Positions 1-40,699 of a DNA stretch of 40,699 nt are shown piece by piece. Position numbers and translations under genes: made by a program. How positions within the stretch are numbered: position 1 is the stretch's first letter; every line of letters begins with the position of its first letter. The notes under the pieces were generated by a model. It did no database searches. It saw nothing but the letters and a program-made list of their open reading frames with translations, and was not told the origin of the DNA. Source of the DNA: Bacillota bacterium (GTDB lineage Bacteria; Bacillota_G; Limnochordia; DTU010); NCBI GenBank assembly GCA_012799255.1, contig JAAZLQ010000319.1, positions 1-40,699 on the forward strand, in the 5' to 3' direction.

Positions 1-88
1 GAAAAGCTGCCAAGGCAGAACTGGCAAAAATAGTAATTAAGATAACGATAATACTAGGCCAAAGTACTCTCTTACTCTTGTTGGGCAT
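1..88 (-). CDS. Secreted or membrane-anchored protein, N-terminal fragment
   Basis: The window cuts this gene after 29 codons. It starts at an ATG at position 88, six bases behind a good ribosome site (AAAGGGG). The visible residues are a short basic head (MPNKSKR), a hydrophobic stretch rich in Ile, Leu and Val, and an Ala-Ser-rich end (ASSALAAF) that resembles a signal-peptidase I site. This is therefore the signal peptide of an exported protein, or possibly a signal anchor. The start lies three bases beyond the stop codon of the truncated flavin reductase gene, so the two are probably co-transcribed. Function cannot be told from the fragment. Confidence 0.6.
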   Translation of the reverse strand, partial: MPNKSKRVLWPSIIVILITIFASSALAAF

Positions 89-91
89 GCT

Positions 92-385
92 CTACCCCTT
101 TCTACGTACTGAATCTCCGTGGCGACCGCTAACGGTACCACACAGGTCAACTTGTTGAACTTGGCTCGCCATGGGCATGTTAACTGCAAATTCCCCTGAA
201 CGTTTTATCAGATCATAAGAGTGGCGCTCAGGACGAATTCCCAAGCTAATAAGTACTGGATCGGAACAAGCAACTCCTGCCCAAGCAAGGGTAATAATAT
301 TTTTCACATCTGCATCCTGACAGCTAACTAAAACTGGTGGAACAGGATAGAGCCAGGGCGTAGCTTTACGCGTAACTTTCGCCAC
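92..385 (-). CDS. Flavin reductase-like split-barrel protein, C-terminally truncated
   Basis: Residues such as PVPPVLVSC, NIITLAWAGVACSDP, LISLGIRPERHSYDLI and EFAVNMP match the FMN-binding split barrel of the flavin reductase family (PF01613). Those proteins bind FMN and reduce flavins or act as small oxidoreductases. The family is usually about 160-190 residues. Here the reading frame stops after 97, just past the VDLCGTVSGR segment, and the next gene begins three bases later, so the C-terminal half is missing. I chose the GTG at 385 because a GGGGAG ribosome site lies eight bases upstream; the longer open frame overlaps the yigZ stop. The protein is probably a non-functional remnant, though a shortened functional form cannot be excluded. 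Confidence 0.6.
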   Translation of the reverse strand: MAKVTRKATPWLYPVPPVLVSCQDADVKNIITLAWAGVACSDPVLISLGIRPERHSYDLIKRSGEFAVNMPMASQVQQVDLCGTVSGRHGDSVRRKG

Positions 386-408
386 CTCATTCACTCCCCA
401 AGTTTTAA

Positions 409-1050
409 TTAATACTCTTCCACCGGCATAGAACGGTAGAGTTCCTCCCCTTCGTACCACCGAAACTCATTGGCAGTATACTCTTGAATCGTCTGACGCA
501 AGGGTTCTTTTTCATGGGGGAAGGTCAATACATGAAAAGTCACTTGCTCTAAATATTCGGTATCCACAACAGTTATCCCCTGGGTGAGCAGCTCGTTTTG
601 AATTCTACCCGAGTGGACATAATCCACTGTGATGCTGATTTTTTGTGCCGGAACCATGCGAACAATACCGGCTTCTCGCAGGGCTTCCCTTGTTGCCCCG
701 CCGTAGGCACGGATCAAACCACCCCGTCCTAAAAGAGTGCCGCCAAAATAACGGGTCACAACTACAACAACATCAACTACCCCGTGCGACTTGAGGATTT
801 CCAACATAGGTAGTCCAGCGGTACCACTCGGCTCGTTATCATCACTATACTTTTGAATCTCTTGATTGATTCCTAAGATATAGGCAGGCACATTGTGGGT
901 AGCGTTCCAGTGCTCTTTGCGTACTTCGTCAATAAATGCTTCAGCAGCTTCTTGTGTTTGCACAGGCTTAATCCGGGCAATAAACTTTGACTTCTTTTCA
1001 ACAAGAGTTATCTCCGCTTCCCCTGCCACAGTCCTATACTCTACCAGCAT
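409..1050 (-). CDS. YigZ/YvyE family protein (IMPACT, UPF0029)
   Basis: A full-length 213-residue member of the YigZ/IMPACT family. The N-terminal UPF0029 domain (about residues 15-125) carries the signature DDNEPSGTAGLP near residues 70-81, followed by VVVVVTRYFGGTLLGRGGL. The C-terminal part (about 140-205) fits the small DUF1949 domain. Bacterial members are cytosolic and of uncertain function; the eukaryotic homologue IMPACT controls translation through GCN1/GCN2. The ATG at 1050 follows a GAGGTGG ribosome site. The gene is divergent from tex and 23 bases upstream of the truncated flavin reductase, with which it probably shares a transcript. Confidence 0.85.
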   Translation of the reverse strand: MLVEYRTVAGEAEITLVEKKSKFIARIKPVQTQEAAEAFIDEVRKEHWNATHNVPAYILGINQEIQKYSDDNEPSGTAGLPMLEILKSHGVVDVVVVVTRYFGGTLLGRGGLIRAYGGATREALREAGIVRMVPAQKISITVDYVHSGRIQNELLTQGITVVDTEYLEQVTFHVLTFPHEKEPLRQTIQEYTANEFRWYEGEELYRSMPVEEY

Positions 1051-1082
1051 ACTACCACCTCGCCATAGTGTTCAACATTATT

Positions 1083-1111
1083 TTGCATCTTCCTTCCAGT
1101 TCTGCTATTCT
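1083..1111 (+). promoter_or_regulatory. Sigma-A-type promoter of tex
   Basis: TTGCAT at 1083-1088 and TATTCT at 1106-1111 are separated by 17 bases, with transcription expected to begin about 15 bases before the AAAGAGGAGAG ribosome site of tex. Each hexamer departs from consensus, so this is a plausible rather than a certain promoter. Confidence 0.5.
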
Positions 1112-1133
1112 AATCAAAGAGGAGAGGATCTAC

Positions 1134-3290
1134 ATGGATATCATAAAACAGCTTGCAACTGAGCTAAACATTAGACCACAACAAGTGGAACAGACGGTGA
1201 AGCTTCTTGATGAAGGAAACACTATTCCTTTCATTGCCCGTTATCGTAAGGAAGCCACCGGTGAACTAGATGAGACCGTGATCCGGAATCTGTCAGAACG
1301 CCTTGCCTACTTACGTAGCCTAGCAGAGCGCAAAGCCGAGGTGTCTAGGTTAATTGAGGCGCAAGAAAAACTGACTCCAGACATCAGTGAGGCCATCTCC
1401 AAAGCCACTACTTTGCAGGAACTTGAGGACATATATCGCCCATTTCGGCCCAAACGGCGTACCAGGGCCTCTATGGCAAAAGAAAAGGGGCTCGAGCCAC
1501 TCGCCCTCAAACTATTGGAGCAGGGATCTGAGAATCCGAAGGACATGGCGACAGCATTTCTCAATGAGAAAGTCACAAGCATAGATGAAGCACTGCAAGG
1601 GGCGAAGGATATTTTGGCTGAGCAGTTTACAGATGATCCAGCCAACCGAGCCCTGATCCGCAAGTTTACCTATGACACCGGTCTGTTAATGAGTGAAAAG
1701 ACCGCCAACGATGATATCCCAGAGGCTCAGGAGTTTCAAATGTACTTCGATTATTTCGAAGATGTGGCCAAAATACCGCCCCATCGCATACTTGCTATTA
1801 ACCGGGGAGAACGCCTCAATGTGTTAAAAGTAAAAATACAAGTGGATGTGGAAAAAGTCCACTCCTTGTTGAGCAAGGAGATTATTACAGATGCGTCTTC
1901 GCCAGCCACTTCATATTTACGTGCGGCCATTGAAGACGGTTATGAGCGGCTTTTAGCCCCTAGCCTTGAGCGCGATATTCGCAATACTTTGACAGAAAAA
2001 GCTGAGGAACATGCTATCCAGATCTTCGCCAAGAACTTACGGGATCTCTTGATGCAAAGTCCTGTCCGTGGTCGGGGCGTCTTAGGAATAGACCCCGCTT
2101 TCCGCACCGGGTGTAAGGTCGTCGCGGTTAATGAATTTGGTGATCTCTTAGAGTATACCACAATCTATCCCCATGAACCGCAGAAGCGCTGGGCAGATGC
2201 CTTAGCGACTCTAAAGAACCTGGTAGAAAAACACCGGCTAACCCTAATCACCATCGGTAATGGTACAGCTAGTCGAGAAACAGAGCAATTAGTAGCCGAG
2301 TTGATTAGAGAACATACTCCTGATCTGCAATACTTAGTAGTTAATGAAGCGGGGGCCTCTGTCTATTCTGCATCAACACTAGCCAAAGAGGAGTTCCCTG
2401 ATTTAGACGTATCCATCCGCGGCGCGGTTTCCATTGCTCGCAGGGTGCAAGATCCCTTAGCGGAATTGGTTAAGATCGATCCGAAATCTATTGGAGTAGG
2501 ACAGTATCAACATGACGTCAACCAAAAAGCTCTAACTACTACCTTAGGAACCGTGGTGGAAAGTTGCGTAAACCATGTAGGCGTTGAGCTCAACACCGCT
2601 TCAAGTGCTTTGCTTAGCTATGTTTCGGGACTTTCAGCTAAAGTCGCCAATGAAGTCGTGAACTATCGAGCAAGCAACGGAATTTTCAAGAAGCGCGCAG
2701 AGCTGAAAAAGGTAAAGGGTCTTGGACCTAAGTCCTTTCAACAGGCAGCAGGCTTTTTACGAATTGCCGACGGAGTAGATCCTTTGGACAACACCGCGGT
2801 TCACCCAGAGTCTTATCCTCTGGCTAGGCAGATTCTCGAGCAAATTGGTTGTGAAGAGAAGGACCTAAAAGACCGGAAAAGCCTGGCTGAAATTCGAGAA
2901 AAACTCAAAACGCTCAATGCTCAAGAGGTCGCCCAAAAACTTGACGCTGGGGAACCAACCGTTCGCGATATTATTGATGCCTTAGCGCAACCGGGTAGAG
3001 ATCCTAGAGACGAGCTCCCCGCCCCTTTGTTTAGGGCAGATGTTCTCAGTATGGAAGACTTACGGCCTGGCATGGTCTTAAAGGGTACCGTGCAAAACGT
3101 GGTAGATTTTGGAGCTTTTGTGGATATTGGGGTGAAAAAGGCTGGTCTTGTCCATATATCCCAGCTCAGTGACAGCTATGTCCGGCACCCTACCGATGTG
3201 GTTCAAGTAGGAGATATTGTAACAGTAACCATCCTTGATGTTGAACCGAAGTTAGGAAGAATTAGTCTTTCAATGAAAACCCAAGCATGA
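1134..3290 (+). CDS. tex: Tex, transcription accessory S1 RNA-binding protein
   Basis: A 718-residue protein of the usual Tex length. In order it shows the N-terminal helical Tex domain (NTIPFIARYRKEATGELDE near residues 28-46), a YqgF/RNase H-like domain (GVLGIDPAFRTGCKVVAV), helix-hairpin-helix motifs (VKGLGPKSFQQAAGFLRI) and a C-terminal S1 domain (about 645-715, GTVQNVVDFGAFVDIGV). Tex binds nucleic acid and is linked to transcription and RNA quality control in the cytosol. The open frame extends 49 codons further upstream, but the ATG at 1134 is chosen because AAAGAGGAGAG stands just before it and it begins the conserved MDIIKQLATELN. It is transcribed alone and ends in a strong terminator. 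Confidence 0.95.
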   Translation: MDIIKQLATELNIRPQQVEQTVKLLDEGNTIPFIARYRKEATGELDETVIRNLSERLAYLRSLAERKAEVSRLIEAQEKLTPDISEAISKATTLQELEDIYRPFRPKRRTRASMAKEKGLEPLALKLLEQGSENPKDMATAFLNEKVTSIDEALQGAKDILAEQFTDDPANRALIRKFTYDTGLLMSEKTANDDIPEAQEFQMYFDYFEDVAKIPPHRILAINRGERLNVLKVKIQVDVEKVHSLLSKEIITDASSPATSYLRAAIEDGYERLLAPSLERDIRNTLTEKAEEHAIQIFAKNLRDLLMQSPVRGRGVLGIDPAFRTGCKVVAVNEFGDLLEYTTIYPHEPQKRWADALATLKNLVEKHRLTLITIGNGTASRETEQLVAELIREHTPDLQYLVVNEAGASVYSASTLAKEEFPDLDVSIRGAVSIARRVQDPLAELVKIDPKSIGVGQYQHDVNQKALTTTLGTVVESCVNHVGVELNTASSALLSYVSGLSAKVANEVVNYRASNGIFKKRAELKKVKGLGPKSFQQAAGFLRIADGVDPLDNTAVHPESYPLARQILEQIGCEEKDLKDRKSLAEIREKLKTLNAQEVAQKLDAGEPTVRDIIDALAQPGRDPRDELPAPLFRADVLSMEDLRPGMVLKGTVQNVVDFGAFVDIGVKKAGLVHISQLSDSYVRHPTDVVQVGDIVTVTILDVEPKLGRISLSMKTQA

Positions 3291-3304
3291 ACAAGATAAC
3301 AGCT

Positions 3305-3334
3305 AAAGAGCAGCCTAAGATAGGCTGCTCTTTT
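3305..3334 (+). terminator. Rho-independent terminator after tex
   Basis: A perfect 13-bp inverted repeat (AAAGAGCAGCCTA at 3305-3317, its complement at 3321-3333) with a three-base loop lies 14 bases after the tex stop and runs into a TTTT. The symmetry, with A residues on the left flank, may let it also stop transcripts coming from the convergent potD gene. Confidence 0.85.
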
Positions 3335-3352
3335 ACTACTTTACACTTGTTT

Positions 3353-4426
3353 TTATCTGAGCTTAAACTCTGCATAAATGTGCTCGTACTCATCTAATAC
3401 TTTGTCTACCCCAATATAGAAGCTCGTGTTTTCTACTACTTCATCTGCTAAATTGAGCATGGGATTATTCTTGAAATCATCTGGCAAATACTTCTCTGCA
3501 GCCTTGTTCGGGCTGGTAAACTTGGTAATATCGGCAATCCTGGCACCTACTTCCGGCCTCATAATGAAGTTTAGGAACTTATAGGCCGCTTCTTTGTTAG
3601 GTGCCTGCTTAGACATTACCCAAGAGTCGATAAAGATAGGCATACCCTCTGTGGGGAACACAGGTTGAAGGTTACTGTTGGCAGCAACACCTTTCACTGC
3701 TTGGTTAGAATACATAAAGCCCGCTACTGCCTCGCCACTGACTAAAGAGTCTTCAGGTGTATTGGTCTCAAAACGCATAATATTTGGCTTCAATGCGAAG
3801 AGTTTTTCCCTAGCTTCTGCTACTTTTACCGGATCCGTCTCGTTGTAGTCATAACCCAGTGATTTTAGGACCACTCCGATTACTTCCACAGACCAGTCCA
3901 CTATCACGATGTTGTTTATCAACTCTTCCTGCCACAGATCACTATAAGTAGTGATGGGCTCCGCCCCTAACCTCTCCACTTCACTGGGATTTACCAGTAA
4001 TAAGGAAATGGAGATAGCATAGGGAATCGAATACTCGTCTTTTGGATCGTAGTAATTACCGTGATAAACCGGATTAATGTTGGCGTAATTGGGCAACTTA
4101 GATTTATCCAAGACTTCTAACATGCCATTTTGCCGCATGATATCGACCATATAGTCAGTAACCACTGCCAAATCATACTGATCGGGATTTGCTTCCATCA
4201 AGGACTGCATATCTTCATTCGATGTTACCTCTTTATAGTTCACCTTAATACCAGTTTCTGCTTCAAACTCGTCTATAATGGCCCTAGGAATAAAGTCTCC
4301 ACCCCAAGTCATGAGGTTGATTTCACCGGGTTTTTCTTCTTCCTTACCCCGATTCATGAAAAAGAATGCTGCTACGACAACTACGGCTAATACAGCAACA
4401 ATAAGAATGATGTTCTTATTCCTCAA
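3353..4426 (-). CDS. potD: Polyamine ABC transporter substrate-binding protein (PotD-like)
   Basis: A 357-residue extracytoplasmic solute-binding protein of the PotD/PotF family. INLMTWGGDFIPRAIIDEFE, followed by GIKVNYKEVTSNEDM, QYDLAVVTDYMV and IFIDSWVMSKQAPNKEAAYKF, is typical of spermidine/putrescine binders. The aspartate of FIDSW aligns with a polyamine-contacting Asp of E. coli PotD, while the preceding Trp is Phe here. The TTG start at 4426 overlaps the potC stop by four bases and sits eight bases after AGGGGG. The N terminus is a single hydrophobic segment (about residues 5-24) without a lipobox cysteine, so the protein seems anchored by a transmembrane helix rather than a lipid. It is the last gene of the pot operon. 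Confidence 0.9.
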   Translation of the reverse strand: MRNKNIILIVAVLAVVVVAAFFFMNRGKEEEKPGEINLMTWGGDFIPRAIIDEFEAETGIKVNYKEVTSNEDMQSLMEANPDQYDLAVVTDYMVDIMRQNGMLEVLDKSKLPNYANINPVYHGNYYDPKDEYSIPYAISISLLLVNPSEVERLGAEPITTYSDLWQEELINNIVIVDWSVEVIGVVLKSLGYDYNETDPVKVAEAREKLFALKPNIMRFETNTPEDSLVSGEAVAGFMYSNQAVKGVAANSNLQPVFPTEGMPIFIDSWVMSKQAPNKEAAYKFLNFIMRPEVGARIADITKFTSPNKAAEKYLPDDFKNNPMLNLADEVVENTSFYIGVDKVLDEYEHIYAEFKLR

Positions 4427-5217
4427 TTAGAAAACCCCCTTATCTGGCTTTTTTTAGTTATCAGTTGGCTAAGACCAACTATAAAAAACGTTCCTACTAA
4501 AATCAAAGTGCACATGGCGTTGACTTTTGGCGTCACACCAACCCTCATCATGGAGAAAATGTGCACTGGGAGAGTGGTGGTGCGGGGTCCTGACATATAC
4601 GTTGAAATAATCACGTCGTCTAAGGACATGGCTAGCGACAAAAGTGATGCTGTTACGATGGAAGGTGTGACCAAGGGCAAGATAATGGTCTTGATCACCT
4701 GCCATTTAGTGGCACCAAGATCCCTAGCAGATTCTAGTATGGAACGATCGATCTCCTGCAGTCTAAGCTGAACCATGACATAAACATAGGGTACACAAAA
4801 GAGTGAATGGGACAACACTAGCGTTAAGCGTCCGAATGGTAAACGTAGTGCATTAAAGAAAAAGAGAAGTGATACTCCCAAGGCTATCTCGGGAACAAGT
4901 AAGGGTAAGAACATTGCTCCCTGAATCGCTTTTTTCATTCTAGCAGTTACCGACATGGAAACAACCGCCGTGAAGGTACCTAGCACAGCTGAAAAGATGG
5001 CGGTTAAGATAGCCACTTGAATACTGACCCTAAACGCTTGCACGATTACCCTATCTCTAAACAACACCCTATACCAATCTAAGGTGAAACCTGTCCATTG
5101 TGCCGTTGATGGGCTAGCATTAAAGGAATACAAGATCACACTTAGTACAGGTAGGTACAATAAAACGAAGAATAGGGATAGATAGAAAATGCCAAATCCA
5201 TTAGCCTTGTCCTTCAT
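4423..5217 (-). CDS. potC: Polyamine ABC transporter permease (PotC-like)
   Basis: A 264-residue inner-membrane permease with about six hydrophobic segments and the binding-protein-dependent transport signature ESARDLGATKWQVIKTIILPLVTPSIV (residues roughly 165-195), which contacts the ATPase. Sequence around LYSFNASPSTAQWTGFTLDWY is characteristic of PotC. It pairs with PotB as the membrane channel of the importer. The ATG at 5217 overlaps the potB stop codon (ATGA) and its own end overlaps the TTG start of potD, so translation of the three is coupled. Confidence 0.93.
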   Translation of the reverse strand: MKDKANGFGIFYLSLFFVLLYLPVLSVILYSFNASPSTAQWTGFTLDWYRVLFRDRVIVQAFRVSIQVAILTAIFSAVLGTFTAVVSMSVTARMKKAIQGAMFLPLLVPEIALGVSLLFFFNALRLPFGRLTLVLSHSLFCVPYVYVMVQLRLQEIDRSILESARDLGATKWQVIKTIILPLVTPSIVTASLLSLAMSLDDVIISTYMSGPRTTTLPVHIFSMMRVGVTPKVNAMCTLILVGTFFIVGLSQLITKKSQIRGFSN

Positions 5218-6062
5218 TGAAACAATCCTTCCCTGTTTTCCTTAGTGATCCTTCCATATAAAGAGATTACTAGTAGAACAAGCACAATCATACCAATGGA
5301 GAATGCTGCAGCTAGGGGCCTATTTCTTCCCCTGGTCACTTGGGTATTAATCAAGTTTCCCAAGAAAATTGTATTTCCACCACCCAACAAGTCAGAGACG
5401 AAGTACAAACCCAGGGCAGGAATAAACACTAGTGTAAAACCTCCGGCTATCCCTGGTATAGTTAGGGGAATTGTGATGTTCATGAACGTTTGCAACTTAC
5501 TTGCCCCCAAGTCATAGGAGGCTTCTAGTAACGACCGATCAAGCTTATCTACCGAATTATAGATGGCAATGATCATAAAGGGAATCAGCATATAGGCGGT
5601 ACCAACTAAACTGGTTCCAAACCTATACATCATGGGTAACGGGCGCTCAATTATGTTCAGAGACATTAGCAGATTGTTTATGATCCCGGTGTTACCCAAA
5701 AGGATCATCCACCCGTAGGTTCTCAGTAAACTGGAGATCCAAAAGGGAAGCATAATTAGGCCGATCGATAGGGCACGCTTCTTAGGTTCCAGATTTGCTG
5801 TTATGTAAGCCACTGGATAACCAATAATGAGCGTCACCAGGCCTGTTAAAAGGGCCAAGAGCAGAGAATTGAGGAAAACCCTTAAGTAGATTGGATCAAA
5901 TACCCTTTGGTAGTTTTCTAGTGTAAATTGGTAGACGATGTTACCCAAATGATCTCTTGATAGAAAGCTTAGAATCAGTACAAAGGTGAGGGGTATGCCC
6001 ACTAGCAAACCCACCCAAACGAGAATGGGTATGGCCAGTAAGTTCTGCCTTAACGTTTTCAT
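5214..6062 (-). CDS. potB: Polyamine ABC transporter permease (PotB-like)
   Basis: A 282-residue membrane permease of the PotB/PotH type, with about six transmembrane segments and the EAA-loop signature LLEASYDLGASKLQTFMNI in the second half. I place the start at the ATG at 6062, one base after the potA stop, with AAGAGG upstream; the longer open frame reads back into potA. Residues 1-17 (MKTLRQNLLAIPILVWV) lead straight into the first membrane helix, as expected. It forms the transport channel with PotC. Confidence 0.93.
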   Translation of the reverse strand: MKTLRQNLLAIPILVWVGLLVGIPLTFVLILSFLSRDHLGNIVYQFTLENYQRVFDPIYLRVFLNSLLLALLTGLVTLIIGYPVAYITANLEPKKRALSIGLIMLPFWISSLLRTYGWMILLGNTGIINNLLMSLNIIERPLPMMYRFGTSLVGTAYMLIPFMIIAIYNSVDKLDRSLLEASYDLGASKLQTFMNITIPLTIPGIAGGFTLVFIPALGLYFVSDLLGGGNTIFLGNLINTQVTRGRNRPLAAAFSIGMIVLVLLVISLYGRITKENREGLFQ

Positions 6063-6063
6063 G

Positions 6064-7161
6064 TTAAACGCCTCTTCCTTCCCAAGCCTCTTCCAGTGGA
6101 AGCAAAATCGCACCGTTTTCCTCCCAGGATATATGGACGATATCCCCTACCTCACATTCACAATCAGTCTTCTGATACTCAACCACCGTCAAGGTATGGT
6201 TGTCAACCTGTAGTTCAATCCTAATTTGAGAACCGGCGTAATGGATGGAGAGAACTGTGCCAACTAATGCGTTGGGAATCTCTTCGCAAGAAATTCTCAT
6301 CTTATCCATAAGGATAGCTAGTATAGCTCCTCGCTCGCCATTTTGCAATTGACCGGAGTTTCGGACTTCTACTACATTCTGGCCCAACCTAACCTTAGAA
6401 TGGATGTCATCCCCACCTAAGACCTCAACTCGAACTATGTTACGATCACCGATGAAACTGGTGACAAAAAGGTTGCTAGGATTATTATAGATGTCCCTGG
6501 GGCTTCCCAGTTGCTGTACTTCTCCTTGATCAATGACAACGATGCGGTCGGACATGTTAAGAGCCTCATCTTGATCATGGGTGACATAAACAAAGGTGGT
6601 TCCCGTCTTTTTTTGCAAATGAGCGAGCTCGGTCTGCATATGTTTGCGTAATTTTAGATCTAAAGCACCCAAAGGCTCATCTAAAAGGAGCATATCAGGC
6701 TCATTGATTAGGGCTCTGGCAATGGCAATTCTTTGTCTTTGACCACCGGACAATTGATGAGGCATGCGCCCTTCATAACCGGACATCTGCACTAAATCAA
6801 GAACCTCCGCAACCTTGTCCTTGAGTTCACCTTCCGACAAGGATTTCTTTACCCTAGGACCATAAGCAATGTTGTTGTAAACGTTTAAATGGGGAAACAA
6901 AGCGTAGTTTTGAAAGACAGTATTTACGTTGCGTTTGTTTGGTGCGAGATCCTTAATCGACTCACCATTAAGTAGAATGTCCCCCGATTGAATGCGTTCA
7001 AGTCCTGCAATACACCGTAGCAGTGTTGTCTTACCGCATCCAGATGGTCCGAGTAAAGTCAAAAACTCCCCTTGCTCTATGTCAAAGGAGATATTCTTTA
7101 GAACATGGACATCACCATAGTATTTGTTTAAGTTGACTAAAGAAAGTAACGGTTGTCTCAC
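6064..7161 (-). CDS. potA: Polyamine ABC transporter ATPase (PotA-like)
   Basis: A 365-residue ATPase. It has Walker A GPSGCGKTT (about 39-46), the ABC signature LSGGQRQRIAIARAL, Walker B LLLDEPLGALD, the switch histidine in VTHDQDEA, and a C-terminal TOBE region (about 280-355) that is usual for PotA and related importers. The first possible start is a TTG at 7179, but that codon lies on the ribosome site itself. The GTG at 7161 stands nine bases after GGAAGG and begins MRQPLLSLVNLNKYYG, so it is preferred. It is the first gene of a potA-B-C-D operon with a strong promoter about 45 bases upstream. Confidence 0.93.
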   Translation of the reverse strand: MRQPLLSLVNLNKYYGDVHVLKNISFDIEQGEFLTLLGPSGCGKTTLLRCIAGLERIQSGDILLNGESIKDLAPNKRNVNTVFQNYALFPHLNVYNNIAYGPRVKKSLSEGELKDKVAEVLDLVQMSGYEGRMPHQLSGGQRQRIAIARALINEPDMLLLDEPLGALDLKLRKHMQTELAHLQKKTGTTFVYVTHDQDEALNMSDRIVVIDQGEVQQLGSPRDIYNNPSNLFVTSFIGDRNIVRVEVLGGDDIHSKVRLGQNVVEVRNSGQLQNGERGAILAILMDKMRISCEEIPNALVGTVLSIHYAGSQIRIELQVDNHTLTVVEYQKTDCECEVGDIVHISWEENGAILLPLEEAWEGRGV

Positions 7162-7206
7162 AGAGTGCTTCCTTCCCAAATAAGATAAGAAACTCTTCTT
7201 AAGGTC

Positions 7207-7235
7207 AGTATAGTTTAGTTAATACTCTATGTCAA
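7207..7235 (-). promoter_or_regulatory. Sigma-A promoter of the potABCD operon
   Basis: On the minus strand a consensus TTGACA (7230-7235) is followed after exactly 17 bases by TATACT (7207-7212). It is among the closest matches to consensus in the window and lies about 45 bases upstream of the potA start. Confidence 0.85.
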
Positions 7236-7263
7236 AGTATCTATTTGATGAGTCGAACCCCTG

Positions 7264-7298
7264 AAAACAAAACAGCCCAGTGCGAAACTAAGGCTGTA
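7264..7298 (-). terminator. Probable terminator of the export operon
   Basis: Downstream of the last permease gene, ACAGCC pairs with GGCTGT (7292-7297 with 7272-7277 on the plus strand) around a 14-base loop, then a run of TTTGTTTT follows on the minus strand. The stem is short, so this is a moderate call. Confidence 0.5.
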
Positions 7299-7323
7299 TC
7301 CGTTCCAGATTTCAGTCTACTTC

Positions 7324-8556
7324 TTAGCTACTCCGCAAGGCTTCTACTGGGGGCATCTTCGCAGCCTGAAGGGCTGGGTAGAACCCAAAGATCAGCCCCA
7401 TCAAGAGAGCCACAACGAAGGATACTAAGGCAGCTTGGGGATGCAAACCACCTAGATTACTCAGTTTAGGGTAAATCATCTCCGCAAACAACAGATCCAA
7501 TAAACTTTCTGTCGTGAACGTAGCTACAACCAGGCCAAGAACTGCACCGAGAACAGAAAACACGAAAGACTCGTTTAACACTTGCCTGATAATAACACTT
7601 TTGGAGGCTCCAAGCGCTTTCCTTAATCCTATTTCGCGGCTTCTTTCTACTACACTTACGAGCATAATACTGAGAATTCCAATGGCGCTAATCAAAATTG
7701 CAATGAAGGCAAAGGCTCCTAGGAAGAGTGTGCTCATGCGGATCTGTTCTTTGATATAGTAATTCGAATCCTTGAAATACTCGCCCCGAATCGCCATCTC
7801 TCCCCGGGATCGTTCAGCTAGAAGTACTTGAACATCTAAAACCGCTTCATACACTTGACCGGGGTTTGCTTCAATGATGATCATGGGATAGGTCTGCAAA
7901 TCCGGTTGGGTTACTCCTAAGGGGAAGATAAGATGGGCTGGAGTAATAAAGAGCTCTAACAGGGGCGACTGGGGCTTATAGACCCCGATTATCTCAAACT
8001 CCAGCTTTCCCTCACCCAAATCAGCAAGATCAATCGTCTTGCCTAATGGTGACTGATTCGGAAACAGTTGATCCGCGATCGTATCTGAGATTAAGACTAC
8101 ACGATTCTTTTGTCTTTGATCGCTCGTAGTAAAGAAATGTCCTTCCACAAGTTCCAGATTCATTGCCTGTGCATAACTTGCAGTGGTCTCAGCACTTTGA
8201 AAAACACTATAAGCTATACCGTCTACCACAATATTACGTTGCCACTGTTCTTGGTAGATAAAGGCCGAGTTAATGTACTCGCTCTCCATTAGTTTATCTA
8301 GGTCACTAACACGGAAGTCACTGACAGAACTCATAACCACGCCGCCACCGGGAAACTCTTCTTCCTTAGAAATTGTGATTCTGGCCAAAGAATCTCCAAA
8401 AGTTTGATTGATGGCATCTAGGTTATCGGTGGCCTGCAGATTTAGCGATAAGATGACCGCGACGATCCAAACCCCCAGTCCCACTTGAAGAATAGTCAAG
8501 AGGGAACGTAGGGGCCGTTTTCCCATAATCCGTAGGGTAAACTGTAAGGTTTCCAA
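7324..8556 (-). CDS. MacB-like ABC exporter permease (second of two)
   Basis: A 410-residue permease without its own ATPase domain. It has an N-terminal membrane helix (about 17-38), a large extracytoplasmic MacB-type periplasmic core domain, and a C-terminal FtsX domain with three helices that contains the diagnostic REIGLRKALGASKSVIIRQ. MacB-type permeases move substrates such as peptides, lipids or drugs from the outer face of the membrane to an adaptor by a mechanical cycle. A TTG at 8556 is taken as start because GGGGGAGG stands just before it; the longer frame overlaps the upstream gene by 20 bases. It is the last gene of the six-gene operon and probably forms a heterodimer with the neighbouring permease. 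Confidence 0.85.
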   Translation of the reverse strand: METLQFTLRIMGKRPLRSLLTILQVGLGVWIVAVILSLNLQATDNLDAINQTFGDSLARITISKEEEFPGGGVVMSSVSDFRVSDLDKLMESEYINSAFIYQEQWQRNIVVDGIAYSVFQSAETTASYAQAMNLELVEGHFFTTSDQRQKNRVVLISDTIADQLFPNQSPLGKTIDLADLGEGKLEFEIIGVYKPQSPLLELFITPAHLIFPLGVTQPDLQTYPMIIIEANPGQVYEAVLDVQVLLAERSRGEMAIRGEYFKDSNYYIKEQIRMSTLFLGAFAFIAILISAIGILSIMLVSVVERSREIGLRKALGASKSVIIRQVLNESFVFSVLGAVLGLVVATFTTESLLDLLFAEMIYPKLSNLGGLHPQAALVSFVVALLMGLIFGFYPALQAAKMPPVEALRSS

Positions 8557-8569
8557 ACGACCTCCCCCT

Positions 8570-9859
8570 TCAGTCAGTACGTAAGGCATCTACAGGATTG
8601 ATGCGGGAACCAAGGTAGGCTGGGTAAACCCCAAAAAAGAGGCTCACACCAAACCCTATGACAATACCTAGAGCGATCCGTGTGCCTAACATCCCAACAA
8701 TGAGATCACCGAGGATGCCCTTCAAGATTCTAGCGAGGCCGAAGGACAGGATAATTCCCAAGACCGACCCCAACATCCCCAAGGAAAACGCTTCCATCAT
8801 AAACTGTCTAAATACTAGACCGCGTGAACTCCCCAGTGCTATGGATAGCCCAATGGATTTGGTCCGTTTGAGCACCCTAGCTAACATTAAGTTGAGAATA
8901 TTGATCACTGCAATCACTAGCCCCACCGAAGCCAAAATTCCAATCAACAATGCGAAACGCTGTATTTGCTTTTGTGACTCCCTAAACTCAGCAAGTGAAC
9001 TACGTACAGCTACCCGTTCTCCCCAGATAAGTCCAACTTCGTTTTGCGCTCGTTCCAGAGCAGAAAAGATATCTACCCCAGGATCAATCCCGATGAAGAC
9101 GTTGGAAAACCTAGTTTCTTCCCCGCGATAAAAAGGATAAGCGGTAATAGGTGCGTAGGCTGTGCGCCCTTCGATAAAGGAATAGAATCCTTGCTCTTCG
9201 TCGGGTGGCGCCAAGACACCAATGATAGTGTAGAGAATGGTCTCTTCTGTGCCTTGAAGGGTAAGCGGTATCTGCTGACCAACTGGATCCTGCTCCCTAA
9301 AAAGATCCTGAGCTAGACCTGCAGTAATAACCAAGACCTTGTTTTCATATTCCACATCTTCCGGCAAAAAAAAGGTACCCTGTTGTAAATCCTGACCTTG
9401 AAAAGCAAAATACTGGGGCAAGGTTCCGGTGATGTAGATTTGATTGGAGTCAAACCAAAAATACATGGTTTCATCGCTTTCCTCGTCTTCAGGCAGAAGG
9501 GGCGTGGTAACTGACCAGCCCATTTGAATATACGGATGCATGGAGGGTGGAAGCTGTTTCTGCAACACTGCGATCTCGTCCAAAGAAACACTCCAACTTG
9601 CACTCTCTAAATCGCTACCAAGCAAGGTTAAGGGAGCACCTTGCCTCATGGCCGCTTCAGTCTTATCCATGATTTCTAAAGTGCGAAAGTGTTCCGCATT
9701 TTCTAGATCGCCCAATTGATCTTCGACCGCTAAGAGCATTCCTAGGACAGTGATGATGACCCCCACACCTAGAGCTATCGCCATCACCACCAAAATGGAT
9801 TCGAAGAGTTGCCGTTTCGAGTGGCGGAGAGACCATTGAAGTTGATCAAGAAGGGACAA
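8570..9859 (-). CDS. MacB-like ABC exporter permease (first of two)
   Basis: A 429-residue permease with the same plan as its downstream neighbour: an N-terminal helix (about 20-44, ILVVMAIALGVGVIITVLG), an extracytoplasmic MacB-type core (about 50-290) and an FtsX domain with RTKSIGLSIALGSSRGLVFRQ and three further helices. The start is a TTG at 9859, seven bases after a perfect AGGAGG, directly behind the TolC-like gene. The two permeases are only moderately alike, which suggests an obligate heterodimer driven by the separate ATPase encoded upstream in the same operon. The substrate cannot be deduced. Confidence 0.85.
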   Translation of the reverse strand: MSLLDQLQWSLRHSKRQLFESILVVMAIALGVGVIITVLGMLLAVEDQLGDLENAEHFRTLEIMDKTEAAMRQGAPLTLLGSDLESASWSVSLDEIAVLQKQLPPSMHPYIQMGWSVTTPLLPEDEESDETMYFWFDSNQIYITGTLPQYFAFQGQDLQQGTFFLPEDVEYENKVLVITAGLAQDLFREQDPVGQQIPLTLQGTEETILYTIIGVLAPPDEEQGFYSFIEGRTAYAPITAYPFYRGEETRFSNVFIGIDPGVDIFSALERAQNEVGLIWGERVAVRSSLAEFRESQKQIQRFALLIGILASVGLVIAVINILNLMLARVLKRTKSIGLSIALGSSRGLVFRQFMMEAFSLGMLGSVLGIILSFGLARILKGILGDLIVGMLGTRIALGIVIGFGVSLFFGVYPAYLGSRINPVDALRTD

Positions 9860-9870
9860 ATTGCCACCTC

Positions 9871-11181
9871 CTAGCCAAGAATCTCAAATACGAGTAACGT
9901 TAAATCGCGTCCACACAAGCTCCACAGATCAAGTACGCTCCGTGCGTAGCCAAGCTGGGCATGGAAGTAATTAAGCTCGGCCTTCCGCAATATTAGAGCA
10001 GCTTCTTCCATTTGAAGCTCGGTCACTAATCCTGCCTCATACTGTCTCTGACGCAGACCCCAATCGTCCTGGGCCTCAGCAAGATGTTCTTTTCTAAGCT
10101 CTATATTGCTCTTTTGAGATGCAATCGCCTGCAATGCCCTGAGAAACTCTTCCCGGACAGCATTTTCTTGCGCCTCGAGTGCATGCTCCGCTTTAGCTAC
10201 CGCCAACTCCAGCTCTTCCAAAATGATCGCGCTCGGATAGAGGACTTTGGAGGCGGTCACGCCGATTTGCCAAGGTAGATCCGTAGAAAGGGATCCGGTT
10301 GCTTCCAAATCCCAGCCCCTAGTTTTTTTCTCTGCTTCCAGTTGATCTTGGACAAAAACAAGTTCAGCCCGGGCGTTGCGTACAGTATGGTTTGTAGAAA
10401 AGAGTTCATGCAACAACTCTTCTTCTACCAAGCCAAGTTCTAAGTGTCTGGGATCAAGTACAGGATTGTAAGTACCACTTTCAGTTGTTCCCAACAGGAT
10501 TGCTAGCCTTAACTGTAGTTGATCCAGTTCTTCTTGCATAGATGAGAGTTTTGCCATTTGATCTCTGAGTTCCCGGCGCAGTGGCAACTCATCGTAGTTA
10601 GGCGTAAGCCTAGCGGCTTCGAGAGAAGTTTTTAGGTACTCCAGATAAGCCTCTTCATAATCTTTCAAGTCGATGGCTTGTCTAAGCTGAATAAATAGAT
10701 CTACAACTTGAAGCACTAGGGCGTTAGCTTGGTTCTTCATTTCTTCCTCGGCCGATAGCACGGTTTGCTTTGTGGTCGGAGGCGAGAATAAATCATAGCT
10801 AAAAGTCAAACTTCCTGTGGGTTTCAGTTCAATCGCTTGGGGATCGAGTTTGACGGAGATGCTACCTGTTAAATCAATGGTTTCTCCCAGGGGCATGGTC
10901 ACAGTAACGCTGCCCTCCGGGTCTGCAAACACACCAGCTTGAACACTAAATGGCTCTATTCTTGTAGTCACCTGGGGAAACTTCTGCAGTCTTTCGCGTC
11001 GTTCTGCTATGGCCTGCTCCCACGAAAAAAGTGAGTAGCTGGTGTTCTGCCCAAAGGCTAAATCTAGTGCTTCCTTTAGAGTAATCGTCCTCGTCTGATC
11101 GGCCCAAGCAACCTGGAAACAACCCAAGAAAAAGCCAAAAACAAGAATGCCCACTAAGAGCTTGGGCCTCTTAATTTCCAT
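9871..11181 (-). CDS. TolC-like outer membrane efflux protein
   Basis: A 436-residue protein with a signal peptide (about residues 1-28, ending AWA) and two OEP repeats, each made of long coiled-coil helices. Between the helices there are two alternating-hydrophobic, glycine-containing stretches (roughly 70-120 and 280-310, for example GSVTVTMPLG and LEATGSLSTDLPWQIGVTA) that look like beta-hairpins of a TolC barrel. TolC proteins form the exit duct of tripartite exporters. The ATG at 11181 overlaps the end of the preceding TolC-like gene by 11 bases; further upstream starts would extend into that gene. Its presence in a spore-former is suggestive of an outer membrane but does not prove one. 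Confidence 0.75.
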   Translation of the reverse strand: MEIKRPKLLVGILVFGFFLGCFQVAWADQTRTITLKEALDLAFGQNTSYSLFSWEQAIAERRERLQKFPQVTTRIEPFSVQAGVFADPEGSVTVTMPLGETIDLTGSISVKLDPQAIELKPTGSLTFSYDLFSPPTTKQTVLSAEEEMKNQANALVLQVVDLFIQLRQAIDLKDYEEAYLEYLKTSLEAARLTPNYDELPLRRELRDQMAKLSSMQEELDQLQLRLAILLGTTESGTYNPVLDPRHLELGLVEEELLHELFSTNHTVRNARAELVFVQDQLEAEKKTRGWDLEATGSLSTDLPWQIGVTASKVLYPSAIILEELELAVAKAEHALEAQENAVREEFLRALQAIASQKSNIELRKEHLAEAQDDWGLRQRQYEAGLVTELQMEEAALILRKAELNYFHAQLGYARSVLDLWSLCGRDLTLLVFEILG

Positions 11182-12241
11182 TCGATTCACCCGCTTCTTC
11201 GTACTGACCAATGGCCTGCAATAGTTTAATTCTAGCCAAGCTGTAGTTGAGTAAGCTTGAACTATAGTCTTGTTCCATTTTTGCTAGGTTTTCTTGTTGA
11301 GCCACAATCTGGGCATTACTAACCACACCAGCGGCGTACTTACTCTCTTCAGCTTTTAATGCTTGCCGCTCTAACTCAAGATTCCGATCTGCCAACTCTA
11401 AAGAGTGGGCTAAATCTAGCAACGCGTAGAAATCAGTGCGGATCCTGAAATAAAGGGCCTGCTCTGCCTGCTGAAGCCGAATTTCAGCTTTTTCCTCATT
11501 AACTAGAGCTTGCTCCAGCTCCACCCTTGGCGTAAATGGGCTTCGGGCCACCAAAACCGTCTCTTGAGCCTTGTGAAGGGCTTCTTTAGCGGCGATTACC
11601 GCAGAATCCAAAGGTAAGGCCAAGTCATAACAGGTTGCAAGATCTAAGGTAAATGGAACAAAATCAAGGAGCAGCCGTTCGGTTAAGACCACTTTTTGAC
11701 CAAAGGGTAGGCCTAGAATCTCATTGAACCGCATGGCTTGTGTTTCCAAATCGACAATGGCCTTTTCATAGCGATGGCTGGCATCGAAAAGACTATTCTG
11801 TGCCCGTTCAATATCTAAAGAGGACAAAAGACCTGCCCTAAACTTGTTTTCATCCATAGCCAACTGGCTCTCTGCCCGTTTCTGCGCCGTCTTGGCATGC
11901 TGCACCATGTTTTCGCTTTCTAGTAATTGTTGGTAGCTGGTGCGAACAAGACTTTTCAGTTCTTGTTTCTTCTCGGCGTATGCTTTATCTGCATCTTCCC
12001 ATTCTTTTTCTGCTTCCCGTAACATCTCTTCATCTCCCACAATATGGGCCCTTTCTAGCTTGGCCCTGGCCGCTTGCCAATCCAAGGTAGCAAGCTGAAA
12101 GTTTAGGTTTTGTGCTAAAGCAAGTTCTACCGCATCAGATACCCGCAGTTCCAATACGCCACCCTCTGCGAAACAGGCTGAGGCAAGCATAAGGATGAGA
12201 ACTAAGGTTCCAAATGACTTTAGTTCAGTTTTTTTGAACAT
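11171..12241 (-). CDS. Short TolC-like helical export protein
   Basis: A 356-residue protein with a signal peptide (about 1-25, ending SACFA; the cysteine makes a weak lipobox possible). The rest is almost wholly long helices with heptad-like spacing, including LEALAQN-type OEP starts (VSDAVELALAQNLNF) and AGLLSSLDIERAQNSLF and AGVVSNAQIVAQQENL, which are OEP-family turns. Unlike its downstream neighbour, it lacks clear beta-hairpin segments and is short for TolC (usually 420-490). It may be a wall- or periplasm-spanning helical tube partner. The ATG follows AAGGAGGG. It is the third gene of the operon. Confidence 0.65.
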   Translation of the reverse strand: MFKKTELKSFGTLVLILMLASACFAEGGVLELRVSDAVELALAQNLNFQLATLDWQAARAKLERAHIVGDEEMLREAEKEWEDADKAYAEKKQELKSLVRTSYQQLLESENMVQHAKTAQKRAESQLAMDENKFRAGLLSSLDIERAQNSLFDASHRYEKAIVDLETQAMRFNEILGLPFGQKVVLTERLLLDFVPFTLDLATCYDLALPLDSAVIAAKEALHKAQETVLVARSPFTPRVELEQALVNEEKAEIRLQQAEQALYFRIRTDFYALLDLAHSLELADRNLELERQALKAEESKYAAGVVSNAQIVAQQENLAKMEQDYSSSLLNYSLARIKLLQAIGQYEEAGESNGN

Positions 12242-12253
12242 CGCGTTCCCTCC

Positions 12254-12949
12254 TTACACTTGCATCCTTGGTTGGGAAATTACCTGGTCAGCTACGATTT
12301 CTCCATCACGCAGTAGCACCAAACGCTGACCGTACTGGCTGATATTAGGATCATGGGTAACTATCACCACAGTTGTTCCTTGTTCGTTTAGGTTTTGAAG
12401 AATGTGCATAATCTCTGAGCCCTGATCTGTAGCCAAGTTACCTGTTGGTTCGTCAGCTAAAATTAGAGTAGGGTTATTGGCTAAAGCCCGGGCAATTGCC
12501 ACCCTTTGTTGTTCTCCGCCTGATAGTTCAGTGGGCAGATGGTTCAAACGGTGCCCCATTCCCACATCAATGAGGAGTTTTTCAGCCCGCTGTTGTCTTT
12601 CTTTTCGAGGCTGTCCGGCATACATTAAGGGAACCATCACATTTTCTAAGGCACTCAGTTCTGGGAAAAGATTATAACTCTGAAAGATGAATCCAAAATG
12701 GCGGTTTCGAATCTGAGCCAACTCTTTATCCCGCAATTGAGTAATATCCAAGTCTTCCAGATAATAGGCACCGGAACTGGGCTGGTCTAAGACTCCAAGA
12801 ATGTTAAGGAGAGTCGATTTCCCGGAACCGGAGGGACCCATAATTGAAAGAAATTCGCCTTTTTGAATTTCTAAGTCAATATTGTTTAAGGCTCGAACTT
12901 CTACATCACCCATGCAGTACTCTTTTGTGATACCCTCGAACCTAATCAC
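12254..12949 (-). CDS. MacB/LolD-type ABC exporter ATPase
   Basis: A 231-residue ATPase subunit of the LolD/MacB type: Walker A GPSGSGKST (about 39-46), NRHFGFIFQSYNLFPELSALENVMVPLMYAG, signature LSGGEQQRVAIARAL, Walker B LILADEPTGNLAT and H-loop VIVTHDPN. It hydrolyses ATP on the cytosolic face to drive the two permeases encoded further down the operon. The GTG start at 12949 overlaps the adaptor gene's TGA (GTGA) and follows GGAGG by nine bases, which implies translational coupling. Confidence 0.93.
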   Translation of the reverse strand: MIRFEGITKEYCMGDVEVRALNNIDLEIQKGEFLSIMGPSGSGKSTLLNILGVLDQPSSGAYYLEDLDITQLRDKELAQIRNRHFGFIFQSYNLFPELSALENVMVPLMYAGQPRKERQQRAEKLLIDVGMGHRLNHLPTELSGGEQQRVAIARALANNPTLILADEPTGNLATDQGSEIMHILQNLNEQGTTVVIVTHDPNISQYGQRLVLLRDGEIVADQVISQPRMQV

Positions 12950-14250
12950 AACGCATGCCCTCCTTCAGGCAAGATCTCAATCTGATCTAAGTGGCGAAAC
13001 GCATCATAGGAGCTAATGATTACCTTCTCACCAATTTCTAGTCCCCGCAGGATCTGCACCGAATTCCCTTGTAAGAGCCCAAACTGCACATCCCGCCTTC
13101 TGGCTACATTTCCTTCTACCACATAGACAAAGAGCTGCTGTCCGCTGGTTAAATAGGCACCACGAGGTAAAAAGGGACTATTTTGGTGGAGTTGCAGATG
13201 AATATTGGCCATGACAGTGCTATTAGGCCGTAAATGGGAAACCTCATCTAAGAAATTAACCCGTACAGCAACGGTTGGTCCATCTTGCCCCTGTTTTGCC
13301 TGGGGGGCGATATAAGAGACTTCTCCGGTGTATTCTGTTTGGCCCAAGCTAATGCTAACTAAGCTGCCGAGCCCAAAGCGTTCAGTGTGCCCGGGAGAAA
13401 CTTGTAACTCCACTACTTGACTCGAAAGATCCGCAAGTTCGCCCAAATCTTGATGGGCAGTGACTATCCGATTGTTTGGTATTTTCAAGGACAGAATCCG
13501 CCCAGAAACCTCTGCAGTCACAATAAAATTGTCGATCTTTCCCTGTGCCTTAGCCAGCTTCTCTTCGTTAATCGCTATTGTCTTTAAAACAGCGGTTTGA
13601 TCTGCCGCATGTCTACGTGCCAGCAATTCCATTTCCCGTTCACTTTGCGTGATTCTGCGCTTGGCGGTTTCCACATTCTGCTTGGCTTTCTCTAGTTCGA
13701 CCCGGGGAATGGAACCATAACCATACAGAACCTCCTGTAATTCGAGATGGGCTTCCGCATTAACCAATTGTTCCTTGGCTTCAATAACTTTCATGCGCTC
13801 TGCTTCCATCTCCAGCTCTTGATCAATACTCAATTGGGCAAGCTTGGCTTTTGCTTCGCTCAGGTCAGTCTCGGCCACATTTCTTTCATTGACCGCTTCT
13901 TGAGAATATAGACGCAGGAGTGGTGCGCCCTGTTTTACATCTTGCCCCTCTGTGACAAACACATCTTCTATAGTACCGGCGATCTTAGCTTCAATTACCA
14001 CCGACCTTTCAGGAACAATAGTCCCTCGGGCGGTGAGAGTTTCTAAAAAGTCCTGGGTACCCACTTGAGCATAGGTATAAAAATTCAAAGTAAATCTTTC
14101 TTGTTTAGGAATCAGGAAGTAGTAGGCTCCAAAGCCAATAAGACCAATGGCAAGGATTGTGAAGAAAATCAGATTGAGTTGTTTTTTTGCACCAGATGAT
14201 CTGCGCTTCTTGCGATTTTTAAGTCTTTCTGGCACGATTGATTCGCTCAT
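12946..14250 (-). CDS. Membrane fusion (HlyD/MacA-type) adaptor protein
   Basis: A 434-residue periplasmic adaptor. It has a basic cytosolic head, one membrane helix (about 25-46), a first half of the biotinyl-lipoyl-like domain (GTIVPERSVVIEAKIAGTIEDV), a long coiled-coil hairpin (about 115-235, rich in Glu, Lys and Ala), the second lipoyl half (FIVTAEVSGRILSL) and beta-barrel and membrane-proximal domains to the C terminus. Such adaptors link an inner-membrane ABC permease to a TolC duct. The ATG at 14250 lies ten bases after AAGGAGG. It is the first gene of the operon; I found no convincing promoter in the 150 bases upstream. Confidence 0.88.
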   Translation of the reverse strand: MSESIVPERLKNRKKRRSSGAKKQLNLIFFTILAIGLIGFGAYYFLIPKQERFTLNFYTYAQVGTQDFLETLTARGTIVPERSVVIEAKIAGTIEDVFVTEGQDVKQGAPLLRLYSQEAVNERNVAETDLSEAKAKLAQLSIDQELEMEAERMKVIEAKEQLVNAEAHLELQEVLYGYGSIPRVELEKAKQNVETAKRRITQSEREMELLARRHAADQTAVLKTIAINEEKLAKAQGKIDNFIVTAEVSGRILSLKIPNNRIVTAHQDLGELADLSSQVVELQVSPGHTERFGLGSLVSISLGQTEYTGEVSYIAPQAKQGQDGPTVAVRVNFLDEVSHLRPNSTVMANIHLQLHQNSPFLPRGAYLTSGQQLFVYVVEGNVARRRDVQFGLLQGNSVQILRGLEIGEKVIISSYDAFRHLDQIEILPEGGHAL

Positions 14251-14402
14251 TGTGTTTTGACCTCCTTCGACGTATCTTTCTCGAAAGGGTTCGGCGTTCC
14301 TGTTGTGAATTGTTGGGTACTAAACTGAAGGGATTTACATAATTTTCCATAGATGTAAGTGTTTTCCTTCAGAAATCATGCATAATCATAAACTGTACGA
14401 TC

Positions 14403-14440
14403 AAAAAACCCATCTGCATTAAACATTTAACAGATGGGTT
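14403..14440 (-). terminator. Rho-independent terminator after cysE
   Basis: A perfect 10-bp inverted repeat (AACCCATCTG with CAGATGGGTT, 14407-14416 and 14431-14440) lies five bases beyond the cysE stop and is followed by TTTTTT on the minus strand. It closes the cysK-cysE transcript. Confidence 0.85.
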
Positions 14441-14445
14441 CAGAA

Positions 14446-14958
14446 TTAACGTACTTCACGGGCCGGAACACCTACCACAGTGGTATAGGGCTTTACATCC
14501 TTTAGCACCACAGCATTAGCACCGATTTTCGCACCTTGGCCAATTCTAATTGGACCGAGGATTTGGGCTCCTGCACCAATAATCACATCGTCTTCGATCG
14601 TAGGATGGCGTTTTTGACCAGAACTTGCGCCAAGACCGCCCAAGGTAACACCATGGAAGATTGTGACGTTATTTCCCACTTCTGCAGTTTCACCAATCAC
14701 TACTCCCATACCGTGGTCAATAAACAAGTTTCTACCTAATTTTGCGCCTGGATGAATTTCTATTCCAGTAACTCTGCGCGCCCGCTGTGAAAGCAACCGG
14801 GCCAGGATAAAGTGTCCCCGCTTATATAAACGCTGTGCCAAATGGTGATATATCCTTACCTTTAGGCTCGGATAACACAGGAGAACCTCAACAAGGCTTT
14901 TTGCTGCAGGATCTTCTCGTAAAATATGACGTGCTTCAGCCAAAATCAATTTGAACAT
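14446..14958 (-). CDS. cysE: Serine O-acetyltransferase, short form
   Basis: A 170-residue CysE. After a short helical N-terminal part it shows the left-handed beta-helix of hexapeptide repeats, with TGIEIHPGAKLGRNLFIDHG, VVIGETAEVG, IFHGVTLGG and QKRHPTIEDDVIIGAGA carrying the catalytic Asp/His residues. It transfers acetyl from acetyl-CoA to serine, the first step of cysteine synthesis. The ATG at 14958 is preferred because GGAGAG precedes it and it begins the conserved MFKLILAEARHILREDPA; a longer frame overlaps cysK. The protein ends right after GVPAREVR, so it lacks the C-terminal tail that in E. coli binds CysK. Confidence 0.92.
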   Translation of the reverse strand: MFKLILAEARHILREDPAAKSLVEVLLCYPSLKVRIYHHLAQRLYKRGHFILARLLSQRARRVTGIEIHPGAKLGRNLFIDHGMGVVIGETAEVGNNVTIFHGVTLGGLGASSGQKRHPTIEDDVIIGAGAQILGPIRIGQGAKIGANAVVLKDVKPYTTVVGVPAREVR

Positions 14959-14962
14959 TGTT

Positions 14963-15880
14963 TTACTCTCCACTATACAACGGAGTTGAAAGATATCTCT
15001 CACCAGTATCAGGTACAATCGTAACCACAGTTTTACTGGTTCCTAGTTTTTGGGCTAATTGCAGGGCGGCAAAAACATTTGCGCCTGCAGAAATCCCGCA
15101 CAAAATACCCTCCTGGCTAGCCAGTTTCTGTGCTGTCGCAAAAGCATCTTCATCCTTAACTGTAATTACTTGGTCTATGATACTGCGATCTAAAATAGGG
15201 GGAATAAAGTTTGCTCCAAGCCCTTGAATTTTATGACTACCCGCATTTCCACCCGAAAGCAGTGGTGAGTTCTCGGGTTCCACTGCCACAATCAAGGTGG
15301 AACTATTGTTTTCCTTTAGTCTCCTCCCTGCCCCGGAAATCGTTCCGCCTGTTCCCACTCCAGCTACCAAGGCGTCAGGAGATTTATCCAAATCACGGAG
15401 AATCTCCACTCCCGTTGTTTCATAGTGGGCTCTGACATTATTCTGATTTGCAAACTGATCCGGCATAAAATAACCATGCTGAGCTACTAACTCCCTAGCT
15501 TTATCTACTGCACCTTGCATTCCTGCTGCTCCTGGAGTCAGGATAATCTCAGCTCCATAGGCCTGGGCCAGTTTACGCCTTTCTACGCTCATCGTTTCGG
15601 GCATAACCAGAATCATCCGATAACCTCGAGCAGCAGCTAACATGGCTAGGGCTACTCCAGTATTGCCGCTGGTGGACTCAATAATCGTTCCCCCCGGAGG
15701 TAGAAGGCCTGCTTCTTCCGCCGCATTTAACATGTACAAGGCTGGTCTATCTTTCACGCTACCGGCCGGATTGTGGGACTCAAGTTTAACCCAAACTTCT
15801 GCCATGTCTGGATTCACTAGACGCCGGAGTTTAACCAGTGGCGTGGTTCCAATTATCTGTTCTATTTTCTTGTCTCTCAT
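14963..15880 (-). CDS. cysK: Cysteine synthase A (O-acetylserine sulfhydrylase)
   Basis: A 305-residue PLP enzyme of the usual length. The PLP lysine is K43 in HNPAGSVKDRPA; the substrate loop TSGNTG is near 70-75, the phosphate-binding glycine loop is GVGTGGTISG, and the C terminus has PDTGERYLST. It makes cysteine from O-acetylserine and sulfide in the cytosol. The ATG at 15880 follows GAGGAG by nine bases. It lies directly upstream of cysE (stop to start four bases), so the order is cysK-cysE on one transcript, supplying and using O-acetylserine. Confidence 0.95.
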   Translation of the reverse strand: MRDKKIEQIIGTTPLVKLRRLVNPDMAEVWVKLESHNPAGSVKDRPALYMLNAAEEAGLLPPGGTIIESTSGNTGVALAMLAAARGYRMILVMPETMSVERRKLAQAYGAEIILTPGAAGMQGAVDKARELVAQHGYFMPDQFANQNNVRAHYETTGVEILRDLDKSPDALVAGVGTGGTISGAGRRLKENNSSTLIVAVEPENSPLLSGGNAGSHKIQGLGANFIPPILDRSIIDQVITVKDEDAFATAQKLASQEGILCGISAGANVFAALQLAQKLGTSKTVVTIVPDTGERYLSTPLYSGE

Positions 15881-15925
15881 CTTCGAATACTCCTCTATAA
15901 ATAATTTGAACTAAGGAAAAGCAGA

Positions 15926-15973
15926 AGCCTCATCCAGTGCGCAAGAACAAAAGCTTCACACTGTGATAAGGCT
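15926..15973 (-). promoter_or_regulatory. Long imperfect hairpin in the cysK leader
   Basis: In the 130 bases between the aldo/keto reductase and cysK, the arms 15926-15941 and 15957-15973 pair over about 16 bp with one bulge and G-U pairs around a 15-base loop, and the 3' side runs into CTGCTTTTCC on the minus strand. It may be a weak terminator of the upstream transcript or an attenuator of cysK. No T-box or SAM riboswitch signature was seen. Confidence 0.4.
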
Positions 15974-16012
15974 CCTTTCTCACAAGAGACCATGTTCAGA
16001 GAAGTTTAGTCT

Positions 16013-16957
16013 TTAGGCTAGAATTTCTTCAATCTTATTGAAAGTCTCTGAGCTTAGTTCAATGTCAACTGCTTTCACGTTCGCCTCAATTTGCTCTGGG
16101 CGAGAAGCTCCAACGAGTGCACTGGCCACGTTGGGCTGGCGTAAAACCCAAGCTAGGGCCATCTCTGCCAAAGAAATACCTAGTTCACCGGCTAGATCTT
16201 CTAGTGCATCAACTTTGGTCATGACTCCAGAGGAAATTAACTCCTGCACCGCTTTGTTAATGTCCGGATTAGAGGCTCTGGTTCCCTCGGGAATTCTTCC
16301 ACCTCTGTATTTACCAGTTAAAACTCCCTGAGCCAAGGGAGAAAAGACTATTTGACCGATACCGTGGTTTTCACTTAAGGGAATGATCTCAGGTTCAATG
16401 TATCGATTAAGCATATTATAAACGGGTTGGTTAACCACAATGCGGTCAAGTAGGTAGCGGTCGGCAATTCGCACTGCCTCTTCAATTTGAGCAGCAGTCC
16501 ACTGACTTACCCCTGCATAAAGTACTTTGCCCTGGCGGATCAGGTCATCAATTGTCCGTAGGGTTTCTTCTACTGGAGTCTCTGGATCATAACGGTGGCA
16601 GTAGAAAATGTCTACATAATCCAACTGCATCCGTTTTAGACTTGCATGCAACTGCTCAAAAACATGCTTGCGTGATAAGCCTCGGTCATTCGGACCATCG
16701 CCCATGGGCCAAAAAGCCTTCGTTGTAATGATGTAGGACTCCCTGGGAAAGACACGTAACGCTTCTGCCATTACCTTTTCCCCCTGCCCTCGCTCATAAA
16801 CATTGGCAGAATCAAAGGAATTAATCCCCAGTTCATAGGCACGTCTAATGGTCTTGATGGCAGTGTCATCCTCAACGGATTTTCCATACGTCAACCAACT
16901 ACCCAACGAGATTTCACTTACCTTTAGGCCTGAGTTTCCTAATCTGCGATACTTCAC
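16013..16957 (-). CDS. Aldo/keto reductase (Kv-beta/YghZ-like)
   Basis: A 314-residue (beta/alpha)8 NADPH-dependent oxidoreductase. The catalytic tetrad is visible: D49 (SFDSANVY), Y54, K80 (ITTKAFWP) and H121 (FYCHRYDP). The cofactor region near the C terminus has [14 protein letters not shown]. Overall it resembles the potassium-channel beta-subunit and YghZ branch, which reduces aldehydes and methylglyoxal. The GTG at 16957 overlaps the stop of the large activase gene (GTGA) and follows GAGGAG by eight bases, so the two are translationally coupled. The shared operon suggests a link in carbonyl or acyl metabolism, but the substrate is unknown. Confidence 0.9.
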
Positions 16958-19900
16958 GATATCATCTCCTCTCTCGATCTGTTAGTAAAAGCGGTGGAAA
17001 GCATGAGCTTAATCCGATTTAGTTGATTAACCTCACTGGCACCTGGATCGTAGTCTATAGCTATAATATTACTATCTGGGTAAGCTTTTTTCAATCCCCT
17101 CAACATACCTTTCCCTGTTACATGATTAGGCAAGCAGGCAAAGGGCTGCATACAGACGATATTTTTCACCCCGCTTTCTATAAGCTCAACCATTTCTCCA
17201 GTCAAAAACCATCCTTCACCCGTTTGGTGACCTAAAGATATAACCTTAGAGGCATTCTTGGCCACCTCTTGGATTAATCTTGGCGGCTGGAACCGTTTAC
17301 TTCTAGCGAGTGCTTTTTTCGCGATACTCCGATAGAACTCAATGATGTTGATGAGGGTATGACAGGCCAGCTGTTCAAGCTTTTTCCCAGCCAGATAGCG
17401 ATACTTAAAATCGAACCCAAAGAGGGAGTAGAGGAAAAAGTCGATTAAATCGGGTACAACTGCCTCGGCCCCTTCTGCTTCCACTAGACTCACAACATCA
17501 TTGTTAGCTGTGGGATGATATTTGACTAGGATTTCGCCCACCAAACCAACCCTCGGTTTTGTCTCCTGCGTGGTTTCAAAACAATCAAACTCTTCCACGA
17601 TGTTCATTATGTTCTCCTTGAATCGCCGAGGAGAATATGATCTGAGTGATTCCTGACAGATTTGAGCCCACTTCTCATAGAGTGCATTAGCAGAACCTGG
17701 TACCTGTTCATAGGGTCTGACCCGATAGAGACATTTCATCAAGAGATCTCCATAAACTAAGGCAATCATCGCCCTATGAAGCAAGGGGATAGTGATCTTA
17801 AAGCCCGGATTTTTCTCAAACCCTTGAGCACTTAACGAGATCACGGGCACTTGAGAATAACCAGCATCTTTGAGAGCCTTGCGTAAAAAGCCGATGTAAT
17901 TTGTGGCCCTACAGCCTCCACCGGTTTGACTCATAATGACAGTGGTGTTGTTTACATCGTACTTTCCAGAGTTAAGGGCCTTCAAAAGCTGGCCCACTAC
18001 AATAATCGCAGGATAACAGGCGTCATTGTTCACATACTTTAAACCTTCATCGATTGCGTCTTTGTCCATTGCAGGGCAAATCACCATGTCATAACCGGAC
18101 AGGCGGAACGCTTCTTCTAAGAAACGAAAATGAATCGGTGCCATCTGCGGGACAATAATCGTATGATTTTTCTTCATTGTTCTAGTGAAGATTTTTCTTT
18201 CAAAACCATAGTTGGACTCAGTTGGCTTGTGACCTTGTTTTTCCCGTTCTAAGACTGCTGCTTGTAAGGAGCGTAGTCTAATCCTGGCAGCTCCCAGATT
18301 GTTACCCTCATCAATCTTTAAACAGGTGTAAATCCTAGACCGGCTGTTCATTAACTCCTGGACCTGATCTGTAGTAACCGCATCTAAACCGCAACCAAAG
18401 GAGTTTAATTGTACCAATTCCAAGTTTTCCTGCCCGGCAACAAAACTAGCTGCCGCATACAATCTCGAATGATAAGCCCATTGATCTACAACCCTCAGTG
18501 GACGGGGTACTTTGCCTAAATGGGCCACAGAATCCTCAGTTAAGACTGCCATCCCCAAATCATTGATCAAATCAGGAATCCCATGGTTGATTTCTGGATC
18601 CAAATGGTAGGGACGGCCTGCTAAGACAATTCCCCTTAGCTTATGTTTCTTTAAGTAAGCTAAGGTTTCTTCCCCCTTGCGTCTCATGTCCGCCCTGTAA
18701 TTCGCCAGTTCAGCCCAGGCCTTGTCCACTGCGCGTTTTATTTCTGCAAAGCTAATATCCATGTGGGCAAATTCTTCAGACAAGCGCTCGGTGAGCCGCT
18801 TCTTATGGTAAAAGGGTAAGAAGGGATACATGAACTTAATGTTGTTGTCCTGTAAGTGTCCAACATTGTTATAAAGCACTTCAGGATAAGAAATTACTAT
18901 TGGGCAATTGAAATGATTATCGGCATGCTTTTGTTCTTTCTGCTCGTGAGTGAGGCAGGGATAAAAGATGAGATCCACGCCTTTTTCCACTAGATCAACT
19001 ATATGGCCATGGGTAATTTTCCCAGGATAGCAGACAGACTCTGAGGGAATTGTCTCCATACCCTTTTCATAGATAGCCTTTGATGATCTAGAAGAAAGCT
19101 GCACAGAAAAACCTAGCTCAGTAAAGAAAGTATGCCAGAAGGGATAATCCTCATACATATTTAAAACTCGGGGAATCCCGATAAGACCACGCTTAGCTTT
19201 AGTAGGTTCTAAAGGCTGATAGGCAAAGAGTCGTTTGTAGGAATAGTCGAAGAGATTCGGTAGATCCCTGTTTTTCTGTCCTTGGCCTGCTCCTTTGCTA
19301 CAGCGATTGCCAGAAATATAACGGCGCCCTTGGCCAAACTGGTTAATGGTTAACAGGCAATGATTGGCGCATCCTTTACATCTAGTTAGTTTTGAGTCCA
19401 AAGATAAGTTTTCCAACTCCTCACGGCCTAAGAGGTTGGATTGATACCCTTCCACGTATCTTTCTTTAGCGATTAAGGCGGCTCCAAAAGCACCCATAAG
19501 GCCTGAGATATCTGGCCGCACTACTTCACACTCCGCCAAACGTTCAAAGCTTCTTAAGACTGCATCATTATAAAACGTTCCGCCTTGAACCACAACTTTT
19601 TTACCCAAATCATCTTTATTGCGCAGTTTAATCACTTTATAAAGGGCGTTTTTGACAACCGAATAGGCAAGACCAGCTGAAATATCTCCCACTGTTGCCC
19701 CTTCCTTCTGGGCCTGCTTAACTCGGGAGTTCATAAAAACTGTACAGCGTGAACCTAAGTCTACAGGATTTGGCGCTAAAAGTGCCTCAGCTGTAAACTC
19801 CTCGATACTCAGATTAAGAGAGTAAGCAAAGGTTTCTAAAAAAGAGCCACAACCAGATGAACATGCTTCGTTTAAAAGGATGTGGTCAATTGCACCATCT

Positions 19901-21195
19901 TTAATCCTCAGACACTTCATGTCTTGCCCGCCAATATCGAGAATAAAGTCCACGCCCGGGAGGAAAAAATCTGCCCCCTTATAATGGGCCACCGTCTCAA
20001 TTTCCCCAATATCTACTCTTAAAGCGGCTTTAATTAATCCCTCACCATAACCAGTAACGGTGGAATTTTTGATTTTGGCACCAGCAGGCAGAACGTCATA
20101 TAACTTTAACACTGCCTTACGTACTGACTTAAGGGGATTACCTTCGTTACTGTCATAATAGCTATATAAAATGGCACCCTCATCATCAATAAGTGCGGCT
20201 TTAGTTGTGGTTGAACCCACATCTAGTCCTAAGAAGCAGTTTCCTTTATAGTGTGCGAGGTTTTTTCTCGTCACCGCATGCTGATTGTGCCTGGTACGAA
20301 ACTCGACCAATTCTTCTGGACTAGAAAACAAGGGTTCTAGCCGTATAGATTCTTCCATAGAAATGTCCTGTGCTTGTTTAAGGCGTTCCATGAGCGTGGC
20401 AAAGGATATTGACTTCCCGTTAAAGGCAAAAAGGGCCGCCCCGATGGCAATATAGAGCTGAGGGTTTTCCGGAAAAATCACTTGACTGTCTGTTAAGCCT
20501 AGAGTCTCAATGAAACGCTGCCTTAGTTCGGATAAAAAGTACAGGGGACCACCCAAAAAGGCCACATTGCCTTTGATCGGTCTACCGCATGCTAAGCCAC
20601 TCACTGTCTGTACCACAACTGACTGAAAAATAGAAGCAGCTACGTCTTCCTTGGCAGCACCTTCGTTTAAAAGGGGCTGAATGTCAGTTTTAGCAAAAAC
20701 CCCACAGCGAGCGGCAATGGGATAAATTGTGGTATGACGCTTTGCCAACTCATTTAAGCCGGCTGCATCCGTCCGCAGTAAGACTGCCATTTGATCGATA
20801 AAAGAGCCTGTACCACCCGCGCAAATTCCGTTCATGCGCTGCTCGATTCCGTCTTGGAAAAAGGTAATCTTGGCGTCTTCTCCCCCTAATTCAATAACGA
20901 CGTCTGTTTCCGGGAAAAAGGTCTGGATGGCTTTGGTTCCAGCTATTACTTCTTGCACAAACTCAACTTGTAGACGATCCGCCACAGAGATACCACCAGA
21001 GCCTGTAATAGCTAAAGCGACCTCACAGTCCCCAAATCTCTCAAACGCTTGGGTCATGAGGCTCACCACAGACTCCTTAATATCAGAGTAATGCCTTTGA
21101 TATTTGGAATAAATCACTTCTAGCTGATCGTTGAGGATGACAAGCTTAGCTGTTGTGGATCCAACATCAATCCCCATATGTACTACTTTTCTCAA
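16954..21195 (-). CDS. Double acyl-CoA dehydratase activase with DUF2229 and HgdB-like region
   Basis: A 1413-residue protein of a large family known from anaerobes. Two BadF/BadG/BcrA/BcrD ATPase domains follow each other (about 1-262 and 320-578), each starting with [10 protein letters not shown] or [10 protein letters not shown]. Both keep the cysteine pair that in HgdC holds a [4Fe-4S] cluster between subunits: C125 ([10 protein letters not shown]) and C164, and C445 ([11 protein letters not shown]) and C484. A CxxCxxxC motif (C606, C609, C613) and C632 follow, then DUF2229 and a C-terminal HgdB-like region. HgdC-type activators inject an electron, driven by ATP, into 2-hydroxyacyl-CoA dehydratases or double-cubane proteins. 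The TTG at 21195 follows GGAGG by nine bases. No separate dehydratase subunits are in view. Confidence 0.85.
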
Positions 21196-21225
21196 CTAAA
21201 AGGGCCTCCATTTCGTTAGAGTCAT

Positions 21226-21244
21226 TAGCTATCATTATTAGCTA
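21226..21244 (-). promoter_or_regulatory. TAGCTA inverted repeat upstream of the activase
   Basis: TAGCTA occurs at 21226-21231 and 21239-21244 around an AT-rich seven-base centre, about 30-50 bases upstream of the activase start. The arrangement could be an operator. No convincing promoter hexamers were found here, so the call is weak. Confidence 0.25.
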
Positions 21245-21328
21245 CTTAGTAGCCGAATTCCTTGCTATCTTGCCATTCTTTGGAACTAACTGACTATCTG
21301 AGATGATCTAAACCTAAAGACTGACGGC

Positions 21329-21364
21329 AAAAAGAGCCGGGCTAGCTGTTGCTAAACCGGCTCT
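21329..21364 (-). terminator. Rho-independent terminator after the MerR gene
   Basis: AGAGCCGG pairs with CCGGCTCT around an inner TAGC-AACA-GCTA hairpin, and TTTTTG follows on the minus strand, 20 bases past the MerR-family stop codon. Confidence 0.85.
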
Positions 21365-21384
21365 CCATTTAGATCCTTTTTTAC

Positions 21385-22143
21385 TCATCGTTTGGCATAG
21401 GCAACAATCGCATCTCTAAGAAACTGAGCAGAGCCTTCTTTATGCTTATCGTAGTAAGCAGTGAAACGCTCATCTGCCACATACATCTCAGCTAAGCCTG
21501 CATGAGCCTCCTTAGAATAAGATGGCCAGTAGAAACTTAACCATTTGCGGTGTAGTTCAGCAATTCTCTGACCTTCTGCCCCTTGAGGCTCTTCTTTGCC
21601 CACAGCTGCTGTAAGGGATTCAATGATCTCTGTGGCTAGTTTTTCTTGCTCGGCATACTGTTCCTCGCTTAAACCCATCAATTTCGCATTAGAAGAGTCC
21701 ACTACTTCATCGCCGTATTTCTCCCGAATTTCCTTTCCGTACTTCTCTTCATTCTCCTTAATCAGCTTTTCTTTGAAACCAACAAACCTTTCCTGGTCAG
21801 TCATTGGTCTTCCTCCTTCAAGTGCAGCAATGGTCTGTTCCACATTTCGAATCAACAGATCCAGTTGCTGTCGTCTTTCTAGAAGCTGTTCACGGTGATT
21901 GAGTAAAGCTTGTCTTTCTTCAAAACTAGGTGACTCCAACAGATCTTTGATGGTGCGCAAATCAACTCCCAATTCTCGATAAAAGAGAATCTGCTGGAGA
22001 CGATTCACCTCTTTTTGCCCATAGATTCTATAACCAGCCTCATTGGTCATTGCCGGTTTTAGCAGATCGATCTGATCGTAATAGCGCAGGGTACGGCCGC
22101 TTACCCCGGCTAGATCACCTAGTTGCTTTACTGTATACTCCAT
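21385..22143 (-). CDS. MerR-family regulator with TipAS-type effector domain
   Basis: A 252-residue regulator. Residues 1-70 are a MerR winged helix (YTVKQLGDLAGVSGRTLRYYD, NEAGYRIYGQKEVNRLQ), 75-110 a dimerising coiled coil, and about 130-250 a TipAS-like antibiotic-recognition domain (KYGDEVVDSSNAKLMGLSEEQY, HRKWLSFYWPSYSKEAHAGLAEMYV, RFTAYYDKHKEGSAQFLRDAI). Relatives such as TipA and Mta bind hydrophobic or peptide drugs and switch on resistance or efflux genes. The ATG at 22143 follows GAGAGGTG. The gene has its own MerR-style promoter, so it is very probably autoregulated; other targets are not evident here. Confidence 0.92.
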   Translation of the reverse strand: MEYTVKQLGDLAGVSGRTLRYYDQIDLLKPAMTNEAGYRIYGQKEVNRLQQILFYRELGVDLRTIKDLLESPSFEERQALLNHREQLLERRQQLDLLIRNVEQTIAALEGGRPMTDQERFVGFKEKLIKENEEKYGKEIREKYGDEVVDSSNAKLMGLSEEQYAEQEKLATEIIESLTAAVGKEEPQGAEGQRIAELHRKWLSFYWPSYSKEAHAGLAEMYVADERFTAYYDKHKEGSAQFLRDAIVAYAKR

Positions 22144-22162
22144 GAAATCACCTCTCAAATCT

Positions 22163-22193
22163 AGAATAAAGCTTGACGTAACGTCAATGTCAA
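22163..22193 (-). promoter_or_regulatory. MerR-type promoter/operator with 19-bp spacer
   Basis: TTGACA (22188-22193) and TATTCT (22163-22168) on the minus strand are separated by 19 bases, the stretched spacer that MerR proteins untwist. The perfect palindrome TTGACG-TAA-CGTCAA (22173-22187) fills that spacer, which matches operators of TipA/Mta-like regulators. Confidence 0.85.
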
Positions 22194-22196
22194 GCG

Positions 22197-22223
22197 AAAA
22201 ATAAGAGGGTTTTTACGCCCTCT
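22197..22223 (-). terminator. Terminator after the ferritin-like gene
   Basis: AGAGGG pairs with CCCTCT (22204-22209 and 22218-22223) around an eight-base loop, followed by TATTTTTC on the minus strand, 30 bases past the stop codon of the ferritin-like gene. Confidence 0.65.
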
Positions 22224-22253
22224 AGTACGCTCGATTCAAATCAATAATACTAC

Positions 22254-22706
22254 TTACGAAAACTCGTCCTGTTCAGCTTTTTCGGATTCCATTCGCTCTT
22301 TGAATAGCTTTAAGTGATCATGATCCTCACTCATGATGGCACTCACCAACTGTTGACTTTCTGGATCTAGTTCATCAATACGATCTTCATAAGCGTGAAC
22401 CCCTTTATCTTCGCCATCATAAACTTGCCTCAATAAGTGGGCCGGACCTCGCATTGCATTAAACTTCGCCGACATGCTAGCCATTGCTCCCCCCAAGCCT
22501 GTACCGGTTATTGGGGTTCCACCGAGTTCTTTAATACGTTCAGCAAGAAGCTTGGCATGCTCTTCGTGGTCCTTGGCAAACTGTTTCAGCATAGTCATTA
22601 CTTGCTCATCGCCCTGCAAATCTTCCGTTTCGCGGTAGATGTTCATTGCCATAAGTTCGCCTTTAAGTAGTTCATTCAGAGTATCTATATACTGTTGATT
22701 AGCCAT
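22254..22706 (-). CDS. Ferritin-like four-helix-bundle protein
   Basis: A 150-residue protein made of four helices. Metal-ligand-like residues recur: LLKGELMAMNIYRETE, AKDHEEHAKLLAERI, DKGVHAYEDRIDEL and SEDHDHLKLFKERM, a pattern of Glu and ExxH pairs as in ferritin-like, rubrerythrin-core or DUF2383-type proteins. There is no rubredoxin domain, so a simple di-iron or manganese bundle is more likely than a full rubrerythrin. The role may be peroxide handling or metal storage. The ATG at 22706 is preferred over an upstream frame because GGGAGAG precedes it. Confidence 0.75.
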   Translation of the reverse strand: MANQQYIDTLNELLKGELMAMNIYRETEDLQGDEQVMTMLKQFAKDHEEHAKLLAERIKELGGTPITGTGLGGAMASMSAKFNAMRGPAHLLRQVYDGEDKGVHAYEDRIDELDPESQQLVSAIMSEDHDHLKLFKERMESEKAEQDEFS

Positions 22707-22787
22707 TAAGACTCTCCCTCGCCTATTTTTGTTAGTATGCCGCATAATTCCCATACCATTCGAGTAACAGGCGAGGCTGTTCTCCTT

Positions 22788-23651
22788 TTATACGCAGGCG
22801 AGATACCGTTTGAGGTTTTCTAAGGCAATGGGAATCGCTTTGAGGGGATCTTCCATTCCTTCGAATTCAATCGATAAAACTCCAGAGTAGTTCGCCTTTT
22901 GAACGATTCGTAAAAGCTGCAAGATGGGAACTGCACCGTGACCTAAAATAGCTCCGCGCAGATAGTTTCCTCCCCTACTCATAAACCAACCTTCACCTGG
23001 ATTGGCTTCATTACCTGATTTCACGTGGAAATCCTTAGCATGGATGTGGAAGGTGTAGGGCATGAGCCGCCCCACGGCTTGGGCGGGATTTTCATCTACT
23101 ACTAAGAAGTTGCCCATATCTAGCAGGACCCCAAAGTTGGGATGGTTAACACCATTAACGAGTCTCTCCAGACGGTCACTATCCTGACAAAAGTAACCAT
23201 GATTTTCCACCATAGTCTTAATGCCTAGTTCTGCACCAAATTCAGTAATGGCGCGACAACCTTCGATTAGTACCGGAAGGGCATCATCAAAGCCGCGTGC
23301 ACCAATCTTTGCAGCAGACCATCCCCAGCTTGAATCATGGCGCATACCCGGCGCGCCAAGGAGCTGGGCCACCTTCACTTCGTTTTTGACCCTTTCAATC
23401 TCCGCCTTAAGATCTCCACCCGAACCATTCAAAAAGTCTGCCCAAATGGTATAGTTAACCACCTTAATCCCTACTTCGTCACAAAACTCGCGCACTTTTG
23501 GGGCAAATGAGAGGGCGCTCTCACCAGCGGGAAGATTAGGAAAACCGGCAAACTCAATAAAGTCAAAGCCCATTACTTTAGCCTGTTTAATGACCTCAAA
23601 AATATCAAGGGGGCTTTGGCGATAACTATAAGAACTTACTCCAATTTGCAT
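22788..23651 (-). CDS. Sugar phosphate isomerase/epimerase (xylose isomerase-like TIM barrel)
   Basis: A 287-residue TIM barrel of the AP endonuclease 2/IolE superfamily (PF01261). Probable metal ligands are E149 (VENHG), D178 (LLDMGN), H204 (HIHAKD) and a Glu in LSIEFEG near 262-264. The N terminus MQIGVSSYSYRQSPLDIFE is typical. Members isomerise or epimerise sugars, inositol derivatives or hydroxypyruvate; the substrate here is unknown. The ATG at 23651 has only a weak GGAAG ribosome site. The gene is flanked by a terminator upstream and is probably transcribed alone or with the ferritin-like gene. Confidence 0.82.
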   Translation of the reverse strand: MQIGVSSYSYRQSPLDIFEVIKQAKVMGFDFIEFAGFPNLPAGESALSFAPKVREFCDEVGIKVVNYTIWADFLNGSGGDLKAEIERVKNEVKVAQLLGAPGMRHDSSWGWSAAKIGARGFDDALPVLIEGCRAITEFGAELGIKTMVENHGYFCQDSDRLERLVNGVNHPNFGVLLDMGNFLVVDENPAQAVGRLMPYTFHIHAKDFHVKSGNEANPGEGWFMSRGGNYLRGAILGHGAVPILQLLRIVQKANYSGVLSIEFEGMEDPLKAIPIALENLKRYLACV

Positions 23652-23715
23652 TCATCTTCACTTCCATCCTACCTGAACTACTCTACAATTCTCATCTCTA
23701 CATCCAAATCCTCTA

Positions 23716-23760
23716 GAAAAAAGAAGGTGGTGTCGGAACAATGATTTGTCCGAACACCAC
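23716..23760 (-). terminator. Strong terminator behind the peptide/degenerate ORF region
   Basis: GTGGTGT (complement of 23754-23760) and CGGA pair with the arm 23727-23737, with one bulge and an 11-base loop, then CTTCTTTTTTC follows on the minus strand. It starts eight bases after the TAA at 23769-23771 and must serve a transcript coming from about 24330, since no other minus-strand gene lies between. Confidence 0.75.
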
Positions 23761-23768
23761 TTGGGGTA

Positions 23769-24134
23769 TTAGCTAATAGGTTTGGGACTGGTTTCTGACA
23801 TGGTATCTACTTGGCCATCCCATGAGACAGCCATATCTAGCCGGTGGGGTGTTCTCGAGTAGACAAGACCACTAAGACTTGTAACTATCGCCCAACTAGA
23901 TCACGAGCTGAGTCGGTTGGTATATTGAGGGGCACCAAGACTTTCGCAAGACAGCCAATATAGATACCTATTTTGGTACACCAACGTAGTAACAGCAGAG
24001 CTTAAAAGCTCCGATGGCTTGTCCCACTTTAAGTGAAAAGCCATTGCTATGCCGTAGAATAGATTGGTGCATAGCACTAGAGTTTGTATCCCCCCTTCCT
24101 TATTAATGAATCCACCCTCATATGGAGGATTCAA
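23769..24134 (-). pseudogene. Degenerate ORF of unknown function with an in-frame TGA
   Basis: Between the peptide gene and the terminator, one minus-strand frame runs from a TTG at 24134 to a TAA at 23769-23771 and is broken only by a TGA at 23901-23903. The first part is 77 residues, the part after the stop 42. The second part (LVYSRTPHRLDMAVSWDG...) reads like real protein and recalls an Asp-box type repeat; L-F/V-Y motifs recur in the first part as well, hinting at internal repeats. The ribosome site is poor (AAGGGGGG lies 12 bases before a GTG). It may be a decayed remnant, or non-coding sequence that happens to be open. I do not recognise the family. Confidence 0.3.
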
Positions 24135-24172
24135 AGCATGCTAATCGAAGTTATTACCGACTTCTGCTACTT

Positions 24173-24325
24173 TTAGAAGTCTTCAACCAGTTCTTCAACT
24201 AGTTCTACTACATTGTTTGGTTCCGATAGTACTCTTGGTATATCATTTGGAGCAGCTGTGGACATCAATGTTGTGGTCAATAGTAATGTCAAGACAACCA
24301 CCGTGGTAAGAAAAACCTTTTTCAT
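24173..24325 (-). CDS. Small secreted peptide precursor, candidate RRNPP pheromone
   Basis: A 50-residue ORF with an excellent ribosome site (AAAGGAGGG six bases before the ATG at 24325). It has a classic signal peptide (MKK, then a hydrophobic core of Val, Leu and Thr, ending STAA) and a 25-residue acidic tail that ends VVELVEELVEDF. The size, signal peptide and tail with a C-terminal Phe recall PapR, the 48-residue precursor of the PlcR pheromone, though sequence identity is not claimed. It is divergent from an HTH-TPR regulator 94 bases away, the usual RRNPP arrangement. I infer that a short C-terminal piece is matured outside the cell and re-imported to bind the regulator. Confidence 0.65.
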   Translation of the reverse strand: MKKVFLTTVVVLTLLLTTTLMSTAAPNDIPRVLSEPNNVVELVEELVEDF

Positions 24326-24336
24326 TAATATCCCTC

Positions 24337-24386
24337 CTTTTCTTGATGGTAACATGGCTTGCGCTAAATGGCACCCCGAAGAAAAG
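24337..24386. promoter_or_regulatory. Inverted repeat CTTTTCTT-N34-AAGAAAAG between peptide and regulator genes
   Basis: CTTTTCTT (24337-24344) and its exact complement AAGAAAAG (24379-24386) sit in the divergent intergenic region, with centres 42 bp apart, about four helical turns. One copy adjoins the ribosome site of the peptide gene. The pair could be half-sites for the HTH-TPR regulator; no clear promoter hexamers were found. Confidence 0.3.
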
Positions 24387-24418
24387 TCGTTTTTTTGGGA
24401 ATGGAGGTAGTGTGGCAC

Positions 24419-25387
24419 ATGTTTGAGTCCTTCGACCTAACGAAATTTGGAGAATATCTTCGAAAACTGAGAACATCTTTAGGTTATACCCAAGAGAATG
24501 TGGCGAACATGTCCAGACTCGCTACTGATACCCTCCGCAGAATAGAAAATGGTGAGGTTATCCCCAGGTATGACACCTTAATCCACTTGTCCCTTGCTTA
24601 TAAAAAAGATCTCTTAGCCGTTCTGGCCTCATATAGCAATGCTAACGCACTCTTTTACTTTTACTACCGTTTCGAGGATGTGATCGTACTTAACGATCTT
24701 AGGTCCTTGAAGCAATTGGAAGAAGATTTCGAGGAATATATGGGCAGCGATAGTGATAGGAGTGTTCTCGTTAATGTTGCTGTGGCTGAACAGTTTAAGT
24801 TGATGCTATCAGGTGCTAGTAAACATTTTTCACCAAACCGCTCTGGAGATTTTGAGGATTTTTGTGCTGCAATGAAAATAAGTCATTCCACCTTTGAACC
24901 AGAATTGTTCGCTCAATTTAAGTACACGGAATTCGAACTACGGATTTTATTCATGATTGGGACTTGCCTCGCCCAAGACAAGATTCGCCTGAGTAATGAC
25001 ATCCTGCTATTTTGCCTAGAACGTTTGGATGGGAGTATACATGCCACTTTTCACGAAAAGCTGCTACGAGTCAAAATATACACCAACTTATCCTATAACT
25101 ATCACAACTTGGATGAACACGAAAAGGCTATATATTTTGCCACACAGGGAATTGATTTCTGCAACAAGAACTATCTTTCACACTGTCTTGCAGCTTTGCT
25201 ATATCGAAAAGGAATGGCAAAGTTCTACTTAGGTGAGCCGGACTATCTAGAAAGCCTGCAACTTTCAATTTGCATGCTCCACATTCAAGGAGCACACGAA
25301 CTGGCCGAACGTTATAAACAGGTCACTTACGAAACTTATGGGATCACGCTTACTGGAAACATTGACAGTTCCTGCCAACTAACATAA
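24419..25387 (+). CDS. HTH-TPR transcriptional regulator, RRNPP-like
   Basis: A 322-residue regulator. Residues 9-66 are an XRE-type helix-turn-helix (YLRKLRTSLGYTQENVANMS, TDTLRRIENGEVIPRYDTL). The rest (about 85-310) is helical with TPR-like repeats such as LRVKIYTNLSYNYHNLDEHEKAIYFA, followed by CLAALLYRKGMAKFYLGEPDY. This is the plan of PlcR, NprR, Rgg and PrgX, which bind secreted peptides taken up by Opp and then alter DNA binding. The ATG at 24419 is chosen because GGAGG precedes it by 11 bases; earlier in-frame ATGs at 24368 and 24401 lack a good site. The divergent 50-codon peptide gene is its likely partner. It may read through into lplA, 41 bases downstream. Confidence 0.85.
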   Translation: MFESFDLTKFGEYLRKLRTSLGYTQENVANMSRLATDTLRRIENGEVIPRYDTLIHLSLAYKKDLLAVLASYSNANALFYFYYRFEDVIVLNDLRSLKQLEEDFEEYMGSDSDRSVLVNVAVAEQFKLMLSGASKHFSPNRSGDFEDFCAAMKISHSTFEPELFAQFKYTEFELRILFMIGTCLAQDKIRLSNDILLFCLERLDGSIHATFHEKLLRVKIYTNLSYNYHNLDEHEKAIYFATQGIDFCNKNYLSHCLAALLYRKGMAKFYLGEPDYLESLQLSICMLHIQGAHELAERYKQVTYETYGITLTGNIDSSCQLT

Positions 25388-25428
25388 GATCTTCCTAATA
25401 ATAGTCATGTCAGAAAAGAGGTGGCTTC

Positions 25429-26415
25429 ATGATTAAAGTGGTTAACAATCATAATGATCCTCGTATCAACCTAGCCGTTGAAGAATACGTGCTCAATTAC
25501 TTAGAACCCAGTGAGGAATACGCTATTTTATGGCAAAACGAACCCACAGTAGTAATCGGTCGTAATCAAAATACAGTAGCTGAAGTAAATGGTCCCTTTA
25601 TCAAAAAGCAGGGCATCAATGTGGTACGCAGATTGTCGGGTGGCGGTGCAGTCTATCATGATTTCGGCAACCTAAACTTTACCTTCATCGTTAACAGTGA
25701 AAAAGATGTGGTTAGCAATTTTGAGTACTTCACCAAACCAGTGATAGCCGCCTTAGCTAGCTTAGGAGTGAAAGCAGAATTTTCAGGCCGCAACGATATT
25801 ACTATTGATGGCAAGAAGTTTTCAGGCAATGCCCAGTACTGGTCAAAAAATCGCCTACTTCACCACGGCACCATTCTCTTTAACTCGGACTTGTCTGTAG
25901 TGCAAGAAGCGTTGAATGTAAAAGCAGATAAGCTACAATCCAAAGGGGTTAAATCGGTGAGAAGTAGGGTGACCAACATCTATCCGTACCTAAAAACCCC
26001 GATTACAATTGACGAATTTAAAGAAACATTGTGGAGATACCTGATTCCCGGTGGTGAAGGTAAAGAATATATCTTAAACGATGAGGAGTGGGCGATTGTC
26101 CACGAGATTAAAGAAAAGCGCTATGCTAAGTGGGAATGGAATTATGGTGCTTCCCCCGAATGTGAAATGGAAAAAGAGGCTCGTTTTACCGGAGGCAAGC
26201 TAGAGCTTAAACTAAATGTGACGGATGGATTAATTCGGGATATGGCAATTTTCGGAGACTTCTTTGGGGAAAAAGATGTGACCGAGCTAGCTAACATGCT
26301 TAACGGCAAACAATATCGGGAAAGTGTTATTGCAGACTTTTTAGCAGAAATACCATTCGAAGAATACTTCATCGGAATTACTAGAGATGAGTTTATCAAA
26401 TGTCTTTTTGACTAG
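25429..26415 (+). CDS. lplA: Lipoate-protein ligase A
   Basis: A 328-residue ligase that attaches free lipoate, through lipoyl-AMP, to E2 and GcvH proteins. It shows IGRNQNTVAEVN (about 43-54), the lipoate-binding loop RRLSGGGAVYHD (67-78), the adenylate-site lysine in DGKKFSGNAQY (about 127-137), and the C-terminal accessory domain (about 245-328), so it is the full two-domain type. The ATG at 25429 follows GAGGTGG. It is convergent with the pyruvate dehydrogenase operon, whose E2 it very probably lipoylates. Confidence 0.95.
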   Translation: MIKVVNNHNDPRINLAVEEYVLNYLEPSEEYAILWQNEPTVVIGRNQNTVAEVNGPFIKKQGINVVRRLSGGGAVYHDFGNLNFTFIVNSEKDVVSNFEYFTKPVIAALASLGVKAEFSGRNDITIDGKKFSGNAQYWSKNRLLHHGTILFNSDLSVVQEALNVKADKLQSKGVKSVRSRVTNIYPYLKTPITIDEFKETLWRYLIPGGEGKEYILNDEEWAIVHEIKEKRYAKWEWNYGASPECEMEKEARFTGGKLELKLNVTDGLIRDMAIFGDFFGEKDVTELANMLNGKQYRESVIADFLAEIPFEEYFIGITRDEFIKCLFD

Positions 26416-26418
26416 AAT

Positions 26419-26450
26419 AAAGCGGGTCAGAGTTTTTCTCTGCCCGCTTT
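26419..26450. terminator. Bidirectional terminator between lplA and lpdA
   Basis: AAAGCGGG and CAGAG pair with CTCTG and CCCGCTTT over about 13 bp around a TTTTT loop, between two convergent genes and close to both stops. Short T-rich tails follow on both strands. Confidence 0.8.
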
Positions 26451-26459
26451 GCTTCATCC

Positions 26460-27845
26460 TTATTGTCGCTTAAAAATGTGAATCGCTTGACCCAAAGCAA
26501 CGTGGGCTGCCTCCATTACAATCTCCGATGAGGTGGGATGGGGATGGATAGTCATGGCGATTTCATCGAGGGTTGCTTCTAACTCAAGGGCTAACACCGC
26601 TTCAGAAATCAAGTCGGTTGCTTGGGCGGCAATAATATGCACCCCGAGGATTTCCCCGTATTGTGCGTCCGCCACAATCTTAATCAAGCCATCTGTTTCA
26701 CCTTCAGCTAGAGCTTTGCCGTTGGCAGCTAGAGGGAAGGTGCCAACTTTGAGATCATGACCCCTTCGCTTTGCTTCGGCTTCAGTGAGACCAACCACAG
26801 CCACCTCCGGGAAGGAATAGATGCAAGCAGGTACTTTATCATAATTGATTGTAGCAGTTTTACCCATGATGTTTTCAACCGCTACTAGACCCTCTGCTGA
26901 GGCAACGTGGGCCAACATCTGCTTGCCATTAACATCTCCAATAGCGTAGATACCGGGAATATTGGTTTCTAGGCGCTCGTTAGTGCGAATGCCGCCTTTA
27001 TCCATGGCTAAACCTAACTTTTCTACGGCCTGCACGTTAGGCCGTCTGCCTAGGCTTACAATGACGCGATCACCTTTAAACTCTCTAGTTTCTCCATTGA
27101 TTTTAGCTACAACTGTGGAACCCTCAAAGCGCTGAATATCTGCTTCGTTGTAAATCTCCACGCCCTTCTTTTTCAAGAGACGCACCATATATTTCTGTAA
27201 ATCTGCATCGAGACTACCCAGTACGGTGAACTTCTCTAAGACGGTTACTTTAGATCCTAGTGCGTTAAAGAGGGCAGCAAATTCCATGCCCACAACCCCG
27301 CCCCCAACTACGATCAATTCCGCGGGGATTTCTTTTAGATTCAAGGCCCCGGTGCTAGTTACCGCAAATCCACCCTCCAGTGATGCCTCTAACCCCGGTA
27401 TGGGTAAAATGGTTGGGCTAGATCCAGTGGCAATAATCAGATGTTCTGCTGAAATCTTCTCTCCATTGACCAAAATAGTGTGGCGATCAAGCACTTCTCC
27501 GTAGCCGTGTACCACTTCCACTCCATTTTGCTTCAAAAGATTTTCTACTCCTGAGGTAAGCTGACGTACTACTCCATCCTTGCGCTGTAGCATGGCAGCC
27601 CAATCGATTCTAATCTCCGCTTGACCACCTATGCCGATTCCGTATTTTTCTGAGTTCAAGATATCCTGGTACACCTTAGCACTTTTGAGGAGGGTCTTAG
27701 TAGGGATACAACCCTCATTTAGACACACACCACCAATTGGTCCACCTTCAATTAACACGGTTTTTGCTCCCAATTGCGCCGCCTTAATGGCAGCAACGTA
27801 ACCACCAGGTCCTCCACCTAAAATAGCAATTTTATACTGTGTCAT
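26460..27845 (-). CDS. lpdA: Dihydrolipoyl dehydrogenase (E3)
   Basis: A 461-residue FAD enzyme of normal length. It has the N-terminal FAD site ILGGGPGGYVAA (8-19), the redox disulfide C41/C46 in GGVCLNEGCIPTK, the NAD site VVGGGVVGMEFAALF (about 180-195), the second FAD motif IYAIGDVNGKQMLAHVA, and the catalytic His-Glu pair H436/E441 in HPHPTSSE (more often HAHPTLSE). It reoxidises the E2 dihydrolipoyl group to NADH. The ATG at 27845 follows AGGGGG. It is the last gene of the pdh operon. Confidence 0.97.
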   Translation of the reverse strand: MTQYKIAILGGGPGGYVAAIKAAQLGAKTVLIEGGPIGGVCLNEGCIPTKTLLKSAKVYQDILNSEKYGIGIGGQAEIRIDWAAMLQRKDGVVRQLTSGVENLLKQNGVEVVHGYGEVLDRHTILVNGEKISAEHLIIATGSSPTILPIPGLEASLEGGFAVTSTGALNLKEIPAELIVVGGGVVGMEFAALFNALGSKVTVLEKFTVLGSLDADLQKYMVRLLKKKGVEIYNEADIQRFEGSTVVAKINGETREFKGDRVIVSLGRRPNVQAVEKLGLAMDKGGIRTNERLETNIPGIYAIGDVNGKQMLAHVASAEGLVAVENIMGKTATINYDKVPACIYSFPEVAVVGLTEAEAKRRGHDLKVGTFPLAANGKALAEGETDGLIKIVADAQYGEILGVHIIAAQATDLISEAVLALELEATLDEIAMTIHPHPTSSEIVMEAAHVALGQAIHIFKRQ

Positions 27846-27855
27846 CAGCTTCCCC

Positions 27856-29112
27856 CTAGCCTAGTAAGAGTAGCATTGGTTGTTCCAGATAGCCTTTGAA
27901 ACGTCCAATAAATCTGCCCGCATTGCCACCGTCAATGAAGCGATGATCGAAAGCTAGTGTTATGGGAAGAATGTGGCGGACTGCGATCTCATCGTTATCT
28001 AGAACCACTGGCTTCTTGGTAATACTTCCAATCCCAAGAATGGCAGCTTCCGGATACTTAATCACCGGAATGCCAGATAAGGCTCCTACCGCACCGTAGT
28101 TAGTTAAGGTGAAAGTTCCACCTTGAATCTCATCCAAAGAAAGGGTACGTTCCCGAGCTTTGTCTGCCAAAGTCTGTACTTCCTTGCCTAGTTCTAGTAA
28201 GCCCTTTAGATCCGCGTTTTTGATCACCGGAACCAAGAGTCCATCTGGAGTATCAACGGCTATACCAATATTATAGTACTTCTTGAGGATAATCTCATGG
28301 GTCTCCCCGGCAAAACTGGCATTAAAGAGGGGAAATTCTTTTAGGGTCAGGGTGACTGCCTTGATAATAAAAGGCATGTAGGTGAGTTTGGAACCCTCCT
28401 GTTCAGCTAGAACTTTAGTTTCTCGCCTGAATTTCACTAACTCGGTCACATCAAACTCATCCATTACTGCCGCATGGGGGATTTCTTGCTTGGATAGGGC
28501 CATATTCTTGGCCACCGTTTTACCTAAAGTTGTGAGGGCAATTCGCTCTTCAATTGTCTTAAAAGCAGGTGCCGTAGCCGTTACTAGGTTGGGCTCTACC
28601 GCCTCCACGGTGTTTTCTGCCGCTCTCCTAATATCTTCTTTCATCACCCGTCCAGCAGGACCTGTACCTGCAACTGTGGTTATGTCTACTCCCAGATCCT
28701 TCGCTAACTTACGGGCCACAGGTGTGGCTAACGCTTTTCGTCTCTCTGGTGCCCAATCTTCAGTAGTGTGTTCATTACTTGCCTCAAAAACATTCGATGA
28801 TGTTTCTAAAGCCCCAACCACTGCGGCATTATCCTCTTCCACCGGTTCAGCCTGTGGCTCGTCAGGAGATGAGGAAGAGCCGTCATCTATTGTAACAACT
28901 ACATCACCTACGTTGATTGTCTCTCCCACTTCACCAAAGCGGGCCAAGATCTTACCATTGGTGGGGGCAGGTATTTCTGCATTTACTTTATCTGTTTCTA
29001 CTAAGAACAAGGAGTCGCCCTCTTTAACCTCTTGCCCAACTTCAACAAACCACTTTAGAATAACACCTTCCGCAATACCTTCACCGATATCTGGGAACTT
29101 AAACTCAAGCAT
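27856..29112 (-). CDS. pdhC: Dihydrolipoamide acetyltransferase (E2)
   Basis: A 418-residue E2 with a single lipoyl domain (about 1-78, lipoyl lysine K42 in ETDKVNAEI), an acidic Ser/Pro/Glu-rich linker, a peripheral-subunit-binding domain (about 128-165, ATPVARKLAKDLGVDITTV), a second linker and the catalytic acyltransferase core (about 190-418). The active-site histidine and aspartate are H390 and D394 in FDHRFIDGG. It builds the core of the complex and transfers acetyl to CoA. The ATG at 29112 follows AGGAGG. It lies between E1beta and E3. Confidence 0.95.
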   Translation of the reverse strand: MLEFKFPDIGEGIAEGVILKWFVEVGQEVKEGDSLFLVETDKVNAEIPAPTNGKILARFGEVGETINVGDVVVTIDDGSSSSPDEPQAEPVEEDNAAVVGALETSSNVFEASNEHTTEDWAPERRKALATPVARKLAKDLGVDITTVAGTGPAGRVMKEDIRRAAENTVEAVEPNLVTATAPAFKTIEERIALTTLGKTVAKNMALSKQEIPHAAVMDEFDVTELVKFRRETKVLAEQEGSKLTYMPFIIKAVTLTLKEFPLFNASFAGETHEIILKKYYNIGIAVDTPDGLLVPVIKNADLKGLLELGKEVQTLADKARERTLSLDEIQGGTFTLTNYGAVGALSGIPVIKYPEAAILGIGSITKKPVVLDNDEIAVRHILPITLAFDHRFIDGGNAGRFIGRFKGYLEQPMLLLLG

Positions 29113-29141
29113 GGCAAAACCTCCTGACTTATGAGCAAGTC

Positions 29142-30119
29142 TTAGTAGTGTACAACTTTTCTAATACCCGTGGCTATGCGATCAGCATCAAGGAAATAAT
29201 GGTGCTCGCCGCGGGGCAAGGGAATAGTGACATCAAAACCAGCTAAGCGGGTAGGAGGAGCCTCCAAATATAAGAATGCCCCTTCGTTAACCAGCGCAAT
29301 TAATTCCGCACCCGGTCCAAATGATTTAGCTGCTTCATGAACGACCACGAATCTACCGGTCTTCTGTACCGAATCTATAATCGTCTCCCGATCAATTGGC
29401 GAAATGGTTCGTAAATCAATGATCTCCACATCAATTCCTTCTTCGCGCAGGATTTTCTCCGCATTTAACACTTCATGGACATAAGCTCCCCAAGTTACCA
29501 CAGTAACATCTGTACCCGCTTTCAAAACCTTGGCTTTACCAATTGGTATTGTATAATCCTCCTCGGGCACTTCTTGTCGAAAAGCCCGGTAAATCTTCGA
29601 TGGTTCCAAGAAGATCACAGGATCATCATCACGAATCGCTGAGAGTAACAGCCCCTTAGCATCATAAGGAGTAGAAGGAGTGACCACTTTGAGGCCGGGA
29701 ATATGGCCTAGCAAGGTATCTAAACTCTCCGAATGATGTTCCAAGGCTTTAATACCTCCCCCATGGGGCATGCGAATGACCAGGGGAAGATTACGTTGTC
29801 CCCGGGTACGGTTGCGCATTCGAGCCACATGAGAGACAATCTGATTGTAGGCAGGATAAACGAAACCGGAGAATTGGATCTCCGCAACGGGTCGCAACCC
29901 ATTGATAGCCATTCCTATGGCTGAACCTACAATGGCTGACTCGGCGAGAGGAGTATCAAAACAGCGCTTATCACCGTATTTTGCTTGTAGTCCAACGGTG
30001 GCCCGAAAAACGCCTCCCTCAACCCCAACATCCTCGCCAAAAACAACGACACTTTCATCACGAGCCATCTCCAGATCCAAAGTGTGATTGATGGCACCGA
30101 TTAGGTTCATAAGAGCCAT
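29142..30119 (-). CDS. pdhB: Pyruvate dehydrogenase E1 beta subunit
   Basis: A 325-residue E1beta of normal length. ESVVVFGEDVGVEGGVFRAT, FDTPLAESAIVGSAIGMA and PVAEIQFSGFVYPAYNQI are typical of PdhB, and the C-terminal transketolase domain shows IDLRTISPIDRETI and VVVHEAAKSFGPGAE. It forms the alpha2beta2 E1 with PdhA, which uses thiamine diphosphate to decarboxylate pyruvate and acylate E2. Its ATG directly follows the pdhA stop, with AAGGTGG upstream. Confidence 0.95.
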   Translation of the reverse strand: MALMNLIGAINHTLDLEMARDESVVVFGEDVGVEGGVFRATVGLQAKYGDKRCFDTPLAESAIVGSAIGMAINGLRPVAEIQFSGFVYPAYNQIVSHVARMRNRTRGQRNLPLVIRMPHGGGIKALEHHSESLDTLLGHIPGLKVVTPSTPYDAKGLLLSAIRDDDPVIFLEPSKIYRAFRQEVPEEDYTIPIGKAKVLKAGTDVTVVTWGAYVHEVLNAEKILREEGIDVEIIDLRTISPIDRETIIDSVQKTGRFVVVHEAAKSFGPGAELIALVNEGAFLYLEAPPTRLAGFDVTIPLPRGEHHYFLDADRIATGIRKVVHY

Positions 30120-31205
30120 TTATTCCACCTTCCCCTCTAGATACTGAACATACTCTTCATATTGTTCACGGAGGTGATCTGGCATTTCTTGATAGTGATA
30201 CTTAAACAGATCCTCTACCTTTGGGTCACCTGTGGCCTCAATATTCCGGAATACTTCTAGGACGTTTTCACCGTATTCTTCATTTAAAGTGTCATCTTGT
30301 TCTTCACTCCACACGCCCCTAGTGATCAAATAAGCTTTCATACGCTTGATCGGATCTTTGGGTAGCCATTTCTCCACTTCACTGTCTTCCCGGTACTTGG
30401 TAGGATCGTCGGAGGTTGTATGGGCACCTAAGCGATAAGTGTAAGCTTCAATCAAAGTGGGACCACCGCCTTTGCGAGCCCGATCAATTGCTTCTTTGGT
30501 GGCAGCATACATGGCAAACAGGTCATTGCCATCAACTAGAATGCCTGGAATTCCGGCGGCAACCGCCTTTTGCACGAGAGTTTCAGCCTTAGTTTGTTTT
30601 TGCCTAGCAACCGAGATGGCGTATTGGTTGTTCTGGATAATGAAGACGACAGGTGCAGAAAACACACCTGCGAAGTTCAATGCCTCACTAAAATCGCCAA
30701 TAGATGTTCCCCCATCGCCAATATAAGCCACAGTCACATCCTCTTCCCCTTTAATTGTGGAAGCCATAGCGATGCCTACCGCATGCTGCAATTGGGAACC
30801 AATGGGAACTGCAATGGGAAGCACCCTCACATCCTCAGGAAAATTACTTCCCCATTCGTTACCGTACCAATACAGATAAACGCTCCGCAAATCTACACCA
30901 CGCTGAAGCCATGCACCCAACTCCCTAAATGCAGGCACAAGCCAATCATTTTTCGCCATGGCAGCTGCCGAACCTACCTGGGCAGCTTCTTGGCCTGTAT
31001 TAGGAGCGTAGGTGAGCATCCGTCCTTGCCTTTGGAGTTGAAGCGCTTTGTTATCGGCGTTCCTCGTCTTCAGCATCATCTTATATAATTCTAACCACTC
31101 TGTATCACTGAGATCAGGGACAAGATCTGGTCTAAGAATTATGCCTTTCTCATCCATAATCTGCAACATTTGACCCTTGAGGGGACCATACTGTTCAATT
31201 AACAT
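30120..31205 (-). CDS. pdhA: Pyruvate dehydrogenase E1 alpha subunit
   Basis: A 361-residue E1alpha. It has QRQGRMLTYAPNTGQEA (about 58-74), the thiamine diphosphate motif GDGGTSIGDFSEALNFAG (163-180, closed by QNN at 191-193), the phosphorylation-loop-like YRLGAHTTSDDPTKYR and a typical C-terminal helix. These are closer to pyruvate than to branched-chain or acetoin enzymes as I recall them, but the substrate is inferred. The ATG at 31205 is chosen because AAAGGCGGG precedes it; the open frame extends 26 codons upstream through the promoter. It is the first gene of the pdhABC-lpdA operon. Confidence 0.93.
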   Translation of the reverse strand: MLIEQYGPLKGQMLQIMDEKGIILRPDLVPDLSDTEWLELYKMMLKTRNADNKALQLQRQGRMLTYAPNTGQEAAQVGSAAAMAKNDWLVPAFRELGAWLQRGVDLRSVYLYWYGNEWGSNFPEDVRVLPIAVPIGSQLQHAVGIAMASTIKGEEDVTVAYIGDGGTSIGDFSEALNFAGVFSAPVVFIIQNNQYAISVARQKQTKAETLVQKAVAAGIPGILVDGNDLFAMYAATKEAIDRARKGGGPTLIEAYTYRLGAHTTSDDPTKYREDSEVEKWLPKDPIKRMKAYLITRGVWSEEQDDTLNEEYGENVLEVFRNIEATGDPKVEDLFKYHYQEMPDHLREQYEEYVQYLEGKVE

Positions 31206-31254
31206 AGTAGCCCGCCTTTCTAAGAGTGTAATTATTACCAACTTACTTATATTG

Positions 31255-31283
31255 AGCATAACAAAAATGAGAATGATTTTCAA
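31255..31283 (-). promoter_or_regulatory. Sigma-A promoter of the pdh operon
   Basis: On the minus strand, TTGAAA (31278-31283) and TATGCT (31255-31260) are separated by 17 bases, about 50 bases upstream of pdhA. The -35 hexamer and most of the spacer are covered by the Fur-like box. Confidence 0.75.
31268..31282 (-). promoter_or_regulatory. Fur-like box over the pdh promoter
   Basis: The 15-mer TGAGAATGATTTTCA (plus-strand reading) matches the 7-1-7 Fur consensus TGATAATNATTATCA at 12 of 14 fixed positions. The TGA/TCA ends favour Fur over PerR (TTA/TAA) and Zur. Because it overlaps the -35 hexamer and spacer, bound repressor would block RNA polymerase, so the operon may be induced when iron is scarce. 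The regulator itself is not in this window. Confidence 0.65.
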
Positions 31284-31330
31284 TCCAATCTATACAAATA
31301 GTTCCTCTAAGTTACGTTTTATTTTCCCCC

Positions 31331-31359
31331 AAAAAAGGACCGGAACTATGTTCCGATCC
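31331..31359 (-). terminator. Rho-independent terminator after the patatin gene
   Basis: GGATCGGAAC pairs with GTTCCGGTCC (one wobble) around a three-base loop, followed by TTTTTT on the minus strand, about 20 bases past the patatin-like stop codon. Confidence 0.85.
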
Positions 31360-31380
31360 TAGATCTGGGCTACGATTGAC

Positions 31381-32478
31381 TTAACTGGGGGTTTTCTTTG
31401 CCACTAGTGTCTTTAACTGGCCGAACCGACTAACTTTGCTTTCACTACCCGGAGCTTGCTTCTTGATCTGGTTTTCTAGAAGATATTGGAAATAAGGTGT
31501 GCCTTTTTCAGGATAAGTTTGCGGCTCCCGAATCAACCTGAAGAGACGCTCTTTGTTTTGGCTACTTCCCACAGCCACCCCGCGCTCCCTAAAGAGCCTA
31601 ACTGCTACTTCATAACCCCTTTTAATCATCTGGGGAATATACTCAACTTCAAAGGTTCCGATATTATAGATCAAGGGGTTAATGGTTAAGATTCTGCTCT
31701 TCATTAAGGCCCGATCTTGAAGCCGATCCTGATACTGACCCCGCATCATGATATCTAAAGATTGACTGAAGATCTCTAAAGGACCATCTGCTAAGATCGT
31801 GTCGCGACGCATACCAGCATAACCAAGATTTACTCCCAATACCCTCTGGGTTTTACCCAGGCGAACACCAATATTCAAAGGATAACCATCCCTAAGACCA
31901 CCGTCCACATAACAATCCTGATCATTATCAAAAACTGCTGGAACAAAGATTCCCGGAATGCTAATACTGGCCCGTACTGCTTGAGCAATGGTGAAATCAT
32001 CCCGCAGAGGATAATCAGTGTATTTCCCTTCGCCATCTAAACTGAGCCCCAAGGCCTGATAATCACAAAATACTGTCTGTTGGCCAGTATTGAGATTAAC
32101 TGCTGGAATAAGCAGTTGACATTTCTTTAGTTCCTGAAATCGCTTGATTGGCAGACTCTGATCAATGATTTGCTCTAAAGACTTTCCCCGTACAACTCCG
32201 ACAAAGCGTTTCAGATCCCAGGTAAGCAAGGCTAAAATGACTCCGGGCCAATTTAAATCCACAATCTTACCCTTCGTCCGACTATATTCCAAAAAAAGAT
32301 CCTCCAACTCCTGAGCAGTTAAACCAGTGGCATAAAGGGCGGCCACAATAGAACCCCCTGATGTTCCAACCACCACATCCGGTTCTAAAGCATATTCTTC
32401 TAGGGCCTTTAAAACACCAACATGGGCGGCAGCACGCACACTGCCCCCCGATAAGATTAGACCTAATCTCTCACTCAA
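31381..32478 (-). CDS. Patatin-like phospholipase family protein
   Basis: A 365-residue serine hydrolase of the patatin/RssA type. The oxyanion-hole segment LILSGGSVRAAAHVGVLKAL opens the protein, the nucleophile is S40 in VGTSGGS, and the catalytic dyad aspartate is D192 in VDGG. It probably hydrolyses acyl esters of phospholipids. No signal peptide is visible, so it is likely cytosolic or membrane-peripheral. The C-terminal third beyond about residue 260 is of unknown function. The TTG start at 32478 lies seven bases after GAGGAGG. It sits downstream of lepB but behind that gene's terminator, so it likely has its own promoter, which I could not identify. Confidence 0.9.
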   Translation of the reverse strand: MSERLGLILSGGSVRAAAHVGVLKALEEYALEPDVVVGTSGGSIVAALYATGLTAQELEDLFLEYSRTKGKIVDLNWPGVILALLTWDLKRFVGVVRGKSLEQIIDQSLPIKRFQELKKCQLLIPAVNLNTGQQTVFCDYQALGLSLDGEGKYTDYPLRDDFTIAQAVRASISIPGIFVPAVFDNDQDCYVDGGLRDGYPLNIGVRLGKTQRVLGVNLGYAGMRRDTILADGPLEIFSQSLDIMMRGQYQDRLQDRALMKSRILTINPLIYNIGTFEVEYIPQMIKRGYEVAVRLFRERGVAVGSSQNKERLFRLIREPQTYPEKGTPYFQYLLENQIKKQAPGSESKVSRFGQLKTLVAKKTPS

Positions 32479-32587
32479 GTGCTAACCTCCTCGCAGTTTC
32501 ATTACAGATTGGGAAGCGTGTGTGGAGAAAAACATCAATCTGTTTGATTACAGTCTATGTGCCATGCCCTAGCCCGGTCACCACAGC

Positions 32588-32615
32588 AAAAAACCTCCCA
32601 CTTACGCGGGAGGCT
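32588..32615 (-). terminator. Rho-independent terminator after lepB
   Basis: CCTCCC and GGGAGG (32594-32599 and 32608-32613), extended by a flanking G-C pair, form a stem followed by TTTTTT on the minus strand, 22 bases past the lepB stop. Confidence 0.8.
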
Positions 32616-32636
32616 CTCAAAAAATCAAGCTAAGCT

Positions 32637-33203
32637 TTAGAATGAGGTATTCAAAAATACTGCTGGCTTCCTAACTAAATTGATTTGGTTCAAGGGCCAA
32701 TAACGCCAAATTGCCCTACCAATAATTAATTCTCGGGGTAGAAAACCTACTCTGCTAAAACGACTATCTTCACTATTATTGCGGTTATCGCCTAGAACAA
32801 AATAAGTACCTTCCGGAACAATTTGTGAGACGAACCCAATTCTAGCCGGTGCCAGGGTATAGTCTTCCTCGACGGGTTGATCGTTGATATACACGACACC
32901 TTGAATAATGGCAACCTTATCACCCGGTACACCAAGGATGCGCTTCACAAACTGCTCACTGGTATTGGACGGGTTCTTAAAGACAATAATCTCGCCCCGT
33001 GCGGGCTCCACAAACCGATAAGAAATCTTGTCAACTAAAAGCCTCTCACCATGGTGTAAGGTGGGAAGCATTGAATCCCCGTTTACTGTGTACGCCCTAG
33101 CGATAAAAATCATGATAAAAGCAGCTATCAGGACTGCTGAGCCAACTGTTTCCAAGAGTTCTCGAATTTGGCTTTTAGGTTTTTTTCGAACTACTGGTTT
33201 CAA
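32637..33203 (-). CDS. lepB: Signal peptidase I
   Basis: A 188-residue single-anchor signal peptidase of the Gram-positive SipS type. One membrane helix (about 20-37) is followed by the serine motif NGDSMLPTL with nucleophile S44, then the general-base lysine K87 in FVKRILGVPGD, and the box E motif GDNRNNSEDSRFSRVG. It removes signal peptides from exported proteins on the outer face of the membrane. I prefer the TTG at 33203, eight bases after GGAGG, over the TTG at 33218, which itself overlaps that ribosome site. Confidence 0.95.
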   Translation of the reverse strand: MKPVVRKKPKSQIRELLETVGSAVLIAAFIMIFIARAYTVNGDSMLPTLHHGERLLVDKISYRFVEPARGEIIVFKNPSNTSEQFVKRILGVPGDKVAIIQGVVYINDQPVEEDYTLAPARIGFVSQIVPEGTYFVLGDNRNNSEDSRFSRVGFLPRELIIGRAIWRYWPLNQINLVRKPAVFLNTSF

Positions 33204-33293
33204 TCTGTCTACCTCCAAAATTTTGGACTAGAAGCAATTCTATAAAGGTTTCCACGTTTACAGCAGCAAATCCTGCCTCATTATCTCCCCCAC

Positions 33294-33878
33294 CTAAAGT
33301 TTCCAGAAGCAAGATTGACAAACTTCCTTATAAAGGCGTACAGATTCTCGGAAGAGCTTTTCATCGCGAGTGCGCAAAGCTTCGTCTATGCGCACTTTCA
33401 AGGTAATTCCCCACAAAATCAAATCCACTTGCTCTCGCACAAAAGAAGCAAATCCCGCAGCAAGCCCCGGAGGAATAGCCTCATTGGGTACTACAATTTC
33501 CTCATACCAGTCAGGAGTGGATTCTCTAAAAACCAACTGTACATGCAGAAGACCCGAAAAACTTTGCAGAACATCCCAGGCAACTAAGGGATCCGAAATG
33601 GAGACTTCTCTGGTTTTTTGCGTTTCTCTACGCAAACCACCATTCACTAGAGTAAGGTGCTCTGATTCACTCCCTAACTGCAACTCAAAACCGACTTCTT
33701 CCGTTCCCATCTGGGAGATAAGCATAGTATTTGGCAAGTAGTCTCTGGTTGTGACGAAAACAAGTCTTTTCAATAGTTCTGGATCCGCCCAGATCTTTTC
33801 TAAAAGGGCCTTGCTTGACTCATGTTTCAAGGGAACCTCACAAAAACGGCGCAAAGCATATTCTTTGTGTATGACCAT
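33294..33878 (-). CDS. YpiB-like protein (UPF0302 plus IDEAL motif)
   Basis: A 194-residue protein that resembles Bacillus YpiB. Residues 1-135 fit UPF0302: KALLEKIWADPELLKRLVFV, followed by LPNTMLIS, LVAWDVLQSFSGLLHVQLVF and PDWYEEIVV, in the family's order. Near the C terminus, VRIDEALRTRDEKLFRESVR contains the short IDEAL motif (residues 164-168). The family is cytosolic and of unclear function; Bacillus work links IDEAL proteins to protein-protein contacts. The ATG at 33878 follows AGGAGGGG. I did not find a promoter. The assignment rests on recalled similarity, so it is moderate. Confidence 0.55.
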   Translation of the reverse strand: MVIHKEYALRRFCEVPLKHESSKALLEKIWADPELLKRLVFVTTRDYLPNTMLISQMGTEEVGFELQLGSESEHLTLVNGGLRRETQKTREVSISDPLVAWDVLQSFSGLLHVQLVFRESTPDWYEEIVVPNEAIPPGLAAGFASFVREQVDLILWGITLKVRIDEALRTRDEKLFRESVRLYKEVCQSCFWKL

Positions 33879-33944
33879 CTCGCCCCTCCTAGCCAAAGAA
33901 GATCACTACACTATATGCAAAAGCTAGTTAAGAATTCTCCTAGT

Positions 33945-34712
33945 TTAGTTCTCCTCTAGGGTGACAGTAAGTCCATCATAGGCCAGATAAACCCCATCAG
34001 GAAGAGATTTACTTACTTCATTATGCTCAAGCAAATGGGAAATATGGGTGAAATAGGTACGTTTCGGATTTAAGTTATGGACCAGATCTAGAGCCTGGGC
34101 CACATGCATGTGGGTAGAATGGGGTTCAAAGCGAACCACACCTAGGATCAAAACATCTAAACCCCGTAACAGCTCTAAAGAGGTAGGGGGAATAAAATTG
34201 CAGTCGGTAAGGTAGGCCATTTTGCCAATACGGTAACCAAAAATGGGCAATTCACCATGAAAAACCGGAATGGGCTGGATTAAAACATCTTTAACCTCAA
34301 AGGCATCTTCTACCACAATTGTTTCCACCTGTGGTTTCCCTCCGCCTTTTTGGGTTTTACGAAAGACATAGGAAAAGACATCTCTAAGCTCTTTGATTGT
34401 CGGTTCACTACCATAGACCGGGACACTTTTTTTGGTAAGGTGACTGAAAACTCGTAGATCATCGAAGCCAAAGACATGATCCGCATGGCAATGGGTGTAG
34501 AGCACTCCATCCACTTCTTGAATATTAGCCTTTAAGGCTTGAAGCCGGAATTCGGTGGCAGTATCAATTAACAGACTCGTCCCTTTAACTCTCACCCAAA
34601 GTGAGCTACGAGTACGTTTATTTTTCGGATCCGTGCTGGTGCAAACAGGACAGGTACAGGTTAGAACCGGAACACCGTGTGAAGTACCACTACCTAAAAA
34701 TGTGAGCTCCAT
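33945..34712 (-). CDS. PhnP-like MBL-fold metal-dependent hydrolase
   Basis: A 255-residue metallo-beta-lactamase-fold hydrolase. MELTFLGSGTSHGVPVLTC begins it; the metal motif is H74-C-H76-A-D78-H79, with further ligands in YLTDCNF and YFTHISH. A CTCPVC cluster (C19, C21, C24) matches the structural zinc site of PhnP, which hydrolyses cyclic ribosyl phosphates. No phn genes are nearby, so a broader phosphodiesterase role is more prudent. The ATG at 34712 follows AAGGATGG. It is divergent from the SOS mutagenesis cassette, and the region between holds the SOS boxes and a TATAAT-like -10 on this strand as well. Confidence 0.85.
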   Translation of the reverse strand: MELTFLGSGTSHGVPVLTCTCPVCTSTDPKNKRTRSSLWVRVKGTSLLIDTATEFRLQALKANIQEVDGVLYTHCHADHVFGFDDLRVFSHLTKKSVPVYGSEPTIKELRDVFSYVFRKTQKGGGKPQVETIVVEDAFEVKDVLIQPIPVFHGELPIFGYRIGKMAYLTDCNFIPPTSLELLRGLDVLILGVVRFEPHSTHMHVAQALDLVHNLNPKRTYFTHISHLLEHNEVSKSLPDGVYLAYDGLTVTLEEN

Positions 34713-34731
34713 AATACCATCCTTTCCCACC

Positions 34732-34761
34732 TTGACCAGAACACTTGTTCTGCATTATAAT
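34732..34761 (+). promoter_or_regulatory. Promoter of the imuB-dnaE2 operon
   Basis: TTGACC (34732-34737) and a consensus TATAAT (34756-34761) are separated by 18 bases. An SOS box fills the spacer, so LexA would block the promoter directly. Confidence 0.85.
34738..34751 (+). promoter_or_regulatory. SOS box 1 (LexA/DinR operator)
   Basis: AGAACACTTGTTCT is a palindrome with the GAAC-N4-GTTC core of the Gram-positive LexA consensus CGAACRNRYGTTCG. It lies between the -35 and -10 hexamers. Confidence 0.85.
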
Positions 34762-34766
34762 TTATA

Positions 34767-34780
34767 CGAACAGATGTTCC
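34767..34780 (+). promoter_or_regulatory. SOS box 2 (LexA/DinR operator)
   Basis: CGAACAGATGTTCC matches the LexA/DinR consensus at all but its last base. It lies just beyond the -10, around the expected start of transcription and before the GAGGAGGGG ribosome site. Confidence 0.9.
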
Positions 34781-34794
34781 AGAGGAGGGGTGTC

Positions 34795-35916
34795 ATGATC
34801 GTCTACTGTGGCTTACGCCACTTTTATATTCGAAATTTTGAGCCGCCTCTTATCGCAGGCTCACAGACAGACGCTTACTATATTTTAACACACATTAAAG
34901 AAGTCTGGGACTTTTCCCCCAAACTCAAAGATCACGGTTTCACTAATCAAGCCAAAGGACGGGCAGTTTTGCACCTGGACAAACCGATTATAAAGGTTGA
35001 CATTGACTTGAATAATTTCGCCACTTTCGCCAAAAGATGGCATGATTTTTCCCGCCAATACACTCACGAACTTGAAATAGAGTATCCCCATTCTTGGTAC
35101 TTACGTTTCGAGCAACCAGCTATTTTTAGGCAATTCATCTTGGATTTTAGTGCAAGTTTACACCAAGAGGAAGGTGGTGGTATTTGGGGTGCTGGGAACA
35201 GCAAATTGGTGGCCAAATTGGCGGCACACAATCTCACAGGTCATGAGCGGGTGGTTCTCCCTGAACAAACAGAAGATTTTCTCAACAAACTTCCCTTACA
35301 TCGTTTGCACCTCCCAGAACTCACCAACTTAGAAAAGCTGGGCGTAAAAACGATCGGAGAACTTGGCAAAATACCCTTAGTTGAGCTCGTAAGCCAATTT
35401 GGGTCAAGGGCTTCGTCCTTACAAAAGTTGGGAAAGGGACAAGATCTTGTTCCCTTCCAAACTGAGCACACCCAAGAATATAGCTGGTCTCTAGATTGTA
35501 CCACCTTAGAAGAATTTTTAAGGCCTTTAGATCCCCAAGAGCTAAAACCCTATCTGCAAGAAGGCATTAATACGTTAGCGACCACATTGCAAGAAAAGCA
35601 CAAAGTAGCTGGTGAAATACGAGTGGAAGCTATCCTAGCCAGTGGAGCTAGTTTTCAAGAAAAACGTCAAATCAAAGGAGCAACAGATGACGCCAAACGT
35701 TTAAAACTGGTGCTAGAAAGCCTTCTTCCTCTGGAAACTATAGCCCAAATTAGCATTGTGCTAGGCAATCTTTCAGCTTCCCCCTTGGCCCAATTAAATA
35801 TGTTCTGGGATCCTCAAGCGCCACAATTATGTGAGCGTGAACTACCTGCTCAAGTAGGTATCGAGCTCTCACGCCGTGAACGTCTTTTGATTCTCTGGGA
35901 GGAGTATTTTTCATGA
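34795..35916 (+). CDS. imuB: ImuB-like catalytically inactive Y-family polymerase homologue
   Basis: A 373-residue Y-family-like protein. GAGNSKLVAKLAA (132-144) matches the fingers motif, LHRLHLPELTNLEKLGVKTIGEL (about 169-190) the thumb, and FGSRASSLQKLGKGQDLVP (202-220) the start of the little finger. The palm does not carry the catalytic residues: the place of SIDEAYLD is taken by EYPHSWYLRFE (96-106), and motif I is absent. QLNMF (333-337) near the C terminus resembles a beta-clamp-binding motif. This fits ImuB, which carries DnaE2 to the clamp during SOS mutagenesis. The ATG at 34795 follows GAGGAGGGG. No ImuA-like gene is visible. Confidence 0.75.
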   Translation: MIVYCGLRHFYIRNFEPPLIAGSQTDAYYILTHIKEVWDFSPKLKDHGFTNQAKGRAVLHLDKPIIKVDIDLNNFATFAKRWHDFSRQYTHELEIEYPHSWYLRFEQPAIFRQFILDFSASLHQEEGGGIWGAGNSKLVAKLAAHNLTGHERVVLPEQTEDFLNKLPLHRLHLPELTNLEKLGVKTIGELGKIPLVELVSQFGSRASSLQKLGKGQDLVPFQTEHTQEYSWSLDCTTLEEFLRPLDPQELKPYLQEGINTLATTLQEKHKVAGEIRVEAILASGASFQEKRQIKGATDDAKRLKLVLESLLPLETIAQISIVLGNLSASPLAQLNMFWDPQAPQLCERELPAQVGIELSRRERLLILWEEYFS

Positions 35917-36152
35917 GCAAGTTGATCAATCAGCCCATTGAGCTTAAGTTTAAAGGCAGTTTCCCTTCATCCTTTTACTGGGGGCGCGAATTTAAAGTCA
36001 AGTATATCCTCAAACATTGGCGGGAAAGTGGTCAATGGTGGCTCGATGAGCCGGAGCTTTTCGTCTATGAAGTAAGCACCAATTATTGTCGTTGCGAGCT
36101 CCACTTTTTTCCCACTAGGGATCAATGGATTTTATACCGTTTAGCAGATTAG
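35913..36152 (+). CDS. Small DUF6504-like protein of the ImuB-DnaE2 cassette
   Basis: A 79-residue cytosolic protein. Its sequence (FYWGREFKVKYILKHWRESG, WWLDEPELFVYEVST, CRCELHF and WILYRLAD) matches the plan of the small DUF6504 family that sits beside ImuB/DnaE2 genes in Actinobacteria, as I recall it. Function is unknown; the location suggests a third component of the mutasome. The ATG overlaps the imuB stop (ATGA), so translation is coupled. The dnaE2 ribosome site overlaps its end. Confidence 0.6.
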   Translation: MSKLINQPIELKFKGSFPSSFYWGREFKVKYILKHWRESGQWWLDEPELFVYEVSTNYCRCELHFFPTRDQWILYRLAD

Positions 36153-36166
36153 TGGAGGTTTTTTTC

Positions 36167-39100
36167 ATGTTTGTTCACCTTCATGTCCATTCCCCCTATT
36201 CTTTTCTAGATGGTGCCTCTTCTCTGGAGGCTTTACTTAACCAAGCCGCTAAGTTGAACCTGCCCGCCATTGCTTTAACGGACCATAATAATGTGAGCGG
36301 TGCGGTCGAGTTCCAAAAAAGGGCTCTAGAACTTGGAATAAAGCCCATTCAAGGTGCCGAAATCACCACAGAGGATGGAACCCACCTTACCCTTTTAGCT
36401 GAAAACAACCAGGGTTACCAAGCATTATGTCGCCTTATCACGGCTGGCTACGCTCAAGGTCCCAGGCACCAGTGTTTGGTTCCTTGGCAGGCGTTAAGAG
36501 ATAATGCCAGCGATTTGATTGCCTTAAGTGGTTGCCACCGCTCTGGCGTAGCCCAGGCCATTTTACGCAAAGACTATGCCAAAGCGAAGACAGAAGTACA
36601 ACGCTTAGTAGAAATTTTTGGTTCTGATCGAGTCTACTTAGAAATGATTCATAACTATTTACCATTCACTAAGCATCTCCTCACTGAGCTTGATCGGCTC
36701 CATAAAGAACTACACATTCCTTTAGTAGCAACCAATAATGTCCATTATGTTCGTAAAGAAGATTTCCCCATTCATGACCTTTTGGTATGCACGCGCACCA
36801 AAACCAAATTACGGGAGATTCACCCCGAGCGACCCTTTAATGGTGAAAACTACTTAGCCTCAACGGAAGAAATGAAAAGGCGCTTCGCGGCCTTCCCAGA
36901 GGCTATTACGAACACTATTGAGATTGCGGAGCGTTGCAGTGTGGTATTAGATTTGACACAAAACCTCTTTCCACGTTTTTTCCCTGGTGAGGGGCCTGAA
37001 AAAACCAGCCAATTTTTGCGTGAGCTAACCTGGCAGGGAGCGGAAAGACGCTATTCGACAATTTCTCCCCAGCTTAAAGAGCGCATTGAGCACGAGCTTA
37101 GTATTATTGAGCATCTGGATGTGGCCGACTACTTTTTAACAGTATGGGATCTTGTCCAATATGCGAAGAACCAAAATATCCGCTACGCGGGTAGGGGTTC
37201 TGCCGCTGATTCGGTAGTTGTCTATTGTTTGGGAATTACCAATGTGGACGCTTTTTCTAGGGGGCTTCTTTTTGAGCGGTTTTTAAGTCTGGAACGGGCT
37301 CAAAAACCCGATATTGATATCGACTTTGATGCCCTCTATAGGGATCATGTGGCTAATTATGTTTATGAACGCTATGGTTCTGATCATGTGGCTTCCGTTT
37401 GTACTTTTCAAACCTACCACGCCCGTTCAGCGCTTAGAGATCTGGGCAAAGCTTTGGGACTCGCTCCCACTGAATTGCAACAGTTAACCAAAAACATTAC
37501 TAGTATTCCTGCAGATGGCATCCGTTCTTTGCTACAAAGACTCCCCGAGCTCAAAAGACACCCTTTGCAGCAAACAAAATATAGTAAGCTCCTAGATTAT
37601 TGTGCTGCCATTAATGCTTTTCCTAGACAAATTGGTACCCATCTTGGGGGGTTAGTTGTGAGCGGAGAACCTTTAACCAAAGTTACTCCCCTACAGCCTT
37701 CCGCGAAGGGAGTGTTGATCACTCAATTTGATAAAGACACCATAGAAGATCTAGGTTTAATTAAAATCGACCTCCTCTCTTTACGCACACTCTCAGCCGT
37801 TTCCGATACGGTCAAACAGGTGGGCCCAAGGCTAGAGTATAATGAGATTCCCACCAACGATAGCGCCACCTTTCAAAGACTTCAAAGGGGTGATACTGTA
37901 GGGGTATTTCAATTGGAAAGTCCCGCTCAACGCAGTTTGCAATCGCGCTTGCAGGCGGATCGCTTTGAAGATATTGTGGCCAGCGTAGCTTTAATTAGAC
38001 CAGGGCCCATCAAAGGCAATATGGTGGAACCTTTTATCGCTCGCAGACATGGGCAAGAGGAAGTGACCTTTATTCATCCCAAACTGGAAAAGATCTTAGC
38101 TTCTACCTATGGAGTGGTCTTATATCAAGAGCAGGTCATTGAAATTGCTTCAGAAATTGCTGGCTTTACCCCTGGCGAATCGGATCGTCTGCGCAAGGCG
38201 ATGGCCAAATTGCGTTCTCAAGCTGAGATGGAGGAGATTGGGGCGAATTTTATTAAAAAATCGATAGACAGGGGTGTGGACAAGGAAACAGCAAAAGTTA
38301 TCTTTTCTTATATTCTAAGTTACGCAGGTTACGGATTCTGCGAAGCCCATGCCGCTGCTTTCGCAGACACTGCCTATCGCACCGCATATCTACTAGAGCA
38401 TTATCCCGCCCAATTTTATGCTGCCCTCTTAAACGGACAGCCCATGGGCTTTTATCCTCCAAACACTCTTTGTGTGCAAGCTCGCAAAAGGGGAATTACC
38501 ATCTTACCTTTACACATAAATGAGAGTGGCGTGGAGTTTGAGACAGATGACACTACCATTCGAATTGGTCTAAAACAAGTTAAAGGGATGGAAACAGCCT
38601 TTTTAACTTCCATAATAGAAGCGAGGGAAAAGGAACCGTTTAGCTCTGTACAAGATTTTGTCTTCCGAACCAATGTAAGTAAAGATGTAACTGAAAATTT
38701 GATCTTAGGTGGTGCCTTTGATTGGTTTTCAGCTAATCGTCGAGCCCTAATCTGGAGTTTGCCCAAGTGCTATCAAAACAGACAGGGAAGTCTTTTTTTA
38801 GAGACTTTCCCCGCTGATAATACTGTTGCTGATTTCACTCCCTTTGATCGTTGGCTCAAAGAATACTCTGTCCTACGTCTTACTGCTCAAGGACACATTC
38901 TGGATTTTTTCAGATCCACACTGCCTAAAACAGTGCTTACCAGCAAAGAGATTGTCGCTCGTACTCAAGGTATTGTACAAATGGCTGGCCTTGTAATCAG
39001 ACCACATCGACCTCCGACCAAAAGTGGTAGGATAGTAGTATTTTTAACCCTAGAAGACGAGCATGGGCTGATCGATGTGACTATTTTTGAAGACGTCTAT

Positions 39101-39220
39101 AAGAAATACGCTAAAACCATTTTTAATGAACCCTTACTCCTTGTTACAGGAGAACTTTCTCAGCGTGATTCCAAGGAAAGAGCTTGTATTATCGCAACAC
39201 ATATCAAAAGCTTACCCTAG
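36167..39220 (+). CDS. dnaE2: Error-prone DNA polymerase III alpha, DnaE2 type
   Basis: A 1017-residue C-family polymerase. The N-terminal PHP domain (about 1-230) shows HLHVHSPYSFLDGASS and ALTDHNN. The palm has the catalytic aspartates D382 and D384 in KPDIDIDFD and the third, D535, in IKIDLLSL. VALIRPGPIKGN, YQEQVIEIA and a tandem helix-hairpin-helix follow, and an OB domain closes it (about 940-1010). Length and motifs fit DnaE2 (usually about 1050), the translesion polymerase of ImuABC mutasomes, rather than the replicative DnaE. The ATG at 36167 is chosen because GGAGG stands eight bases upstream. Its stop overlaps the convergent ypeB stop. Confidence 0.9.
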   Translation: MFVHLHVHSPYSFLDGASSLEALLNQAAKLNLPAIALTDHNNVSGAVEFQKRALELGIKPIQGAEITTEDGTHLTLLAENNQGYQALCRLITAGYAQGPRHQCLVPWQALRDNASDLIALSGCHRSGVAQAILRKDYAKAKTEVQRLVEIFGSDRVYLEMIHNYLPFTKHLLTELDRLHKELHIPLVATNNVHYVRKEDFPIHDLLVCTRTKTKLREIHPERPFNGENYLASTEEMKRRFAAFPEAITNTIEIAERCSVVLDLTQNLFPRFFPGEGPEKTSQFLRELTWQGAERRYSTISPQLKERIEHELSIIEHLDVADYFLTVWDLVQYAKNQNIRYAGRGSAADSVVVYCLGITNVDAFSRGLLFERFLSLERAQKPDIDIDFDALYRDHVANYVYERYGSDHVASVCTFQTYHARSALRDLGKALGLAPTELQQLTKNITSIPADGIRSLLQRLPELKRHPLQQTKYSKLLDYCAAINAFPRQIGTHLGGLVVSGEPLTKVTPLQPSAKGVLITQFDKDTIEDLGLIKIDLLSLRTLSAVSDTVKQVGPRLEYNEIPTNDSATFQRLQRGDTVGVFQLESPAQRSLQSRLQADRFEDIVASVALIRPGPIKGNMVEPFIARRHGQEEVTFIHPKLEKILASTYGVVLYQEQVIEIASEIAGFTPGESDRLRKAMAKLRSQAEMEEIGANFIKKSIDRGVDKETAKVIFSYILSYAGYGFCEAHAAAFADTAYRTAYLLEHYPAQFYAALLNGQPMGFYPPNTLCVQARKRGITILPLHINESGVEFETDDTTIRIGLKQVKGMETAFLTSIIEAREKEPFSSVQDFVFRTNVSKDVTENLILGGAFDWFSANRRALIWSLPKCYQNRQGSLFLETFPADNTVADFTPFDRWLKEYSVLRLTAQGHILDFFRSTLPKTVLTSKEIVARTQGIVQMAGLVIRPHRPPTKSGRIVVFLTLEDEHGLIDVTIFEDVYKKYAKTIFNEPLLLVTGELSQRDSKERACIIATHIKSLP

Positions 39221-40503
39221 AAAAACTGGGGCGAGCTTACTTGCACTATCTGCTCTTCTTCCCCCGTATCCGCATTGAGATAGATCAGATAATAATCATC
39301 TTGGTATCTCACCCCTAGCCTAGTGGTGAGTACTTCACCTTGCCCTTCCAGTTCAATTAAGACCAGCTTTTCATCTAATATTTCCAGATCACTTCTGATC
39401 TTATCCTGGGGAATCCAGTTAATCTCCTTGGCAAGCTCAACTTCTCCTTCGCGGCTCTGAGCCACATAAAAGGGGGTTCCCCAAAAACCGAGTATGCTGC
39501 CATCTGCCGCACTGACCTGTACTTTAAGAGGTTCGCCATAACGTAAAATTCCATCCCTTGCTGGAACAAAGGTTATCGTAGCCTTGTTCTGTAACACTTG
39601 AAGATCTGTAACGTTTAACGGGGGAAACCCCCTTTCCTCTAAAAAACGTGCTCCCCTCGCGACCATTTCTTCTGCCGACAATCCGCTTTCTCGAATTTCG
39701 CGGGAATGGACCATCCACAAAACCAGTCCTCCCTTTTGAGACACTTCCACAATAATGCGTTCCTCCCCATCTTTAGCCTCCACCGTGTAGGAAGGAATTG
39801 CTCCTTTAGTCTCATTTGTAACCTGAAAGTTCAAGCTACCCTGACCAATAAAGGTTCGGGCTACTTCTACCGCTTGTTCGCGCCCGATACTCTCCCCTAA
39901 GATTTCTCCCCGTTTAAAAACTCCGTCTTGTACCAATGAGGTTCCTATCCTAATCTCCCCTAATCCAGCATTGATTAGGGCAAATGCCTGCAAAAAATCT
40001 GGGACGACAACCGAGGTCGTTAAATATTCGTGCCATGATACCCAAGGATACTCAAACTGTTTGTGGAGCACAAGTTGGTTTAGTTCATGATTTACATATT
40101 GAACTTGTCCATAAAGCTCATCTATAGTGGTTGGGTCCAATTTTTCTTGACTGTAGAAGTAGGTCTGCTCATATAGTTCATCTAAAAGTTGGCAGACTCC
40201 CTCCAGATTGACTTCACCTAGAGGCAACTCACCCAGATTGCTTTGTACTGCATAAATCAGACTCCGCAAATTAGCTCCAATAAGGCTGCGTTGACCTGGG
40301 CTAACCGCCAACCTAGCTCGGCCCATTTCGGCAGTCAGCGCTTGGAAATGAGTCCCAAGCTCACTTAGAGCCCGCCGGTATCCTGCTTCTACCTGAGTCT
40401 GATAGGCACGATGGAGATAATATTGTCCAGCTACGAACCCCACACCTATAAGAACTAAAGCGAAGATTATGCTTATGAGTTTTTGCCTAAGACCTTTGCC
40501 CAC
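39217..40503 (-). CDS. ypeB: Spore germination protein YpeB
   Basis: A 428-residue YpeB, close to the family's usual length. It has one N-terminal membrane helix (about 10-27), a helical domain containing FYSQEKLDPTTIDELYGQVQYVN and KQFEYPWVSWHEYL, and C-terminal PepSY-type repeats (about 220-428, for example IGREQAVEVARTFIG). YpeB localises and stabilises the cortex-lytic enzyme SleB in the spore. The GTG at 40503 is preferred because AGGGGG lies six bases upstream; a longer ATG start at 40530 would overlap sleB. It follows sleB by ten bases. Confidence 0.93.
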   Translation of the reverse strand: MGKGLRQKLISIIFALVLIGVGFVAGQYYLHRAYQTQVEAGYRRALSELGTHFQALTAEMGRARLAVSPGQRSLIGANLRSLIYAVQSNLGELPLGEVNLEGVCQLLDELYEQTYFYSQEKLDPTTIDELYGQVQYVNHELNQLVLHKQFEYPWVSWHEYLTTSVVVPDFLQAFALINAGLGEIRIGTSLVQDGVFKRGEILGESIGREQAVEVARTFIGQGSLNFQVTNETKGAIPSYTVEAKDGEERIIVEVSQKGGLVLWMVHSREIRESGLSAEEMVARGARFLEERGFPPLNVTDLQVLQNKATITFVPARDGILRYGEPLKVQVSAADGSILGFWGTPFYVAQSREGEVELAKEINWIPQDKIRSDLEILDEKLVLIELEGQGEVLTTRLGVRYQDDYYLIYLNADTGEEEQIVQVSSPQFF

Positions 40504-40513
40504 GTTAATCCCC

Positions 40514-40699
40514 CTAACTCGCGAAAACATGTTTCCCGATGGTCTTAATCACTTCACGACTGCGAATCCACGCACTTCTGGTTTTTGCAGGGTTATAGAA
40601 ATATAAAGCGCCTCCCGATGGATCTAGTCCGTTTAAGGCTGCATGGGCAGCTTGAACCGCACTGTCATTGGCAGGCTTGTTAACCTGTCCATTGGCTAC
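40514..40699 (-). CDS. sleB: Spore cortex-lytic enzyme SleB, C-terminal fragment
   Basis: The last 61 codons of a gene that starts beyond the window. The residues NGQVNKPANDSAVQAAHAAL, then LDPSGGALYFYNPAKT and VIKTIGKHVFAS, are the C terminus of the SleB/CwlJ hydrolase domain (Hydrolase_2). SleB is a lytic transglycosylase that opens spore-cortex peptidoglycan at muramic lactam during germination. Its stop codon overlaps the AGGGGG ribosome site of ypeB, as in the usual sleB-ypeB operon. This pair is the main evidence that the host forms endospores. Confidence 0.95.
   Translation of the reverse strand, partial: VANGQVNKPANDSAVQAAHAALNGLDPSGGALYFYNPAKTRSAWIRSREVIKTIGKHVFAS

What the first reader, a model, noticed from the sequence alone, without database searches (positions are those of the whole stretch)
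34732..39220. SOS-controlled ImuB-DUF6504-DnaE2 mutagenesis cassette without ImuA in a spore-former
Two close matches to the Gram-positive LexA box overlap a TTGACC/TATAAT promoter in front of three tightly packed genes: an ImuB-like Y-family protein, a small DUF6504-like protein and DnaE2. ImuABC-type cassettes are best known from Proteobacteria and Actinobacteria. Here the RecA-like ImuA/ImuA' is missing and a small protein takes the middle place, so the complex may work in a reduced form.
Basis: partly seen in the sequence, partly recalled or inferred. Interest (0 to 1): 0.78.

Follow-up and report, generated by a model that had tools for sequence, protein, structure and literature searches.

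The report
Damage-induced polymerase set without RecA dock
This bacterial DNA carries a three-gene set, switched by DNA damage, for an error-prone DNA polymerase of a type already described in print, but its scaffold protein has lost the segment thought to hold a RecA-type partner, which points to a pared-down version that may work with the sliding clamp alone.

Summary
Window 34795-39220 is a compact operon behind two LexA-type boxes 29 bp apart: a catalytically dead Y-family protein (iPolY), a 79-aa DUF6504 protein and a DnaE2-type polymerase. DUF6504 is the detached C-terminal domain of ImuB, so the first two genes are a split ImuB. This gene set without ImuA was described in print in 2013, 2019 and 2026, so the absence of ImuA is not new. 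In print RecA is thought to replace ImuA by docking on the RecA-NT motif of iPolY. New here: in the window and its clade (64 sequences) that motif is gone. The stretch between clamp motif and C-terminal RRE tail is 20-30 residues in 63 of 64 (median 37 in other iPolYs), and a RecA-NT profile finds 0 of 64 against 25 of 35; yet the clamp motif is kept and the gene is under purifying selection. No ImuA was recognised in 15 relatives. I conclude: a new variant of a known, predicted kind, probably a clamp-tethered DnaE2 mutasome without a RecA-family subunit. No complex was modelled or tested, and the window's own genome is not held.

The parts
34732..34761 (+). sigma-A-type promoter TTGACC-18 bp-TATAAT
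   Evidence: 11 of 12 consensus bases
34738..34751 (+). LexA-type box 1 AGAACACTTGTTCT, inside the promoter spacer
   Evidence: tandem pair conserved in the clade
34767..34780 (+). LexA-type box 2 CGAACAGATGTTCC, just downstream of the -10, 29 bp from box 1
   Evidence: no mismatch to CGAACRNRYGTTYC
34795..35916 (+). iPolY: catalytically dead Y-family protein (polymerase part of a split ImuB), RecA-NT motif deleted
   Evidence: AF2 model; Foldseek
35791..35805 (+). codons of the beta-clamp-binding motif QLNMF (iPolY residues 333-337)
   Evidence: Q333, L334, F337 invariant in 44 aligned sequences
35872..35913 (+). codons of the C-terminal RRE helix of iPolY (residues 360-373), the element that follows RecA-NT in other iPolYs
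35913..36152 (+). DUF6504 protein = standalone ImuB-C domain
   Evidence: (hhalign 94.9%, E 4.6e-8)
36167..39220 (+). DnaE2-type polymerase (probably DnaE2X); KPDIDIDF active site, QGSLF clamp-like motif at residue 873, PHP site with one change (TNNVHY)

Best explanation
The operon encodes an SOS-induced translesion polymerase. LexA bound to the tandem boxes shuts the promoter and LexA cleavage after DNA damage opens it (inferred from the boxes and standard LexA biology). [quoted passage not shown] tuberculosis ImuA-ImuB-DnaE2 model). Unlike the versions described in the papers read, this clade's iPolY has no RecA-NT motif, and no ImuA was recognised in relatives, so the complex most likely works without a RecA-family subunit, controlled by its SOS expression and by clamp binding (iPolY and, in many members, DnaE2 bear a clamp-like motif). 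Shown: gene content, boxes, dead active site, domain identity of DUF6504, loss of the motif, purifying selection. Inferred: assembly, bypass activity, independence of RecA after induction.
For: iPolY lies upstream of the DnaE in 61 of 70 loci; of the other 9, 5 are cut off by a contig end and 4 are DnaE1-type genes. Dead site: 0 of 105 iPolYs show the D-D-E triad (a few rows are truncated there), 14 of 14 active Y-family proteins of relatives do. RecA-NT: 0 of 64 window-clade tails score at p<=0.05 with a profile made from RecA and active PolYs only, against 25 of 35 other iPolYs; spacer from clamp motif to RRE tail 20-30 residues in 63 of 64 (P0028 has 41) against 31-49 in 33 of 35; the AF2 model leaves 332-355 under pLDDT 50 with no helix-strand unit between clamp motif and tail. 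Clamp motif Q-x-x-[LMIV]-[FL] kept in 62 of 64, the other two read QLEFF. No such motif found in DUF6504 (window and 4 relatives) or DnaE2 (window and 2 relatives). The window clade is one side of a branch (100*) and lies among motif-bearing lineages. The active PolY of the same genomes shows a RecA-NT in 7 of 8 window-clade genomes; the eighth gene appears cut at a contig end. ImuA: with NF033429 15 of 15 genomes show only RecA (43-54 bits) and hits of at most 21.3 bits, while 3 of 3 control ImuA-type genes were found. iPolY dN/dS 0.12-0.22 in five window-clade pairs.
Against: The RecA-NT profile also misses most canonical ImuB-type controls (p<=0.05 in 3 of 12), so its silence alone is weak; the length argument carries more weight. 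With a broadened profile three window-clade proteins reach p<=0.05 (P0003, P0007, P0036), about as many as chance gives among 64. RecA or ImuA could bind other surfaces: in the M. tuberculosis model ImuB-C also touches ImuA (PMC12926913). Box cores were found before 8 of 14 lexA but 0 of 15 recA genes of relatives. No complex was modelled. Nothing shows that the operon is expressed, induced or mutagenic.
Confidence: 0.55

Rival explanations
1. An ordinary member of the published DnaE2X-iPolY-ImuB-C-RecA type: RecA is still the fourth subunit and binds through ImuB-C, DnaE2 or the RRE tail although the RecA-NT motif has eroded.
For: Same gene content as described in PMC6511836 and PMC12926913. 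Each of 15 relatives has one RecA-level hit. The RRE tail remains conserved and ends in a helix.
Against: In mycobacteria RecA-NT is what holds the partner: the L378A/V383A double change phenocopies the deletion (PMC11791113). The helix-strand unit is missing here. With a helix-only RecA-NT profile the best match of the window's last 110 residues is its RRE tail, but at p 0.34, and the tail also occurs in iPolYs that have RecA-NT (24 sequences).
Confidence: 0.28
2. A diverged ImuA analogue is encoded elsewhere and completes the complex through a new interface.
For: ImuA families diverge strongly: Pfam RecA found only 1 of 3 control ImuA-type genes. The relatives are mostly metagenome assemblies of untold completeness.
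Against: NF033429 found 3 of 3 controls and nothing but RecA and hits of at most 21.3 bits in 15 relatives. PMC6511836 and PMC12926913 also report no imuA in genomes with this gene set.
Confidence: 0.07
3. The iPolY gene is decaying and DnaE2 works alone.
For: iPolY dN is about 1.5-2.3 times that of DnaE; the N-terminal region is missing in some sister lineages such as L017, L047, L049. The window DnaE2 carries its own clamp-like motif QGSLF.
Against: dN/dS 0.12-0.22, clamp motif and tail nearly invariant in the clade, tandem boxes kept.
Confidence: 0.06
4. The DnaE is the replicative polymerase of the organism and the operon is housekeeping.
For: NCBIfam scores DnaE1 (894) slightly above error-prone DnaE (888).
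Against: Among G001-G009 (8 window-clade genomes and one intermediate) a second DnaE is found in 9 of 9 and PolC in 8 of 9. The tree joins it with DnaE2A and T. roseum DnaE2 (100*). LexA-type boxes at the promoter.
Confidence: 0.02

Closest known systems
DnaE2X - iPolY - standalone ImuB-C - RecA putative mutasome (Kyrpidia tusciae type; PMC6511836, PMC12926913)
   Same: Same three genes in one operon, inactive Y-family protein, no ImuA; DnaE on the DnaE2 side
   Different: Published members are said to have RecA-NT in the Y-family protein; it is deleted in the window and its clade
ImuA-ImuB-DnaE2 mutasome (M. tuberculosis and others)
   Same: LexA-type control, dead Y-family scaffold with clamp motif, ImuB-C domain, DnaE2
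   Different: ImuB split into two genes, no ImuA, no RecA-NT; DnaE2 with a clamp-like motif (M. tuberculosis DnaE2 is stated to lack one, PMC11791113)
DnaE2B-iPolY-RecA (Streptomyces scDinB2 type; PMC12926913)
   Same: Dead Y-family protein beside a DnaE2, no ImuA
   Different: No ImuB-C in its described composition; RecA-NT present according to the paper
ImuB-C superfamily (PMC3765255)
   Same: DUF6504 here is a standalone member next to DnaE2 and an inactive DinB-like protein, a combination named in that paper
   Different: The neighbouring Y-family protein lacks RecA-NT; the motif was not known in 2013

Membership tests
ImuA-ImuB-DnaE2 mutasome | RecA-like ImuA present | tested here: not met
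   absent from the operon and not recognised in 15 of 15 relatives, 3 of 3 controls found; the window's own genome is not held
ImuA-ImuB-DnaE2 mutasome | ImuB with fused ImuB-C | tested here: not met
   ImuB-C is a separate gene, hhalign 94.9%, E 4.6e-8
ImuA-ImuB-DnaE2 mutasome | catalytically dead Y-family scaffold with clamp motif | tested here: met
   triad lost, QLNMF
DnaE2X-iPolY-ImuB-C-RecA type | operon of iPolY, standalone ImuB-C and DnaE2 | tested here: met
DnaE2X-iPolY-ImuB-C-RecA type | RecA-NT motif in iPolY | tested here: not met
DnaE2X-iPolY-ImuB-C-RecA type | DnaE2X branch of the DnaE2 tree | tested here: inconclusive
   on the DnaE2 side, apart from two DnaE2A; no named DnaE2X such as that of K. 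tusciae was placed in the tree
DnaE2X-iPolY-ImuB-C-RecA type | RecA is a physical subunit | not testable with these tools
   only single-chain models available
LexA (SOS) regulon of Gram-positive bacteria | CGAAC-N4-GTTCG-type box at the promoter, shared with lexA | tested here: met
   same core before 8 of 14 lexA genes of relatives, but before 0 of 15 recA genes
LexA (SOS) regulon of Gram-positive bacteria | induction by DNA damage | not testable with these tools
   no expression data
DnaE2 (error-prone) | disrupted PHP metal site | tested here: met
   one change from HHDHEH[C/H]DH, D to N in TNNVHY; by the paper's rule any deviation counts as inactive. Six operon relatives (L017, L043, L045, L046, L054, L055) keep D there

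The most novel reading that the evidence does not exclude
A DnaE2 mutasome that has shed its RecA-family subunit altogether: neither ImuA nor RecA is part of the polymerase, and SOS expression plus clamp binding are its only controls. This would contradict the statement in PMC12926913 that the Y-family partners of DnaE2B and DnaE2X are all capable of RecA binding, and would show that the RecA-type subunit is dispensable in evolution.
Probability: 0.45. Interest if true: 0.68.

Novelty: new variant of a known kind. Interest (0 to 1): 0.45.

Why it matters
What the RecA-like subunit does in mutagenic polymerases is an open question: in mycobacteria the ImuB-ImuA' contact through RecA-NT is needed for mutagenesis (PMC11791113), and RecA is the accepted activator of Pol V (recall). 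A natural clade that kept the scaffold, the bridge domain, the polymerase and the LexA-type promoter but lost the docking motif is a ready-made comparison: motif-bearing sister systems exist in related genomes, so the need for a RecA subunit becomes directly testable with purified proteins.

Tried and rejected
Rejected: DnaE as the replicative enzyme (second DnaE in 9 of 9 and PolC in 8 of 9 genomes G001-G009). Rejected: DUF6504 as an ImuA substitute (it is ImuB-C). Considered: RecA-NT relocated to DUF6504, DnaE2 or the RRE helix; no signal in the proteins scanned. A broadened RecA-NT profile that included other iPolYs is circular for those iPolYs; it gave 3 of 64 window-clade hits at p<=0.05 (P0003, P0007, P0036; spacers 24, 26 and 30), about the chance number. 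NF033429's built-in control panel gave no genome over its cut-off, so plasmid controls were added; Pfam RecA missed 2 of those 3. Pfam's DUF6504 model is weak for this family: over its cut-off in 6 of 15 relatives, none of the 8 window-clade genomes among them, and in ImuB controls it gave 17.7 bits (below cut-off) for A. fabrum and nothing for B. glumae or T. roseum; the identification rests on the profile comparison. Foldseek found no PDB relative of the DUF6504 model at E<=0.001. Exact GAACN4GTTC was not found upstream of recA in 15 relatives; mismatched boxes were not sought there. Rows dropped: P0001 (the window itself) and P0045-P0050 (fragments or distant) were scored but left out of the 64; P0002-P0044 were put in the window clade by similarity (40-68% identity), not by tree, and some are the same proteins as the loci; L018, L020, L032, L033, L060 (contig ends) and L064-L067 (DnaE1) have no iPolY; 10 truncated DnaE rows and the masked or frameshifted short DnaE genes L071, L074, L079 were left out of the trees. 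The dN/dS values use mechanical ORFs, some of which start upstream of the likely start codon.
Full report
WHAT IS THERE. The operon runs 34795-39220 on the + strand: iPolY (373 aa), DUF6504 (79 aa, ATGA overlap) and DnaE (1017 aa). It is flanked by a divergent metallo-beta-lactamase-fold gene and a convergent ypeB. Two GAACN4GTTC palindromes, 29 bp apart, lie on either side of the -10 of a TTGACC-18-TATAAT promoter. In relatives, 40 of 58 loci with upstream DNA have the exact core near the iPolY start where 2% are expected; 55 of 58 have a core or a match with up to 2 mismatches (about 8% expected from the background rate); 17 of the 19 window-clade loci with upstream DNA have the tandem pair. 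The same core stands before 8 of 14 lexA genes of relatives, so it is very likely the LexA box, although it was not found before recA in 15 of 15. LexA itself was found in 14 of 15 relatives.

RELATIVES. A scan of genome contigs with six peptide patterns of the DnaE gave 70 loci. Most titles name Bacillota, Firmicutes or Clostridia metagenome assemblies, several Limnochordia. iPolY lies upstream in 61 of 70 and DUF6504 in 60 of 70; of the 9 without iPolY, 5 are cut by a contig end and 4 (L064-L067) are DnaE1-type genes. In some loci of the L022-L027 group a gene that reads as tryptophanyl-tRNA synthetase (recognised from recall) lies on the other strand between DUF6504 and dnaE2.

DNAE2. NCBIfam is undecided. 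In an ML tree of 77 DnaE proteins the window and 56 operon relatives group with A. fabrum and B. glumae DnaE2A (imuA-type and Y-family genes beside them) and T. roseum DnaE2, apart from 17 DnaE1, DnaE3 and short DnaE proteins (SH-aLRT 100). That tree is a quick LG+G4 search and the tool warned of long branches, also at this split. A second tree of the 60 DnaE2-side rows under LG+C20 keeps the window clade as one side of a branch (100). Among G001-G009 (8 window-clade, 1 intermediate) a second DnaE is found in 9 of 9 and PolC in 8 of 9. In the window DnaE2 the PHP site has one substitution, the polymerase motif is intact, and QGSLF lies where the DnaE1 clamp-type motifs align; in the clade this motif varies (for example KRGLP in L012).

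DUF6504 IS IMUB-C. The profile of 61 DUF6504 proteins (55 used by the program) aligns with the C-terminus of nine alphaproteobacterial ImuBs at 94.9% and E 4.6e-8. Two full-length ImuBs are themselves called DUF6504 family protein in their records. The AF2 model is all-beta apart from one short helical stretch, pLDDT 90.5, with no PDB match at E<=0.001, in line with PMC12926913, which calls ImuB-C a beta-barrel without close relatives in the PDB.

IPOLY IS DEAD BUT KEPT. Of 105 iPolYs (window, 61 loci, 43 database proteins; the last two sets overlap) none shows the D-D-E triad; 14 of 14 active Y-family proteins of relatives do. AF2 gives mean pLDDT 83, pTM 0.60, and Foldseek finds Y-family polymerases (best E 5.7e-20). 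In six pairs with finite dS (five window-clade, one intermediate) dN/dS is 0.12-0.22 for iPolY and 0.04-0.08 for DnaE (Nei-Gojobori, several dS values near 1 or above; the window's own pairs are saturated for iPolY).

THE LOST RECA DOCK. PMC6511836 (passages) and PMC12926913 (outline, three sections and passages) describe this operon type and propose that RecA replaces ImuA by binding RecA-NT; the latter says that the Y-family partners of DnaE2B and DnaE2X are all capable of RecA binding. In most other iPolYs here, about 37 residues with a helix-FG-strand unit lie between the clamp-motif position and a RRE/RRD tail (31-49 in 33 of 35; the clamp motif itself fits the strict pattern in 18 of 35). 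In the window clade the middle is 20-30 residues in 63 of 64. A 28-column profile from 13 RecAs and 10 active PolYs of the relatives (the PolY windows were picked by a motif search, so they only train the profile) finds 25 of 35 other iPolYs at p<=0.05 and 0 of 64 of the window clade; the lowest p there is 0.088 (P0036). Six sister proteins (L016, L017, L021, L047, L049, L051) are intermediate: spacers 26-32, 0 of 6 significant, L049 and L021 with a visible remnant. Two other loci (L043, L059) also have short spacers and lie elsewhere in the tree, so erosion may have happened more than once. Caveat: the profile misses 9 of 12 control ImuB-type proteins. The clamp motif stays: Q333, L334 and F337 are invariant in 44 aligned proteins. 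In the same genomes the active PolY keeps a recognisable RecA-NT.

NO IMUA. Genomes of 15 of the 70 loci were searched. Each has one RecA-level hit (466-481 bits); other Pfam RecA hits are at most 26.1 bits. NF033429 (ImuA) sees only those RecAs and hits of at most 21.3 bits, while it found the ImuA-type genes of 3 of 3 control plasmids at 222, 50 and 31 bits. Completeness of these genomes is not told.

MECHANISM AND NOVELTY. In the M. tuberculosis model of PMC12926913 DnaE2 contacts the thumb and ImuB-C; both have counterparts here. PMC11791113 (abstract, outline and one section) shows that RecA-NT is needed for the ImuA' contact and for mutagenesis in mycobacteria. So the likely working unit here is iPolY + ImuB-C + DnaE2 on the clamp, without a RecA-type subunit. 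The gene set is already described (PMC3765255, passages). A clade without RecA-NT was not seen in the listings of searches or in the passages read; supplementary files could not be opened, so it may be recorded there. Hence a new variant of a known kind, of moderate interest.

Noticed in passing
L072-L079 (relatives G002-G009) and L071 (G001): The second DnaE of G001-G009 is a short, fast-evolving form (951-1021 aa where unbroken) with a degraded PHP site in the six aligned, in place of the longer DnaE1 found in G010-G015.
   Followed up: partly
L086-L093: PolC of the relatives is 1140-1153 aa and appears to lack the inserted exonuclease domain (read directly in L087; the others by length); PMC3919608 says PolC without it occurs in Clostridia (passage).
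   Followed up: partly
L099-L113: No exact GAACN4GTTC in the 330 bp upstream of the RecA EKQ[FY]GKG codons in 15 of 15 relatives, although lexA has it in 8 of 14; recA may lie outside this regulon or have weaker boxes.
   Followed up: no
L022, L024, L025, L027, L048: A gene that reads as trpS on the opposite strand separates DUF6504 from dnaE2 (5 loci translated), and in this group iPolY has RecA-NT but no good clamp motif while DnaE2 has QxSLF.
   Followed up: partly
window 33294-33896 and 39217-40530: A UPF0302/ReoY-like gene and a ypeB germination gene lie near the operon, in line with a spore-forming Bacillota.
   Followed up: no
L149 (Thermomicrobium roseum plasmid): A RecA-like gene, an iPolY-like gene and DnaE2 in a row, with no DUF6504 hit in the iPolY-like protein.
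   Followed up: no
window 987-3290, 16954-21195, 27856-31283: Tex, a large CoA-enzyme activase and 2-oxoacid dehydrogenase E1 and E2 genes.
   Followed up: no
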